Shown piece after piece: positions 1 to 53,426 of a stretch of DNA of 53,426 bases (position 1 is its first letter; every line of letters begins with the position of its first letter). Made by a program: the position numbers and the translations under genes. This DNA is from Eubacteriales bacterium (lineage in GTDB: Bacteria > Bacillota > Clostridia > Oscillospirales > Oscillospiraceae). Below the pieces are notes generated by a model. The model saw only the letters and a list, made by a program, of their open reading frames with translations. It made no database searches and had not been told where the DNA came from. The DNA lies in NCBI GenBank assembly GCA_030531595.1, contig JAUNND010000007.1, forward strand, positions 1-53,426, given 5' to 3'.

Positions 1-52
1 CAGGGCACATTTTATCCGTCAGCTGCCGCAGACGTATTGTGCGGTGTTGCCT
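1..52. repeat. 161-bp TA-flanked MITE, copy 1 (right end only)
   Basis: These bases match the right end of the complete copies at 7545-7705 and 10659-10819, including the terminal TTGCCT followed by TA. The left part lies outside the window. The first base of the SDR stop codon (TAA on the minus strand, 54-52) comes from the TA target and the last from the element. Confidence 0.85.
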
Positions 53-924
53 TAGTTCAGCATGGTCTGTCCGCCGGTGACGGGGATAGCCTGACCGGTC
101 TCGAACTCCTGCTCCACGCAGTAGAATATCGCCTTTGCGACATCCTTGGGGGTGCAGCCTCTGTGGATGGGGGACTTGGCGAGATACGCCGCCTTCACGT
201 CCTCCACGGTCTTTGCGCCGGGGACTTTACCGGCTTCAAGATACTGGATGAACAGACCCTTGACGGGGTCTGACCACAGCGGACCGTCATAGTAGTTGCC
301 GGGGCAGACGGAGTTGACCTTGATGTTCCAGTCCACAAGCTCTAAAGCAAAGCTCTGTGTAAGACCGATGCCGCCGAACTTTGCGCCCGCGTAGGCAAAG
401 TTTGCCTTGGAGCCGACAAGACCGGACTTGGAGTTTATCTGAACTATGTCGTAAAACCTCGTTTTGTCCGCTTCAAACTCGGCCTTCATGATCTCGCTGA
501 CGTACTTTGTGCAGAAGAAATAGCCGTTATAGTCGATATTGGTAACAGCCTGAAAATCCTCGGGGGTCATGTTGGGCAGAGCGCCCGCTTTCAGAACGCC
601 CGCGTTGGACACGAACAGGTCGATGCCGCCGAAAAGCTCAACAGCCTTGATCATGAGGTTTTTGCAGCTTTCGGGGTCGGACACATCGCACTGTGCAAAC
701 GCGCTGTGATCGCCGAGCTTCTCAACGGCGGCAAGGCCGGATTTTTCGCTGCGATTGGCAACGACGACCTGTGCGCCCTCTCTGATAAGCTCCTCGGCGA
801 TACCGAAGCCGAAGCCCTGTGCGCCGCCCGTAACGACGGCGATCTTGCCGGAAAGCCGCCCGGGGTAGTTCGGACGAACGCCCACGTGCTCGGCGGCATA
901 TTTTTTCGCTTCTTCAAAAGTCAT
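52..924 (-). CDS. SrlD-like short-chain dehydrogenase (polyol-phosphate dehydrogenase)
   Basis: A 290-residue classical short-chain dehydrogenase, expected to oxidise a polyol or polyol phosphate with NAD(P) in the cytoplasm. The nucleotide-binding motif TGGAQGFG is at residues 32-39, NAG at 107-109, and the catalytic set is S165, Y178 and K182. The stretch around the active site (QINSKSG, then AKFGGIGLTQS) and the C-terminal TGGQTML closely follow sorbitol-6-phosphate 2-dehydrogenase SrlD as I remember it; about 25 extra residues precede the Rossmann fold. It is the last gene of the operon led by the E2 gene at 7389, behind an RpiR regulator. Its stop codon lies at the edge of a MITE. The SrlD-like family call is firm, but the true substrate is not shown by the sequence. 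Confidence 0.85.
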   Translation of the reverse strand: MTFEEAKKYAAEHVGVRPNYPGRLSGKIAVVTGGAQGFGFGIAEELIREGAQVVVANRSEKSGLAAVEKLGDHSAFAQCDVSDPESCKNLMIKAVELFGGIDLFVSNAGVLKAGALPNMTPEDFQAVTNIDYNGYFFCTKYVSEIMKAEFEADKTRFYDIVQINSKSGLVGSKANFAYAGAKFGGIGLTQSFALELVDWNIKVNSVCPGNYYDGPLWSDPVKGLFIQYLEAGKVPGAKTVEDVKAAYLAKSPIHRGCTPKDVAKAIFYCVEQEFETGQAIPVTGGQTMLN

Positions 925-950
925 AGATTATTCTCCTATAAAGATGATCC

Positions 951-1024
951 GTAGGGCGGGGGCTCGCTCCCGCCGAAGTGTTGGACAATATCTGTTTTAC
1001 GGCGGGAGCAAGCCCCCGCCCTAC
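951..1024. repeat. Palindromic GTAGGGCGGGGGC repeat
   Basis: A 74-bp element between the SDR and RpiR genes. Its ends are inverted repeats of GTAGGGCGGGGGCTCGCTCC type, and the transcript would fold into a long GC-rich hairpin. It has relatives at 4481, 6019, 18872, 28924 and, in reduced form, 34356. Confidence 0.85.
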
Positions 1025-1034
1025 AAGATGGGAA

Positions 1035-1880
1035 TTAATACATCTGATCCTCGATAGCTTTTTCTATCGTGAGATTTTCCTCTTTTCCGGTGCGGAAGGA
1101 GATATATGAATACAGCGTATCTATAATAGTCAGCTCCGCTATTCTTGACGAGATCGCGACGATGCGGTAGCGTGTCTCGTCCGCGCTCGTATAAAGGGAT
1201 ATGTCCGCGATCTCCGTCAGCGGGGATTTGCCCATGGAGCTGAGAGAGATAACGGTCGCGCCGTTTGATTTGGCTATCGCCGTATTATCCACGACCGCCT
1301 TTGACGAGCCGGAGTGACTGATGGCAAACACAACATCCTCAGGTTTAGCGTGGGCGGCGACTATCGCCTGCAGATTGAGGTCTGAGTATGCGACCGCGTC
1401 TAAACCGAGGCGGGAAAATTTATGCTCCACATCCGACGCGACTGCGGCTGAACCGCCCACGCCGAAGATAAGGATACGCCTTGCGCCGAGCAGCACCTTT
1501 GCGGCTCTTTTCATATCGTCAAGGCTGAGATTTTCCCTTGTGAGCGTCACGGCGTCCACAGCGGCGGCAAAGACCTTCTGCGTGACGGCCCTCATGCCGT
1601 CCTCGGCGTTTACCTCGCCCACGGCACTTTGAACAGGGGCGTTGAGGCTCTGGATAAGGGCGATTTTAAGAGCCTGATAGCCTGTGAAGTCTAAATTGCG
1701 GCAGGCTCTTATGACGGTCGGCTCGGAGACTCCGCAGCAGTCCGCTAAGGCACTGACGGAGAGGTTTATGACCTCCTCGGTGTTGGCGCAGATATATTCC
1801 GCCACAGCCGCCTCGGACTTTGAAAGCTGAGGGATGATGGAGCGGATTTTCAGAACCAGTGCGGAATCTTCCTTTGCCAT
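1035..1880 (-). CDS. RpiR/MurR-family transcriptional regulator (HTH + SIS)
   Basis: A 281-residue regulator. An N-terminal RpiR helix-turn-helix (LSVSALADCCGVSEPTVIRA, roughly residues 40-60) is followed by a SIS sugar-isomerase domain that senses a phosphosugar (ISHSGSSKAVVDN, FGVGGSAAVASD). The start at 1880 is chosen because AAAGGAT lies eight bases upstream; an in-frame ATG at 1898 has no such site. It lies inside the 2-oxoacid dehydrogenase operon between the E1 and SDR genes. It is the obvious candidate to bind the two 15-bp palindromes at 7437 and 7469, and so would control its own synthesis. The effector is probably a phosphorylated sugar or polyol; this is inferred from the family and the SrlD-like neighbour. 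Confidence 0.88.
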   Translation of the reverse strand: MAKEDSALVLKIRSIIPQLSKSEAAVAEYICANTEEVINLSVSALADCCGVSEPTVIRACRNLDFTGYQALKIALIQSLNAPVQSAVGEVNAEDGMRAVTQKVFAAAVDAVTLTRENLSLDDMKRAAKVLLGARRILIFGVGGSAAVASDVEHKFSRLGLDAVAYSDLNLQAIVAAHAKPEDVVFAISHSGSSKAVVDNTAIAKSNGATVISLSSMGKSPLTEIADISLYTSADETRYRIVAISSRIAELTIIDTLYSYISFRTGKEENLTIEKAIEDQMY

Positions 1881-1917
1881 TTTTGAACATCCTTTCATAA
1901 GGAATACAGTTTCTGCC

Positions 1918-1978
1918 TTAAAGTGAAAAGTGGAAAGTGGAAAGTGGAATGAATAATTTCACTTTCCGCTTTCGCTTC
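1918..1978. repeat. Short imperfect inverted repeat between RpiR and E1 genes
   Basis: Tandem AAGTGGA units (AGTGGAAAGTGGAAAGTGG) face CACTTTCCGCTTTC across an AT-rich loop. It occupies nearly the whole gap between the RpiR and E1 genes and could form a processing or stabilising hairpin in the operon mRNA. Confidence 0.55.
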
Positions 1979-1980
1979 AA

Positions 1981-4452
1981 TCAGACACCGCCCTTTTCCT
2001 TCTTTATCTGCTCAACAGCGGTGAAGTTGTGGGTGGGCTGGGAAATGCCGAGAGGCATGATCTTCTGGTCGATAGCGTCGATGATCCACTGAGCCTGCGG
2101 GAAGAACTCCTTCTCAAGCTCGGCGCAGGGGGTGATCCAGTTCTCGGAGCCGACAAGCACGGGAGGCGCATCGAGGTAGTTGAAGCAAAGCTCTGTGATG
2201 TTGCGGGCGACGTCGTTGAGGTGGCTGCCGCGTGCGCAGGCGTCGGAGGCTAAAACGATCCTGCCGGTCTTCTTGACGGACTCGACGACCTTTTCGTAAT
2301 TGAACGGAACGAGAGAACGTGCGTCGATGACCTCTGCGGAGACATTGTACTTCTCCTGCAGCTCCTTTGCCGCCTTCATCGCGGCGTAGAGGGTCGCGCC
2401 GACGGTGAGGATGGTCACATCGGAACCGGCGCGCTTGATGTCCGGCTCACCGAGAGGGATTTCATAGCTCTCTGCGGGAACCTCACGGAACTCCTCGCCC
2501 TTGCCGTAAAGTCTCTGGCTTTCAAAGAACAGAACGGGGTCGGTGCCGTTGAGGGCGGCGGTCATCATGCCCTTTGCGTCGTAAGGCGTTGCGGGGAATA
2601 CGACCTTTAAGCCGGGGATGTGAGCGGCTAAGCTCGTCCAGTCCTGAGAGTGCTGTGCGCCGTACAGAGCGCCGACAGAGATGCGCAGTACAACGGGCAT
2701 CTTTATCTGACCGGCGGTCATGGACTGCCACTTGGCGAGCTGGTTGAATATCTCGTCACCGGCTCTGCCCATGAAGTCAGCGTACATCAGCTCCACACAG
2801 GCGCGGCCGCCGAGCATGGCATAGCCGACAGCGGCGGAGACGATGGTCGCCTCGGAAATGGGGGAATTGAAAAGTCTGTGGAACGGAATGGACTTGTACA
2901 TATCGGTGTAAACGCCGAAGGCACTGCCCCATTCGCGCATATCCTCGCCCCATGTGGCAAGGGTCGGGTCTTCATAGAATTTGTCGATTATCGCCTCAAA
3001 CAGAGCGTCGCGGTAGGCGTAGACGTTCGCGGCGGGAACGGGCTTTCCGTCCTCCTTGAAAGCGTAGTGCGCCTTCTTCTGGATCTTCTGCCAGCGGGGA
3101 TTTTCCTCCTTGGGACCGAAGACGTCAGGCTCACGGTCGTCCATCTTTGCGATCTTCTGATTGGAGAACATATATTTTGCTATTGCGTCCGGCTCCTTTA
3201 CGAAGTCCATTCTGGGAGAAACCTTTTCGTCGATAGCCAGCTTGAAGGTCTCGAAAATGTTCTCGGCGACCTCCTTTTCAAGCGCGGCAAACTCGTCCTC
3301 GGAGGCGATACCGGCATCTAAAAGCTCGCGGCGGAAAACGACGGTGGAGTCAAACTCGCGCCATGCGTCGATCTCCTCTCTGGAGCGGTAGGCGTTCTGG
3401 TCGGAGGGAGAGTGACCGGTGTAGCGGTAGGTGAGAACATCGAGCAGCACGGGGCCTTCACCGTTCTTAACTAAAGGCAGCTTACGGTCGTAAGCGTCGA
3501 TAACCGCCAGAGGATTGAGACCGTTGACGCGCTCGGCGTGCATATTGTCGGTGTTTACGCCTGCGCCGAGACGTGCGACATTGTGGTATGCCATCGTCTC
3601 GCCGTTGGTGCGTCCGCCCATGCCGTAGCCGTTGTCCATGATGTTGAAAATGAGAGGCAGACCGCCCTTGAACTCGTCCTCCCACAGGGTCTTGAACTGA
3701 TCCATGGAGGCAAAGTTCATCGCCTCGTATACGGGGCCGCAGCCGATGGAGCCGTCGCCGATGTTGCACACGACAACGCCGTCTTTTTTGTTGACCTTCT
3801 TATAGAGTGCCGCGCCCGCTGTGATGGGGGCGGAGCCGCCGACGATGGCGTTGTTGGGGTACACGCCGAAGGGCAGGACGAACAGGTGCATGGAGTTGCC
3901 GAGGCCCTTTGCAAAGCCGGTCTCTCTGCCGAAAAGCTCGGAGGTAAGACCGTAGAAAAGGAACTTGACAGCCAGCTTCTTAACGTCCTTTTCGTCAAAG
4001 TGCGCCCTGACGACCTCTAAAATCTTGCCGTCGAGCATGGATTCCATGCGCTTCATAAGCTCCGCGTCATCGAGCTTTTCGATGGCGGAAAGGCTCTTGG
4101 CGATGACCTCGCCGTGGCTTCTGTGGGAGCCGAAAACAAAGTCATCGGGGCTGAGGCGGAAGGCTTCTCCGACAGGGGCGGCTTCCTCGCCGATGTAGAG
4201 GTGGGCGGGGCCGGTGTACATATACTCAATGCCGTTGAAGACCTTCTTTGTGCGCACCTCAAGCAGCATATTTTCAAAGGAGCGGATGTACCACATATCA
4301 CGCCAGATGGTCAGCAGCTCGTCCTTGGTGAATTTTCCGGCGTCAAATTCTTCCTTGACGGTCTTTTTGTATGCAAATACGGGAATATCTTCAAACTTTA
4401 TGTCGCTCTCGTGGAGCAGCACACTGGGATCGTAAAACTGTTCTTTAGACAT
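1981..4452 (-). CDS. 2-oxoacid/acetoin dehydrogenase E1 component, fused alpha and beta subunits
   Basis: An 823-residue thiamine-diphosphate enzyme in which E1 alpha (about residues 40-420) and E1 beta (from about residue 475, NVYAYRDALFEAI) form one chain. The ThDP motif starts with GDGS at 232-235 and runs to NIMDNGYGMG. In the complex, E1 decarboxylates the 2-oxo acid (or cleaves acetoin) and passes the acyl group to the lipoyl arm of E2. Genes for E3 and E2 lie just upstream in the same operon, separated by a palindromic repeat. Separate alpha and beta chains are usual in Firmicutes, so the fusion is worth noting, although fused forms are known. The substrate cannot be read from the sequence; acetoin, pyruvate, branched-chain acids or a sugar-derived 2-oxo acid are all possible. 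Confidence 0.85.
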   Translation of the reverse strand: MSKEQFYDPSVLLHESDIKFEDIPVFAYKKTVKEEFDAGKFTKDELLTIWRDMWYIRSFENMLLEVRTKKVFNGIEYMYTGPAHLYIGEEAAPVGEAFRLSPDDFVFGSHRSHGEVIAKSLSAIEKLDDAELMKRMESMLDGKILEVVRAHFDEKDVKKLAVKFLFYGLTSELFGRETGFAKGLGNSMHLFVLPFGVYPNNAIVGGSAPITAGAALYKKVNKKDGVVVCNIGDGSIGCGPVYEAMNFASMDQFKTLWEDEFKGGLPLIFNIMDNGYGMGGRTNGETMAYHNVARLGAGVNTDNMHAERVNGLNPLAVIDAYDRKLPLVKNGEGPVLLDVLTYRYTGHSPSDQNAYRSREEIDAWREFDSTVVFRRELLDAGIASEDEFAALEKEVAENIFETFKLAIDEKVSPRMDFVKEPDAIAKYMFSNQKIAKMDDREPDVFGPKEENPRWQKIQKKAHYAFKEDGKPVPAANVYAYRDALFEAIIDKFYEDPTLATWGEDMREWGSAFGVYTDMYKSIPFHRLFNSPISEATIVSAAVGYAMLGGRACVELMYADFMGRAGDEIFNQLAKWQSMTAGQIKMPVVLRISVGALYGAQHSQDWTSLAAHIPGLKVVFPATPYDAKGMMTAALNGTDPVLFFESQRLYGKGEEFREVPAESYEIPLGEPDIKRAGSDVTILTVGATLYAAMKAAKELQEKYNVSAEVIDARSLVPFNYEKVVESVKKTGRIVLASDACARGSHLNDVARNITELCFNYLDAPPVLVGSENWITPCAELEKEFFPQAQWIIDAIDQKIMPLGISQPTHNFTAVEQIKKEKGGV

Positions 4453-4480
4453 TTTATTTTCCTTCTTTCGTTGTACCTCC

Positions 4481-4607
4481 GTAGGGCGGGGGCTTCTATC
4501 GCCCCCCTTTTGTCGGCAAAGCCGACATTTCCCCCGCCGGGGGGAATCTTCCCGCCGAAAGGTCGGTTGTTGTATGGGGTAACGGCGGGAGCAAGCCCCC
4601 GCCCTAC
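4481..4607. repeat. Palindromic GTAGGGCGGGGGC repeat, 127-bp form
   Basis: Sits between the E1 and E3 genes. Its first 83 bases are, by eye, identical to the reverse complement of 6063-6145, so this copy and the one at 6019-6145 form a long inverted pair around the E3 gene. Confidence 0.88.
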
Positions 4608-4613
4608 AGTTTA

Positions 4614-5987
4614 TTAAAGCTTTGCAGCAAAGATGGCTTCCTTTATTATTTCCGCGTAGGTGGGATGCGGGTAGACGTAGGACTTCATTCTGTCAACGGT
4701 CAGCTCGTTTTCGATCATCATCGAGCAGATCGTGATAAGCTCGCTGGCGGGGCCGCCGACTAAGGTAACGCCGATCATGGTGCGCTTTTTCTTATCGAAC
4801 ACAGCTTTAATGATGCCGGTGCCGTTTTCGTTCTCGGCGATGTAGAGACCCGAATACTGGAACGGGAGCTTCACGCCGACAGCGTCAATGCCCTTTGCCT
4901 TTGCACTCTCGACCGTCTCGCCGACAAAGGCTGCCTCCGGCTCGGTGTGCACGAGGGAGGGAACACAGCCCCAGCGCATGGGGTCGTCAATGCCCTGAAT
5001 GTGCTTGACGGCGACCTCGCCCTGACGGTAGGCAACGTGTGCGAGCATACCGGTTCCGTTGCAGTCGCCGATGGCGTAGACGTTGGGAACGCCGGTCAGA
5101 CAGTGCTCGTCCACAAGAATTCTGCCCTTCTCGGTGGGGACATGGAGAGTTTCCAGACCGTAGCCGTCCAAATTGGGTGCTCTGCCGATGCACAGCAGAA
5201 CCTTGTCGCATTTAAGCTCACTGAGCTGTCCGCCGCAGTCGAGCGTGACGACTCCGTTTATGGCGGTTCTTGCCTTTGTGTTCAGATGGAAGGTCATGCC
5301 TAAAGCTTCACAGGCCTTCTGAATAACGGCGGTCGCCTCCGCGTCCAGATCACCGGCGATTTTGGGCGCAGCTTCCACGATATCGACCTTGGTGCCGACC
5401 ATGGCGTAATAGGTCGCCATTTCAAGTCCGATAACGCCGCCGCCGACAACGACCATAGTTTCGGGAACTTCTTCCAGTTCAAGAAGCTCGGTGCTGGTGA
5501 GGACAAAGCCGTCCGCCATAGCATCTGTGAGTCCTTCGGCGTTGGGGATGATGGGATGGGAGCCGGTGGCGAGGATAAGATTTTTGGTGTGGTAGGTCGT
5601 ACCGGCTGCCTCAATGATGATACCGTCGCCGTCGCGGCCGAGGATGTGCCCCTCCGCCTCAACGGTCTTGACCTTGGAGGCCTTGAGTCCTGCTTTAACG
5701 CCCGCAACGAGCTGTGCGGTGACGGCTCTTTTACGTGCAACGACCGCTTTCTGGTCGATGCTCACATTCTCACAGCCTACACAGTAGGTCTGAGAGGTCT
5801 TGCAGGCGTGGAAAAGCTTTGCGCTTTTGAGAAGTGTTTTGGTGGGGATGCAGCCCTCGTTGAGGCAGGTGCCGCCGATGTGCTGCTTTTCGACAAGCAG
5901 AGTTTTCAGCCCCGCCTGTCCTGCGCGTTCCGCGGCGAGATAACCGCCGGGGCCTGCGCCGAATACTGTTACGTCAAAATCAGCCAT
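4614..5987 (-). CDS. lpdA: Dihydrolipoamide dehydrogenase (E3)
   Basis: A 457-residue flavoprotein disulfide reductase that reoxidises the dihydrolipoyl group of E2, giving NADH. The FAD motif GAGPGG is at 10-15, the redox disulfide is C41 and C46 (GGTCLNEGCIPTK), a second nucleotide motif GGGVIGLE is near residue 180, and the C-terminal His-Glu pair is H441 and E446 (HPTYAE). The start at 5987 follows AGAGGT with seven-base spacing; the upstream in-frame extension is translated repeat DNA and was rejected. It lies between E2 and E1 in the operon. A 127-bp palindromic repeat sits on each side in opposite orientation. Confidence 0.92.
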   Translation of the reverse strand: MADFDVTVFGAGPGGYLAAERAGQAGLKTLLVEKQHIGGTCLNEGCIPTKTLLKSAKLFHACKTSQTYCVGCENVSIDQKAVVARKRAVTAQLVAGVKAGLKASKVKTVEAEGHILGRDGDGIIIEAAGTTYHTKNLILATGSHPIIPNAEGLTDAMADGFVLTSTELLELEEVPETMVVVGGGVIGLEMATYYAMVGTKVDIVEAAPKIAGDLDAEATAVIQKACEALGMTFHLNTKARTAINGVVTLDCGGQLSELKCDKVLLCIGRAPNLDGYGLETLHVPTEKGRILVDEHCLTGVPNVYAIGDCNGTGMLAHVAYRQGEVAVKHIQGIDDPMRWGCVPSLVHTEPEAAFVGETVESAKAKGIDAVGVKLPFQYSGLYIAENENGTGIIKAVFDKKKRTMIGVTLVGGPASELITICSMMIENELTVDRMKSYVYPHPTYAEIIKEAIFAAKL

Positions 5988-6018
5988 TATATATACCTCT
6001 TTAAAAATTTGCTGCTCC

Positions 6019-6145
6019 GTAGGGCGGGGGCTTGCTCCCGCCGCGGTATTGCAGAAAGTCCAACCTTTCGGCGGGAAGATTCCCCCCGGCGGGGGAAATG
6101 TCGGCTTTGCCGACAAAAGGGGGGCGATAGAAGCCCCCGCCCTAC
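6019..6145. repeat. Palindromic GTAGGGCGGGGGC repeat, 127-bp form, inverted copy
   Basis: Fills the gap between the E3 and E2 genes. Bases 6063-6145 are the reverse complement of 4481-4563; the remaining third differs between the two copies. Confidence 0.88.
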
Positions 6146-6162
6146 AATTAAAATTGGTAATT

Positions 6163-7389
6163 TTACTCCGCGAGAAGCAGGGTGAAGTTTTCCAGTCTTC
6201 TGCAGAAGTCGTTGAGGAACTGTGCGGCGGGTGCGCCGTCAACGGCTCTGTGGTCGATGGTCAGGCAGATCGCCATGGCGCGGTACATTTCCATTTCGCC
6301 GTCCTTATTGGGGCGAACTCTCCACTCGGGAGAGCCGACGCCGACGATGCAGGTCTGGGGAGGATTGATAACGGGGGTGAAGCTGGAAATATTGTTGTTG
6401 CCGAGATTGGTTACGGTGACGGTGCCGCCGGTGAGCCGGTCGGGAGTGATGGTGTTGTCACGGCAGGCGGCGGACAGAGCCTTTGCCTCGCGGGAGATCA
6501 TGTTGAGGCTCTTGAGGTCGGCGTTTTTAAGAGTGGGAACCATGAGTCCGCGCTCGGTATCGGTGGCAACGCCGAGGTGTACGCGCTTGAAAAGCTTCGT
6601 CTCCTTGTCGGAGAAATGGGCGTTGAAGATGGGGTAATCGAGAACGGTGCGGGAGAGCGCGAACAGGATCATATCGTTGATGGAGATATTGGGATAGCCG
6701 AGCTTTTCGCGGTTTGCCTTGACCATTTCGCGGTATGCAAACAGAGCGGTCGCGTCGAAATACGCGGTGAAGGAGAGCTGTGCCATTTCGGACAGAGAGT
6801 CGTGCATATTCTTGGCAATTACCTTGCGGATGCCGGAGTTCTTGACGACCTCAAATTCGGGTTCCTCAGCGACCTCGACAGCCTTGGCGGTCATGACCTT
6901 CTTGCCGTTCTTTACGAGTTCGGCAATATCGCGCTCGATAACTCTGCCCTCGGCTCCGGTGGGGGCGGCGTCGTGCCAGTCAACACCGGCACGCTCTGCG
7001 GCAGCCTTGGCTCTGGGAGAGGCAAAGCCCTCGTTGTCCTTTACGGGAGCGGGAGCGGCGGTGACGGCAGGAGCGGCTGCGGGGGCTGCTTCTGCCGCAG
7101 GAGCGGCGGCAGGAGCGGCAGCGGCTGCCTCGGGACGCTCAAAGCTCTCCCCGGGCTGACCTATAACGCAGACGGGAGCTTTGATGGGAACATCGTCACC
7201 CTCGGATGCGAAGATAGCTAAAACGGTACCCTCGGCCTCGGACTCTACCTCCAAGGTCGCCTTGCCGTTTTCTACAGAAAAAAGAGGTGCGCCGACCTTG
7301 ACGGCGTCGCCTTCCTTGACTAACCATTCACCGATGACGGCGGATTCCTCCGTCAGACCAAGCTGGGGCATGGTAATAACAGTGCTCAT
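6163..7389 (-). CDS. Dihydrolipoamide acyltransferase (E2) of the 2-oxoacid dehydrogenase complex
   Basis: A 408-residue E2 core subunit. A single lipoyl domain (residues 1-80, lipoyl lysine K43 in ENGKATLE) is followed by an Ala/Pro-rich linker and a peripheral subunit-binding domain (ASPRAKAAAERAGVDW onward). The acyltransferase domain ends with the catalytic DHRAVDG (H380, D384). It carries the acyl group from E1 to coenzyme A. It is the first gene of the leftward operon E2-E3-E1-RpiR-SDR, with the operon promoter and operators directly upstream (7424-7483). The Shine-Dalgarno AAAGGAGAT precedes the ATG. Linker sequence and length are ordinary for the family. Confidence 0.9.
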   Translation of the reverse strand: MSTVITMPQLGLTEESAVIGEWLVKEGDAVKVGAPLFSVENGKATLEVESEAEGTVLAIFASEGDDVPIKAPVCVIGQPGESFERPEAAAAAPAAAPAAEAAPAAAPAVTAAPAPVKDNEGFASPRAKAAAERAGVDWHDAAPTGAEGRVIERDIAELVKNGKKVMTAKAVEVAEEPEFEVVKNSGIRKVIAKNMHDSLSEMAQLSFTAYFDATALFAYREMVKANREKLGYPNISINDMILFALSRTVLDYPIFNAHFSDKETKLFKRVHLGVATDTERGLMVPTLKNADLKSLNMISREAKALSAACRDNTITPDRLTGGTVTVTNLGNNNISSFTPVINPPQTCIVGVGSPEWRVRPNKDGEMEMYRAMAICLTIDHRAVDGAPAAQFLNDFCRRLENFTLLLAE

Positions 7390-7423
7390 GATTATCTCCT
7401 TTAAATAAAAGATTGATGAAACA

Positions 7424-7452
7424 AGTGTACCACCTCTGTAATGAAATTACAA
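7424..7452 (-). promoter_or_regulatory. Promoter of the E2-E3-E1-RpiR-SDR operon
   Basis: On the minus strand, TTGTAA (7452-7447), a 17-bp spacer and TACACT (7429-7424) form a vegetative-type promoter about 35 bp before the E2 start codon. The operator at 7437-7451 covers the -35 box and spacer, so a bound repressor would block polymerase. Confidence 0.7.
7437..7451. promoter_or_regulatory. Operator-like palindrome 1 (probable RpiR site)
   Basis: TGTAATGAAATTACA, perfect six-base arms. It shares the pattern TGTARTGAAAYTACA with 7469-7483, and the centres are 32 bp apart (about three helical turns). The form fits known MurR/RpiR operators. Confidence 0.7.
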
Positions 7453-7468
7453 GAACTTTTTTAATTTT

Positions 7469-7483
7469 TGTAGTGAAACTACA
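7469..7483. promoter_or_regulatory. Operator-like palindrome 2 (probable RpiR site)
   Basis: TGTAGTGAAACTACA, perfect six-base arms, 17 bp from the first palindrome. It also lies just upstream of the rightward promoter at 7500 and so could influence both directions. Confidence 0.7.
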
Positions 7484-7499
7484 TCTTTGCTATCTGCTG

Positions 7500-7528
7500 T
7501 TGAAATTCCCGAAAAACTGTGATATAGT
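7500..7528 (+). promoter_or_regulatory. Promoter of the corrinoid methyltransferase operon
   Basis: TTGAAA, a 17-bp spacer and TATAGT. The expected start near 7535 places the whole MITE at 7545-7705 inside the untranslated leader. Confidence 0.65.
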
Positions 7529-7544
7529 TTGAAATGCAATAATA

Positions 7545-7705
7545 AGGCAATACCGCATAATGCGGCAAGAGCAGATGGCGAGAGAAAATGGGGTCTGATG
7601 AAGGCATTTTTTTGCAGGAATACTTTGTGTATTTCAAGAAAAAATGACAAAATCAGGGCACATTTTATCCGTCAGCTGCCGCAGACGTATTGTGCGGTGT
7701 TGCCG
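7545..7705. repeat. 161-bp TA-flanked MITE, copy 2 (complete)
   Basis: Ends are imperfect inverted repeats (AGGCAATACCGCATAAT against a right end that reads AGGCAACACCGCACAAT in the other copies; here the last base is changed to G). TA lies directly outside both ends, as in Tc1/mariner-IS630-type insertions. There is no coding capacity. It lies in the leader of the 7730 operon. Confidence 0.85.
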
Positions 7706-7729
7706 TAAGTAAACGGACATTCAGTCGAT

Positions 7730-9115
7730 ATGAAATTAAAGCTTACTGCGGAGAGAGAAACACTGCTCTCCGAGGCTCTTAAAAACGCGGGATACCCGGT
7801 CTCCCAGCCATGCGGCGGAAACGGTAAATGCGGGAAATGCACGGTGCTTCTCAACGGGGAACCCGTCAGGGCGTGCTGTACCTGTATCTGCGGTGAAAAC
7901 GAAATAGAACTTGAAGTGCTGTCCGGTGGAAACATCCTCGGCGGCGGGGAGGACATCATTATCCCCGACGCATCTGAAACGGGTCTCGGCGCGGCGGTCG
8001 ACCTCGGTACAACGACCGTGGCGATACGCATTTTTGACCTTGAAACGGGCGCGGTCGTCGCCTCTCGTACCGACTGGAACGCCCAGTCCCCCTACGGAGC
8101 GGACGTTATAAGCCGCATCGACTATATAAATAAGAACAACGCCCTCGATGAACTCAGCGGCGTGATACGCCGTCAGATATTTTCCTTTATCGAACCGTTT
8201 AAGGTAAAGCGTATCTTTCTTGCGGGCAACACAGTCATGCAGCATATTTTCGCGGGGCTTTCCCCCTCGTCCATCGCCGTTGCGCCCTTTACACCCGTGA
8301 CGCTGTTTGAAGACTTTTCGGACGGGCTTAACGGTATCCCCGTCACATACGCCCCCTGCGCGGCGGGCTATGTGGGCGGCGACATCACGGCGGGGCTTCT
8401 CTCTTCCGGAATGAACAGAGCCGAAAAGCCCTCGCTGTTTATCGACATCGGCACGAACGGCGAGATGGGCATAGGAAACAGGGACGGCTTCACCGTCTGC
8501 GCGGTCGCCAGCGGTCCGGCTTTCGAGGGCGCGGAGATAAGCTGCGGTATGCCCGGGCTTGAAGGCGCGGTAAACCACGTATATTCCGAAAACGGAGATA
8601 TAAAATATTCCGTGATCGGTGATGTGCTTCCCAAAGGTATATGCGGCTCGGGGCTTATTGACCTTATAGCGGTCTTGCTGGAAACTGAGGATATAGATAT
8701 TTCCGGCAGGCTTGACGAGACATATTATCTGACCGAAAACGTATACCTCACCGGCGCGGACGTCCGCAAATTACAGCTTGCGAAGGCGGCTGTCAGAGCG
8801 GGAATATCCGTGCTCATGGAGGAGAGCGGTCTTGACTTTGAGGATATAGAGCATCTGTACATAAGCGGCGGCTTCGGAAACTATCTGAACATTGAAAACG
8901 CCGCAAAGATCGATATGCTCCCCGTCGGGCTTGCAGGAAAGACCGTGCTTCTCGGCAACACCTCATTAAAGGGCGCGTCAATGGCTCTTTTAAACGAAAA
9001 AAGCAGGAAAGAGCTTTTTAAGATACAGAAAAAATGCCGCTACACGGAGCTTTCCGGCAGCGGACGTTTCAGCGAGGAATTTATTGAACATATGATGTTG
9101 GGGGAAGAAGAATGA
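7730..9115 (+). CDS. Corrinoid-protein reductive activator (RACo/RamA-like, [2Fe-2S] + ASKHA ATPase)
   Basis: A 461-residue protein that probably uses ATP to drive reduction of inactive cob(II)alamin on its corrinoid partner. The N-terminal ferredoxin-type domain shows a C28-x5-C34-x2-C37 pattern with C49/C50, fitting a plant-type [2Fe-2S] cluster. From about residue 87 an ASKHA domain follows (AVDLGTTTVAIRIFD, IDIGTNGEMGIGN, YISGGFGNYL), the DUF4445 family that includes RACo. Its stop overlaps the next start by four bases (ATGA). The Shine-Dalgarno is weak. The partner is very likely the corrinoid protein at 9964. Family assignment is firm; the partner is inferred from the operon. Confidence 0.88.
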   Translation: MKLKLTAERETLLSEALKNAGYPVSQPCGGNGKCGKCTVLLNGEPVRACCTCICGENEIELEVLSGGNILGGGEDIIIPDASETGLGAAVDLGTTTVAIRIFDLETGAVVASRTDWNAQSPYGADVISRIDYINKNNALDELSGVIRRQIFSFIEPFKVKRIFLAGNTVMQHIFAGLSPSSIAVAPFTPVTLFEDFSDGLNGIPVTYAPCAAGYVGGDITAGLLSSGMNRAEKPSLFIDIGTNGEMGIGNRDGFTVCAVASGPAFEGAEISCGMPGLEGAVNHVYSENGDIKYSVIGDVLPKGICGSGLIDLIAVLLETEDIDISGRLDETYYLTENVYLTGADVRKLQLAKAAVRAGISVLMEESGLDFEDIEHLYISGGFGNYLNIENAAKIDMLPVGLAGKTVLLGNTSLKGASMALLNEKSRKELFKIQKKCRYTELSGSGRFSEEFIEHMMLGEEE

Positions 9116-9960
9116 AAAAATTTACATTGCTTGACGGCGGCAGCGGCACTCTCCTGTGGGACAGGGCGGAACAGTGCGGCATAAAAAAAGACCCCGTGTG
9201 GATCTATAACATTGAGCATCCCGAGCTTGTCGAGTGGCTTGCAAAGCAGTATATCGGCGCGGGCTCGGAGATAATCTTTTCAAACACCTTCAGCGCAAAC
9301 GCCCCGACAGTCGAGAGAGTATGTAAATACTCACCCGAGGAGATCGTGGCGAGAGGCGTGGAGATCGCAAAGAAGGTCGCCGAGGGTACAGGCGTAAAGG
9401 TGTTCTTAGACGTCGGCCCGCTCTCACAGCTCATGGAGCCTTACGGCGACATGGAGGAGGACGAGGCGGAGGAAATTTTTGCACGCCAGATTTTACCCGG
9501 AGTAAAAGCCGGTGCGGACGGGATCATGCTGGAGACCTTCATTGACCTCAATATGCTGAAGGTCGCATTAAAGGTCGCCTGTGAAACGGGGCTTCCGGTG
9601 TTTGCGTCCATGTCCTTTGAAAAGGTCGGCAAGACCATGTTCGGCAACAGCGTAGCGCAGTTTGCGGAGGAAATGCAGGAGTTTCCCATCAAAGCCATCG
9701 GCATGAACTGCTCTGTCGGTCCCGACGCGGCAGTCGATATCATCCGTCAGTTTGCCGAATGTACCTCACTTCCGATAATCGCCAAGCCCAACGCCGGTCT
9801 TCCCGAGCTTGACGACAAGGGCAATGTCATTTCGAACTACACCGCCGAAATGTTTATCTCCCAGCTCTCCCCCGCACTTGACTGCGCATCCTATGTGGGC
9901 GGCTGCTGCGGCACCACCCCCAAGTATATAAAACAGCTTAAAGCAATAAGAGGAGAATAA
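9112..9960 (+). CDS. Homocysteine S-methyltransferase domain protein
   Basis: A 282-residue stand-alone homocysteine methyltransferase (Pfam S-methyl_trans), matching the N-terminal module of MetH. The three zinc-binding cysteines are C200 (GMNCSVGP) and C265-C266 (GGCCGTTP), with an N-terminal LLDGGSGTLL. It would move a methyl group from the corrinoid protein at 9964 to homocysteine, making methionine. It overlaps the activator gene and ends three bases before the corrinoid gene, so the three are almost certainly co-translated. No folate-binding domain is seen here, so the methyl donor to cobalamin must come from elsewhere. Confidence 0.88.
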   Translation: MKKFTLLDGGSGTLLWDRAEQCGIKKDPVWIYNIEHPELVEWLAKQYIGAGSEIIFSNTFSANAPTVERVCKYSPEEIVARGVEIAKKVAEGTGVKVFLDVGPLSQLMEPYGDMEEDEAEEIFARQILPGVKAGADGIMLETFIDLNMLKVALKVACETGLPVFASMSFEKVGKTMFGNSVAQFAEEMQEFPIKAIGMNCSVGPDAAVDIIRQFAECTSLPIIAKPNAGLPELDDKGNVISNYTAEMFISQLSPALDCASYVGGCCGTTPKYIKQLKAIRGE

Positions 9961-9963
9961 AAA

Positions 9964-10596
9964 ATGAGCGAATTACTGGAAAACATCAGCATAAATCTTC
10001 AAAACGGCAAAGCAAAGGTCGTTCAGCAGCTTGTCCGTCAGGCGCTTGACGAGGGCATGGACGCGATGACCGTTTTAGAGCAGGGGCTTCTGCCCGGCAT
10101 GGCGATCATCGGCGAGAAGTTCAAAAACAATGAGGTCTTTGTTCCCGAGGTGCTCGTCAGCGCAAGAGCACTGAACAAGGGCACCGCCATTCTCAAGGAA
10201 AAGCTCGTCGGCGAGGGCTTTGAGGAAAAGGGCACGGTCGTTCTCGGCACCGTCAAGGGCGACCTGCACGACATCGGCAAAAATCTTGTCGGCATGATGA
10301 TGGAGAGCAAGGGCATGAAGGTCATCGACCTCGGCGTTGATGTGGAGGCTGACAAATTCGTCGCCGCCGTCAAGGAAAACAACGCCGATATCGTTGCTCT
10401 CTCCGCTCTGCTGACCACCACCATGGGCGAGATGAAGGGGATCATCGAGGCTGTCAGAGCCGAATGTCCCAACGTGAAATTCATGGTCGGCGGCGCTCCC
10501 GTGAGCGCGGCGTTTGCAGCCACCATCGGCGCGGACGCCTATACCGGCGACGCCACCTCCGCCGCCGCAAAGTGCGTTGAGCTGTGCGCCGGCTGA
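9964..10596 (+). CDS. Corrinoid (cobalamin-binding) methyl-carrier protein
   Basis: A 210-residue protein of the MtaC/MtbC/MttC type. A helical cap (residues 1-85) precedes a Rossmann-like B12 domain with the base-off signature D100-x-H102-x-x-G105 (GDLHDIGKN); H102 is the lower cobalt ligand. It carries the methyl group between a donor enzyme and the homocysteine methyltransferase at 9112. It is the third gene of the operon, with AGAGGAG-type Shine-Dalgarno, and is followed by a clear terminator at 10612. The corresponding region of MetH has the same fold, so the 9112-9964 pair resembles a split MetH. Confidence 0.9.
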   Translation: MSELLENISINLQNGKAKVVQQLVRQALDEGMDAMTVLEQGLLPGMAIIGEKFKNNEVFVPEVLVSARALNKGTAILKEKLVGEGFEEKGTVVLGTVKGDLHDIGKNLVGMMMESKGMKVIDLGVDVEADKFVAAVKENNADIVALSALLTTTMGEMKGIIEAVRAECPNVKFMVGGAPVSAAFAATIGADAYTGDATSAAAKCVELCAG

Positions 10597-10611
10597 TCCT
10601 TCAATATGGGT

Positions 10612-10655
10612 AAAAAAGACGTCTCTTTCGAAAGAAAGGGGCGTCTTTTCTTTAT
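10612..10655 (+). terminator. Terminator of the corrinoid methyltransferase operon
   Basis: AAAAGACG pairs with CGTCTTTT around an inner CTTTCGAAAG stem, followed by a T-rich tail. It ends just before the MITE at 10659. Confidence 0.85.
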
Positions 10656-10658
10656 TTA

Positions 10659-10819
10659 AGGCAATACCGCATAATGCGGCAAAAGCAGATGGCGAGAGAA
10701 AATGGGTTCTGATGAAGGCATTTTTTTGCAGGAATACTTTGTGTATTTCAAGAAAAAATGACAAAATCAGGGCACATTTTATCCGTCAGCTGCCGCAGAC
10801 GTATTGTGCGGTGTTGCCT
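10659..10819. repeat. 161-bp TA-flanked MITE, copy 3 (complete)
   Basis: Same length and orientation as copy 2, differing at about three positions by eye. Both sides carry TA. Its right end codes for the last residues and stop codon of the spoVFB gene. Confidence 0.87.
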
Positions 10820-11390
10820 TAAGTATCGGCTGGAGCTGCCTCCCTTCAAGAGCCGCCCTGACCGTTTCGGAAAGCAGCGAAAAGTCCGACTGGAGTGAGC
10901 GGGGCTTTGTATCCGGTGCGTCCTGCGAAAACGGTACAAAGTAGACGTTCCTTCGGTTTAAGAGCCTGCCGATATTCTCCGCCGAGCCGGAGAGCCCGTC
11001 GTTGGTGGAAAAAGCGATGATAAGAGGTTTTCCATTTCGCAGATGCCCCTTTGCCGCCATCGTCACGGTGCTGTCGGTGATGCCGTTTGCAAGCTTTGCA
11101 AGGGTATTGCCGGTGCAGGGCGCGATCAGAAGTGCGTCCATCGCCCCCTGCGGTCCCAGAGGCTCCGCCTCGGCGATCGTCGTCACTGCGTTTCTGCCGC
11201 ACACTTCCCGTAGCCGACGCAGATGCTCGGCGGCTGTGCCGAAGCGGGTGTCGGTTTCGGCGGCTGTATCGCTCATGATGGGGATGAGCTCAAATTCCTC
11301 CGCAAGTGCTTTAGCTGCGGCAAACAGTTTTCCGTAGGTACAGTAGGAGCCGCACAGAGCCAGCCCCAGCCGCTTTTTTTCATTCTCCAT
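10779..11390 (-). CDS. spoVFB: Dipicolinate synthase subunit B
   Basis: A 203-residue flavoprotein-like subunit (also called DpaB) that with SpoVFA makes dipicolinic acid, the spore-core chelator, in the mother cell. The sequence matches the family from LGLALCGSYCTYGKLF through the phosphate-loop region APCTGNTLAKLANGITDS. The start at 11390 (MENEKK) is chosen over an upstream in-frame ATG because it gives the usual ~200-residue length and overlaps the end of spoVFA by 11 bases. The last ~13 codons and the stop lie inside a MITE (10659-10819), so the original C-terminus has been replaced; the catalytic part appears intact. Confidence 0.88.
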   Translation of the reverse strand: MENEKKRLGLALCGSYCTYGKLFAAAKALAEEFELIPIMSDTAAETDTRFGTAAEHLRRLREVCGRNAVTTIAEAEPLGPQGAMDALLIAPCTGNTLAKLANGITDSTVTMAAKGHLRNGKPLIIAFSTNDGLSGSAENIGRLLNRRNVYFVPFSQDAPDTKPRSLQSDFSLLSETVRAALEGRQLQPILKATPHNTSAAADG

Positions 11391-12174
11391 GATATGCCTC
11401 CATATACGCAAGAATTTCCTTTTCCATAAGCTCTGCCGAGGCGCGTGGCGAAAACCGTCCTGGCAGACCCGGCGCATTGATCACGCACAGCCCCGCTTTT
11501 TCGGCGCTTTCTCTGTCAAAGCCGCCGGGGGCGGAGGCCAGCTCCATAATGACCGCGCCGCGTTTTGCTTTTTCCAACGCCTCTTTTCCGATGATCCGGG
11601 CGGGGACGGTGTTGACTATGTAATCAAACTTCCCAAGCTCCGAAAGCGCCTTTTCCAGAGTGCCGTCCGCTCTCGCCCCCACGGTGACCGAAGTCTCAAA
11701 GGCGTTGAGCCTCTGCCGCAGCGCACTCGCCACACGCCCCGCGCCGAGAATGAGGAGCTTTGAACCGCGCAGTGCTCCGACGCTGCTTTCCGTGAGAAGG
11801 GCAATCGCGCCCTCCGCCGTCAGAGCCGCGTTGCCGAGGGCGAAGCTCTCCGAGCCCAGAAGATCGAAAACAGCGGCATCAGTGCATATCCCGGTCTTTC
11901 CGAAGCCTCCGCAGAGCGTCTGAGCGGGCGTGAGCAGAGAATAAACTTCCTCGGGTGCAATCTTTACCCCGCTCAGCGGAGCATTCACAAAGCCGTTTCT
12001 GACAGACGGGACGCCCAGTATCACGCATTGTGCGTCATTCACACATTCCTCTAATGTATCGCAGCAGCAGACCGCTTTTTCAAGCGCAGAATATTTCACC
12101 TCACTGCCGGTCTTCAATAGCCTTTCGCCGAGGAAAACAGCGCGTTCATCGCCCCCGACAAGGGCAAATATCAT
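11380..12174 (-). CDS. spoVFA: Dipicolinate synthase subunit A
   Basis: A 264-residue NAD(P)-dependent subunit (DpaA). An N-terminal domain begins FALVGGDERAVFLGERL and a second Rossmann domain has LLILGAGRVASALRQRL. It acts in the mother cell during sporulation on the lysine-pathway intermediate dihydroxy-tetrahydrodipicolinate. The start at 12174 is chosen because GGAGG lies eight bases upstream; the ATG two codons earlier would be too close to it. The gene overlaps spoVFB. The pair is strong evidence that the host forms endospores. No confident sigma-K promoter could be picked by eye. Confidence 0.9.
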   Translation of the reverse strand: MIFALVGGDERAVFLGERLLKTGSEVKYSALEKAVCCCDTLEECVNDAQCVILGVPSVRNGFVNAPLSGVKIAPEEVYSLLTPAQTLCGGFGKTGICTDAAVFDLLGSESFALGNAALTAEGAIALLTESSVGALRGSKLLILGAGRVASALRQRLNAFETSVTVGARADGTLEKALSELGKFDYIVNTVPARIIGKEALEKAKRGAVIMELASAPGGFDRESAEKAGLCVINAPGLPGRFSPRASAELMEKEILAYMEAYHGE

Positions 12175-12245
12175 ACACATCGCCTCCGTATAACAGTATA
12201 TTCGCAAAAAATTCTGCTGTTACAGGAACTTTTGAAGAATAAATG

Positions 12246-12274
12246 TTGACTTGACGGAAAACAAGGCATAAAAT
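12246..12274 (+). promoter_or_regulatory. Promoter of folA
   Basis: TTGACT, a 17-bp spacer and TAAAAT, about 36 bp before the folA start codon. Confidence 0.7.
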
Positions 12275-12309
12275 AACAAAGTAAAAAAATTTTTTGAGGA
12301 GTATCGATC

Positions 12310-12792
12310 ATGGACGCTATTGTCGCCGTAAATGACGATTGGGGCATAGGTGCCGACGGGACACAGAGCTTTGTGCTCAGAGCCGACAGAAAATTTTTCT
12401 CGGAGATGACAAAGGGCTGCGCGGTCATTGTGGGACGGCGCACGATGGAGGACTTCCCCGGCGGGAAGCCTCTGAAAAACAGACCCAACATCGTTGTCAC
12501 AAGAAGCGAAGTACAGATTGAAGGGGCGGAAGTTGTCCACAGCACCGAGGAGGCGCTTGCAGCCGCGTCCGGATATGAGAAAGTCATGGTCATAGGCGGG
12601 GCGAGCGTATATATGCAGTTTTTCTCGCTGCTCGACAGGGTGTATGTCACCAAAATAGACGCCCACGCCGAGTCAACCGCGTATTTCCCCAACCTCGATC
12701 ATAATCCCGACTTTGTATGCGAACATGAAGGCGAGGAGCAGGAGGAGAACGGCATAAAGTTCCGCTTCTGCACCTATAAACGGAAAAAATGA
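12310..12792 (+). CDS. folA: Dihydrofolate reductase
   Basis: A 160-residue enzyme reducing dihydrofolate to tetrahydrofolate with NADPH. Family motifs are present: N-terminal AIVAVNDDWGIG, VGRRTMEDFPGGKPL, NIVVT and VIGGASVYMQFF, followed by the C-terminal strand region. Length is normal. Its own promoter lies at 12246 and a GAGGAG site precedes the ATG. It is a single-gene unit between spoVFA (divergent) and spoIID (convergent). The TGA stop is also the first three bases of the TGAGGAATTA-ended repeat at 12790. Confidence 0.92.
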   Translation: MDAIVAVNDDWGIGADGTQSFVLRADRKFFSEMTKGCAVIVGRRTMEDFPGGKPLKNRPNIVVTRSEVQIEGAEVVHSTEEALAAASGYEKVMVIGGASVYMQFFSLLDRVYVTKIDAHAESTAYFPNLDHNPDFVCEHEGEEQEENGIKFRFCTYKRKK

Positions 12793-12969
12793 GGAATTAA
12801 GGTGCCGCCGGCGCGGCGATTTGATTTTCCTCAGGAACTTTCTTATATACAAAAGTCTTCAGATTATAGATTACTTCAGTTTTTTAACAAGTAAAGGTCG
12901 ATTGAGGGAAATATAATCCGTCGGCAAAGCCGACACATCAATTCCTAATTCCTAATTTCTAATTCCTCA
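12790..12969. repeat. TGAGGAATTA-ended repeat, copy A
   Basis: An ~180-bp element with TGAGGAATTA at both ends in inverted orientation. Internal hairpins GTCGGC/GCCGAC and GCCGC/GCGGC sit near the ends. Each terminal TGA serves as the stop codon of a convergent gene (folA and spoIID). The reverse complement matches 17014-17217. Confidence 0.75.
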
Positions 12970-13881
12970 TTGAATTTTGGTTCCCGGGTAGTAGTGCGAG
13001 AGTATACTGCGGTAATCACAGCCAGCCTTTGCCATAAGGTTTGCCCCGTGCTGGCTCATGCCTACACCGTGACCGAAGCCGCAGACGGTAAAGACAAAAT
13101 TTTCTCCGTCGAATACCACGTCAAAGTCCGCCGAGCGCAGCAAAAACAGACTGCGCATCTCACGCCCCGAAAGTCTGACGCCGCCGACCGTCACGGCGGC
13201 TGTCCTTCCGGCGGCGTTTTTTTCGGTCTTTCCGAGCCAGCTTTCCGTATTTGCGGAAAAATCGGCCTCGGGATGTACGCCTGTAATGACACGTTTGAGT
13301 TCATCGGGAGAGACGGTGACGGTGCTGATGAGACCGGCAACGGTATCGGCGGTCTCGGGGCTTTCAACGCTCACGAGGTAGGGTACACTTCCCCATACAT
13401 CGCCGCTGTTCTCCGTGCGGAGATAGGAGCATGAATGAAACACGGCCTGTACGGCCTCGCCATCATACCGAAGGCGCTCGTCCGAGGTCTCAAGGACGGC
13501 TTTTTTTATTTTTGCGGCGTATTTCGGATAATCTCTGCCCCATCGAAGACGAAGCGCAGCCTCATTTGCATACGCCTGACAGCAGCCGGAGGAGGTGCAG
13601 ACCGCACCGCCGTGCTTACCGGCGTTCACGCAGTATTCGCAGTAGCTTCTCGCAGCCACGGCCTGCGCCTTCAAAGCCTCTTCTTCAAAGCTCGCCGGCA
13701 TCTCTGCCGCCACGACGCCGAAGATATAGTCATCAAGGCTCATTTTGACCTCGCCGGAGGCTGTGAGTACCCGAACAGACCCGTCCGGTCTTTTCTCGCG
13801 GGACAGGATATGCCTGTAAATCGGCGGCAGTCCCCACGCCAGCAGCAGAATACAATAGCAAATTGTTAACAATCGTTTCAC
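12967..13881 (-). CDS. spoIID: Stage II sporulation protein D (septal peptidoglycan transglycosylase)
   Basis: A 304-residue membrane-anchored lytic transglycosylase used in engulfment of the forespore. It has an N-terminal membrane segment (residues 3-19) and the SpoIID core VVAAEMPASFEEEALKAQAV with catalytic E60. Further conserved parts are ARSYCEYC, CTSSGCCQAY and the C-terminal GFGHGVGMSQHGA. Somewhat shorter than the B. subtilis protein (about 340 residues). It would be made in the mother cell under sigma-E; I did not identify that promoter. The stop codon TGA is the terminal TGA of the repeat at 12790-12969. The family call is secure. Confidence 0.92.
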   Translation of the reverse strand: MKRLLTICYCILLLAWGLPPIYRHILSREKRPDGSVRVLTASGEVKMSLDDYIFGVVAAEMPASFEEEALKAQAVAARSYCEYCVNAGKHGGAVCTSSGCCQAYANEAALRLRWGRDYPKYAAKIKKAVLETSDERLRYDGEAVQAVFHSCSYLRTENSGDVWGSVPYLVSVESPETADTVAGLISTVTVSPDELKRVITGVHPEADFSANTESWLGKTEKNAAGRTAAVTVGGVRLSGREMRSLFLLRSADFDVVFDGENFVFTVCGFGHGVGMSQHGANLMAKAGCDYRSILSHYYPGTKIQ

Positions 13882-13896
13882 TTGCGCCCTCCGGTC

Positions 13897-13925
13897 TTGA
13901 CGAAACCTTCAAATCAGTATAAAAT
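13897..13925 (+). promoter_or_regulatory. Promoter of the 13967 membrane-protein gene
   Basis: TTGACG, a 17-bp spacer and TAAAAT, about 40 bp before the start codon. Confidence 0.6.
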
Positions 13926-13966
13926 ATGTTGATACTCCGAAGTATATGTGAAAAGAGATTTGAATT

Positions 13967-14803
13967 ATGCACGAGAAAAAAATGCAGAAGATCGCCCTTG
14001 AGACCGTGTGCTATGTAGCCGGTGCAGGTGCGTTCAGTGTTTTCATCCGCTGGCTCCAGACGATGCTGGCATATAATGAGGAGGGACTTGTGGACAGGAG
14101 CGTTTTCAATCTGCTCGTCCCCGCTATCATCACAGCCTCCGCAGTGCTTTTTTACAGCTTTGTAAAAAAGTTTGAAAAGCAGAGGTATTTTATCAGCGAT
14201 GATATTTTTGAGGCTCTGAAAAATGACAGCAAGCTCTATGGCATATTGCGCTATATCATGGGGATCGTCATGGTCGCGGGAGGTCTGCTGCTGCTTGCTC
14301 AGTGCGAGATCGACAAGGAGGCAAAATTCCTGCGGATACTGTCTCTGCTCGGTGTGGTCACGGGCGTATGCTTCCCGCTGCTGCTGTCCATGGCCAACAA
14401 GCCCCATGTGACGAAGCTCTCTTCGTGCTGCTTCCTCGGCACCGCGCCGGTCATCTTCTTCTGCTTCTGGCTGGTGACCTGCTATAAGATCAATTCCATC
14501 AACCCCGTACTCTGGGATTACTCCGTGGAGATCATCACCATCATCGTCTGCATCATCTCCTTCTTTTATCTGGCAGGATTTCAGTTTTCCGTGCCGAACG
14601 CAAAACGCGCTCTGTTTTTCAGCATGATGGGCGCGGCGCTGAGCATTATGATCCTCGCCGACAGTCGTTATATGGGTATGCAGCTTATGTATGCCGCCTC
14701 CGCCGCGATGCAGCTCTACTGCGTGTGGGTGCTGATCGTGAATATGGGACAGAAGGAAAAGGAATATAAGGTCCAGCCCGAGGATGGGTTTGAGAGACTG
14801 TAA
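13967..14803 (+). CDS. Multi-spanning membrane protein of unknown function
   Basis: A 278-residue hydrophobic protein with about seven or eight predicted membrane segments (for example FSVFIRWLQTML, IMGIVMVAGGLLLLA, VIFFCFWLVTCY, IITIIVCIISFFYLAGF) and a short charged N-terminus. I do not recognise a family and see no catalytic motif. A promoter lies at 13897. The 3' end is close to the next membrane-protein gene at 14829, and the two may be co-transcribed. The Shine-Dalgarno before the ATG is weak (AGAGAT). Confidence 0.7.
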   Translation: MHEKKMQKIALETVCYVAGAGAFSVFIRWLQTMLAYNEEGLVDRSVFNLLVPAIITASAVLFYSFVKKFEKQRYFISDDIFEALKNDSKLYGILRYIMGIVMVAGGLLLLAQCEIDKEAKFLRILSLLGVVTGVCFPLLLSMANKPHVTKLSSCCFLGTAPVIFFCFWLVTCYKINSINPVLWDYSVEIITIIVCIISFFYLAGFQFSVPNAKRALFFSMMGAALSIMILADSRYMGMQLMYAASAAMQLYCVWVLIVNMGQKEKEYKVQPEDGFERL

Positions 14804-14828
14804 GAAATGTCGGGAGTACAGACATATT

Positions 14829-16391
14829 ATGAACAATGGCAAAAAACTTTCCTCTGACAGCCTTCTCCGCACAGCCGCACCGAAAAAATACCTGCTGATC
14901 TTTGCAGTTTCCTTTCTGTTTTTCGTATGGATGAACGTCAATATGCCCTACTGCGGTGACGACTGGTCATGGGGACTGGACGAGAATGCATTTGACTGGT
15001 TTTTCGGAGCCACGATTAACAGCCGTTATGCCGGAAACCTTCTTATCTTCATTCTCACGCGAAGTACCGCTGCGAAGATACTGATTCCTTCTCTTGTATG
15101 TGCGCTCATGCCTGTTCTGGCAGCAAGGCTTGCCGCCGGAGGAGTCTTTTCGGAAGGAAACAAAGACCTTTTTCTGCTGCTTGCGTCCTATGCGCTGTTC
15201 TTCGCCGTTCCCTCGGAGATCTGGAAGGAGACAGTCGGCTGGTATTCCGGCTTTGCCAATTATGCCTTTTCCGCGTTTCTTTTTCTGATCTTCGCTCTGC
15301 AGAACCTCAATATAGCCGACAGAGAGGAGACCGGTAAATTCTCGCTTTCAAAAAGCATCGCAGCAGGTGCTGTGGTCTTCGTAATGCAGATGTACCTCGA
15401 AAATCTTACGGTCTATATGACTGCCGCCGCGCTCGCTCTGTTTGCTGCCTCCGCTGTTATTTACAGGCGCATCGTGCCGCAGTATGCCGCCGTCCTGTTT
15501 GGAGCACTGCTCGGCTGTGCTGTCATGTTCACTTCCGGCATTTACAGCACCCTTCTTTCCGAAGGAGAGATCATCGAGCTTCAGCGCGGGCTGTCTTTCG
15601 AGAGCGGCACGAGCTTTCTGATGGTGCTGCACAAAATAGCATTTACCTACTTCGGGGCTGTCATGCCCAGAGTGTACGAGCTAAACCCCTATATCTGTCC
15701 CGCTCTCGTGCTGCTGACCGCTCTGACGGTGTACAGAAAAAGAGAGGAGCTTCCGCACCCTGTTGTATTTTTGACGGTGCTGAACATTCCCTGCCTGATC
15801 TATCCGTTTTCGGGATATCTGAAGGTGGCTGAGAAGCTTTACGGAATATGCTGGTATTATAATGTGCTGTATACCGTGGTTATGTCGGTCTTCCTTTTCC
15901 TTGTGATCGGGATAGAGCTCTTTTTTATTTTCCGTAAAAACGAAAAGAAAACACTTGTCGCGCTGTTTTTCTGGACATCCGTCCCGCTCGTGATGGCACC
16001 TATGGCAGCCATCAACTACATCGGCTGGCGTTCCTACTATACTCCGTTTGTGTTTATGGTCGTCGTGGTGCTTATGCTGCTCTATGAGCTGCTTTCCGCA
16101 GGAAATGCGGCATTCAGACGTCCCGCTTATATACTGATATGCCTTTTCCTTGCCTCAGGTGTACTGCGCTTTGGCGTGGTCTATGCCCATGTGGGCACTG
16201 CCATGCGGGAGAGAACGGCAATTATCGAAAAGGCTCTCGCTGACGGAGAAAAGGAGATATATCTCCCCGCATTTCCGCATCAGGGCTATATGATCAGCGC
16301 GGAGCCTAAAAACATGGCAAGAGTAGAAGAATACCGAAGGTTTTTCGGTATTCCGGAGTCTGTTGGGCTGATTTTTGAGGGATTAGAGTAA
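14829..16391 (+). CDS. Polytopic membrane protein, DUF6056/GT-C glycosyltransferase-like
   Basis: A 520-residue protein with roughly a dozen membrane segments. After the first segment comes MPYCGDDWSWG; an acidic pair in the first extracytoplasmic loop is typical of GT-C lipid-linked glycosyltransferases and of the DUF6056/GtrII-like group. It may transfer a sugar from a lipid carrier at the outer face of the membrane, but that is inferred from architecture. The start at 14829 (MNNGKK) follows CGGGAG; an in-frame ATG at 14784 inside the preceding gene is possible but has no better site. No other glycosylation genes are nearby. Confidence 0.65.
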   Translation: MNNGKKLSSDSLLRTAAPKKYLLIFAVSFLFFVWMNVNMPYCGDDWSWGLDENAFDWFFGATINSRYAGNLLIFILTRSTAAKILIPSLVCALMPVLAARLAAGGVFSEGNKDLFLLLASYALFFAVPSEIWKETVGWYSGFANYAFSAFLFLIFALQNLNIADREETGKFSLSKSIAAGAVVFVMQMYLENLTVYMTAAALALFAASAVIYRRIVPQYAAVLFGALLGCAVMFTSGIYSTLLSEGEIIELQRGLSFESGTSFLMVLHKIAFTYFGAVMPRVYELNPYICPALVLLTALTVYRKREELPHPVVFLTVLNIPCLIYPFSGYLKVAEKLYGICWYYNVLYTVVMSVFLFLVIGIELFFIFRKNEKKTLVALFFWTSVPLVMAPMAAINYIGWRSYYTPFVFMVVVVLMLLYELLSAGNAAFRRPAYILICLFLASGVLRFGVVYAHVGTAMRERTAIIEKALADGEKEIYLPAFPHQGYMISAEPKNMARVEEYRRFFGIPESVGLIFEGLE

Positions 16392-16472
16392 TACTAAGAA
16401 TTTGTTTTTTGCTCGGTGGTGTAATATTTCAGCATCACAGAGAATATTATATTTATTTAAGGAGTTTGAACA

Positions 16473-17012
16473 ATGGCAAACAAATATGCAGGAACCAAGA
16501 CCGAGAAGAACCTGTGGGAAGCTTTCGCCGGCGAATCCCAGGCACGCAATAAGTACACCTATTTTGCATCCGTTGCAAAAAAGGCAGGATATGAGCAGAT
16601 AGCGGAAATCTTCCTGAAGACCGCCGACAATGAAAAAGAGCACGCAAAGCTGTGGTTCAAGGAGCTGGGTGAGCTGGGCGATGTGGCACAGAACCTTCTC
16701 CATGCCGCCGAGGGCGAGAACTTTGAGTGGACCGATATGTATGAGAACATGGCAAAGGACGCCGAGGCAGAGGGCTTCCCCGCACTCGCCGCCAAGTTCA
16801 GAGGCGTTGCAGCCATCGAAAAGAGCCACGAGGAGCGTTACAGAAAGCTTCTTGAGAACGTCGAGACCGCACAGGCATTCGAGAAGAGCGGCGTACAGGT
16901 ATGGGAGTGCCGCAACTGCGGTCACATGGTCGTCGGTACCAAGGCGCCTCTGGTCTGCCCCGTCTGCGCCCATCCCCAGGCATATTTCGAGGTCAGAAAA
17001 GAGAACTACTGA
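16473..17012 (+). CDS. rbr: Rubrerythrin
   Basis: A 179-residue non-haem iron peroxidase that reduces hydrogen peroxide in anaerobes. The four-helix diiron domain carries the usual Glu/His ligands ([33 protein letters not shown]). A C-terminal rubredoxin-like FeS4 site is formed by C146, C149, C162 and C165 ([17 protein letters not shown]). AAGGAG precedes the ATG. It is a single-gene unit followed by a TGAGGAATTA-ended repeat. Its codon use looks highly optimised, as expected for an abundant stress protein. Confidence 0.95.
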
Positions 17013-17013
17013 T

Positions 17014-17217
17014 TGAATGAGGAATGAGGAGTGAGGAATTAGGAATTGATGTGTCGGCTGCGCCGACGGATCATATTTTCCTCAATTATCCGGCTTCGGT
17101 TAAAAACTTGAGTTTTCTTGAAAGCAAAAGCTTTTGTATAACGAAGGCTATTGAGAAAAATTCAATCGCCGCGAAGCGGCACCTTAATTCCTCATTCCTA
17201 ATTCCTAATTCATAATT
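17014..17217. repeat. TGAGGAATTA-ended repeat, copy B
   Basis: Inverted relative of copy A: matching internal hairpins (GTCGGC/GCCGAC near one end, GCCGC/GCGGC near the other), with extra tandem AGGAATGA/AGGAATTA units at both ends. The middle is diverged. A short open frame crossing it is not considered a gene. Confidence 0.75.
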
Positions 17218-17232
17218 GACCAAAGGATAACT

Positions 17233-17457
17233 ATGGATATTTTTACCGAAATCGAGCTTCAGGACTGCCCGTTCTGCGGCGGTGCGGGACTTCTTGAAGA
17301 GGAAAATCGCCGATACTTTTACGTGACGTGCGTTGACTGCGGCTCGCAGACCGCGCCCTATGAATACCGGAAGGCCGAGGATCGCACAGAGGCGGCACAG
17401 ACCGCCGCTCATATGTGGAACATCGGCAAGGTCAACCGCGCCAACCCGAACGAATAA
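17233..17457 (+). CDS. Lar-like zinc-ribbon protein
   Basis: A 74-residue protein with the pattern of the restriction-alleviation (Lar) family. It starts with LQDCPFCGGAGLL, continues CVDCGSQTAPYEY, and ends with an Ala-rich helix and HMWNIGK. The two C-x2-C pairs should bind zinc. Such proteins occur on phages and in chromosomes; an anti-restriction role is shown only for a few, so the function here is open. AAAGGATAA precedes the ATG. No phage genes surround it. Confidence 0.7.
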   Translation: MDIFTEIELQDCPFCGGAGLLEEENRRYFYVTCVDCGSQTAPYEYRKAEDRTEAAQTAAHMWNIGKVNRANPNE

Positions 17458-17461
17458 GAAA

Positions 17462-17516
17462 ATGATATCCCCCGAAATCGACCGCGGAAAAACCGTGTCG
17501 GATTACGGGGGATCAT
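17462..17516. other. Long hairpin after the Lar-like gene
   Basis: GATATCCCCCGAAATCGAC pairs imperfectly with GTCGGATTACGGGGGATC around a short inner stem. No T-run follows, so it may be a mRNA-end or processing structure, not a classical terminator. Confidence 0.5.
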
Positions 17517-17554
17517 ATTATGCGGAAAATGCGGCGCACGTTCGCGGGAAATGT

Positions 17555-17583
17555 TTGACAAACCGGAGCGCGAATGATATTTT
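17555..17583 (+). promoter_or_regulatory. Promoter of the PfkB kinase gene
   Basis: TTGACA, a 17-bp spacer and TATTTT, about 38 bp before the start codon. Near-consensus. Confidence 0.75.
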
Positions 17584-17620
17584 TTATATATAAATTTGCC
17601 TTTTTCGGGAGAATAAAACT

Positions 17621-18574
17621 ATGTATGATATTATCGCCCTCGGCGAACTGCTGATCGATTTCGCCTGCGTTTCCGCCGATGAAGAAGGTTATCCGACCAT
17701 GGCCGCTCACCCGGGCGGAGCACCGGCGAATTTCCTCGCCGCCGTCAACAAATTCGGAGGCAAAACGGCGCTGCTCGGCAAGGTGGGGACGGACACCTTC
17801 GGAAAGCTCCTGCTCAGAACGCTGAAAAGCAGCGGGATCGACACGAAGGGCATCGTCAGCGCGGACGATGTTTTCACGACTCTCGCTTTTGTGACCTTTG
17901 ACGACTCCGGCGACCGTGAGTTTGCCTTTTCCAGAAAGCCCGGCGCGGATACCCGCCTTTCCTTTGACGAAATCGAGCTCGGCATGATAGACGAGGCAAG
18001 AGCGTTTCATTTCGGCACGCTCAGCCTGACCGACGAGCCGGCGAGAGAGGCGACATATAAAGCCGCGGAATACGCCAAAACTAAAGGAAAGCTGATAACC
18101 TTTGACCCCAATCTGCGAAAGCCCCTCTGGAAAAGCCTCGATGAAGCAAAAACGCAGATGCTCTGGGGGCTGGGCATGGCAGACGTTGTGAAGATCAGTG
18201 ACGATGAGGTCGATTTTCTGTTCGGTCTTTCGCCGGAAGAGGGCGCAAAGTATATTCTGGAGAGCTTCGGTGTGAAGCTCGTGTTCGTCACCTGCGGCGC
18301 GGACGGCTGCTTTTACGCAAATTCGAACGCCCGTGGCTTTGTGCCAGCCATGAAAGGGCTCCATGTGATCGATACCTGCGGCGCAGGGGATATATTCGGC
18401 GGCAGCGCCGTGTGGAAAATGCTGTGCATGGACGTCGGCCCCGAAGAGCTTTCGGACGCGCAGCTTAAAGAGATCGTGACCTTTGCCTGTACGGCCGCGG
18501 GACTGTCCACCGAGAGATCGGGCGGCATTTCAAGCATCCCGGACATGGCAGAGGTGCTGGAAAGAATAAAATAA
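17621..18574 (+). CDS. PfkB-family sugar kinase (fructokinase-like)
   Basis: A 317-residue ribokinase-fold enzyme. The N-terminal signature is GGAPANFLAAVNKFGG (about residues 31-46). The C-terminal signature DTCGAGDIFGG places the catalytic base at D257 and the anion hole at G254-G256. It phosphorylates a sugar with ATP in the cytoplasm; the overall sequence looks like bacterial fructokinases, but fructose as substrate is not proven. It has its own promoter at 17555. The next gene downstream (18652) is the first peptide of the twin-CX3C cluster; no terminator is obvious between them, so read-through is possible. Confidence 0.85.
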   Translation: MYDIIALGELLIDFACVSADEEGYPTMAAHPGGAPANFLAAVNKFGGKTALLGKVGTDTFGKLLLRTLKSSGIDTKGIVSADDVFTTLAFVTFDDSGDREFAFSRKPGADTRLSFDEIELGMIDEARAFHFGTLSLTDEPAREATYKAAEYAKTKGKLITFDPNLRKPLWKSLDEAKTQMLWGLGMADVVKISDDEVDFLFGLSPEEGAKYILESFGVKLVFVTCGADGCFYANSNARGFVPAMKGLHVIDTCGAGDIFGGSAVWKMLCMDVGPEELSDAQLKEIVTFACTAAGLSTERSGGISSIPDMAEVLERIK

Positions 18575-18651
18575 ATCTCTGCTGTAACATTTTCGGTTTT
18601 GTGCTGTACTTATATATAGTAAAACAAACCCTACAAGGACGGTAAGATCAA

Positions 18652-18825
18652 ATGGAAAAGATTAAAGCAGAAGAACTTAAAGCTGCTGTTGGCGGCAACA
18701 ATTCTATCGATATCTGCTATGCTCTCTGCTCCTCAAAGGCTCAGCAGGAATTTCTGAACGGAACGGATCCTCAGACCGTTCAGGACAATCTGGTAAGCTG
18801 CAAGGCGAGCTGCGACACTCAGTGA
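18652..18825 (+). CDS. Candidate RiPP precursor peptide 1, GG leader + twin CX3C core
   Basis: A 57-residue peptide. The leader (MEKIKAEELKAAVGG) ends in a double glycine at residues 14-15. The 42-residue core has four cysteines only, as two CX3C pairs: C22/C26 (CYALC) and C50/C54 (CKASC), separated by 23 residues. The leader start is nearly the same as in the peptide at 20462 (M-x-K-I-x-A-E-E-L-K). AAGGACGG precedes the ATG. GG leaders are normally cut by C39-peptidase ABC exporters; none lies in this window. The twin CX3C spacing suggests a helical hairpin held by two disulfides. I do not recognise a named family; reading it as a ribosomal peptide product is inference. Confidence 0.65.
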   Translation: MEKIKAEELKAAVGGNNSIDICYALCSSKAQQEFLNGTDPQTVQDNLVSCKASCDTQ

Positions 18826-18843
18826 GCCAACAGGGACGGTTCT

Positions 18844-18946
18844 CAATGGCAGTAAGTTAGCGTTTTCAAATGTAGGGCGGGGGCTCGCTCCCGCCGCAAC
18901 CGCACGGGAACTCCGACTTTCCGGCGGGAGACAGCCGGCGCCCTAC
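18844..18946. repeat. Palindromic GTAGGGCGGGGGC repeat with one outer CAATG arm
   Basis: The core palindrome is 18872-18946. On its left is CAATGGCAGTAAGTTAGC, the same outer arm seen at 34329; no matching right arm is visible. It sits between peptide 1 and the thioredoxin-desulfurase fusion gene. Confidence 0.75.
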
Positions 18947-18966
18947 GATTATATAGAGAAGAAATT

Positions 18967-20448
18967 ATGCACGAATTTTTAAAGATCACGCCGGAAAATC
19001 ACGAGCAGGCAATTCGTGAGATCGCTGGAAAACTGTATATTTTATATTTCAGTAAGGACTGTGTTTTCTGTCGGGAGGCCATTGCCAACCTTATCAATAT
19101 GCCGGAAAACTCGCTGTTCACCTACGCCGTGTGTCAGGTGGACGATGAAAAGGACTTTCGCATGAAGGAAAACCTGCTGTCCCTGCCCACCTTCCGCGTC
19201 TACGAAAACGGTGAGAAGATACGCGAGACAAACGGCTATAACCAGACCTACGGCGTTAATTACGATATGCGCGGCAGCATCGAGCGGTGCGAAAACTATC
19301 ACACCGTCTATGCCGACAATGCCGCGACCACGAAGATGTCAAAAAAGGCGCTCAAAGCCTTTGTCGACTGCGCAAAGGACAACTACGGCAACCCCTCCAC
19401 CAATTATGAGCTCGGGCAGAAAGCAAAAGGGACTCTCAGATTCGCGAGAGCGGTCATGCGCGAGACGCTGCATCTGAAAAAGCACAGCGTCATTTTCACC
19501 GGCGGAGGCAGTGAGGCGGACAATCAGGCGTTGTATTCCGCCTATAAAGAGGGCATCAAACAGAACAGAAAGCACATGATCACCTCCGCCATCGAGCACC
19601 ACGCCGTTTTGCACACGCTGGAGAGCTTCAAGGATGACGGCTTTGAGATCACCGTTCTCCCCGTAAACGAAAAGGGTCTTGTCGAGCTGAAAACGCTGAA
19701 AAAGGCGATAAGACCGGATACGATCCTTGTCAGCATCATGTACGCCAACAACGAGATCGGCACGATCCAGCCCGTCAAGGCAATCGGCGAGCTGTGCAAA
19801 AAACATAATGTACTCTTCCACTGCGATGCGGTGCAGGCGGTCGGTCATGTCAATATCGATCTTTCCAAACTGAATATAGATTATCTCTCCGTCGCCGCGC
19901 ACAAGTTCAACGGACCGAAAGGGGTCGGTGCGCTGATCGTCGCGGAGACCGCCCCCGTTTCTTCCCTCATTCTCGGCGGCGGACAGGAAAACGCCCGACG
20001 TGCCGGTACGGAGAACGTGCAGGGCATATGCGCGATGGCAACGGCATTGCAGGAGCATACAAAGCATTTAAGACGCGACACGAAAAAGACAAAAGAGCTG
20101 ATGAACGCTCTGCTGGCGGGCTTAAACGAGATACCCGAAATCGTTTTCAACGGCGATGCGGTAAAGCGTCTGCCAGGCACGGTCAATGTCTCCTTTAAAA
20201 ATGTCCGCGGGCGGGAGCTGCTTTTCTTGCTTGATGCGAAATACGGCATATGTGTCTCCGGCGGCTCGGCGTGCAATACCAACTCCAAAAAGCCCAGCCA
20301 CGTCCTGCTCGCCCTCGGTCTCAGTGAGGAGCTGGCGGAATCGACAGTGCGCATTTCCCTCAATCAGGACAATTCTATGGAGGATGTGGAGTATATCCTT
20401 AAAGCCCTCAAAGAGAGCGTGGCGTATTTGAGAGAAAGGAACAATTAA
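18967..20448 (+). CDS. Thioredoxin-like domain fused to NifS/IscS-type cysteine desulfurase
   Basis: A 493-residue fusion. Residues 1-105 look like a thioredoxin fold with a C32-V-F-C35 active site and a LPTFRVYENGEKI strand. Residues about 115-490 are a PLP-dependent class V desulfurase beginning YADNAATTKMSKKAL, with the PLP lysine K313 (AAHKFNGPKG) and the sulfur-carrying C436 (GGSACNTNSKKPS). It should take sulfur from cysteine as a persulfide; the thioredoxin domain could reduce that persulfide or a peptide disulfide. It lies between two GG-leader twin-CX3C peptides, the second only 13 bp downstream. No IscU or tRNA-thiolation partner is nearby, so ordinary Fe-S or tRNA service is less likely than a role tied to the peptides. 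The pairing is inference. Confidence 0.85.
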   Translation: MHEFLKITPENHEQAIREIAGKLYILYFSKDCVFCREAIANLINMPENSLFTYAVCQVDDEKDFRMKENLLSLPTFRVYENGEKIRETNGYNQTYGVNYDMRGSIERCENYHTVYADNAATTKMSKKALKAFVDCAKDNYGNPSTNYELGQKAKGTLRFARAVMRETLHLKKHSVIFTGGGSEADNQALYSAYKEGIKQNRKHMITSAIEHHAVLHTLESFKDDGFEITVLPVNEKGLVELKTLKKAIRPDTILVSIMYANNEIGTIQPVKAIGELCKKHNVLFHCDAVQAVGHVNIDLSKLNIDYLSVAAHKFNGPKGVGALIVAETAPVSSLILGGGQENARRAGTENVQGICAMATALQEHTKHLRRDTKKTKELMNALLAGLNEIPEIVFNGDAVKRLPGTVNVSFKNVRGRELLFLLDAKYGICVSGGSACNTNSKKPSHVLLALGLSEELAESTVRISLNQDNSMEDVEYILKALKESVAYLRERNN

Positions 20449-20461
20449 GAAGGGCGTAAAA

Positions 20462-20662
20462 ATGGGAAAAATTACAGCGGAAGAATTAAAGACGGAGCTG
20501 ACCGGCGAAGCACTGAGCGACGACGAGCTGGAGCAGGTCTCCGGCGGCATGATGACTATGAAATACTGTCACGATCAATGCGACAGAAAATTTTCCAAAT
20601 TCTTTCAGCGGGCAGAGAAAAACAAATGTTATCGGGAATGTGCTCTGGAATTCAGAGGATGA
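20462..20662 (+). CDS. Candidate RiPP precursor peptide 2, GG leader + twin CX3C core
   Basis: A 66-residue peptide with a classical double-glycine leader (ALSDDELEQVSGG, cleavage expected after G29). The 37-residue basic core has two CX3C pairs: C36/C40 (CHDQC) and C56/C60 (CYREC), 15 residues apart. No other cysteines are present. Its start is 13 bp after the desulfurase stop with AAGGGCG before the ATG, so co-transcription is almost certain. Compared with peptide 1 the leader start and cysteine pattern are kept while the rest differs, as in families of leader peptides with variable cores. Alternative: a small metal- or redox-binding protein. Confidence 0.75.
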   Translation: MGKITAEELKTELTGEALSDDELEQVSGGMMTMKYCHDQCDRKFSKFFQRAEKNKCYRECALEFRG

Positions 20663-20710
20663 GCGCAGAGCAAAAAATATTTTGAATAAAAATCAGGAGA
20701 GGATGCAATT

Positions 20711-21202
20711 ATGAAAAAGTTAAAAGCCGAAAAACTGACATTGGAGGCATTTGCGCCGTTCGGAGAATTCTTTTCCTTCTCCGAGCCGACGGGATATTCC
20801 CTCAACGGCGCACTGCACAGATTCTATCCCGACCGCATTCTGTCAAACGTCACGGGAAATATGGGAATGTCCCCCATCCATGTGAAAAAGCCCGAAAAAT
20901 ACCTTGTCACACAGCAGGAATACCATACGACTACCGCCGAGGTCATTTTCCCGTTCAATGACGATATGCTGCTGCACGTTGCCCCACGCACGGCGGGAGT
21001 CGTGGCGAACGAATACGCAAAAGCGTTCATCGTGCCGAAAAACACCATGGTGAAGCTCTATGCCGGCGTGTGGCATCTCGCTCCTCTGCCGGTGCACGAA
21101 CAGGAGCTGCAGGCAGTCATCATCCTGCCAGAGTGCACCTATGCAAACGACTGCACCGTCGTGGATCTCCCCGAAGACCAGCAGTTTGAGATCGTTCTCT
21201 GA
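20711..21202 (+). CDS. Ureidoglycolate lyase-like cupin (AllA/DUF4867 type)
   Basis: A 163-residue beta-barrel protein resembling the AllA ureidoglycolate lyase group: LEAFAPFGEFF near the start, AEVIFPFNDDMLLHVAP in the middle, AGVWHLAPLPV near the end. In true ureidoglycolate lyases this fold releases urea from ureidoglycolate, but no allantoin genes are nearby, so the reaction is uncertain. AGGAGAGG precedes the ATG. It follows peptide 2 by 48 bp in the same direction and may be part of the same transcript; whether it belongs functionally to the peptide cluster is unknown. Confidence 0.65.
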   Translation: MKKLKAEKLTLEAFAPFGEFFSFSEPTGYSLNGALHRFYPDRILSNVTGNMGMSPIHVKKPEKYLVTQQEYHTTTAEVIFPFNDDMLLHVAPRTAGVVANEYAKAFIVPKNTMVKLYAGVWHLAPLPVHEQELQAVIILPECTYANDCTVVDLPEDQQFEIVL

Positions 21203-21242
21203 TGATCGTTCCCGAAATCATTACGTGTTTTTCACTTTTCCC

Positions 21243-21271
21243 TTTACTGTTCCGGTAAAACAGTTTATACT
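21243..21271 (+). promoter_or_regulatory. Promoter of the LacI-family regulator gene with overlapping operator
   Basis: TTTACT, a 17-bp spacer and TATACT. Inverted arms GTAAAAC (21255-21261) and GTTTTAC (21273-21279) enclose the -10 box, suggesting autoregulation. Confidence 0.6.
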
Positions 21272-21365
21272 TGTTTTACTATGAAAGCTCCGCTTCCATA
21301 GTGATTATTATAATCGCCCGTTTCTCGCCCCTTTGCGGGGCAACCGAAACGGATGCAAAAAAATC

Positions 21366-21419
21366 CCCATGCGCGCTTGGCTTTCATTTATGGTGGTGCG
21401 CGTTTTGCGCATGGGTATT
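21366..21419. other. Leader hairpin before the LacI-family gene
   Basis: CCCATGCGC pairs with GCGCATGGG across a ~30-base loop in the untranslated leader. It may be an attenuator or a stabilising structure; no long T-run follows. Confidence 0.4.
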
Positions 21420-21444
21420 TAGTGGGATTCCGGAGGGACAGAAT

Positions 21445-22413
21445 ATGGGAATAAAGGAGATCGCCGCGGCTGCGCACTGTTCGCCGGCGACCGTTTCAAA
21501 CGTGCTGAACGGCAGGAAAAATGTCAGCGAGGAGACAAGAGCACGGGTTTTCGCTCTGTGTGAGGAGCTGGGCTACGATACCTCCGAAAAGCGGAAGCGC
21601 ACGGGGAGCAAAGACACCCGTACGATCCTTTTCAATTTCAGCGATTTTGACCGCCAGTTCTATCTCAAGATCATTCAGGGCATCAACGACTGCGCCTATG
21701 CCAACGGCTACGATCTCATCATCTGCACCTCCCGTTCCTGCGAGCGCTTCATGTCGAGAAAGATCACGGCGGGATGCATCATGCTGGATATGCACTGCCC
21801 CGACGAGCTGCTCATCAGTAATGCCGCAGCTGACTATCCCATCATGGCCATGGACAGAGAGCTTGATCATCCGTACATAAAAAGCCTTGTAGTCAACAAT
21901 TATTCCGCCATGTGCGAGCTTATGGAGGAGCTTGTAAATCGCGGCTACCGCTCCTTTGCCTTTCTCGCGGGGCTCGACACCACCGACACGCAGGAGAGAT
22001 TTCAGGCCTTCCGCTATGTACTGGAAAAGCACCGCATACCCTTCAACCGTAAGAATTATCTGCTGGGAGACTTCCGCGAACGCAGCGGCTACAAGGCCGC
22101 AAAGCTTCTGATGCTCTCGGAGAATATGCCGCAGGTATTGGTGTGCGCAAACGACAATATGGCGATCGGCGCCATGCGTGCCTTCCGTGAGCGCGGCATC
22201 AGAGTGCCGCAGGATATCGCCGTTACGGGCTTTGACGGGACGAGCCTCGCTGCCGAGCTGGGACTTACGACCGTGGATATCCCCAACTACGAGCGTGGCT
22301 ATCTCGCCGCCCGTCAGCTTCTGACCCTTCTCGGCGGCGGAGACGATTATTCCACCTTCCGCATTGCCGCGTCCGTGCAGATGCGAGACTCGGTGCAGTT
22401 ACAGATCAAATAA
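21445..22413 (+). CDS. LacI-family transcriptional repressor
   Basis: A 322-residue regulator. The N-terminal LacI helix-turn-helix and hinge read IKEIAAAAHCSPATVSNVLNG; the rest is a periplasmic-binding-protein-like sensor domain (ANDNMAIGAMRAFRERGI, AVTGFDGTSLAAELGLTTV). The start at 21445 has CGGAGGGA upstream and gives the standard N-terminus. It directly precedes the sugar importer/GH65 operon and is the likely repressor of it through the TTTACGTAAA palindrome at 22459. The inducer is probably the imported oligosaccharide or a product of its phosphorolysis (inference). Confidence 0.9.
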   Translation: MGIKEIAAAAHCSPATVSNVLNGRKNVSEETRARVFALCEELGYDTSEKRKRTGSKDTRTILFNFSDFDRQFYLKIIQGINDCAYANGYDLIICTSRSCERFMSRKITAGCIMLDMHCPDELLISNAAADYPIMAMDRELDHPYIKSLVVNNYSAMCELMEELVNRGYRSFAFLAGLDTTDTQERFQAFRYVLEKHRIPFNRKNYLLGDFRERSGYKAAKLLMLSENMPQVLVCANDNMAIGAMRAFRERGIRVPQDIAVTGFDGTSLAAELGLTTVDIPNYERGYLAARQLLTLLGGGDDYSTFRIAASVQMRDSVQLQIK

Positions 22414-22458
22414 ACTCTTTTCTTTTTTATTAAAAATATCAGGTAAATTTACTTATAT

Positions 22459-22487
22459 TTTACGTAAATTTTTCGGGATATTATACT
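22459..22487 (+). promoter_or_regulatory. Promoter and LacI operator of the GH65 operon
   Basis: TTTACG, a 17-bp spacer and TATACT. The -35 box is part of TTTACGTAAA (22459-22468), a palindrome with the central CG typical of LacI-family operators; GTAAATTTAC lies just upstream at 22443-22452. Confidence 0.65.
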
Positions 22488-22573
22488 AACTGCACAATTT
22501 GGCGGCGGGCTTTTTATCCGCGGTATAGAAATAAAAATTGGTAATATACACAAGGTCGTAAAGGTTGTATTAT

Positions 22574-22620
22574 AAGTTCCGTAGAAACCTGCAAAAAGCA
22601 GGAATACGGAACTTTATTTT
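22574..22620 (+). terminator. Terminator-like hairpin in the leader of the GH65 operon
   Basis: AAGTTCCGT pairs with ACGGAACTT, with an inner CCTGC/GCAGG stem, followed by TTATTTT and then the GGAGG of the binding-protein gene. It could act as an attenuator or 5' stabiliser. Confidence 0.55.
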
Positions 22621-22640
22621 ATCTTATGGAGGAAAACAAA

Positions 22641-23837
22641 ATGAAGCGTTTTCTGGCAATAGTGCTCGCAGTCATGATGCTTGCAGCACTGGCAGTCCCC
22701 TCCGCCTGCGCAGATGACAAGATCGTCATCAAGTTCGCGGCACAGGGCGACTCTACCCCCGCAACTCAGGAGTCCGTCGATGCATTCAACGCATCTCAGG
22801 ACAAGTACGTCGTAGAGTGGGTCGATATGACCAACGACTCCGGCGCAATGAAAGAGCAGCTCATCACCAGCATGAAGGCCGGTTCTTCCGACTATGACGT
22901 TCTGTCCATGGACGTCTGCTGGGCAGGTGAGTTCGCAGCAGCAGGCTACATTGAACCCATCGACCAGATGATGAAGGCCGACGGTCTCAAGGCAACCGAG
23001 TTCAACGCAGGCTCCATGAGCGCTGCAAAGTTCAACGCAAAGACCTATGCACTGCCCTTCTTCCCCGACCTGGGCGTTCTCTTCTTCCGCAGCGACATCG
23101 TCTCCGCTGAGGATGCTGCAAAGCTCGTCTCCGGCGACTACACCTATGCAGACCTGCAGGCAATGGCTGAGAAGTACAAGGGTCAGGGCGACACCACCGA
23201 CGGTATCTGCTTCCAGGCTAAGCTCGGCGAATGCCTCATGTGCAACCTCACCGAGTACACCGCAGGCTGGACCGACATCAAAGGCGGCCTTGAGGCTATG
23301 AAGGCAATGGTAGACTCCTCTGCCGTTCCCGCTGACATCCTCAACTACGCCGAGGGCGAGACCGCTAACTCCTTCATCAAGGGCGTCAGCGTCTTCTCCC
23401 GCAACTGGCCCTACCAGTGGGGTGAAATTGCCTCCAACGGCACCATTTCTCAGGATCAGGTCGCTGTTGCTCCTCTGCCCGGCGGTTCCACTGTCGGCGG
23501 CTGGCTGCTCGGCATCAACAAGAACTCCGCCAACAAGGACGGCGCATGGGCATTCATCAAGTTCCTTGCCACCGAGAGCCAGAAGGTTCAGGCTACCACC
23601 GGCGGTCATCTGCCCGGCTACAATGCAATGCTCGAGGATGCTGACGTTCTCGCAGCAAACGTAATGCTCACCATGGAAGGCTTCCAGAACGCTCTGGCAA
23701 CCACCATTTCCCGCCCCGTCTCCTCCGAGTACAGCAAGTGCGCTGACGCTATCATCAATGCAGCTCACGCATACCTGTCCGGCAACGGCGAGCTGGATGC
23801 GACTGTCGCAGCTATCGAGGCCGCTCTCGCCGCATAA
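22641..23837 (+). CDS. ABC transporter sugar-binding protein
   Basis: A 398-residue extracellular solute-binding protein (family 1, MalE-like). A signal peptide (MKRFLAIVLAVMMLAALAVP, cut near SACA-DD) precedes the mature part KIVIKFAAQGDSTPATQESV. There is no good lipobox, although a cysteine lies near the cleavage site. The start at 22641 is chosen because GGAGG lies directly upstream, inside an alternative five-codon extension. It delivers an oligosaccharide to the permeases at 23914 and 25148. Codon use is strongly biased to C-ending and optimal codons, as usual for an abundant binding protein. A hairpin after the gene could keep it in excess over the permeases. Confidence 0.9.
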   Translation: MKRFLAIVLAVMMLAALAVPSACADDKIVIKFAAQGDSTPATQESVDAFNASQDKYVVEWVDMTNDSGAMKEQLITSMKAGSSDYDVLSMDVCWAGEFAAAGYIEPIDQMMKADGLKATEFNAGSMSAAKFNAKTYALPFFPDLGVLFFRSDIVSAEDAAKLVSGDYTYADLQAMAEKYKGQGDTTDGICFQAKLGECLMCNLTEYTAGWTDIKGGLEAMKAMVDSSAVPADILNYAEGETANSFIKGVSVFSRNWPYQWGEIASNGTISQDQVAVAPLPGGSTVGGWLLGINKNSANKDGAWAFIKFLATESQKVQATTGGHLPGYNAMLEDADVLAANVMLTMEGFQNALATTISRPVSSEYSKCADAIINAAHAYLSGNGELDATVAAIEAALAA

Positions 23838-23857
23838 TTTTCGCATAAACCTTATTA

Positions 23858-23889
23858 ACGCGCCTCTCTTTATGTGAGGCGCGTTTTTT
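23858..23889 (+). terminator. Intercistronic terminator/attenuator after the binding-protein gene
   Basis: ACGCGCCTC pairs with GAGGCGCGT, followed by TTTTTTA. Partial termination here would lower permease expression relative to the binding protein. Confidence 0.8.
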
Positions 23890-23913
23890 ACTAAACTGAA
23901 AGGAAGGGGCACA

Positions 23914-25134
23914 ATGAAAAAAAGAATTACAGCAAAGCAGGCCGCGTTTTTACTGCCCTTGTTCCTGCTCCTTGCTGTTTTCGCAATATATCCCATTATA
24001 ACTTCCGTTGTATACTCCCTGTTTGATTACCGCACCAACGACCAGACGGTCGCGGGACTTTATACAGGCTCCAATTTCAACGCTCCGCTGTTCTATGAGG
24101 ACTGCGACTACTCCGTGTGGTACTTGGGCGACGAGCTTCTTGTTCTGGACGAGAAGGACGGCGCGGAGCTTCAGGGCATCATGGACGAGATAACCGCCCT
24201 TGCCGAGCCCTATAAGGATACAAAAGAGGTCGTTAAGATGTCCTCCAAGGACGCGGAGGCAATGCAGACCTCCATTGCCGATATCCGCACAAGACTCACC
24301 GATATTTTTGAGCGAAACGGCGACGTTGAGTTCTATAACGGACTTGAAACGCAGGATGTTCTGTTCGACGAGATAGAGGGCTGCTTCATAAACAGCAACT
24401 TCCAGGGTCTTGAAGCATATAAACAGCTTCTCCGCGATACCCGCTTCGGCAAATCCCTCGGCAGTACGGTCCTCTTTACCGCGGTTTCCGTGTTCTTTGA
24501 GCTGTGTCTCGGCATGGGTCTTGCGCTCATTATGAACAAGGCGATAAAGGGCATCGGTATCGTGCGTACCACCGCTCTTATCCCCTGGGCTATCCCGACC
24601 GCCGTTTCCGCTCTGATGTGGAGCTATATGTATGACGGCTCAAGCGGTATCGTTGCCAAGGTCTTTGCCGATCTCGGCTTCATCGCCGCGCCCGAACAGA
24701 TGCTTCTTTCCGCCGGCGGCGCAATGACAGCGGCTATCTTAGCGGACGTCTGGAAGACAACGCCGTACATGGCTCTGCTTCTGCTGGCGGGTCTGCAGAT
24801 AATCGACGCGGGTCTGTATGAAAGTGCAATGGTGGACGGCGCAACGCCCGTGAGGACCTTCTTCTCCGTCACCCTGCCTCTTTTGAAGCCCTCGATGCTG
24901 GTTGCGCTGCTGTTCCGTACACTGGACGCATTCCGCGTCTACGACCTTATCGCGGTATTGACAGGAGGCGCACAGGGCACGGAAACGCTGTCGATATACG
25001 CCTACAAGCTGATGATAGGTCAGAGCAACTACGGCTACGGCTCGGCGGTCGTTCTGGCGATGGCGGTCTGTGTTGCTATCATAGCCTTTGTGTTCGTAAA
25101 GGTTTTGGGCGCAGAGCTTATATCTGACGATTAA
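23914..25134 (+). CDS. ABC transporter permease (MalF type)
   Basis: A 406-residue inner-membrane permease. The first membrane segment (residues 10-31) is followed by an unusually long extracytoplasmic loop (about 35-165, acidic, DGAELQGIMDEITAL region) before five further segments, resembling the large periplasmic loop of MalF. The ATPase-contact EAA-like loop is ESAMVDGATPVRTFFSVTLPL. AAAGGAAGGGG precedes the ATG. It pairs with the MalG-type permease at 25148; no ATPase gene is in the operon, so a shared MsmK-type ATPase is likely, as in many Firmicutes sugar importers. Confidence 0.9.
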   Translation: MKKRITAKQAAFLLPLFLLLAVFAIYPIITSVVYSLFDYRTNDQTVAGLYTGSNFNAPLFYEDCDYSVWYLGDELLVLDEKDGAELQGIMDEITALAEPYKDTKEVVKMSSKDAEAMQTSIADIRTRLTDIFERNGDVEFYNGLETQDVLFDEIEGCFINSNFQGLEAYKQLLRDTRFGKSLGSTVLFTAVSVFFELCLGMGLALIMNKAIKGIGIVRTTALIPWAIPTAVSALMWSYMYDGSSGIVAKVFADLGFIAAPEQMLLSAGGAMTAAILADVWKTTPYMALLLLAGLQIIDAGLYESAMVDGATPVRTFFSVTLPLLKPSMLVALLFRTLDAFRVYDLIAVLTGGAQGTETLSIYAYKLMIGQSNYGYGSAVVLAMAVCVAIIAFVFVKVLGAELISDD

Positions 25135-25147
25135 GGAGGAGACAGAA

Positions 25148-25975
25148 ATGAAAACAAGTAAATCAACAAAAACCATTTCCGCAATTATTATCGTTGCATT
25201 TCTTGCCGTAATGGTCTTTCCGTTCTTCTGGATACTCGTCACCTCCTTCAAGCCCGGCGAGGAGATATTCGGCAAGACCGCTTTCCAGATAATCGCCAAC
25301 AATCCCACCGTTCAGAACTTCAAGACCGTTATTGAGAAGGGTATTCTCGACTCCATCAAGAACAGCCTTATAGTCTCTCTTGTCACAACGGTCTACGTCG
25401 TCGCGGTCTCCACCCTTACGAGCTACATTCTCGCCCGCTGCCATTTCAAGGGCAAGAATATGCTCATGGCTCTTATTTTAGGCGTCTCCATGTTCCCGCA
25501 GATGGTCGTTGTGGGACCTATCTTCAATATGTTCTACAAGCTTGATCTGCTCAACTCCTACTGGGTGACTCTGGCGTATTCGTCCATCACTCTCCCCTCC
25601 GCAACATGGATCATGGTGGCGCACTTCAAGCGCATCCCCATCTCCATCGAGGAGGCGGCACACATTGACGGCTGCACCACATGGCAGACACTGTGGAAGA
25701 TAATCTTCCCCGTTGCCCTGCCAGGCGTATTCACCTGCGCGATCATGACCTTTATCTCCGCATGGAACGAATACCTGCTGACCTGCACACTGAACTCCGA
25801 CAAGATGTATCAGACCGTACCGGTGGCTATCAATGCACTGCGCACGCAGTTCTCGATCCTCTGGGGCGAGATCACCGCAGCCACCGTTGTCGTTGTCATA
25901 CCCACTTTGATCATAGTTTTGCTGTTCCAGAAGCAGATCGTTTCCGGAATGGTCTCCGGTGCTGTTAAGGAGTAA
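25148..25975 (+). CDS. ABC transporter permease (MalG type)
   Basis: A 275-residue permease with six membrane segments. The ATPase-contact loop is EEAAHIDGCTTWQTLWKIIFP, close to the EAA consensus, and the C-terminus LFQKQIVSGMVSGAVKE is typical of MalG homologues. AAGGAGGAGA precedes the ATG 13 bp after the previous gene. Together with 22641 and 23914 it forms an oligosaccharide importer whose substrate should be what the GH65 enzyme five bases downstream can phosphorolyse. Confidence 0.92.
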   Translation: MKTSKSTKTISAIIIVAFLAVMVFPFFWILVTSFKPGEEIFGKTAFQIIANNPTVQNFKTVIEKGILDSIKNSLIVSLVTTVYVVAVSTLTSYILARCHFKGKNMLMALILGVSMFPQMVVVGPIFNMFYKLDLLNSYWVTLAYSSITLPSATWIMVAHFKRIPISIEEAAHIDGCTTWQTLWKIIFPVALPGVFTCAIMTFISAWNEYLLTCTLNSDKMYQTVPVAINALRTQFSILWGEITAATVVVVIPTLIIVLLFQKQIVSGMVSGAVKE

Positions 25976-25980
25976 TAAAC

Positions 25981-28842
25981 GTGCCCGATTTGATTTTTTC
26001 ATCGGAAGGATATAACAAAAACTTAAGACTGAAAAACGAAACGCTTTTTCATGTCGCCTCGGGAAGACTCGGTGTGAGAGGCTGCTTTGAGGAGGGGGCG
26101 CCGGAGGGCGCGGCCTCCGTTCGGGGCTGCTACATAAACGGCTTCTGCGAAACAGAACCCATCACCTACAACGAAAAGCTCTACGGCTTCCCCGAGAGCA
26201 AGCAGCAGATCGTCAATCTCCCCGACGCGCAGAGCATCCGCATCTATGACGGCGGCAAGGCGGTCGTGTGCTGGGAGGGCGAGCAGCTCCGACAGGTCAT
26301 GGATATGAAAAACGGCGTGTACGAGCGTTCCTTCATTTTCCCGACCGCAAACGGCAGACTTTCCGTAAGGTTTACACGTCTTGTGAGCTTTATCGTAAGA
26401 AATCTGTTTGCCGTTGAATGTACCGTCAGTGCATTGGAGGGCAATCACGACCTGCGCATCATCAGCGAGCTGAACGGAAATGTGAAGAACTTCACCGCCG
26501 CGGGCGATCCGCGCGTGGCGTCCGGCAGCGGTGAAATGCTGAATGTCACGGATTTTGAGCAGGATAACGGCTCTATGTCCGTCACGGTCGAGACGAAGAA
26601 CAGCCGTCGGCGCATGAGGTGTGACGTCAGCCATGACTTTGCCGAGTGCACTGTGATCGATACCGGTATTTCGGGATTTCTTGCCTCGGAAGCAAACGTG
26701 CATATCGAAAAAGGCGAGAGTTTCACCTTTCATAAATACGCCATCTATTCCGAGCTCGGCGTGGATGAGCCGACCGGCACGGTCTGTGACTTTGCCGAAT
26801 TGAGGGAAGGACAGCGCCGCTATCTGGAAAGCTTCTGGAGACACGCCAGAGTGAAGATCGGTGGGGATGAAGAGCTCCAGTCTCAGCTTGATTTCTGCCT
26901 GTGGGGTATGCTCTGCTCCGCCGGCAGGGACGGCATCACGAATGTTGCCGCCAAGGGCCTTTCCGGCGAGGGCTATGAGGGGCACTATTTCTGGGACAGT
27001 GAGATATATGTCCTCCCCTTCTTCCTCAACACCGAGCCGGAGATCGCAAAGGCTCTGCTCACCTACCGATACCGCCAGCTCGATCACGCCCGCGCACACG
27101 CCCGTATCATGGGGCATGAGAGCGGTGCGCTGTATCCGTGGCGCACGATCACCGGCTCCGAGTGCTCAAGTCACTACCCCTCGGGCTCTGCGCAGTACCA
27201 TATCAACGGCGATATCGCCGGTGCGTTTCTAAACTACTGGAATCTCACCCATGATACATCCTTCCTCCCCGAGACAGTCGAAGTGCTTGCGGAGACGGCG
27301 AGACTCTGGCTCGATGTCGGGCATTGGCTGGACGGGAGCTTCCGCATAGACGGTGTGACCGGGCCGGACGAATATACCTGCATCGTAAACAACAACTACT
27401 ATACGAACTGCTGTGCCGCCAATAATCTTCTCGGCGCGGTAAGGCTGTGCGGAGAGCTTGAAAAGCTCGGCGCTCTTGATGCGCTCAAAGAGAAGATCTC
27501 TCTGACCGATGAAGAGCTTTATGAGTTCAGGCGAGCCGGTGAGGGGATGTACTACCCCCACGATGAAGCTCTCGGTATCATCGCGCAGGATGACAGCTTT
27601 CTTAAGAAAAAGCGCTGGGATCTCTCTTCAATTCCGAAGGAGAATTTCCCGCTGCTCATGCACTACCACCCCTTACAGATCAACCGCTGTCAGGTACTCA
27701 AGCAGGCGGACAGTGTTCTTGCAAACTTCCTCTACCGCGAGGAGGACGTGCTGACGATGATGCGCTCCTTTGTCTATTATGAAGGAGTCACCACGCACGA
27801 TTCCAGCCTTTCCAACTGCATCTATTCCGTGATGGCGGCGCGTCTCGGCGAGACCGGCAAGGCATATTCCTACCTTCAAAAGAGCATCGGCATCGATACC
27901 CGCGACGAAAACGGCAACACCCGCGACGGGCTGCATATCGCCAACATGGGCGGAGCGTATTCCATTCTGACCTTCGGCTTCGGCGGACTGCGAATTTCGG
28001 ATGAGGGACTTTCCCTGTTCCCGATCATCCCGAAGGAGCTCGGAGAGGTGAGCTTTCCGCTGTATTACAGAGACCGTTACATTTCCGTCACGGCGAAGGG
28101 CGACTCCTGCACGCTCCGAGTCACGGAGGGCGATGCGCTTGAGCTGAGCATTTACGGCGAAAGGATCACCGTAACGTGTGAGAACGTCACCGTCTGCCGC
28201 AAAGTAAAGGGTGTGCTGTTCGATCTGGACGGGGTCGTCACCGATACCGCGAAGTTCCATTATCAGGCGTGGAAGAGAATAGCCGACGAGCTGGGCGTTT
28301 ATTTTGACGAGGTTAAAAACGAGCAGTTCAAGGGCGTTTCACGCGCCGCGTGCTTAAAGCTCCTGCTTGAATGGGGCAATATAAGCGTGACCGCCGAGGA
28401 ATTTGAAGAGCTTCTTGTTCGCAAGAACGAGTATTACAGGGAGCTTTTGAAGTCTCTGACCGAAAAGGACGTCCTGCCCGGCATAAAAGAGGCTATCGGT
28501 TATCTGCGTGAAAAGCATATTCCGTGCGCTCTTTTCTCCGTCAGCAAGAATACCGACGCGATCCTTGCCTATATCGGCATGACGGACGCTTTCGACGCGC
28601 TCGTCACCGGCAACGACATCGCAAACTCCAAGCCACACTTTGAAGGCTATCTGCTGGGCGCAGAGCGCATCGGTGTTGACCACCGCTCGTGCGTAATGAT
28701 CGAGGACTCCGAGGCGGGCGTAAGGGGCGCAAAGAACATCGCCATGAAAGCGATCGCCATCATGCCCGAAAACAAGGCGAACGCCGATCTCTGCATCGAC
28801 TCAACGGCGAAGCTCAACGCCGCGCTGGAAAAGCTTATCTGA
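25981..28842 (+). CDS. GH65 disaccharide phosphorylase fused to beta-phosphoglucomutase
   Basis: A 953-residue bifunctional enzyme. Residues 1-735 are a glycoside hydrolase family 65 protein (maltose/trehalose/kojibiose/nigerose phosphorylase group) with the general acid E464 in GPDEY and GHYFWDSE earlier in the (alpha/alpha)6 barrel. Residues 741-953 are a HAD-type beta-phosphoglucomutase with nucleophile D748 and acid D750 (FDLDGVV), and IEDSEAGVRGA near the end. Phosphorolysis of an alpha-glucobiose gives beta-glucose 1-phosphate, which the second domain turns into glucose 6-phosphate. The GTG start lies five bases after the permease stop and behind AAGGAG. The two activities are usually separate adjacent genes; fusion would channel the product. 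Which disaccharide is used cannot be read from the sequence. Confidence 0.9.
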   Translation: MPDLIFSSEGYNKNLRLKNETLFHVASGRLGVRGCFEEGAPEGAASVRGCYINGFCETEPITYNEKLYGFPESKQQIVNLPDAQSIRIYDGGKAVVCWEGEQLRQVMDMKNGVYERSFIFPTANGRLSVRFTRLVSFIVRNLFAVECTVSALEGNHDLRIISELNGNVKNFTAAGDPRVASGSGEMLNVTDFEQDNGSMSVTVETKNSRRRMRCDVSHDFAECTVIDTGISGFLASEANVHIEKGESFTFHKYAIYSELGVDEPTGTVCDFAELREGQRRYLESFWRHARVKIGGDEELQSQLDFCLWGMLCSAGRDGITNVAAKGLSGEGYEGHYFWDSEIYVLPFFLNTEPEIAKALLTYRYRQLDHARAHARIMGHESGALYPWRTITGSECSSHYPSGSAQYHINGDIAGAFLNYWNLTHDTSFLPETVEVLAETARLWLDVGHWLDGSFRIDGVTGPDEYTCIVNNNYYTNCCAANNLLGAVRLCGELEKLGALDALKEKISLTDEELYEFRRAGEGMYYPHDEALGIIAQDDSFLKKKRWDLSSIPKENFPLLMHYHPLQINRCQVLKQADSVLANFLYREEDVLTMMRSFVYYEGVTTHDSSLSNCIYSVMAARLGETGKAYSYLQKSIGIDTRDENGNTRDGLHIANMGGAYSILTFGFGGLRISDEGLSLFPIIPKELGEVSFPLYYRDRYISVTAKGDSCTLRVTEGDALELSIYGERITVTCENVTVCRKVKGVLFDLDGVVTDTAKFHYQAWKRIADELGVYFDEVKNEQFKGVSRAACLKLLLEWGNISVTAEEFEELLVRKNEYYRELLKSLTEKDVLPGIKEAIGYLREKHIPCALFSVSKNTDAILAYIGMTDAFDALVTGNDIANSKPHFEGYLLGAERIGVDHRSCVMIEDSEAGVRGAKNIAMKAIAIMPENKANADLCIDSTAKLNAALEKLI

Positions 28843-28854
28843 ACAAAATAATCG

Positions 28855-28890
28855 CAGGCTGTGCACGGTAAAAATGCACAGCCTGTTTTT
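28855..28890 (+). terminator. Terminator of the GH65 operon
   Basis: CAGGCTGTGCA pairs with TGCACAGCCTG, followed by a T-run. Confidence 0.9.
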
Positions 28891-28894
28891 ATCT

Positions 28895-29028
28895 CAATGT
28901 CATTTAGTTAATGATTTTTCACTGTAGGGCGGGGGCTTGCTCCCGCCGAAAAGCCGACGTATATATTACGTTACGGTGGGAGCAAGCCCCCGCCCTACGG
29001 ACGCAGTTTTCTTACCTTAATGACATTG
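28895..29028. repeat. Composite repeat: outer CAATG arms around a GTAGGGCGGGGGC palindrome
   Basis: Outer ends CAATGTCATTTAGTTAA and its imperfect inverse (29012-29028) enclose the palindrome 28924-28998. TGTTTTTAT on the left and TGTTTTTTTAT on the right look like a target duplication with slippage. Confidence 0.75.
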
Positions 29029-29035
29029 TGTTTTT

Positions 29036-29674
29036 TTATGGTACCCTGTGTTTCCGGTAATAGACATACGAGGCGACCGTGGGGACGAATACCGCGACGA
29101 GAATTACCGCGAGCAGCACCCAGAATGAGCCGATAAAGGCGTTGACGAGCATCACAACGCCGCATATGACCCACAGAAAACCGCCGAGACGGTGGGTGTA
29201 ATTCCAGTTGTCGTCGTCGTTGAGCGTCCACGGGAGTTTGATGCCCATGGTGTAATTCCGGCGGCATTTGGGCAGATAGTTGCCGACAACGATGAACACT
29301 ATGCCTATGAGAAGCTGCACGAAAAGCGAGATGTTCACCTGCTTTCCGACAGCGGCGAACAGGCACAGCGGCGTGACCACAAGACCTAATGCGGGGATGA
29401 ACCACAGCATCATCCGGTCGAGGAACTTGCTGTGCTTTTCCGCACGGGGATCGCTGCTCAAACCGAACAGGCACAGCGCGTCCAATGCCGCCATGAAGCA
29501 GGGCAGACCGAATACGGCAAAGGCCTTGCTCGAATAGCCGTCGGGGACATTGTTCAGATCAAAGTGTGTCGGCACTTTGTCCGGCAGATCGTTCCACATA
29601 TAAAGTCCCAACAATATCGGCAGCAGACACAGCGCCACCGAGAGTATCATTTCCTTTTTACTTGCTTTCATCAT
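29036..29674 (-). CDS. sdpI: SdpI-family immunity/membrane protein
   Basis: A 212-residue membrane protein with six predicted segments (DUF1648 plus SdpI domains). An N-terminal LPILLGLYMWNDLPDKVPTHFDLNN motif is followed by GNYLPKCRRNYTMGIKLPWTLND. In B. subtilis, SdpI protects against the SdpC toxin and sequesters SdpR at the membrane. Two ATGs are adjacent; the second (29671) is better spaced from GGGAGG. It overlaps the sdpR gene by 17 bases. No sdpABC toxin genes are in the window, so this may be an orphan immunity or signal-sensing pair. Confidence 0.85.
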   Translation of the reverse strand: MMKASKKEMILSVALCLLPILLGLYMWNDLPDKVPTHFDLNNVPDGYSSKAFAVFGLPCFMAALDALCLFGLSSDPRAEKHSKFLDRMMLWFIPALGLVVTPLCLFAAVGKQVNISLFVQLLIGIVFIVVGNYLPKCRRNYTMGIKLPWTLNDDDNWNYTHRLGGFLWVICGVVMLVNAFIGSFWVLLAVILVAVFVPTVASYVYYRKHRVP

Positions 29675-29945
29675 TGACCTCCCGAAATTCGCTCAGCCAC
29701 AGCATGATCTCCTCAAATACCGAAGCATTGAGCGTATAAAAGATAAAATTTTTTTCTCTCTCCTCCGTGATAAGCTCCGCTTTTTTGAGCTGTGAGAGAT
29801 GGTAGGAGATCGTTGCCGCCGTCATGTCAAAATGCGAGGCAATGTCTCCGGCGCTCAAGCGACCTTTGCGCAACAGCACGAGAATATCCCTTCTAACAGG
29901 ATCACTCAGCGCCCGAAATGTCTCCTGAAAACCCAAAATTTTCAC
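29658..29945 (-). CDS. sdpR: SdpR-like ArsR-family repressor
   Basis: A 95-residue winged-helix regulator: FRALSDPVRRDILVLLRKG, then the recognition helix region AATISYHLSQLKKAELI. It matches SdpR-type autorepressors and lacks the cysteine metal-binding motif of metal-sensing ArsR proteins. It is the first gene of a two-gene leftward operon with sdpI. Its promoter (29992-30019) is flanked by two palindromes of ATTTAGA/TCTAAAT type, its likely operators, implying autorepression. Confidence 0.88.
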   Translation of the reverse strand: MKILGFQETFRALSDPVRRDILVLLRKGRLSAGDIASHFDMTAATISYHLSQLKKAELITEEREKNFIFYTLNASVFEEIMLWLSEFREVNDESK

Positions 29946-29961
29946 GTCCTTTCAAAAATCT

Positions 29962-29980
29962 ATTTAGAGATTTATCTAAT
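29962..29980. promoter_or_regulatory. SdpR operator candidate 1 (downstream of promoter)
   Basis: ATTTAGA-GATTTA-TCTAAT, imperfect inverted repeat near the expected transcription start. Confidence 0.55.
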
Positions 29981-29991
29981 CAGTTGCTTTG

Positions 29992-30019
29992 AGTATAGCA
30001 CACCGAGCGGAAATGTCAA
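29992..30019 (-). promoter_or_regulatory. Promoter of sdpRI
   Basis: Minus strand TTGACA (30019-30014), a 16-bp spacer and TATACT (29997-29992). Confidence 0.7.
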
Positions 30020-30023
30020 GAAC

Positions 30024-30045
30024 TATTTAGAATTTTTTCTAAATA
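30024..30045. promoter_or_regulatory. SdpR operator candidate 2 (upstream of promoter)
   Basis: TATTTAGAA-TTTT-TTCTAAATA, a perfect 9+9 inverted repeat just upstream of the -35 box. Confidence 0.65.
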
Positions 30046-30140
30046 CCTATCGGCATAAAAGAAAAAATTAATATAGAATATCTCCGCACGGTATGTTATA
30101 CTGAAAACAATATATATTTGATACGGAGAAATCAAACACT

Positions 30141-30842
30141 ATGACAAAGATACTGTTCGTCTGCCACGGGAATATCTGCCGCAGCCCCACGGCGGAATTT
30201 GTTCTCAGGGATATGGTCAGAAAGGCGGGGCTTGAAAAGGATTTTTATATTGAGTCCGCCGCGACGACATACGAGGAAATAGGAAATCCCGTATATCCGC
30301 CCACGAAAAAGCTGCTGGACGCGCACGGCATCGACTGCACGGGCAAGACGGCGCGGCACATAACGAAAGCCGATTACGATAATTTCGATCTCATCATCTA
30401 CATGGACGAGGAAAACCGCGTCGATCTCAACCGCTATTACGGAGGCGACCCCGACGGCAAGCTCCGCAACCTTATGGACTACGCCGGCAAGATCGGCGTG
30501 GAGGTCTACGACCCGTGGTACACCCGCAATTTTCAGCGGGCATGGGACGATATCGAGGAGGGCTGCTGCGCACTCCTTGAAAGCCTCACGGACGATACCG
30601 TTACTCTCGATTTTTCCGACTGCATGAGCAGGGGAGAAATGTATGAAGTTATGCGCCGTGAAATGTGCTGGCAGGATTGGTACGGCGAAAACCTTGACGC
30701 GCTCTGGGACATTCTGACCGGTCTTCCCCATCGGGGCAAAAGCTTCGTTATCATCCCGCCCGCAGAGACCGCACCGGAAGACGTAAGAAAATACGCCTCC
30801 CTCATCGAAGGAGTATTTGAAGAAGCCGAGGCGTTAAAATAA
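30141..30842 (+). CDS. Low-molecular-weight protein tyrosine phosphatase fused to a barstar-like domain
   Basis: A 233-residue two-domain protein. Residues 1-150 are a low-molecular-weight phosphatase with the P-loop C8-HGNIC-R14 followed by SPT, and the general acid D124 (YDPWYT); all catalytic residues are present. Residues about 152-233 resemble barstar, the barnase inhibitor: DWYGENLDALWDILTG (W180-G194) keeps the acidic residues D186 and D190 that in barstar contact barnase. The phosphatase should be active. The barstar part may bind a ribonuclease or have another binding role; no ribonuclease gene lies nearby. The next gene starts 25 bp downstream with a GGAGG site. The fusion is seen directly; its meaning is not known to me. 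Confidence 0.87.
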   Translation: MTKILFVCHGNICRSPTAEFVLRDMVRKAGLEKDFYIESAATTYEEIGNPVYPPTKKLLDAHGIDCTGKTARHITKADYDNFDLIIYMDEENRVDLNRYYGGDPDGKLRNLMDYAGKIGVEVYDPWYTRNFQRAWDDIEEGCCALLESLTDDTVTLDFSDCMSRGEMYEVMRREMCWQDWYGENLDALWDILTGLPHRGKSFVIIPPAETAPEDVRKYASLIEGVFEEAEALK

Positions 30843-30867
30843 ATAATCAATAAATCGGAGGTAAGGA

Positions 30868-31776
30868 ATGAAAAAAAGACGTGCATTGTTTGCCTCGCTG
30901 ACGCTTGCGGGGCTGTCCATGGAGGAACTGTACCGTTATATCTTCTGCCGTCATCAGGGCTCGCTTTCATTCGCGGATTTCAAGCATCACAGTGAAGATT
31001 ACTATGAACGCCGCGACCGCTATGCAGACGACTTCGGAAAGCTCCCCTTTACCGAGTACACTTTGAAAGGCGAGCGCGGCAGGACCCTTGTCGGGCATTA
31101 CATCTGTGCCGGAGAAAAGCCATCGGGCAGGATCGCCTTTCTGATCCACGGCTACCGTGCCGACAGTGCCGAAGCGGCAGGACCTTTTTATGAGTACTAC
31201 TTTTCAAAGGGCTGGGATGTGTTCGTCTGCGACCATGCCTCGCACGGTCTGAGTGAGGGTGAGATCATATCCTATGACTACTATGAGAGCCTCGACTGTC
31301 TCAAATGGCTGGACTTTCTCAAAGAGAACTACGGAGAGGACATACAGATCATCCTGCACGGCTTTTCCATGGGCGGCGCCATCGTTGTGAAAATGAGCGA
31401 CAGAGTGCCGGAGAACGTAAAATTCATCTGCGATGACTGCGGCTTTTCCGACGCCGTCGGCATAATAAAGCCGAAGCTGAAAGTGCTCTACCCTGTCGTG
31501 AGGCTTCTGAACCGCGGTGTAGGCAGATTTCGGCTGGAGGACACCGACGTAAGAGAGAATTTATCCCACGCAAAGGTTCCGATACTTTTTGTCCACGGGA
31601 CAGCCGATCCGACCGTGCCCTTTGAAATGGGGAAAGAGCTTTATGAGCTGTGCCCCACCGAAAAGGACTGTCTGTTCTCCGAGGGGATACTGCACGTGGA
31701 GAGCATATACCGCCGGAGGGAAGAATACGAGAAAAAGCTTGACAGCTTTATAGATAAATATACGAAGCGAGGATGA
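30868..31776 (+). CDS. Alpha/beta hydrolase
   Basis: A 302-residue serine hydrolase. The nucleophile elbow is GFSMGG (S167), the oxyanion-hole region LIHGYRADSAEAAG lies near residue 90, and the late acid and histidine are expected in VHGTADPTVPF and GILHVESIY. It has a basic, mildly hydrophobic N-terminus (ALFASLTLAGLSMEEL) that could anchor it at the membrane. The substrate is unknown; esterase or acylglycerol lipase activities are common in this group. GGAGG precedes the ATG. It stands between the phosphatase-barstar gene and the MalY-like gene, with 25-bp and 4-bp gaps, so the three form one transcript. Confidence 0.8.
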   Translation: MKKRRALFASLTLAGLSMEELYRYIFCRHQGSLSFADFKHHSEDYYERRDRYADDFGKLPFTEYTLKGERGRTLVGHYICAGEKPSGRIAFLIHGYRADSAEAAGPFYEYYFSKGWDVFVCDHASHGLSEGEIISYDYYESLDCLKWLDFLKENYGEDIQIILHGFSMGGAIVVKMSDRVPENVKFICDDCGFSDAVGIIKPKLKVLYPVVRLLNRGVGRFRLEDTDVRENLSHAKVPILFVHGTADPTVPFEMGKELYELCPTEKDCLFSEGILHVESIYRRREEYEKKLDSFIDKYTKRG

Positions 31777-31780
31777 GAAA

Positions 31781-32977
31781 ATGAAATACGATTTTACAAG
31801 CGTTCTTGACCGGAAAGGTCGCGATTCCCTCGCATTCGACAAGATCCCCTTTGAAGGCGTCACCGTGGACGAGGGCTTTGACCCCATCCCCATGTGGATC
31901 GCCGACATGAGCTTCCCCGTTTCTCCCGCTGTCACCAAAGCGATCCTCAAGCGTATGGAAATGCCTAACTACGGCTATTTTGCTCTGCCGCAGGAATATT
32001 TTGACACGATCATAAGCTGGCAGAGCCGCAGAAACGACGTTGTCGGGCTTGAAAAAGAGCATATCGGCTACGAAAACGGCGTTTTAGGCGGCGTCAGCTC
32101 CGCAGTACAGGCATTCTCATCCCCGGGCGAAAAGATACTTATCCACTCTCCCACCTATATCGGCTTTACCCACGTCATGGAGGACACCGGCCGCCCCGTG
32201 ATCCACAGCGAGCTCAAGCGCGATGAAAACGGCGTGTGGCGCATGGACTACGCGGATATGGACGCAAAGCTTAAAAAGTACAATATCCATCTTGCTATCT
32301 TCTGCTCCCCCCACAACCCCTGCGGGAGAGTGTGGGAAAAATGGGAGATCGAAAAGGCGATGGAGGTCTACGCCGCGAATGACTGCATCGTTATCTCCGA
32401 TGAAATATGGTCGGATATCATCATGCCCGGGCATAAGCATATCCCCACCCAGTCCGTATCCGAGGACGCGAGAAACCGCGTTATCGCCTTCTACTCCACC
32501 AGCAAGAGCGCATCCATCGCCGGTCTTGTCGGCTCCTACCATATCATTTATAACCGTCAGCTCCGCGACCGCGTCGTGCACCGTTCGGAGATGAGCCACT
32601 ACAACGATGCAAACGTCCTTTCCGTCCACAGCCTTATCGGCGGCTTTTCCAAGGAGGGCGAGGAGTGGATCGATGAAATGATCGAGGTCATCGACAATAA
32701 TCTCACCTACGCCACCGATTTTATCAAAGCCAATTTTGACGGCGTGAAATGTGCAAAGCCCGAGGGTACGTATATGCTGTATCTCGACTGCGCCGACTGG
32801 TGCCGTGAGCACGGCGTGTCGATAAGCGAGCTTCAGCACAGGGGCGTTAAATGCGGCGTCATCTGGCAGAACGGCGAGGATTTCTATTGGAAAGACACCA
32901 TCCGCATGAATCTGGCTCTGCCGTATGCAAGACTTCAGGATGCCATGGAGCGGCTGAAAAAATACGCGTTTATCTGA
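31781..32977 (+). CDS. MalY/PatB-type PLP enzyme (cystathionine beta-lyase)
   Basis: A 398-residue class I/II aminotransferase-fold enzyme of the MalY/PatB group. PMWIADMSFPVSPAV near the start is characteristic, the PLP lysine is K242 (YSTSKSASIAG), and FCSPHNPCGRVW binds PLP. These enzymes split cystathionine or cysteine S-conjugates to a thiol, pyruvate and ammonia. It begins four bases after the hydrolase gene with GCGAGGATGA upstream. Sulfur metabolism is also touched by the homocysteine methyltransferase in this window, but the genes are far apart. Confidence 0.88.
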   Translation: MKYDFTSVLDRKGRDSLAFDKIPFEGVTVDEGFDPIPMWIADMSFPVSPAVTKAILKRMEMPNYGYFALPQEYFDTIISWQSRRNDVVGLEKEHIGYENGVLGGVSSAVQAFSSPGEKILIHSPTYIGFTHVMEDTGRPVIHSELKRDENGVWRMDYADMDAKLKKYNIHLAIFCSPHNPCGRVWEKWEIEKAMEVYAANDCIVISDEIWSDIIMPGHKHIPTQSVSEDARNRVIAFYSTSKSASIAGLVGSYHIIYNRQLRDRVVHRSEMSHYNDANVLSVHSLIGGFSKEGEEWIDEMIEVIDNNLTYATDFIKANFDGVKCAKPEGTYMLYLDCADWCREHGVSISELQHRGVKCGVIWQNGEDFYWKDTIRMNLALPYARLQDAMERLKKYAFI

Positions 32978-33072
32978 AAGGCTTCTTCATTCCGCCGTCC
33001 AATGCACCGATGCCGTGATCTGCTGCCCGATCGGCACGAAGAGCTATTGCAACCCGGGAAAAGGAGAAACGC

Positions 33073-34236
33073 ATGGATATTAAGATAAAGCGTACTGTTT
33101 CAGCTCTGATTGCCGCTTTTGCGCTGCTGCTCGTCGGCGCTCTCGGTTCCCAAAAAGCTTCGGGGGTCTTCTCCCCCGTCAAAGTCATTCTTGACTGTGA
33201 TATGGGGTATATGAATGACGATACGCTGAGTCTGAGTATGCTCCTTAAAGCCGAAGAGCGCGGTCTTGTGGAGATCCTCGGCATCACCTTGGAGGGCGGA
33301 AACAATTTCATTGATGCGCCATACGAAAACTACGAAGAAACACAATTCGGCAGTTCAAAAAATACCGGGGATTTTCTCAAGCTGATCGGCCGCACGGATA
33401 TACCCTGTTTCCGCGGCACAGACTTTCCCGGAGATATCGGCAGAGACGGTCTTCGGGAGCTGGATGATTTTTATAAAGGGCTTGAATACGGCAGGTTTAA
33501 CGACGGCTACGGAGCCATTCACTTTTTCACAGCCGTCGATCCGGAATTACTCCGTGACAGTAATGACGCCGCCGATTTTCTTGTTCGCTCGGTTCTGGAG
33601 AAGCCGGATGAGGTTGTGATCTTTGCCATCGGCCCCACTATGAACATTGCAAAAGCTGTAAAGCAGGATCCCGATTTTGCTCCGCACGTAAAAGCCATCT
33701 ACTACATGGGAGGCGCCTTGGGCGATACGCTCATGATGGAGAACAGCCGTTCCGAAACGGTTGAGGGAATAGAGGGCGCAAATGTTACGCCTTATGCAGA
33801 ATATAATGTGCTCTACGATCCCTCGGCGTTCGCTGCCTGTATTACTGCGCCTTTCCCGCAGCAGTACATTATACCGGGTTCCTGCAATATCGGTATTGAC
33901 AGCTCCATTGCGGATGATTTCATTGCACACAGCGACGGAACAGGTATTTCCGGACTGTGGGCAGAACACTACAAGGAGTATATTCAGGATTATCCCTATT
34001 GGGACCCTCTTACCGTCTACGCTTTTCTGCGTCCGGACGCCATCACCGCATCTTCCGTTCAATACGTCACCGTCAACACAGACCGTCTTTCGAAATACTT
34101 CGGACGAACCGACGGTTTTTGTCCGGAAGAATATGAGCGGCTTTCCGCTGACCGTCGTTCCCTCTGCGGTCGGGCGGAAGTGATTCGCGAAATGGAGGGT
34201 TTCTGGGATTATACGGTTGAGCTGCTTTGCAATTGA
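33073..34236 (+). CDS. Exported inosine-uridine nucleoside hydrolase-like protein
   Basis: A 387-residue nucleoside hydrolase with an N-terminal signal or anchor segment (residues 8-27, SALIAAFALLLVGALG). The calcium-binding aspartates are in DCDMGYMNDD (D41-D50), the family's DxDxxxDD motif with one spacing variation. IFAIGPTMNIAKAV and YYMGGAL follow as expected. It would cleave nucleosides to base and ribose outside the cytoplasm, but many exported homologues have unproven substrates. AAAAGGAGAAA precedes the ATG. It is a single gene; the following 960 bp hold only repeats and the left end of the mobile element. Confidence 0.82.
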   Translation: MDIKIKRTVSALIAAFALLLVGALGSQKASGVFSPVKVILDCDMGYMNDDTLSLSMLLKAEERGLVEILGITLEGGNNFIDAPYENYEETQFGSSKNTGDFLKLIGRTDIPCFRGTDFPGDIGRDGLRELDDFYKGLEYGRFNDGYGAIHFFTAVDPELLRDSNDAADFLVRSVLEKPDEVVIFAIGPTMNIAKAVKQDPDFAPHVKAIYYMGGALGDTLMMENSRSETVEGIEGANVTPYAEYNVLYDPSAFAACITAPFPQQYIIPGSCNIGIDSSIADDFIAHSDGTGISGLWAEHYKEYIQDYPYWDPLTVYAFLRPDAITASSVQYVTVNTDRLSKYFGRTDGFCPEEYERLSADRRSLCGRAEVIREMEGFWDYTVELLCN

Positions 34237-34328
34237 CACGCAAAAGGTCGGCTCCGAATCGGTCGGTTAAACCGCTCCGATTCAGCAGCAATAATCGATC
34301 ACAAACCAAAAGGATTTCCGCGGAAAGC

Positions 34329-34412
34329 CAATGGCAGTAAGTTAGCAAACGCACGGTAGGGAACGGTCTTGACCGTTCCCTACACTCAGAGAGCCTTAAC
34401 TTAATGACATTG
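34329..34412. repeat. Reduced composite repeat with outer CAATG arms
   Basis: Left end CAATGGCAGTAAGTTAGC and right end CTTAACTTAATGACATTG enclose a small GTAGGGAACGGTC palindrome. CGCGGAAAG occurs on both sides (34319-34327 and 34413-34421), which looks like a 9-bp target duplication. Confidence 0.75.
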
Positions 34413-34480
34413 CGCGGAAAGGCGGTTCGCCATAAGGATTTACAGGTTTTGATCCGCCCTTTTCCGCCCATACTGCATAA

Positions 34481-34520
34481 AAAATTCCGGAAATACGACA
34501 GTATTCCCGGAATTTTATTA
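34481..34520 (+). terminator. Terminator-like hairpin downstream of the nucleoside hydrolase gene
   Basis: AAAATTCCGGAAATAC pairs with GTATTCCCGGAATTTTA around GACA, with flanking A and T runs, so it could work in either direction. Confidence 0.6.
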
Positions 34521-34604
34521 TATTGTCTGGACGAAAAATGCCTGGCTCAAAACTGCTTCGCACCTGAAAAGCAGGATGTTTTTGGCAGGACAAGGTTCCT
34601 CGTC

Positions 34605-34629
34605 GCAGGAATACTTTTTGTATTTCAAG
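34605..34629. repeat. 25-bp block shared with the MITE
   Basis: Differs at one position from bases 10728-10752 of MITE copy 3 (core GGAATACTTT then TGTATTTCAAG). The surrounding ~200 bp does not otherwise align, so this is a diverged or chimeric relative. Confidence 0.5.
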
Positions 34630-34715
34630 GCGATTTAACGCAGTACTGCCGAAAAAAGACGCTTTTCAGGCTGCAAATCCCTATGGTGAACCGCCTAAAG
34701 CGGGAATCCTTTTTT

Positions 34716-34990
34716 TGAATGAAGTCGGGCTGCGCCCTAATGAAGCAAAATGAAGACGGCTTCGCCTAATGAAGCGAAGTCGCCCACGGACTGCGCCGCT
34801 GCCATTTTCATATCAAGTGAAATATCTGCTTCGCAGATGTGAAATAATGCCTCGTTCCTCGGCATTGTGAAATATTGCTTCGCAATGTGAAATGAAATAA
34901 ATCCACCCACGCCCGCAGGCATTTCACACTCCGCAGGCGTATTTCACGTGCGAAGCAATATTTCACAAATCCCGCAAGGGATTTATTTCG
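34716..34990. repeat. Cluster of short TGAAATA/TGCTTCGCA palindromes
   Basis: At least eight small inverted repeats lie in a row, each with a 6-10 bp stem (for example TGCTTCGCA units between TGAAAT words). They also form larger pairings: GAAATAAATCC at 34888 faces GGGATTTATTTC at 34978. No coding sense is seen. It ends at the terminator next to the mobile element's left boundary. Confidence 0.7.
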
Positions 34991-34993
34991 TTG

Positions 34994-35025
34994 AAAAAAC
35001 CTCGTTCCGAAGAACGAGGTTTTTT
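34994..35025 (-). terminator. Probable original tRNA-Ser terminator, displaced by the mobile element
   Basis: AAAAAACCTCGTTC pairs with GAACGAGGTTTTTT. Read leftward, it would lie directly after the tRNA-Ser 3' end if 35,051-53,194 were removed. Confidence 0.7.
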
Positions 35026-35029
35026 CATG

Positions 35030-35050
35030 GCGCAGAAGGAGGGATTTGAA
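35030..35050. other. Attachment site, left copy
   Basis: A 21-bp sequence (GCGCAGAAGG...GATTTGAA) identical to 53174-53194 and to the 3' end of the tRNA-Ser gene on the minus strand. Confidence 0.9.
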
Positions 35051-35156
35051 TTATTGAAATGCCGTTTTTCCCGTTTCTGCACATACCGGATAATGGCTTA
35101 TTCTCAGCACTTTCTATCCTATCCGTCCGGATGGTATCATCCGTTTTCATTCTCTA

Positions 35157-35190
35157 AAGGGAAAAAATAAGGGAAAACTTTAAGGGAAAA
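35157..35190. promoter_or_regulatory. Integrase arm-type sites, left end
   Basis: Three direct AAGGGAAAA boxes at 35157, 35169 and 35182. The same box occurs three times just inside the other end (53024-53061). Confidence 0.7.
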
Positions 35191-35196
35191 AGTTTT

Positions 35197-35790
35197 TTAT
35201 ATTTTGCGTATCATTTGAACCATAGGCAATTCCTGATCGGGAATTCGTGATATCTCGGAAAAATGATTGTTTAAATAAAACTGTATCAGCTCTTTTCTGT
35301 CATGGCACTCGATCATCATATATCTGCCGCCTACAGCCGTAACAGCATCAGAGATAATATCATACGCAAACTGGAGCAGCTCGCTGCCTGATATTGAGTC
35401 TTTCGGTACATTTGAATTGCGTGAAAGCTGACCGATAAGATAACACGAAAAATCATTTATCAGTTCACCGTGGATCTTGCTGCTTAAACCGTCCAATTCT
35501 TTTCTTGTCTTGTTGTCAACGGTTTCCGGTACTGACAATACTTTCAGAGCAAGCGAAATGTACCCGTAAATAATTAACTGATCAAGGCAAAAGTCTTCCG
35601 AATTGAGCTGATCTTCATCACAAATCAGGTACGTTCTGGATTTTGACAATTCTTCAAATTTTACTGCCCTTGTATGTAGGAATTTTTGGATATCATCATC
35701 CTGCTTGCAGGAAAAAGATGACAGGATCTGGTCAAGCAGATCCCTGTCATCTGCAACACGTTCAATCAGCGCGGAGAGCGCAATGGGCAC
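35197..35790 (-). CDS. GNAT-family acetyltransferase, possible toxin of a toxin-antitoxin pair
   Basis: A 197-residue GNAT-fold protein. An N-terminal helical part (LHTRAVKFEELSKSRTYLICDED) leads to the strand IIYGYISLAL, the acetyl-CoA loop region LIGQLSRN...GSELLQFA (about residues 115-140), and the late GGRYMMIECHDRKELIQFYLNNHF. This order resembles the GNAT toxins that acetylate aminoacyl-tRNA. It overlaps the preceding 60-codon gene by 25 bases, as toxin genes often do with their partner. It lies just inside the element's left end and may help maintain it. Toxin activity is inferred; a plain acetyltransferase is possible. Confidence 0.65.
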   Translation of the reverse strand: MPIALSALIERVADDRDLLDQILSSFSCKQDDDIQKFLHTRAVKFEELSKSRTYLICDEDQLNSEDFCLDQLIIYGYISLALKVLSVPETVDNKTRKELDGLSSKIHGELINDFSCYLIGQLSRNSNVPKDSISGSELLQFAYDIISDAVTAVGGRYMMIECHDRKELIQFYLNNHFSEISRIPDQELPMVQMIRKI

Positions 35791-35948
35791 CGCTTTAATA
35801 ATCCTTCACTCCTGTCTCTGCTGGCCCGGGAGTCGGCGCTCTGTTTAATTGGATTACCGGGTGTTTTGTCGTTCATTATTTTTGCAAGTTTTTCGAGAGA
35901 AGCAGGATCATTGATTTCGATCTTTCTTTCAAAAGTGCTTGTTGCCAT
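35766..35948 (-). CDS. Small partner protein of the GNAT gene, possible antitoxin
   Basis: A 60-residue protein, MATSTFERKIEINDPASLEKLAKIM at the start and an Arg/Ser-rich tail (RSEGLLKRCPLRSPR). GGGAGG lies about eight bases before the ATG. It shares 25 bases with the GNAT gene, so the two are translationally linked. Similar short proteins accompany GNAT genes on clostridial elements as I recall, but I cannot confirm this here. No helix-turn-helix is visible, so autoregulation is not supported. Confidence 0.6.
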   Translation of the reverse strand: MATSTFERKIEINDPASLEKLAKIMNDKTPGNPIKQSADSRASRDRSEGLLKRCPLRSPR

Positions 35949-36077
35949 AGCGTTTTCCTCCCTTCGTATGACTGATTATTCAATAGGGAAATATCATTCC
36001 CTGCTTATTATTATACGCACATACTCGGATAATTCAAGATAAATTTTTGTGAATTGTAAATTGTATGAATTGTGTGT

Positions 36078-36533
36078 TTATTCGTCAAGAAGTACTTTGA
36101 AAACCATTTTTTTCGAGCGGCTGCTTTTAGAGCCCGGACAGTTGGGCTTATGGATATCCTGCGGCAAAGCGATGATAAATTCGTCTGGCGCAAGCTCCAT
36201 CAAACTGCCGTCTAAATCTTCAAAAAACGTGCAATCCTTTTCTTCGTCTATAACCGGCTTTTCGGCAAGGTGGGAGATGGGGCAGATGCCTATCGACTCA
36301 CTGCCCTCCAGAAGAAGCTGAATGTCGGCATAGCGTCCGTGTACCTCCCACGTTGTCGGCATTTGGGTAAGCTCCCGGTCTAGAACGTTGATGAAAAGGT
36401 TTTCACCGTCTATTTCGTAATGACCGGTCTGCATAGCGGCAAGGTCATTTTCCACGGCAAATTCAGCGGCCTTGGCAAAGTTTTTACCTAAGAAAGCATA
36501 CTGAGAGAGTTTTTTTATATTGTCATAGATCAT
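36078..36533 (-). CDS. YhcH/YjgK/YiaL family protein (NanQ-like sialic acid anomerase)
   Basis: A 151-residue cupin-type protein of the YhcH family. In E. coli the homologue NanQ (YhcH) speeds conversion between sialic-acid anomers so that the lyase receives its open-chain or alpha form. Family features include EIDGENLFINVLDRELTQM, DIQLLLEGSESIGICPIS and the metal-site region DEFIIALPQDIHKPN. AGAGGAAA precedes the ATG. It is the last gene of the leftward arm of the sialic-acid cluster. The role here rests on the family and the nanA gene on the same element. Confidence 0.85.
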   Translation of the reverse strand: MIYDNIKKLSQYAFLGKNFAKAAEFAVENDLAAMQTGHYEIDGENLFINVLDRELTQMPTTWEVHGRYADIQLLLEGSESIGICPISHLAEKPVIDEEKDCTFFEDLDGSLMELAPDEFIIALPQDIHKPNCPGSKSSRSKKMVFKVLLDE

Positions 36534-36738
36534 TTTTCGTTTCCTCTGATGCGTTTTGCGTATTCAGGCCGATTTCGTCCTTTTCGTCAATTCCCAGCAG
36601 CTTTTCGACAAGGCGCTTTTCTTCCTTCCTCTCAAAACTGTTGAAGAGATCGTCTGGCGTAACCAGCGAGAACACCCGCGGCGCGGAGTCGATGAATTTC
36701 CCTGAAAAAAGTATATAAGCTTCGGAAACTTTTGTCAA
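36523..36738 (-). CDS. Short unrecognised open frame between the DUF624 and yhcH genes
   Basis: Seventy-one codons if a TTG at 36738 is the start; no Shine-Dalgarno is visible before it and there is no in-frame ATG near its beginning. The C-terminal half is charged (FERKEEKRLVEKLLGIDEKD). It overlaps the yhcH start by 11 bases. It could be a real small gene or the surviving tail of a longer gene lost between DUF624 and yhcH. I do not recognise it. Confidence 0.3.
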   Translation of the reverse strand: MTKVSEAYILFSGKFIDSAPRVFSLVTPDDLFNSFERKEEKRLVEKLLGIDEKDEIGLNTQNASEETKNDL

Positions 36739-36767
36739 TGTTCTGATGAAAAGCGTGCTTTTTGTAT

Positions 36768-37379
36768 TTATTCGTTCGCTTGCAGTTTTTCAAATACCGG
36801 CTCAAGGAGATATGAGCGAAGCAGCATACAAAGCCCCGGCAGAAAGGTAACCGGGAGGAGAAAGCGGACGCACAGCCACAGACAAATCGCGGTGATCAAC
36901 CCGATAGCAGCTGTTCTCAACGGATGAACAACCGCTAACTTTAGAGCCGCGACGTTAAGCGAGACAAAACCAAAAGAGAATCTCGACAGCAGCGGGAAGA
37001 CCCAACAGGCGACGCCTAAAGTAAATATCTGCAAACAGAGCAGCGCCACGGACAGCACGTAAACCATCGGGGTAATACCGGCGCTGTCCGTAAAAGTTCT
37101 GTACAGGAAGAACGGGCCCCCGATCAGCGCCGTCCACAGCAGCGAGCAGGGAACGGTCAGCTTGAATTCATTTTTGAAGGTGTGCAGATAGCGGGTGAAA
37201 ATATCATCTTCCCTTTTACGGATGGAATGGATGATCGTGTCATACAGCGCCGTGGAGGAAGCCCCCAGCGTCAGCACGGGCACGGAACCAAGAAACCACA
37301 TCAGGCTCAGAAGAAATATTTCCCCGAAGCTGCCCAGAAGCTTCCAGATCGGCGCTTCCGCGTTGAAAAAGCGTTTCAT
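36768..37379 (-). CDS. DUF624 (YesL-like) membrane protein
   Basis: A 203-residue membrane protein with about five segments. The N-terminal MKRFFNAEAPIWKLLGSFGEIFLLSLMW pattern, cut short here to its first part, is typical of DUF624/YesL, followed by GASSTALYDTIIHSIRKRED. Such proteins sit in sugar ABC-transporter operons of Firmicutes; their function is unknown. The start at 37379 overlaps the stop of the upstream SGNH gene (TAATG), a sign of translational coupling, and rules out the longer upstream reading. It is part of the leftward arm of the sialic-acid cluster. Confidence 0.82.
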   Translation of the reverse strand: MKRFFNAEAPIWKLLGSFGEIFLLSLMWFLGSVPVLTLGASSTALYDTIIHSIRKREDDIFTRYLHTFKNEFKLTVPCSLLWTALIGGPFFLYRTFTDSAGITPMVYVLSVALLCLQIFTLGVACWVFPLLSRFSFGFVSLNVAALKLAVVHPLRTAAIGLITAICLWLCVRFLLPVTFLPGLCMLLRSYLLEPVFEKLQANE

Positions 37380-38020
37380 TATATAAGAGTGGGAACAAGC
37401 TCGGCCAGTTTGTCGGCAAGCTGCCTGTGTCCCTTGGATGAAAGGTGCATATAGTCTACGGTGTTGAATTCCGCAAGACCCTCCGCATCCAGAAATGTCC
37501 AGCCGTGAAGAGCACATTTTTTCCGGTATTCCTCCGCAACGCCGAGGGAGACCCTATGGCAGTTCACGCCCATGGCAGCATCGTTGAGCCCTTCCCCGAT
37601 GCAGGGGGGCGCCACCACGAGAATATTGGGCTTCCCATCCTTCCACGCCATGACAGTCTCCGCTTTCATGGCAAGACGCTCCAGTCCTATGCCGATGCAG
37701 GCGGCGTTGGCGTTGAAACGGTCCTTTGTGTCGTTCGTACCCAGCATGATGATGAGCAGGGACACCGGCTCATGCGTCATAAGCGTCGAGAAGATCACAT
37801 CCAGACCGGACATGCACTCATGCAGCGGATCGCGAAAGACGGTGGTCCTCCCGGACAGTCCTTCTTCCAGAACGAGGTAGTCATCTCCGAGCTTCTTCTG
37901 CAGAAGACAGGTCCAGCGCTCCTCCTCATTGAAGCGGTCGGTATGATCCGCACTGTCGGACGGGTCGGCGCAGTACCCGTGCGTATTGGAGTCACCGAAG
38001 CAGACGATATGTTTTTTCAT
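37379..38020 (-). CDS. SGNH/GDSL hydrolase, possible sialic acid O-acetylesterase
   Basis: A 213-residue SGNH hydrolase with all four blocks: GDSNTHG (nucleophile S11), the block II Gly in EEGLSGRTT, GTND (block III Asn) and DYMHLSSKGH (D189, H192). Residues align with small cytoplasmic esterases; no signal peptide is seen. In this cluster the plausible substrate is an O-acetyl group on sialic acid, which must be removed before the lyase can act (the NanS role). The substrate is inferred from context alone. It overlaps DUF624 and lies 20 bp after the ROK gene. Confidence 0.82.
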   Translation of the reverse strand: MKKHIVCFGDSNTHGYCADPSDSADHTDRFNEEERWTCLLQKKLGDDYLVLEEGLSGRTTVFRDPLHECMSGLDVIFSTLMTHEPVSLLIIMLGTNDTKDRFNANAACIGIGLERLAMKAETVMAWKDGKPNILVVAPPCIGEGLNDAAMGVNCHRVSLGVAEEYRKKCALHGWTFLDAEGLAEFNTVDYMHLSSKGHRQLADKLAELVPTLI

Positions 38021-38040
38021 TTGAACTCCCTCCTGAACGA

Positions 38041-39423
38041 TCAGCGTTTTCTCAATTCCGGCAGAGAAGCGGCAGCGGCAGACTGACCAACGCGGCGGAA
38101 CTTCTCATCGGGCAGAGCCAGATGAATCTTTTCGGAAAGCTCCGGATACTCATCCTTCAAAACTGCCTCGCATTGGGCAATGACAAGGTCTCCGCCCTTG
38201 CCGGACATCACGCGTCCCAGCAGCAGAACGTGCCGGAAGCCGTACAGATCATGGTACAGCGCCAGTGTATGAGCCAGATACACGCCGATACTGCGGTAAA
38301 CCGCAGCGGCGCGTTCGTCGCCTTTTTCCATCAGTCCCTGCACGACCTTGAGCTTCTCAGCGGGGGAGAGAGCTTCGTGAAGCTCTATTCCCGCGGTGGG
38401 AGCGAGCTTGATGATACCGTCCTGTGAGAAGTATTTCACTCCGCAGCCTATGTCCAGCGACCATTCATCCTGCATTGCTTCGGGGTTCGCGTCCACCGGG
38501 ATAAAGGCAAGCTCATTGAGCCAGCCGGTGATGCAGCCGTTTTCGTCAACATAGCCGCCGGCTTCGCTCGTACCCATGGCGATGCCGAGAATGTTGGTGT
38601 CCTCAAGACTCATTGCTCCGGCAAGCGCAGTAACATCACCATCGTTGAAGACGTTATAGGGAATGTCCCCGAAGGTATCGGTAATGGCGCGGATGTAGAT
38701 ATCCTTGACCTTTGCGTCAAACTGGTCCTTCGGCACCTTGAGGAAGAGAGAAGCGTTCATCGTGCGGTTATTGATATACACCCCGGCGGAGGAGACGCCG
38801 ACCGCGTCAACTCTGGGCATATGCGATGCGGCTGATCTGAGCGCGGAAACGATCCCGTCATAGTGATAATCAGGATCGGAGTTGAGCTTTGGGAACCATA
38901 CGACCTCTTCGGAATAGACTGTCTCGCCGTCGATGACCGCGCTGACCTTTCTGTCACTTCCGCCCGCGTCAAAGCCGATGCGGCAGCCGTCCAGATGACC
39001 GCCGGCGGGCTGAGGATCATCCTTCGCTTCGGGAATTTCATCCGTGAGGACTATTTCAAAGGGTCGCTCGTATATACTCGCAAAATAATCCCAGTCAAAT
39101 GCCTGATTGCCGTTTTCACAGAAGCACTCGCTGAGATAGTCATATAGACCTTTGTCGGTAACATAAACCCGGAAGCCGCCCTTCATCCACAGCAGGGTCT
39201 TGATAAGACGGCGGATGTAGTAACGGTCAGCCTCGCGCATTTCCTCCGTACCGTAGATAAAGGTATGAACGGCTGCCATTTCACCGCGGGCGCGTTCCAC
39301 GGCAATGCCGATGGGCTTTTTTGCATCCTTCAGAAAAGCCTGATTGAATGTGTGCATAGGGATAAAGCCCATGTCAAGCTCAGGAAGATTTTTAACTTCC
39401 AGTTCCACACCAAGAAAATTCAT
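38041..39423 (-). CDS. ROK-family sugar kinase with an extra N-terminal domain (GlcNAc or ManNAc kinase)
   Basis: A 460-residue protein. Residues from about 147 form a ROK/ASKHA kinase: GFDAGGSDRKVSAVIDGE is the phosphate-1 loop, VGVSSAGVYINNRT follows, FNDGDVTALAGAM holds the catalytic aspartate region, and GIAMGTSEAGGYV the second phosphate loop. The first ~145 residues are an unrecognised domain. The usual ROK zinc motif (CxCGxxGCxE) is absent. The start at 39423 follows GGGGG with eight-base spacing. With NanA and an AGE epimerase on the same element, the expected substrate is GlcNAc (as for RokA in Bacteroides) or ManNAc. It is the first gene of the leftward arm. Confidence 0.72.
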   Translation of the reverse strand: MNFLGVELEVKNLPELDMGFIPMHTFNQAFLKDAKKPIGIAVERARGEMAAVHTFIYGTEEMREADRYYIRRLIKTLLWMKGGFRVYVTDKGLYDYLSECFCENGNQAFDWDYFASIYERPFEIVLTDEIPEAKDDPQPAGGHLDGCRIGFDAGGSDRKVSAVIDGETVYSEEVVWFPKLNSDPDYHYDGIVSALRSAASHMPRVDAVGVSSAGVYINNRTMNASLFLKVPKDQFDAKVKDIYIRAITDTFGDIPYNVFNDGDVTALAGAMSLEDTNILGIAMGTSEAGGYVDENGCITGWLNELAFIPVDANPEAMQDEWSLDIGCGVKYFSQDGIIKLAPTAGIELHEALSPAEKLKVVQGLMEKGDERAAAVYRSIGVYLAHTLALYHDLYGFRHVLLLGRVMSGKGGDLVIAQCEAVLKDEYPELSEKIHLALPDEKFRRVGQSAAAASLPELRKR

Positions 39424-39456
39424 ATAGATACCCCCGATTATTATGCCTTTGACAGG

Positions 39457-39485
39457 ATTATAACATAAGCGCCCGGTGTTGTCAC
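39457..39485 (-). promoter_or_regulatory. Promoter of the leftward sialic-acid genes
   Basis: Minus strand GTGACA (39485-39480), a 17-bp spacer and TATAAT (39462-39457), about 33 bp before the ROK kinase start. Confidence 0.72.
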
Positions 39486-39493
39486 CATTTCGG

Positions 39494-39508
39494 CAAAAAT
39501 AATTTTCA
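39494..39508. promoter_or_regulatory. RpiR operator candidate between divergent sialic-acid promoters
   Basis: CAAAAATAATTTTCA matches the reverse complement of the perfect palindrome at 41689-41703 in 13 of 15 positions. It lies between the two -35 boxes. Confidence 0.5.
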
Positions 39509-39520
39509 AAGAAATAATTA

Positions 39521-39549
39521 TTGAAAAAAACTTTCGTCAATGCTATAGT
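39521..39549 (+). promoter_or_regulatory. Promoter of the AGE epimerase-RpiR genes
   Basis: TTGAAA, a 17-bp spacer and TATAGT, about 33 bp before the start codon. Confidence 0.72.
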
Positions 39550-39582
39550 TTATTTTAATAAAAAATCAAGGGGGGACAAACC

Positions 39583-40782
39583 ATGGATAAGGAAAAATTA
39601 CTCTCTGCAAGACAGTGGATACAGGACGAGCTTAAAAGATGCGTGGATTTCTGGCTCAAAAACGGTATGGACAGCGTAAACGGCGGCGTATATACCTGCC
39701 TCGACCGGGAGGGAAAGATCTACTCCACCGATAAGAGCGTGTGGATGCAGGGCAGGTGCGCATGGGTCTTCGCGTATCTCTGCCGCGTGTACGGCAAAAA
39801 AGACGAATGGATGGCGGCCTCTAAAAGCTGCCTTGATTTCATGGAGGCGTACTGCATCAACCGCGAGGCCGGCAACCGGATGTATTTCACCGTCACCGCC
39901 GACGGCAAGCCCCTGCGTCAGAGACGCTACTGCTTCTCCGAGGCTTTCTACGCCATTGCCAACGCCGAATATTACGGTCTCACCGGCGAAAAAGTATATC
40001 TTGAAAGAGCGAGAAGCGCCTATAATCTTTACTGGAACGTAAACCACGGTATGCCCGACCCCGTGGGTATGCCGCCCAAGACAATTCCCGAGACCCGCAC
40101 GGGCCGTGCTTTCGGCACACCCATGATCATTCTGAATGTTATCGGCGTTCTGCTGCGGGTGGACGAGGCAAACAAGGCCGAATATGAGGAAAGAAGTGCC
40201 CAGTGTGTGGAGGAAATCTTTAAATATCACGTACATCCGGAGCTTAAATGCGTGCTGGAAAATGTCGCGCCGGACGGCACGGCAAGGCTCGACTTTACCG
40301 AGGGACGCATCGTCAATCCCGGCCACGATATCGAGGGCGTGTGGTTCCTGCTGGAGCAGGCGCAGAGAACCGGCGACAGCTCGCTGGTGCCCAAGGCGGA
40401 ACAGATCTTCAACTGGGCGATCGAAGCCGGCTGGGACAAGGAATACGGCGGACTATTGTACTTTGTGGACTGCCTCGGCCGTCCGCCCGAGGCGTATGAG
40501 CACGACATGAAGCTCTGGTGGCCGCATGACGAGATACTGATCTCCTCTCTCATGCTCTACCGCGATACCGGCAAGGAAGAATACCTCGACTGGTTCTTCA
40601 AAACGCTCGATTATACTAAGACCTATTTCAGCGATCCGGAATACGGCGAGTGGTACGGTTATCTGCGCCGTGACGGAAAACCCACGCAGCCTCCCTGCAA
40701 GGGCTCGACCTTCAAAGGCCCCTTCCATCTGCCGAGAATGCTTATCATGGTCGATCAGATGCTCAGCGGACTTCTTGACTGA
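39583..40782 (+). CDS. N-acylglucosamine 2-epimerase (AGE/RnBP family)
   Basis: A 399-residue (alpha/alpha)6-barrel epimerase that interconverts free ManNAc and GlcNAc. Family landmarks include WMQGRCAWVFAYLCR, YCFSEAFYAIANAEYY, NPGHDIEGVWFLLE and KLWWPHDEILISSL, which carry the catalytic histidines. It differs from the NanE of E. coli, which works on the 6-phosphate and is a TIM barrel. AGGGGGG precedes the ATG. Its stop overlaps the next gene's start (TGATG). In this cluster it takes ManNAc from the lyase at 45184 and supplies GlcNAc to the ROK kinase, the route known in Bacteroides. Confidence 0.9.
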   Translation: MDKEKLLSARQWIQDELKRCVDFWLKNGMDSVNGGVYTCLDREGKIYSTDKSVWMQGRCAWVFAYLCRVYGKKDEWMAASKSCLDFMEAYCINREAGNRMYFTVTADGKPLRQRRYCFSEAFYAIANAEYYGLTGEKVYLERARSAYNLYWNVNHGMPDPVGMPPKTIPETRTGRAFGTPMIILNVIGVLLRVDEANKAEYEERSAQCVEEIFKYHVHPELKCVLENVAPDGTARLDFTEGRIVNPGHDIEGVWFLLEQAQRTGDSSLVPKAEQIFNWAIEAGWDKEYGGLLYFVDCLGRPPEAYEHDMKLWWPHDEILISSLMLYRDTGKEEYLDWFFKTLDYTKTYFSDPEYGEWYGYLRRDGKPTQPPCKGSTFKGPFHLPRMLIMVDQMLSGLLD

Positions 40783-41645
40783 TGCCTATGGAAGAGATCA
40801 GCATTTTTGAACAGTTAAGCCGACGCTATTACGAGCTGAGTGCCTCCGAAAAGAAGATTGGCGACTATGTGCTGTCCCATCAGGGCAAAACACAGGCCAT
40901 GTCTATTTCGGAGCTGGCGGAAGCGAGCGGCGTATCCGAGGCCACCGTCACAAGGTTCTGCCGGAAGCTGGGCTGTAAGGGTTATAATGATTTTCGCCTT
41001 GCGGCAGCGAAAAACAGTGCCGCACGCGAAAAGCATACCAATCCCCTTTCCGGTGCGGTCGGCAATGACGATCCGTTTTCCGAGGTGTGCCGGAAGCTTT
41101 ATGACGCCAATGTGAGCGCCATGACGCAGACGCTTGAGCTTGTCAAGCCCGAGCAGTATATCCTTGCCGCCGACATTATCGAAAAGGCGAACAAAGTCGT
41201 CTGTATGGGGCAGGGCGGCTCCATGATCATCGCGGAGGAGTGTGCGCATCTCTTTGCCACTACGGGCAGCAAATACAGCGCCGTGGCCGATTCCCACTAT
41301 CAGATCGTGACCGCCGCGACTCTGGAGGAAAATGACGCGATCCTCTTTTTCTCCTATTCCGGAGCAACCAAGGACATGATGGACACCATGCACGTGGCCA
41401 AAAAGAGAGGGGGAAAAATCATTCTTGTGACGCATTTTCCCAATTCACCGGGCGCGGCCTATGCGGATGTTATTCTGCAGTGCGGCGCGGATGAAAGTCC
41501 GCTGCAGCTCGGCTCCATCGGCGCAAGGATCGCCCAGCTGTATCTCATGGACATTCTCTTCTCCGAAGTTTGCCGCCGTGATCTGGATGCGTGTCGTGAG
41601 CGCCGCTCCGCCATCGCCGACGCACTTACTGAAAAGCATCTGTGA
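40782..41645 (+). CDS. RpiR/MurR-family regulator of the sialic-acid genes
   Basis: A 287-residue regulator with an RpiR helix-turn-helix (MSISELAEASGVSEATVTRF) and a SIS domain (CMGQGGSMIIAEECAH, FFSYSGATKDMMDTM). It is coupled to the epimerase gene by a TGATG overlap. NanR regulators of this family in Firmicutes respond to ManNAc-6-P or a related amino sugar phosphate; here GlcNAc-6-P may be the signal (inference). Its likely operators are the AT-rich palindromes at 41689 and 39494. An in-frame ATG two codons later is an equally possible start. Confidence 0.88.
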   Translation: MPMEEISIFEQLSRRYYELSASEKKIGDYVLSHQGKTQAMSISELAEASGVSEATVTRFCRKLGCKGYNDFRLAAAKNSAAREKHTNPLSGAVGNDDPFSEVCRKLYDANVSAMTQTLELVKPEQYILAADIIEKANKVVCMGQGGSMIIAEECAHLFATTGSKYSAVADSHYQIVTAATLEENDAILFFSYSGATKDMMDTMHVAKKRGGKIILVTHFPNSPGAAYADVILQCGADESPLQLGSIGARIAQLYLMDILFSEVCRRDLDACRERRSAIADALTEKHL

Positions 41646-41688
41646 AAAATAATAATGCCTGTAAGATTTTTTCACAGGAGTCACATAA

Positions 41689-41703
41689 TGAAAATTATTT
41701 TCA
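41689..41703. promoter_or_regulatory. RpiR operator candidate before the importer genes
   Basis: TGAAAATTATTTTCA, perfect 7+1+7 palindrome, eight bases upstream of the -35 box. Confidence 0.6.
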
Positions 41704-41710
41704 CTTTTTC

Positions 41711-41739
41711 TTGACATGACGACTTAAATTGTGTAATAT
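41711..41739 (+). promoter_or_regulatory. Promoter of the sialic-acid importer and nanA genes
   Basis: TTGACA, a 17-bp spacer and TAATAT, about 69 bp before the binding-protein start. Confidence 0.75.
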
Positions 41740-41807
41740 ATAGTAAATAGCGGGTAAAGAATGTGCCCGCCAAAATACAAACGCTGAAGTATAAAAGGAG
41801 GAAAAAC

Positions 41808-43085
41808 ATGAAAAAACTGTTAGCAATGGTTCTGACCCTGTGCATGGTGTTCTCTCTGTGCGCAATCGGTCCTGCGGCATCTGCAGATGCTCAGGAGCTT
41901 ACTCTTTGGACCTACCCAATCGGCAAATGGGGCGACAGTGCTACTGTCGAAGCTATGATGGCTGACTTTGAGGCCGCTACCGGCATTAAGGTCACTGTCG
42001 AATACCTCGATTACACCAATGGTGACGATCAGGTCAATACCGCTCTTGAAGGCGGCGCTGCTCCCGACCTCATCATGGAAGGACCCGAGCGTCTGGTTGC
42101 CAACTGGGGCGTCAAGGGCTACATGGTAGACCTCGCCGACCTGTGGGACGATGCCGACAAAGCAGAAGTCAACGCTTCCTGCGTTTCCGCCTGCTTCAAT
42201 GGGGACGGTGCCTGCTACGAGTACCCCGTATGCATGACCGCACACTGCATGGCTGTTAACTACGACCGCTTTGTCGCAGCCGGTGCAGACCAGTACCTCG
42301 ACCTCGAAAATCACACCTGGACCACCGATGGCTTCATCAATGCTGTCAAGGCACTCTACGCTGCCAAGAATGACACCGTTGCAGCCGTCTTTTGCGGCGG
42401 CCAGGGCGGCGATCAGGGCACCCGCGCTCTGATCAACAACCTCTACGGCGGCACCTTCACCGATGCCGAGCACACCAAGTACACCGCAAACTCCGCTGAG
42501 AACGTCAAGGCTCTTGAGCTTCTCCAGGGTCTCGACGGCATCAACTTCGACGCTTCCATCGTCGGCGGCGACGAGATCAACCTCTTCCGTCAGGGCATCC
42601 TTGACATGGCATTCTGCTGGAACATCGCTCAGCAGCTCAACACCGACAACAACGATGCAGAACTCACCAATGACGGCGAGAAGATCGTCTTCATGTCCTT
42701 CCCCGCTGAGGGTGATGCAAAGCTCTGCGGCGGTATTTGGGGCTTCGGTATCTTCGATAACGGTGATGAGGCCAAGATCGCAGCAGCCAAGGAATTCGTC
42801 AAGTACTTCTGCGACGGCGAGGGCACGGTTCCCGCAGTCAAGGCTTCCACTTACTTCGCAGTCCGCGGCAACGCAGGCGACGGCATTGATCTGACCGGCG
42901 TATGGGCAGACAACGCAATCATGAACGAGTACACCAAGCTCATGCCTCTGCTGGGTGACTACTATCAGGTCGCTCCCAAGTGGGCCGAAGCACGTACCGC
43001 ATGGTGGAATATGCTCCAGCGTGTCGGCGCCGGCGGCAATGTTGCCGACGAAGTCGCTGCATTCGATGCAGAAGTCAACGGCTGA
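41808..43085 (+). CDS. ABC transporter binding protein (sialic acid or derivative)
   Basis: A 425-residue extracellular solute-binding protein with a signal peptide (MKKLLAMVLTLCMVFSLCAI). Cleavage is expected near ASADA or, less likely, at a lipobox-like site around C15 or C18. The start at 41808 follows AAGGAGG; the upstream in-frame ATG was rejected. With the two permeases behind it, it forms a CUT1-type importer. Sialic acid, or 2,7-anhydro-sialic acid as in Ruminococcus gnavus, is the likely ligand because nanA ends the operon; the binding residues cannot be judged by eye. Codon use is strongly optimised. An attenuator hairpin follows. Confidence 0.88.
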   Translation: MKKLLAMVLTLCMVFSLCAIGPAASADAQELTLWTYPIGKWGDSATVEAMMADFEAATGIKVTVEYLDYTNGDDQVNTALEGGAAPDLIMEGPERLVANWGVKGYMVDLADLWDDADKAEVNASCVSACFNGDGACYEYPVCMTAHCMAVNYDRFVAAGADQYLDLENHTWTTDGFINAVKALYAAKNDTVAAVFCGGQGGDQGTRALINNLYGGTFTDAEHTKYTANSAENVKALELLQGLDGINFDASIVGGDEINLFRQGILDMAFCWNIAQQLNTDNNDAELTNDGEKIVFMSFPAEGDAKLCGGIWGFGIFDNGDEAKIAAAKEFVKYFCDGEGTVPAVKASTYFAVRGNAGDGIDLTGVWADNAIMNEYTKLMPLLGDYYQVAPKWAEARTAWWNMLQRVGAGGNVADEVAAFDAEVNG

Positions 43086-43125
43086 TTTCCTTTCGGGAAT
43101 TCAATGTAATTAAGCAAGGTTACGC

Positions 43126-43157
43126 ACCCTCCCGCGCTGATGCGTGGGAGGGTCTTT
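43126..43157 (+). terminator. Intercistronic terminator/attenuator after the binding-protein gene
   Basis: ACCCTCCCGCG pairs with CGTGGGAGGGT, followed by CTTT. The tail is short, so partial read-through into the permease genes is expected. Confidence 0.75.
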
Positions 43158-43184
43158 GAATAATAAAAGAGAGGAGAGAGTCAT

Positions 43185-44093
43185 TTGGGTGCTTCTGCTC
43201 CAAGACTTACAAGCCGTAAGCTTGTCATGAGAGAAACCGTCTCCGGTTATCTTTTCCTGCTTCCCAGCCTTGTTTTCTTTCTGGTTTTTGTCATTTACCC
43301 CATGTTCATGTGTATCTACACAAGCTTTTTTGACTCCAACATGGGCAAAAATACGACTGATGTGTTCATCGGTCTTGCCAATTATAAGGAGCTCTTTCAG
43401 GATCAGATCTTCCTGGGCGCTCTGAAAAATACGCTGATAATCGTGGTTGTTTCCGTCCCTACCGTGTGCGCTTTTTCCCTGTGGGTGGCAACGGCCATTT
43501 ATGATATGAAACCGGCTCTTACCTCCGCCTTCCGCTGCATTTTCTATCTGCCGGTCGTCACCGGCTCCGTGGCCGTCACGGTCGTATGGAAATGGATGTA
43601 TAATAACTATTACGGCATTTTCAACTACGTGGGCAAAAGCATGGGCTTTATTGAGAAGAATATTAACTGGCTGGGCGACGCAAAATATGCCCTCTGGTGC
43701 ATTATTCTTATTCTGTTCACCACTTCCGTCGGCCAGCCCATTGTCCTCTATGTTTCTGCACTGGGCAATGTCGATCAGACGCTGGTGGAGGCTGCCGAAG
43801 TGGACGGAGCCAACCGCCGTCAGGTCTTCTGGAAGATCAAATGGCCGCAGATCATGCCGACCACGCTGTACATTCTCATCATTACTACCATCAATTCCTT
43901 CCAGTGCTTCGCGCTGATCCAGCTGCTCACCTCGGGCGGCCCGAATCATTCGACGGATACCATCATGTATTACATCTATTACACGGCCTTCAAGCTGTAC
44001 CGCTACGGCTACGGCAACGCTATGGGTGTTGTGCTGATGATCATTATTGCCATACTCTCTGCCATCCAGTTCAGAATGGGGCAGGAAAAGTAG
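43185..44093 (+). CDS. ABC transporter permease (CUT1, MalF/UgpA type)
   Basis: A 302-residue permease with six membrane segments, beginning ETVSGYLFLLPSLVFFLVFV. The ATPase-contact loop is EAAEVDGANRRQVFWKIKWPQ with its last residue in common with many homologues. The start is TTG at 43185, supported by GAGGAGAGAG eight bases upstream; an internal ATG at 43227 would lose the leader without a good site. It pairs with the permease at 44110. No ATPase gene is present, so a chromosomal multi-sugar ATPase must be used. Confidence 0.88.
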   Translation: MGASAPRLTSRKLVMRETVSGYLFLLPSLVFFLVFVIYPMFMCIYTSFFDSNMGKNTTDVFIGLANYKELFQDQIFLGALKNTLIIVVVSVPTVCAFSLWVATAIYDMKPALTSAFRCIFYLPVVTGSVAVTVVWKWMYNNYYGIFNYVGKSMGFIEKNINWLGDAKYALWCIILILFTTSVGQPIVLYVSALGNVDQTLVEAAEVDGANRRQVFWKIKWPQIMPTTLYILIITTINSFQCFALIQLLTSGGPNHSTDTIMYYIYYTAFKLYRYGYGNAMGVVLMIIIAILSAIQFRMGQEK

Positions 44094-44109
44094 AAGGGAG
44101 GAAAGAAAA

Positions 44110-45033
44110 ATGCTCGGAAAGAAATCTAAATTAAGCCGTATCATCACCCTTGCCATTATCATTCTCCTCGCTCTCCTCTTTACCTTCCCGCTGTACTGGA
44201 TCATCACCGGCTCGTTCAAAACGCCGAAAGAGGTCAACTCCACGACGCCTGTCTGGTGGCCGAGCGAGTTTACGATGAAAAACTATGAAAAGCTCATGAG
44301 CAAGCTGAAAGCGCCGCTGTATGAGCTGAACATACCGTTCAGTCAGTATTTTTCCGAGGACGGCGAGCCTGTCGCGGCAGTGACCGGGCCTACGGTACCG
44401 GGGGCGGTGCGGTGGCTGCTCAACACGGTGTGGATGGCGGTGGCCGCCATGCTGCTCACCTGCATCACCTCGGCGCTGGCCGGTTATTCCCTTGCGAAAA
44501 AGCGCTTTATCGGTCGGGGACTGATCTTTACGCTCATTGTCTGCGCCATGGCTCTGCCGAAGCAGGTCATTCTGATCCCGCTGATCCGGGAGATGTCTTC
44601 CCTCAAGCTTTATGACACCATCTCGGCGGTCATCTTCCCCATCGTGGGCTGGCCCTTCGGCGTATTTCTCATCAAACAGTTTGCCGAAAGCATCCCGGGA
44701 GAGATTCTGGAGGCTGCAAGAATTGATGGAGCCGGGGAGATGCGGACCTTCACGCAGATCGTTTTTCCCATGATAAAGCCCGGTGTTGGTGCTCTGGCGA
44801 TCTTCACCTTCATCAATTCCTGGAACGACTACTTCATGCAGCTCATCATGCTCTCCAGTACGAAAAACCTGACCATCTCTCTCGGTATTGCCAAGATGCA
44901 GGCGGAAAACTCCACCGACTACGGCCTGATTATGGCCGGCGCGGCGCTTGCATCCGTACCTATTATCATTGTTTTCCTTATTTTCCAGAAATATTTCACC
45001 CGCGGCATCACCATGGGCGCTGTAAAGGGATAA
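44110..45033 (+). CDS. ABC transporter permease (CUT1, MalG/UgpE type)
   Basis: A 307-residue permease. Start MLGKKSKLSRIITLAIIILL at 44110, behind GGGAGG; an overlapping upstream ATG in the previous gene was rejected. The loop between the first and second segments is longer than usual (about residues 40-105), including SQYFSEDGEPVAAVTGPTV. The ATPase-contact loop reads EILEAARIDGAGEMRTFTQI, and the C-terminus FQKYFTRGITMGAVKG is typical. Second membrane subunit of the importer. Confidence 0.9.
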   Translation: MLGKKSKLSRIITLAIIILLALLFTFPLYWIITGSFKTPKEVNSTTPVWWPSEFTMKNYEKLMSKLKAPLYELNIPFSQYFSEDGEPVAAVTGPTVPGAVRWLLNTVWMAVAAMLLTCITSALAGYSLAKKRFIGRGLIFTLIVCAMALPKQVILIPLIREMSSLKLYDTISAVIFPIVGWPFGVFLIKQFAESIPGEILEAARIDGAGEMRTFTQIVFPMIKPGVGALAIFTFINSWNDYFMQLIMLSSTKNLTISLGIAKMQAENSTDYGLIMAGAALASVPIIIVFLIFQKYFTRGITMGAVKG

Positions 45034-45051
45034 TTCCCTGAAAGGAGCATC

Positions 45052-45074
45052 AGTGTGAAAGTTCCTTTCACACT
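45052..45074. other. Perfect inverted repeat between permease and nanA genes
   Basis: AGTGTGAAAG and CTTTCACACT around TTC. A second dyad (CATCTTATCA/TGATAAGATG) follows at about 45096-45130. They may be mRNA structures regulating nanA; no T-run is present. Confidence 0.5.
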
Positions 45075-45183
45075 AATTAAATCAAAATGATAATCATCTT
45101 ATCATTCCTTAGCTTCGCGTGATAAGATGCAGCTTTTTCCTTAAAATTTGTGCCGACGCGAAGCGGCGGAATGGATGATTATT

Positions 45184-46092
45184 ATGAAAAATCTTGACAA
45201 ATACAAAGGCATATTCCCCGCGTTCTATGCCTGCTATGACGACAACGGGGATATTTCTCCCGAGCGTGTCCGCGATCTGACTGAGTATCTGATCGGCAAA
45301 GGTGTAACGGGGCTCTATGTAGGCGGCTCCTCGGGCGAGTGCATTTATCAGTCCGTCGCAGAGCGTAAGTTGCTTCTCGAAAATGTCGTGGCACAGGCAA
45401 AAGGGCGCATTGTGATCATTGCCCATGTCGCCTGCAACAATACCCGCGACAGTATGGAGCTGGCCGCCCATGCCGAAAGTCTCGGTGTGGACGCGATCGC
45501 CGCCATCCCGCCCATCTACTTCCACCTTTCTCCCGAAGCCATCGCAAAATACTGGAACGATATTTCCTCCGCCGCGCCAAACACGGATTTTGTAATCTAT
45601 AACATTCCCCAGCTGGCAGGCGTTGCTCTGAGCAGCTCACTTCTCCGCGAGATGATGAAAAATCCGCAGGTCATCGGCGTCAAAAACTCCTCCATGCCCA
45701 TTCAGGATATTGAGATGTGGCGGGATGAGGGCGCATTGGTATTCAACGGCCCGGATGAGCAGCTTCTGTCCGGTCTGGTGGCCGGGGCTGCGGGCGGCAT
45801 TGGCGGTACTTACGGAGTCATGCCGGAACTGTATCTGAAAATATTCCGTCTGGTACAGCAAAACAAAATTGCTGAGGCGCGGGAGATACAGGATGAATGC
45901 TGTCACATCATCTACAAAATGTGCTCCTGCCGGGGCAATATGTACGCCGTGATCAAAGAGATCATCCGCCTCAACGGCGGCGCGAATGCGGGCGGAGTGA
46001 GAGCGCCTCTGCTGAATCTCTGCGAGGAAGATATGGGAACAGTAAAACGGTGCGCTGAAATGGTCAGAAACGCGCTTAAAAAATACTGCTGA
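45184..46092 (+). CDS. nanA: N-acetylneuraminate lyase
   Basis: A 302-residue class I aldolase of the NanA/DapA family that splits N-acetylneuraminate into ManNAc and pyruvate. The Schiff-base lysine is K167 (GVKNSS) and the catalytic tyrosine Y139 (YNIPQLAG); LYVGGSSGE binds the pyruvate carboxylate. The YNIP and GGIGGTYGVMPELY motifs follow E. coli NanA and not DapA as I remember them, so the lyase call is favoured. The start at 45184 gives the standard N-terminus; the Shine-Dalgarno is weak. It is the last gene of the rightward arm, closed by the terminator at 46171. Confidence 0.9.
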   Translation: MKNLDKYKGIFPAFYACYDDNGDISPERVRDLTEYLIGKGVTGLYVGGSSGECIYQSVAERKLLLENVVAQAKGRIVIIAHVACNNTRDSMELAAHAESLGVDAIAAIPPIYFHLSPEAIAKYWNDISSAAPNTDFVIYNIPQLAGVALSSSLLREMMKNPQVIGVKNSSMPIQDIEMWRDEGALVFNGPDEQLLSGLVAGAAGGIGGTYGVMPELYLKIFRLVQQNKIAEAREIQDECCHIIYKMCSCRGNMYAVIKEIIRLNGGANAGGVRAPLLNLCEEDMGTVKRCAEMVRNALKKYC

Positions 46093-46170
46093 CTTTCAGA
46101 AGAAGATAAAGAAAAATGAGGCCGTAAAAAATTACCCAAAAAGATGGCAGCAAGTCTGAGAAATAAAAAT

Positions 46171-46217
46171 GTTGGGGTGTAGCTCACCTTAAACTGGTGG
46201 CTACCCCAACTTTTTTA
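46171..46217. terminator. Terminator between nanA and the tnpV gene
   Basis: GTTGGGGT pairs with ACCCCAAC, followed by TTTTTT; an A-run precedes the stem, so it can end transcription from both sides. Confidence 0.85.
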
Positions 46218-46258
46218 AACCGCTAATTTATGCTGATCTGCGAAAGACATATTCTGCC

Positions 46259-46636
46259 TTAACAGAATATAATTTCGTTTTTAATAATTTCTTCCGCTCG
46301 GTTTCTGATGCTGTTCATACAGCCTGCCCACTTCATGCAATCCTGCGCCTTCATATCCTCGGTTATGTGTTCGGTTTCTTTCATCTGCCGGATCAGCAGT
46401 TCGCACCTCTGCTCGGCGGCGCGGTTAATATCTATGAGATATTGTGTCAACTTTCCGGAATTGAGAAAATCGGCATAAACGCCGGGCTTCTCCTTTTTCA
46501 GATATTCCTGATGTGCTCTGCCCCAACAGCCTATGTCGGCTTCCGGAAAACACAGATCGGGATAGCAATAGTCCCCAATAAGAACGTAGTCCAGACCGTT
46601 TTTATCATCATGTACTCTTTCTTTAAGGTCACTCAT
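46259..46636 (-). CDS. TnpV-like transposon-encoded protein
   Basis: A 125-residue protein of the TnpV family (Pfam TnpV), named from Tn4451-like elements. PGVYADFLNSGKLTQYLIDI and CMKWAGCMNSIRNRAEEII are its typical middle and C-terminal parts. Function is unknown; it is a reliable marker of clostridial mobilizable elements. The start at 46636 has AGGAGG seven bases upstream. It follows the MobV relaxase gene by 13 bp in the same direction. Confidence 0.85.
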   Translation of the reverse strand: MSDLKERVHDDKNGLDYVLIGDYCYPDLCFPEADIGCWGRAHQEYLKKEKPGVYADFLNSGKLTQYLIDINRAAEQRCELLIRQMKETEHITEDMKAQDCMKWAGCMNSIRNRAEEIIKNEIIFC

Positions 46637-46649
46637 ATTTTGCCTCCTA

Positions 46650-47861
46650 TTATCTTTCATTTTCTTTTTCGTGCCTGACTCTTTTCTCTGCCTGTATTCT
46701 TCGGGCTTCTACAAGCATACACTGCATTTCCTCTTCACCGAAAACTTTTCTGAGAAGAATATGATCCTTTGCATCCTCACGCAGCAGCTCATTTTCTTCT
46801 CTGAACCGGGCGTTCTGTTTTTTAAGCTTCTCATTATCCCATGTAAGGCGGCTGTTCTCGCGGCTGAGATTTTCGTGTGCTTTCGTAAGCCTTTGAATTT
46901 CATCCCTTGCGGTTATATACTTTGCCATCACGGATATTACAAGTTTTTTGAGCTTCTTAACCAGCGGATCGGCAAATTTTGCTTTATAGTTTTTTGCGGT
47001 AATAATACCCTGCGGTTCGGGAAGCTCATATTCCGGTGAAGTGTTAAGATCACGTTTCAGCTCGTATATATTCCCGATGCCTTTTTCAAGACTTTGAATA
47101 CGTTTATCGAGATTTTCATATTCACTCAGCTTGTCCTGCACAGATTCTTCAAGCTGCTCAACTTTCCCGGTTAGCTGTTCAACCTCCAAAGCCCTCTGCT
47201 GACGCTTAAACTCATAGTCGCTCAGATGCTCATAGTGGGTTCCTTTCTGCGCCCACAGGATTCCGTACTTCTCCATCACCTTTGCAAGCTCTTCTTTTTC
47301 GGACTGTACCCAACGGTTCCATTCGTTGTCATGTTTCCCGTCCCCCTTGAATCCCTGCGCGGCAAGAGCCTGTTTCAGGGATACTCTTGTATCAAGTCCG
47401 CGCTTGCTTCCGGTAGTAAAGGGTACGAAGTCAATGTGCAGGTGAGGGGTGGATTCATCCATATGGAGATGGGCCGAGAACACCCGGAGGTTTGGATTCC
47501 TTTCCGCAAAGCCTTTGTAAAACTCATCCAGAGCCTTTGCAGCGATTTTGCCGGAGTCACTTTCGACACCGGTATCATCCCGATTACCTATCTGAAAAAT
47601 GACCTCATGGAACGGCTTTTCCTGCTTGCCTCTGCGGATTTTCTCATAGTAATTATCGATCCTGCGGTCAGCTCTGGTTTGCTTATCATTGTATCTTTTC
47701 AAAGCCTCGTCAAACAGTGCATGGTACACGTCCTGAATCCTTTCACAGCAATAGTTTGTGTTTAACGGAGTGCGTTCGGGATCGGTATTCTTTGCGTTAA
47801 ACTTTCTGCTGTTATGGCTGACAGAGCCTTTGCCTATCATTGCACTGATGGTTCTTTCTAT
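46650..47861 (-). CDS. MobV-family relaxase (Pre/Mob)
   Basis: A 403-residue relaxase that nicks the transfer origin. Motif I is in SAMIGKGSVSHNSRKF at the N-terminus and the metal-binding motif is AHLHMDESTPHLHIDF (HxDExxPHxH). The second half (about 230-400) is coiled-coil (VEQLEESVQDKLSEY and following). The homologous start, followed by ERTISAM, falls on ATA at 47861, six bases after GGAAGGAG; an ATG at 47866 in another frame stops after two codons. The first in-frame ATG is at 47840 and has no Shine-Dalgarno. Either ATA is used or translation is weak. It faces the putative transfer origin at 47866-48242. Confidence 0.82.
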   Translation of the reverse strand: MERTISAMIGKGSVSHNSRKFNAKNTDPERTPLNTNYCCERIQDVYHALFDEALKRYNDKQTRADRRIDNYYEKIRRGKQEKPFHEVIFQIGNRDDTGVESDSGKIAAKALDEFYKGFAERNPNLRVFSAHLHMDESTPHLHIDFVPFTTGSKRGLDTRVSLKQALAAQGFKGDGKHDNEWNRWVQSEKEELAKVMEKYGILWAQKGTHYEHLSDYEFKRQQRALEVEQLTGKVEQLEESVQDKLSEYENLDKRIQSLEKGIGNIYELKRDLNTSPEYELPEPQGIITAKNYKAKFADPLVKKLKKLVISVMAKYITARDEIQRLTKAHENLSRENSRLTWDNEKLKKQNARFREENELLREDAKDHILLRKVFGEEEMQCMLVEARRIQAEKRVRHEKENER

Positions 47862-47865
47862 AACA

Positions 47866-48242
47866 TACTCCTTCCTGGTTGTTAGATAATTATACTTATA
47901 TACGGCAAAAAGTTGGTAGCGAAGCGAGACTTTTTGACGAGAGGACGAACAGCGGAGCGAGCGAGAGGGGGAGCCTGCGAAGCCGCGAGCGATACGGAGC
48001 TTGTGAGGACGAGGGGGTTCTGTTACTCTTGTCAAGAGTAACGCAAAAGCACTTTTGACAGCCTGCGTCCATCAAAAGCTGCCTTTGCGCTCTACGAGGT
48101 GGAAGCCGCAGGAGATATGTTCTGTTGGATATATCCCCTGCGGTCGGGACTTCGCCCCGGTAATCTTCGGATTACTCCCCAGTGCTCAATGCCCTTTGAT
48201 ACTGGTGCACAAATGATGAATCATTTGTGCCTTTTGAAGCAT
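47866..48242. other. Noncoding region with inverted repeats, candidate oriT
   Basis: Lies directly upstream of the MobV gene, where origins of transfer of this relaxase family are found. It contains AAAAAGT/ACTTTTT (47907-47935), GTTACTCTTG/CAAGAGTAAC near 48030-48050 and CACAAATGAT/ATCATTTGTG near 48211-48232. No gene is seen. The nick site cannot be fixed by eye. Confidence 0.45.
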
Positions 48243-48662
48243 TTAAGAGCCGTGCTTCGCCCGGTTTAAGTGAGAGTCCAAATCTCTGAATGTGAAGTCA
48301 ACGTATTCATTTTGCAGAAGATATTTCCTGAACTCATCCTTCTGTTCACTCACCCAGGTGAGGGGAAGCCCTACGGCTATAAATACATCTGCGGTGCTGA
48401 TGTGTGAAATATTCAGCTCTCGGGCTATTGCTGCCAGAGTGAGAACGTAGTAATCATCATCCAGCATCTTGTTGGCTGCAAATTCCTTATGCCCGGTGCC
48501 TATGATGTAATATCTGCTGTTCCAGACGAGCAGGTCGTTCCTAAAGGCGGGTTCTCTGTCACTTGCGAGAACCCCCGTACCGAAACAGCAGTTTGCTGTC
48601 TTAATGTTGCCGTAACCATGGTCTATGCCGATTATATGTATGTTTTTTTTGGTTGTTATCAT
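48243..48662 (-). pseudogene. Truncated ParM-like plasmid segregation protein
   Basis: A 139-residue protein matching only the first ~130 residues of ParM/StbA-type actin-like ATPases (usually 300 or more). IIGIDHGYGNIKTANCCF is the first phosphate loop, and IAVGLPLTWVSEQKDEFRKYL is family-typical. After DFTFRDLD the frame runs into unrelated sequence and stops. The second phosphate loop and adenosine-binding part are missing, so it should not form filaments. The break lies at the edge of the candidate oriT region, suggesting a recombination joint there. The start at 48662 follows AAGGAA. Confidence 0.7.
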
Positions 48663-48681
48663 CAAATATTCCTTTCTTTCG

Positions 48682-49518
48682 TTATGCAGAAACCGAATCT
48701 CTCTGCTCGTTTTCAATAATCTCTCTGAATGCGGACAGTTTCTGTTCCCCGATGGATTTTCGGCGCGACGGCCCCACAACTCTTATAGGAACACACGCAC
48801 TGAGTACCCGGTCAAATATTCGTGCCTGCGTTTTTTCGGCAGCTTCCTGCATTTCTGTCAGAGAGCAGTTGGTGGTGCAGATTAAAGGTTTGCCGGATTC
48901 CAGGCGGGCATCTATAACTCTGCATATCTGCTCACGGGCAAATTCGGTTTCCCTTTCTGCCCCCAGATCGTCCAGTATAAGCAGAGGAGTCCGAGATACT
49001 CTGTCCATTATTGAGCTGTGCTTGTCCTTGTCCATGAGTTCCGATACAAGATCCACGCAGGAACAGAACCATACAGAGACTTCTTTTTCGATGAGCGCAT
49101 TCGCAATGCAAAGTGCGGCGAATGATTTCCCCGAGCCGCAGTTTCCCCAGAAGATGAGGCCTATTCCGTCCTGCCGGCACTGTTCCCAGTTATCTGCAAA
49201 GGTTCTTGCCAGCTGTATATGCTTCATATTATCTGCGTTTTCAAAGCGCATCTTCCGCATATTGTCCCGGGGCAGACATCTTTCACGTCTTTCCTCGACA
49301 CGCCGTATTCTTTCTTCCTCTTCGCGCATACGCTGTTCATCGACTGAGCACCGGCAGATTATCGGGACAATGCGGCCGGAGAATTTCCCCTCAAGCCGCA
49401 TTTCCTTTGCCTGCCCACATTTCCCGCAGTAAAGCAGGCCGTCTTCTCTGCGGATATCTTCAGGATGCTCACGCTTTCCCCTTACAGCCAGGGATTCTAT
49501 GATGCTGTCCATATTCAT
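48682..49518 (-). CDS. DnaC-like helicase loader ATPase
   Basis: A 278-residue AAA+ protein. The Walker A motif is WGNCGSGKSFAAL (about residues 123-135), Walker B LLILDDLGAE, and sensor 1 ICTTNCSLTEM. A zinc-ribbon-like N-terminus has C31-x2-C34 and later C55/C57. Such proteins load the replicative helicase on phages and integrative elements. It overlaps the initiator gene upstream by four bases (ATGA). With 49515 it could support autonomous replication of the excised element. Confidence 0.88.
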   Translation of the reverse strand: MNMDSIIESLAVRGKREHPEDIRREDGLLYCGKCGQAKEMRLEGKFSGRIVPIICRCSVDEQRMREEEERIRRVEERRERCLPRDNMRKMRFENADNMKHIQLARTFADNWEQCRQDGIGLIFWGNCGSGKSFAALCIANALIEKEVSVWFCSCVDLVSELMDKDKHSSIMDRVSRTPLLILDDLGAERETEFAREQICRVIDARLESGKPLICTTNCSLTEMQEAAEKTQARIFDRVLSACVPIRVVGPSRRKSIGEQKLSAFREIIENEQRDSVSA

Positions 49519-50213
49519 AAGCTGCCGACCCCCGCATAATCATAGTGTCTGTTGTCTGTGCGGATATTGGGATGCAGCACCATTCGCTTCCTGTCGTTGC
49601 TCTCCCAGGTACGGACGGCGGCTTTCCAATCCTTAATAGGCTTTCCTTTGCCCTGAACCCACCCGTTGGCTTCGTAGTAATCGAAAAAATGCTGAGGATC
49701 GACACTGCTTTTCCTCTGAATACAGTATTCCGCAATTTCTTCCAACGTGGGTCGGATATGTGTTCTGCCTACATATCCTATACTATCCTTATCTGACCTA
49801 TCCTTACCTGTGTCCACGGCTCGTGGACGTTCCGTCGACGGCTCGTCCACGCAGTTTTCCTGACACTCTGAAAGAAGACGATAAGTGCCTGATTTGTCCA
49901 GAAACAGCAGGGCTTTCTGCTCTTTGAAATAGGTCTCATTGTATGTATCTTTCCTGATGTAGTTGTGTATCTTCCAATGCCGTATTACGATGACTCCGTT
50001 TTCAAACGGGATGATAAACTTTCTCAGTATCAGAATTCTGAGATCATCCTCGGACGCACCGATCATCCTCAGAATCTTCTTCGGGGAATTAACAAAGCCG
50101 TCGTCATCTGCCCGCATTCCAAGGTCGTAATACAGCAATCTTGCCGTTGCAGACATATCAAGAAAGGCATCACTGTCTATGATTGTTTTTGCAAACATTC
50201 TGCGTTCTGCCAT
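49515..50213 (-). CDS. Replication initiator / DnaD-like replisome organizer
   Basis: A 232-residue protein of the phage/ICE replisome-organizer type. The N-terminal winged-helix region reads FAKTIIDSDAFLDMSATARLLYYDLGMRADDDGFV, followed by PKKILRMIGASEDDL and VIVIRHWKIHNYIRKDTYNETYF. A DnaD-like C-terminal part ends KPIKDWKAAVRTWE. It probably recognises the element's replication origin and brings in the helicase loader encoded next. The start at 50213 has GGGAG upstream. Third element of the operon xis-initiator-loader. Confidence 0.82.
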   Translation of the reverse strand: MAERRMFAKTIIDSDAFLDMSATARLLYYDLGMRADDDGFVNSPKKILRMIGASEDDLRILILRKFIIPFENGVIVIRHWKIHNYIRKDTYNETYFKEQKALLFLDKSGTYRLLSECQENCVDEPSTERPRAVDTGKDRSDKDSIGYVGRTHIRPTLEEIAEYCIQRKSSVDPQHFFDYYEANGWVQGKGKPIKDWKAAVRTWESNDRKRMVLHPNIRTDNRHYDYAGVGSL

Positions 50214-50235
50214 CTTCAATCTCCCGGAGCAATGC

Positions 50236-50484
50236 TCAGTATGCAGATATGTGCTGTCTTCCGAAGGATGAAGATGCAGCCGGATCGCTGTCAGGGAACT
50301 CCCCGCCGGTATTCCGGTCAAGCCATACTCCGAGCAGGCGGCGGTTAACGAGCTTTCTCCCTCCGATGGTTACAGACGGAAAGCCTTCCGACTTCGCAAG
50401 CTCATAAGCTTTCGTGCGGGAGATTCCAAGCAGTGCGGCTGCTTCTGTGATAGATATTGCTATACGTTCCGAATTATTTGTCAT
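50236..50484 (-). CDS. Excisionase-like helix-turn-helix protein
   Basis: An 82-residue MerR/AlpA-type DNA-binding protein: ISITEAAALLGISRTKAYELA is the helix-turn-helix, and FPSVTIGGRKLVNRRLLGVWL the wing. It matches excisionase-family proteins that bend the ends of elements for excision; it may instead be a transcription factor. GGAGG lies seven bases before the ATG. It is the first gene of the leftward operon from the promoter at 50785-50813 and has a ~290-base leader that overlaps the candidate antisense RNA. Confidence 0.82.
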   Translation of the reverse strand: MTNNSERIAISITEAAALLGISRTKAYELAKSEGFPSVTIGGRKLVNRRLLGVWLDRNTGGEFPDSDPAASSSFGRQHISAY

Positions 50485-50534
50485 TAAAGTCCTCCTTTAT
50501 TTTTCGTGTTATTCACGTCTCAGCATAATTTTTC

Positions 50535-50563
50535 TTGCCATTATCGGTTTTGAATGCTACAAT
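50535..50563 (+). promoter_or_regulatory. Promoter of a short rightward transcript in the control region
   Basis: TTGCCA, a 17-bp spacer and TACAAT; a transcript would start near 50570 and end at the hairpin/T-run near 50677. Confidence 0.55.
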
Positions 50564-50569
50564 GAAGGA

Positions 50570-50677
50570 CAACAAAGTCCTCCTGCGCATTGCGTAGGTA
50601 CAGCCCCTGCTCATTGAAGTTTCGTAAAAGGTAGCCAGCCAGTTGTACGAATCTTTTTGAGCAGGGTTTTCTTTATG
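50570..50677 (+). ncRNA. Candidate ~105-nt antisense RNA to the excisionase-operon leader
   Basis: Between the promoter at 50535 and a strong terminator the RNA would fold as small stems AGGAC/GTCCT and TGCGC/GCG, then CCCTGCTCA...TGAGCAGGG with inner TTCGTA/TACGAA, followed by TTTTCTTT. It is fully complementary to the leader of the leftward excisionase mRNA. It also holds AAAGTCCTCCT, complementary to the excisionase Shine-Dalgarno region. Confidence 0.4.
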
Positions 50678-50784
50678 GCAGCGCCTGATTCAGTATCTTA
50701 AAAACTATAAGCATTGACCTAAGTTATATCACCTCCCTCAATTCAATAAATTCCAATAATGAAATTTATTTATACGCTACGGAT

Positions 50785-50813
50785 AATATAATGCCGATAA
50801 TGGCATTTGTCAA
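50785..50813 (-). promoter_or_regulatory. Promoter of the excisionase-replication operon
   Basis: Minus strand TTGACA (50813-50808), a 17-bp spacer and TATATT (50790-50785). The spacer is filled by the palindrome ATGCC-GATAAT-GGCAT (50791-50806), a likely repressor operator. Confidence 0.75.
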
Positions 50814-50845
50814 CATCAAAAAGAAAAAATATTTCGTTTTTGGTG

Positions 50846-50874
50846 TTGAAGAATTTTTTGAACGGTGATATACT
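50846..50874 (+). promoter_or_regulatory. Promoter of the XRE regulator and integrase genes
   Basis: TTGAAG, a 17-bp spacer and TATACT, about 34 bp before the XRE start codon. Confidence 0.7.
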
Positions 50875-50907
50875 CAAAAATGAAATATTTTACCGGAGGG
50901 AATTTAT

Positions 50908-51825
50908 ATGTCTCAGAACAACCCAACAATGGGCGAAAGAATCCGTGATTGCAGAAAAGCCTGCGGAATGACTCAATCCGAGCTTGCTGAATTGGTCGGT
51001 GTGAGTACATCCGCGATTGTAAGATATGAAAAATCTCCGGATGACCCTGATTACACTGAACCGAAAGTTAAAACATTTAAGGCTATTGCATCCGCCCTGC
51101 ATGTGTCGGAAGATTATTTGCTGTGTAAAACAAATGATCCTCAGGCAATATCTGTAATGTCTTTTTTACTGCCGGATGATCTATCTGAATTGATTAAGCT
51201 CAAATTATATAACCTGGTAAACGCAGAAGCTAAGCCGAAAGAACTTTTAAGCGGATTTCGGACTAACAAAGAATCTGTCTTAAGTTTGGTAAAAAGCAAT
51301 TACACTGTTAATCAGGTTAAGACACTCCTACAGATTTTCAATCTTACACTGTCAAGTTTGTTTTCTCCCACAGAGACTTTGATTGACCCGAATCACGAGA
51401 GCACTTCACCGGTGGATATTCCACCTGATGATGAAATACTCGAGTTTATTCTTACTCTTGAAGACTCCGAACGTCGCCAGCTTGACAAGTACGGTGTAAA
51501 CTCTACGGAAATTGACTTTAAGAAATTTGAAAAATTTCTGCAATCAGTTATTGAAACATATGAACTTTCTATTTTAACGCCGCGCGAACCCAAAGATTGG
51601 AATAGGCACAGAGCTGAATTGATGGCGAAATGTATTCAACACCAGGATTATCTGTTCTTTTTGTATTTATACGACACTATGGATAGATCTCATAAAAAGC
51701 TGGCAACTGATATTCTCATAACAGAAAGGGATTTCTATCTAAGCCAGAAGGAAAAGGAAGCCGAGCGGAAGGAATTTGAGAAGAAAAAAGCCGAGAAATC
51801 TGCTGATAATCAAAGTGACAAGTGA
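50908..51825 (+). CDS. XRE/cI-type helix-turn-helix regulator
   Basis: A 305-residue regulator. The N-terminal HTH_3 domain is MGERIRDCRKACGMTQSELA, then VGVSTSAIVRYE (residues 8-60). The rest (about 80-305) is a helical region without a recognised domain, ending in a highly charged tail (KEKEAERKEFEKKKAEKS). It probably represses the leftward excisionase operon through the palindrome at 50791 and keeps the element integrated. GGAGGG precedes the ATG. The integrase gene follows 15 bp later in the same direction. Confidence 0.85.
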   Translation: MSQNNPTMGERIRDCRKACGMTQSELAELVGVSTSAIVRYEKSPDDPDYTEPKVKTFKAIASALHVSEDYLLCKTNDPQAISVMSFLLPDDLSELIKLKLYNLVNAEAKPKELLSGFRTNKESVLSLVKSNYTVNQVKTLLQIFNLTLSSLFSPTETLIDPNHESTSPVDIPPDDEILEFILTLEDSERRQLDKYGVNSTEIDFKKFEKFLQSVIETYELSILTPREPKDWNRHRAELMAKCIQHQDYLFFLYLYDTMDRSHKKLATDILITERDFYLSQKEKEAERKEFEKKKAEKSADNQSDK

Positions 51826-51840
51826 ATCTTTTGTGAGAGG

Positions 51841-53025
51841 GTGAGAGACATCGCAGGTCGCAACGCACAAGGTGCCGGAACGATAAGAAAAAAGGCCGTT
51901 ATGAGAAACGGTCAGGCATACACATATTGGGAAGCACGGCTTACTATTGGTTCAGATCCCGGGACCGGCAAGCAAATACAGAAAAGCTTTTCCGGGAAAA
52001 CGCAGAAGGAAGTCCGGGAAAAGCTTCAGGCCGCTGCTGTGGCGGTCAATGACAGCACTTATCTTGAACCTTCAAAAATCACATTCGGGGAATGGCTGAA
52101 AATATGGCAGGACGATTATATCGGAGATGTAAAGCCCCTCACAGTTGCTGCGTATAAGCAGTCCATCAGACTTTATCTGACACCTAACCTTGGGGCAATC
52201 AAACTCCAGTCACTTACTGCGGTTGACATACAGAAGGTATATAACAAGCTGACAAAGGGCGAAAAGCCTCTGTCTGCAAAGACAATAAAAAATCTGCACG
52301 GAGTATGTCATAGAGCCTTACAGCAGGCCGTAGAAATAGGATACATCAGATTCAATCCGTCAGATGCATGTAAACTCCCGAGAGTTGAAAAGCATGAAAT
52401 GAAGCCCTTGGATGACGAAAAGATTCAAGCCTTTATGAAGACAGTAAGCGGTCATAAATATGAGTATATCTATCTTGTGACTTTGTTTACCGGTATGCGT
52501 GAGGGTGAGGTTCTGGGGCTTACATGGGACTGCGTGGATTTCGATTCAAACAGTATTCTGATTAACAGGCAGCTGCAGAAAATGAGAGACGGTTCCGGAT
52601 ATGTTCTGGCTTCCACCAAAAGCGACAAGGCCAGAAGAATAACAGCGGCACCTTTTGTGATGAACATCCTGAAAAAACAGCAGGAAAAGCAGAACTCGGA
52701 GAAGAAAACTGCGCAGGATATGTGGAGCAACGAATGGGATCTTGTTTTTACAAACGGTTTGGGAGAACATCTCTGCGCTGTGACTGTTTATAACTGCTTC
52801 AAACGCATCTGTCGGGATGCCGGGTTTGAATATACCAGATTCCATGATCTCAGACATTCCTACGCAGTAGCGGCACTCAGGGCAGGAGATGACATTAAAA
52901 CCGTCCAAAGCAATCTCGGACACGCTACGGCAAGTTTCACTCTGGATGTCTACGGACACTGCACGGATCAGATGAAACTGGAGAGTGCAAACCGCATGGA
53001 ACGTTTCATTTCAAGCCTTGGATAA
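51841..53025 (+). CDS. int: Tyrosine site-specific integrase
   Basis: A 394-residue tyrosine recombinase. The N-terminal arm-binding domain (AP2-like, YWEARLTIGSDPGTGKQIQK) should bind the AAGGGAAAA boxes at the element ends. A SAM-like core-binding domain covers about 80-170. The catalytic residues are the Arg in TGMREGEVLGL, the HDLRH pair, the His in LGHA and the Tyr in DVYGH. The GTG start is preceded by GAGAGG. It lies about 150 bp from the tRNA-Ser end and would cut within the 21-bp repeat. The stop codon falls in the first AAGGGAAAA box. Confidence 0.92.
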   Translation: MRDIAGRNAQGAGTIRKKAVMRNGQAYTYWEARLTIGSDPGTGKQIQKSFSGKTQKEVREKLQAAAVAVNDSTYLEPSKITFGEWLKIWQDDYIGDVKPLTVAAYKQSIRLYLTPNLGAIKLQSLTAVDIQKVYNKLTKGEKPLSAKTIKNLHGVCHRALQQAVEIGYIRFNPSDACKLPRVEKHEMKPLDDEKIQAFMKTVSGHKYEYIYLVTLFTGMREGEVLGLTWDCVDFDSNSILINRQLQKMRDGSGYVLASTKSDKARRITAAPFVMNILKKQQEKQNSEKKTAQDMWSNEWDLVFTNGLGEHLCAVTVYNCFKRICRDAGFEYTRFHDLRHSYAVAALRAGDDIKTVQSNLGHATASFTLDVYGHCTDQMKLESANRMERFISSLG

Positions 53026-53061
53026 GGGAAAAAATTTCTAAAGGGAAAACATAAGGGAAAA
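53024..53061. promoter_or_regulatory. Integrase arm-type sites, right end
   Basis: Three direct AAGGGAAAA boxes at 53024, 53041 and 53053, mirroring the triplet at 35157-35190 and in the same orientation. Confidence 0.7.
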
Positions 53062-53066
53062 TAAAG

Positions 53067-53110
53067 AAAAAGTTCCTGAGTCAGAATAAGATTCAGGAAC
53101 TTTTTATTTA
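53067..53110 (+). terminator. Terminator of the integrase gene
   Basis: AAAAAGTTCCTGA pairs with TCAGGAACTTTTT; T-rich tail. Symmetrical, so possibly bidirectional. Confidence 0.85.
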
Positions 53111-53128
53111 TCATTTGTGCAAATAATA

Positions 53129-53170
53129 AATAATTCCTCTAAAATCTTTAACGTTTTCAGAGGAATTATT
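53129..53170 (-). terminator. Hairpin after tRNA-Ser supplied by the mobile element
   Basis: AATAATTCCTCT pairs with AGAGGAATTATT four bases beyond the attachment site. It probably replaces the displaced tRNA terminator at 34994; the T-run on the minus strand is poor. Confidence 0.55.
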
Positions 53171-53173
53171 TCA

Positions 53174-53194
53174 GCGCAGAAGGAGGGATTTGAA
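53174..53194. other. Attachment site, right copy (3' end of tRNA-Ser)
   Basis: Same 21 bp as 35030-35050; overlaps the T-arm and acceptor stem of the tRNA-Ser gene. Confidence 0.9.
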
Positions 53195-53263
53195 CCCTCG
53201 CGTGCTTTTTGGACACCTACTCCCTTAGCAGGGGAGCCCCTTCGGCCTCTTGGGTACTTCTGC
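53176..53263 (-). tRNA. tRNA-Ser (anticodon GCU)
   Basis: An 88-nt class II tRNA. The acceptor stem GCAGAAG pairs with CTTCTGC; the anticodon loop CTGCTAA has GCT at the anticodon position, flanked by CTCCC/GGGAG. A long variable arm and a T-arm with GGTTCAAATCC follow. CCA is not encoded. The gene is intact although its 3' end is the integration site. Confidence 0.95.
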
Positions 53264-53273
53264 AAGCTTAAAA

Positions 53274-53302
53274 AGTATAGCACGGGGATAACAAAAAGTC
53301 AA
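53274..53302 (-). promoter_or_regulatory. Promoter of tRNA-Ser
   Basis: Minus strand TTGACT (53302-53297), a 17-bp spacer and TATACT (53279-53274), about 10 bp before the mature 5' end. Confidence 0.75.
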
Positions 53303-53319
53303 GGAAAGAATTTTAAAAA

Positions 53320-53356
53320 ACAATAAAACCCCATCAAAGATGGAGTTTTATTGTTT
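53320..53356. terminator. Bidirectional terminator upstream of tRNA-Ser
   Basis: ACAATAAAACCCCATC pairs with GATGGAGTTTTATTGT around AAA. It separates the tRNA promoter from whatever lies to the right; the last 70 bp of the window hold only GC-rich inverted repeats such as GGACTGCC/GGCAGTCC. Confidence 0.8.
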
Positions 53357-53426
53357 ATGACCCGTACGGGGCTCCTCGCCTGCGGGCGAGCCGGGTCGCG
53401 GCTCTGGACTGCCCCCGGCAGTCCAT

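What the first reader, a model, noticed from the sequence alone, without database searches (positions are those of the whole stretch)
18652..20662. Twin-CX3C double-glycine peptides around a thioredoxin-desulfurase: candidate new peptide system
Two short genes (57 and 66 codons) share a leader start (M-x-K-I-x-A-E-E-L-K) and a GG cleavage signal. Their cores each have exactly four cysteines arranged CX3C-n-CX3C (spacers 23 and 15). Between them lies a thioredoxin-like/NifS-type fusion, 13 bp from the second peptide. Twin CX3C is the pattern of disulfide-locked helical hairpins, and a GG leader points to processing and export. A desulfurase as the only enzyme, instead of a lanthionine synthetase or radical SAM protein, would be unusual. 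It could build persulfide or thio groups on the core, or set its disulfides. I know of no described class with this make-up.
Basis: partly seen in the sequence, partly recalled or inferred. Interest (0 to 1): 0.9.

Follow-up and report, generated by a model that had tools for sequence, protein, structure and literature searches.

The report
Cysteine-paired peptides with sulfur-transfer enzyme
Two small, probably exported bacterial peptides with evenly paired cysteines flank an unusual sulfur-handling fusion enzyme, and the one relative found with the enzyme carries such peptides beside it too, which hints at a little-known way to lock or decorate peptides with sulfur.

Summary
Peptide genes at 18652-18825 and 20462-20662 flank a 493-residue thioredoxin (CVFC)-cysteine desulfurase fusion (18967-20448). 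Both cores have exactly four cysteines as CX3C-n-CX3C (n = 23, 15). The fusion is very rare: 2 of 102 genus genomes; no further carrier in overlapping samples of 394 order, 391 class and 300 family genomes or in a pattern-limited scan of the genome collection. The second carrier (82% identity, different neighbours) has twin-CX3C GG-leader peptides 0.28 and 1.3 kb from the fusion and one on another contig. Twin CX3C occurs in 4 of 18 GG-leader matches from the two fusion genomes and 0 of 37 from others. The fusion is under purifying selection (dN/dS about 0.07), keeps its catalytic residues, and is distinct from a second, NifS-like gene next to a NifU-like one. Weak points: two genomes only, no linked exporter, G001 peptides that break the cysteine rule, no chemistry. 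Best reading: exported cysteine-hairpin peptides whose thiols the fusion oxidises by transpersulfidation. Closest known: gallocin-A-type disulfide-hairpin bacteriocins and Nif11/double-glycine peptides. New variant of a known kind; possibly a new class.

The parts
18652..18825 (+). pep1: 57-aa peptide, short GG leader (15 residues), core CX3C-23-CX3C with exactly four Cys; the spacer's only Gly/Pro residues lie in NGTDP at its centre (9-5-9)
   Evidence: no family match
18850..18965 (.). stretch with a dispersed palindromic repeat (REP-like) between pep1 and the fusion; probably not part of the system
   Evidence: (73 matches in own genome)
18967..20448 (+). thioredoxin (CVFC)-NifS/IscS-type cysteine desulfurase fusion, 493 aa; K313 (PLP) and C436 (persulfide) conserved
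   Evidence: families; alignment to a solved cysteine desulfurase; dN/dS; tree
20462..20662 (+). pep2: 66-aa peptide, bacteriocin/Nif11-type GG leader (29 residues), core CX3C-15-CX3C with exactly four Cys; 13 bp after the fusion
   Evidence: (TIGR01847 17.1 bits over cut-off 15.7; Nif11 leader 21.1 bits under cut-off 32.3)
17621..18574 (+). pfkB-family sugar kinase upstream; ordinary neighbour
   Evidence: PF00294, 174 bits
20711..21202 (+). ureidoglycolate-lyase/DUF4867-like protein downstream of pep2; probably an ordinary neighbour (no counterpart seen among the ORFs of the G001 contig)

Best explanation
A small peptide-maturation locus. The two peptides are made with double-glycine leaders and are probably cut and exported by the NHLP-type peptidase/ABC transporters encoded elsewhere in the genome (inferred). 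Their cores are probably short helical hairpins that bring two CX3C pairs face to face (inferred from spacing and from gallocin A). The fusion takes sulfane sulfur from L-cysteine onto C436 (inferred from conserved residues), passes it to the CVFC thioredoxin domain, and on to the peptide thiols. A persulfidated peptide Cys attacked by its partner gives a disulfide and H2S, so L-cysteine serves as an oxygen-free oxidant that closes the hairpin's two disulfides in what is probably an anaerobe (inferred). Shown: gene order, domains, recurrence in a second genome, purifying selection on the fusion, restricted distribution. Inferred: export, hairpin fold, substrate relationship, chemistry.
For: Co-occurrence: fusion in 2 of 102 genus genomes. 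Strong leader matches (E < 1e-10) in the same two of 102 genomes; three of those four matches are rows of the search profile itself, the fourth (G001:C69) is new. Of 2365 small ORFs in 115 fetched loci (about 645 kb, partly overlapping, six duplicate loci not scanned), 9 had twin CX3C and 5 of these a GG upstream, all five in the two fusion genomes. Among GG-leader matches 4 of 18 in the fusion genomes and 0 of 37 in others are twin CX3C (by eye 3 of the 18 and 2 of the 37 are spurious; pep1's short leader escapes that pattern). The G001 fusion has unrelated neighbours (VapE-like, sigma-70 region 4, cyclase), so the pairing is not plain synteny. Fusion dN 0.117, dS 1.61; Trx part 0.10 and 2.66, the latter saturated. 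Own genome has a separate NifS-type gene next to a NifU-like gene, and the two fused desulfurases form a long separate branch, 100/100. Precedents: a bacterial desulfurase-rhodanese fusion drives cysteine-dependent oxidation of roGFP2 by transpersulfidation (PMC8931425, section 11 read); gallocin A peptides have GG leaders and disulfide-locked helical hairpins, and loss of a thioredoxin-domain protein weakens them (PMC10100652, passages); a glycocin locus has nested disulfides and two thioredoxin-like proteins (PMC12457901, passages).
Against: Only two genomes, same genus. No linked exporter and no immunity gene recognised. In gallocin A the thioredoxin-domain protein is predicted extracellular and no desulfurase is mentioned in the passages seen, so disulfides can form without one. 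A two-cysteine thioredoxin is expected to release H2S rather than pass sulfur on (PMC11763069, section 3.3 read). G001 has GG peptides that break the cysteine rule: the MEKITKEEF peptide with CX2C...CX4C (L084 2323-2547), Nif11-leader peptides with 0-2 Cys in the core, and a doubtful GTG-start, GG-containing frame without core Cys directly between a twin-CX3C gene and the fusion (L031 8025-8198). Two of the five twin-CX3C cores have five or six Cys. One twin-CX3C peptide is on another contig (G001:C69).
Confidence: 0.38

Rival explanations
1. Sulfur incorporation: the fusion installs sulfane sulfur that stays in the product, giving persulfide, trisulfide or polysulfide bridges between the CX3C pairs; a new kind of RiPP modification.
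For: Same association evidence as the best explanation. Among the neighbours scanned with Pfam, the fusion is the only candidate modifying enzyme in both genomes (not every ORF was scanned). The window's own genome has no YcaO match, so thioamidation by the usual route is unlikely there.
Against: Thioredoxin domains normally reduce such bonds; persulfides are labile; the papers listed show no precedent by title or abstract start. G001 does have two YcaO matches.
Confidence: 0.17
2. Metal-sulfide peptide: the four cysteines bind an iron-sulfur or other metal-sulfide cluster for which the fusion supplies sulfide.
For: NifS-type enzymes feed Fe-S scaffolds (established knowledge); four Cys per core is the right number for one cluster; a thioredoxin domain could release sulfide efficiently (PMC11763069, section 3.3).
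Against: No NifU-type scaffold noticed among the ORFs beside the fusion in either genome (by eye and Pfam for part of them); exporters would have to carry a cluster-loaded peptide; two cores have five or six Cys.
Confidence: 0.1
3. The fusion does not act on the peptides: it is an accessory cysteine desulfurase for H2S production, redox defence or an unknown target, and the peptides are ordinary bacteriocin-like peptides, unmodified or oxidised after export, that share an accessory region with it.
For: Only two genomes; the G001 locus lies next to mobile-element-type genes (VapE-like, AAA/DUF4143); a dispersed repeat separates pep1 from the fusion; gallocin A shows that GG hairpin peptides get disulfides with an extracellular thioredoxin-like helper; no physical or chemical test exists.
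Against: Recurrent proximity in two different settings and co-occurrence of leader, motif and fusion.
Confidence: 0.28
4. Sulfur donor for DNA phosphorothioation (DndA/SspA-like).
For: PADLOC SspA and DndA models score 437 and 434 bits, but ordinary NifS/IscS proteins are expected to score high on these models too (not tested).
Against: NCBIfam DndA 330 bits against cut-off 480; no DndC match in own genome (genome 92% complete). Ssp partners were not searched.
Confidence: 0.02

Closest known systems
Gallocin A and similar disulfide-hairpin class IIb bacteriocins (PMC10100652, passages read)
   Same: Two small peptides with double-glycine leaders; mature peptides modelled as alpha-helical hairpins with a disulfide shown by mass; a thioredoxin-domain protein in the locus needed for full activity.
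   Different: Two Cys and one disulfide per peptide, not twin CX3C; the thioredoxin-domain protein is a predicted surface protein, not fused to a desulfurase; linked exporter and immunity gene. No sequence comparison was made; the peptides here did not match the bacteriocin families of Pfam above cut-off.
Nif11-derived and other double-glycine peptides with NHLP exporters (Haft et al. 2010, PMC2887384, passages read)
   Same: GG leader; several divergent cores under one conserved leader; true Nif11-leader peptides interleaved in G001; NHLP-type ABC1/ABC2 exporters in both genomes.
   Different: Leader scores below the Nif11 cut-off; the exporter is unlinked; the neighbouring enzyme is a thioredoxin-desulfurase, not LanM or TOMM machinery; twin CX3C cores.
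Glycocins such as sublancin, glycocin F and thermoglycocin (PMC12457901, passages read)
   Same: Small peptide; two nested disulfides; thioredoxin-like proteins in the cluster. That two CXnC pairs lie on a helical hairpin is recalled.
   Different: No glycosyltransferase among the neighbours scanned; CX3C instead of CX6C (CX6C recalled); the thioredoxin domain is fused to a desulfurase.
Cysteine desulfurase fusions: CD-rhodanese and CD-MOSC (plant ABA3) (PMC8931425, section 11 read)
   Same: Desulfurase fused to a domain that accepts or uses sulfur.
   Different: Here the partner domain is an N-terminal thioredoxin and the gene sits between peptide genes. The papers listed did not show a described Trx-desulfurase fusion.
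Twin-CX3C helical hairpins: small Tim proteins (PMC3759932, search listing only) and plant alpha-hairpinins (recalled)
   Same: CX3C-n-CX3C spacing of disulfide-locked helical hairpins.
   Different: Eukaryotic; no GG leader; convergent at best.

Membership tests
Nif11-like leader peptides (TIGR03798) | Score above the curated cut-off of 32.3 bits | tested here: not met
   pep2 21.1 bits, pep1 no match. The neighbouring G001 peptide L031 8474-8908 scores 32.2 on its own and is listed as over the cut-off in the genome search (33.6)
Bacteriocin-type double-glycine leader (TIGR01847) | Score above the cut-off of 15.7 bits | tested here: met
   pep2 17.1 bits at residues 17-29; pep1 not matched
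Double-glycine exported peptides | Peptidase C39 exporter that cuts at GG | tested here: inconclusive
   Own genome has one C39 match, NHLM_ABC1 931 bits over cut-off 853, with ABC2 just under cut-off, on another contig; 23 of 60 related genomes have a C39 match, so it is not specific; cleavage not testable
Disulfide-hairpin class IIb bacteriocins (gallocin A type) | Helical hairpin closed by a disulfide | not testable with these tools
   Structure prediction switched off; no comparison with gallocin sequences was made
IscS-subfamily cysteine desulfurase (NF002806) | Score above the cut-off of 304 bits; PLP Lys and catalytic Cys present | tested here: met
   309.1 bits; K313 and C436 align with the AHK and GSAC motifs of a solved desulfurase
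NifS equivalog (TIGR03402) | Score above the cut-off of 530.75 bits | tested here: not met
   433.2 bits
Thioredoxin (PF00085) | Score above the cut-off of 23.5 bits; CXXC | tested here: met
   24.8 bits, residues 5-94, CVFC
Glycocins | Dedicated glycosyltransferase in the locus | tested here: not met
   No glycosyltransferase among the Pfam-scanned neighbours of either fusion; not every ORF was scanned
Dnd desulfurase | DndC partner in the genome | tested here: not met
   0 matches to TIGR03183 in own genome
YcaO-dependent thioamide or azole RiPP | YcaO in the producing genome | tested here: not met
   0 matches in own genome, 2 in G001, both on contig C39

The most novel reading that the evidence does not exclude
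A new class of ribosomal peptide in which a thioredoxin-cysteine desulfurase, the sole maturase, writes sulfur chemistry (disulfides driven by L-cysteine sulfane sulfur, or retained per- or trisulfides) onto twin-CX3C helical-hairpin cores before export.
Probability: 0.3. Interest if true: 0.87.

Novelty: new variant of a known kind. Interest (0 to 1): 0.57.

Why it matters
If the fusion acts on the peptides, cysteine desulfurases, so far known as sulfur suppliers for cofactors, tRNA and DNA, would become peptide-maturation enzymes. An anaerobe would also have an oxygen-free way to make disulfides in the cytoplasm from L-cysteine alone. The system is tiny (one enzyme, 57- and 66-residue substrates), so it can be tested by co-expression and mass spectrometry.

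Tried and rejected
Linked exporter: none near the fusion in either genome; exporters are on other contigs. Wider family: alignment A2 (Trx part of the two fusions) found no further fusion in 394 order, 391 class and 300 family genomes (the samples overlap and all include the window's own genome, the last also G001); every other listed match has an open frame of 102-158 aa, i.e. stand-alone thioredoxin size. The genome-collection scan gave 3 loci, all stand-alone thioredoxins with open frames of 106-118 residues; it did not return G001 either, and such records may be left out. No fusion in viral contigs or phages (0 of 56 records covered to 80%). Plasmids: 5 of 480 records covered to 80% or more; the one of these visible among 60 rows starts at residue 98, the others were not seen, and the thioredoxin part alone has no plasmid match at E 0.01. 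The contig scans use a few short exact patterns, so distant fusions could be missed. Leader A5 in 295 order genomes: only the window's genome and one Nif11-type peptide with no Cys in its core. DNA phosphorothioation and YcaO chemistry were set aside. Consensus promoters and terminators were uninformative. Structure prediction could not be run, so no fold search was done.
Full report
What is there. The window holds a pfkB kinase (17621-18574), pep1 (18652-18825), the fusion (18967-20448), pep2 (20462-20662) and a ureidoglycolate-lyase/DUF4867-like gene (20711-21202), all on the + strand. The fusion has a thioredoxin domain (PF00085, residues 5-94, CVFC) and a class-V aminotransferase domain (residues 114-476). 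It passes the IscS-subfamily cut-off of NF002806 (309.1 against 304 bits) but not the NifS equivalog (433 against 531). Alignment to a solved desulfurase keeps the PLP lysine (K313) and the catalytic cysteine (C436). Both peptides have GG and exactly four cysteines as CX3C-n-CX3C.

More than chance. Random placement of each core's cysteines gives twin CX3C with P = 0.005 and 0.006 for the two window cores, which suggested the motif, and 0.009, 0.054 and 0.035 for three cores found later in G001. In 115 fetched loci (about 645 kb, partly overlapping; six duplicate loci were not scanned), 9 of 2365 small ORFs have twin CX3C; 5 of the 9 have a GG upstream, and all five come from the two fusion genomes. 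With a stricter GG-leader pattern, 4 of 18 matches in the fusion genomes and 0 of 37 in other genomes are twin CX3C. By eye three of the 18 (two transporter fragments, one antisense frame) and two of the 37 (a thioredoxin and an antisense-looking frame) are spurious; pep1 is missed by that pattern. The loci were fetched because of leader, exporter, thioredoxin or desulfurase hits, so they are not a random sample.

Recurrence. In 40 genomes one other, G001, had a full-length homologue (82% identity; G001:C22). In 102 genomes of the genus the fused thioredoxin part is in G000 and G001 only. G001 has a twin-CX3C peptide about 0.28 kb upstream of the fusion on the same strand (L031 8210-8380, CX3C-8-CX3C, four Cys) and another 1.3 kb upstream, divergent (L031 9243-9473, CX3C-12-CX3C, six Cys), with a Nif11-leader peptide between them (L031 8474-8908). 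A third, CX3C-8-CX3C with five Cys, lies on contig C69 (L084 1645-1830) among three more Nif11-leader peptides. Against a strict rule: a peptide with a similar MEKITKEEF start on C69 has CX2C...CX4C (L084 2323-2547), the Nif11-leader peptides nearby have 0-2 core Cys, and a GTG-start frame with a GG motif and no core Cys lies directly between the first twin-CX3C gene and the fusion (L031 8025-8198), though without a clear ribosome-binding site. The G001 neighbours are unrelated to those of the window: VapE-like, sigma-70 region 4, cyclase, HTH, AAA/DUF4143. Strong leader matches (E below 1e-10) occur only in G000 and G001 among 102 genomes; three of these four are rows of the profile used, the C69 one is new. 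Outside the genus no fusion appeared in samples of 394 order, 391 class and 300 family genomes or in the scans of genome, viral, plasmid and phage collections, within their limits.

Selection and ancestry. Between the two fusions dN = 0.117 and dS = 1.61; the thioredoxin part alone 0.10 and 2.66, where synonymous sites are saturated. Leaders of the G001 paralogues show dN 0.09-0.13 and dS 0.24-0.51, from only 29 codons each; pep2 against them dN 0.41-0.49 and dS 0.99-1.53. The two fused desulfurases form a long separate branch (2.4 changes per site, 100/100) apart from the 31 other desulfurases in the tree (33 rows; long branches, so its exact place is unsure). The window's genome has another NifS-type gene followed by a NifU-like gene on contig C15 (the NifU name is read from the sequence, not from a search). 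So the fusion is an extra, specialised enzyme.

Export. No exporter is linked. The window's genome has one C39 peptidase match, an NHLP-type ABC1 (931 bits over cut-off 853), beside an ABC2 (701, just under 709) and a short HlyD-like piece, on contig C88. G001 has an ABC1/ABC2 pair over both cut-offs and a second pair under both. Exporters are not specific to fusion carriers: 23 of 60 genomes have a C39 match. The only Nif11-leader match at E 0.01 in the window's own genome is pep2 itself, below cut-off.

How it may work. CX3C puts two cysteines on one face of a helix, and two such pairs can be closed as a nested disulfide hairpin, as in small Tim proteins and alpha-hairpinins (recalled). In pep1 the only Gly/Pro residues between the pairs sit in a five-residue stretch at the exact centre (9-5-9). 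Bacterial precedents exist for the fold and the helper: gallocin A peptides have GG leaders, a disulfide each and modelled helical hairpins, and losing a thioredoxin-domain surface protein weakens them (PMC10100652, passages); thermoglycocin has nested disulfides and two thioredoxin-like proteins in its cluster (PMC12457901, passages). The sulfur step rests on one precedent: a natural desulfurase-rhodanese fusion that oxidises roGFP2 in a cysteine-dependent way through transpersulfidation (PMC8931425, section 11). The same reaction on a facing cysteine pair would leave a disulfide and release H2S. Against this, two-cysteine thioredoxins are expected to release H2S rather than hand sulfur on (PMC11763069, section 3.3), which would favour a sulfide-supplying or reducing role, and gallocin A manages with an extracellular helper. 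None of these steps is shown for this system.

Alternatives. Retained sulfur (per- or trisulfide), a metal-sulfide peptide, and no functional link are kept as rivals. DNA phosphorothioation is unlikely because DndC was not found, and YcaO chemistry because the window's genome has no YcaO match, with the caveat that the draft genome is 92% complete.

Literature. Ten full-text searches of the open-access library were run; long result lists were seen only in their top 10-15 rows. By titles and abstract starts, none of the listed papers describes a thioredoxin-desulfurase fusion beside GG peptides. Five papers were opened: PMC8931425 (passages and section 11), PMC12457901, PMC2887384 and PMC10100652 (passages), PMC11763069 (outline and section 3.3). 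Subscription papers and preprints were not searched.

Verdict. The leap to a new chemistry is plausible but unproven. I file it as a new variant of a known kind (double-glycine, cysteine-rich exported peptides, nearest in plan to gallocin-A-type hairpins) with a new enzyme partner.

Noticed in passing
window 18872-18947, also 951-1024, 4582-4607, 6019-6044, 28924-28998: A dispersed palindromic repeat (GTAGGGCGGGGGCTCGCTCCCGCCG type): 7 matches to its core in the window and 73 matches to the 116-base stretch in the genome, both strands counted.
   Followed up: partly
L042 (G001:C39:9001-28000), 2226-11805, - strand: A RiPP-like locus in G001: DUF4135 (LanM-type) protein, Nif11 peptide, ABC1/ABC2-like exporter pair and a YcaO protein; a second YcaO match lies on the same contig.
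   Followed up: partly
L088 and L089 (G015:C87 and C76): Clustered families of GG-leader peptides (MENKKxK...LNDELLDKVSGG and MKLTGKLK... types), several with closely spaced Cys pairs resembling zinc ribbons.
   Followed up: no
L084 2323-2547 (G001:C69): A peptide with a leader start like that of the twin-CX3C set but a CX2C...CX4C core; no Pfam match.
   Followed up: partly
L039 13177-13863 (G000:C88): A 228-aa protein near the NHLP-type exporter with no NCBIfam match.
   Followed up: no
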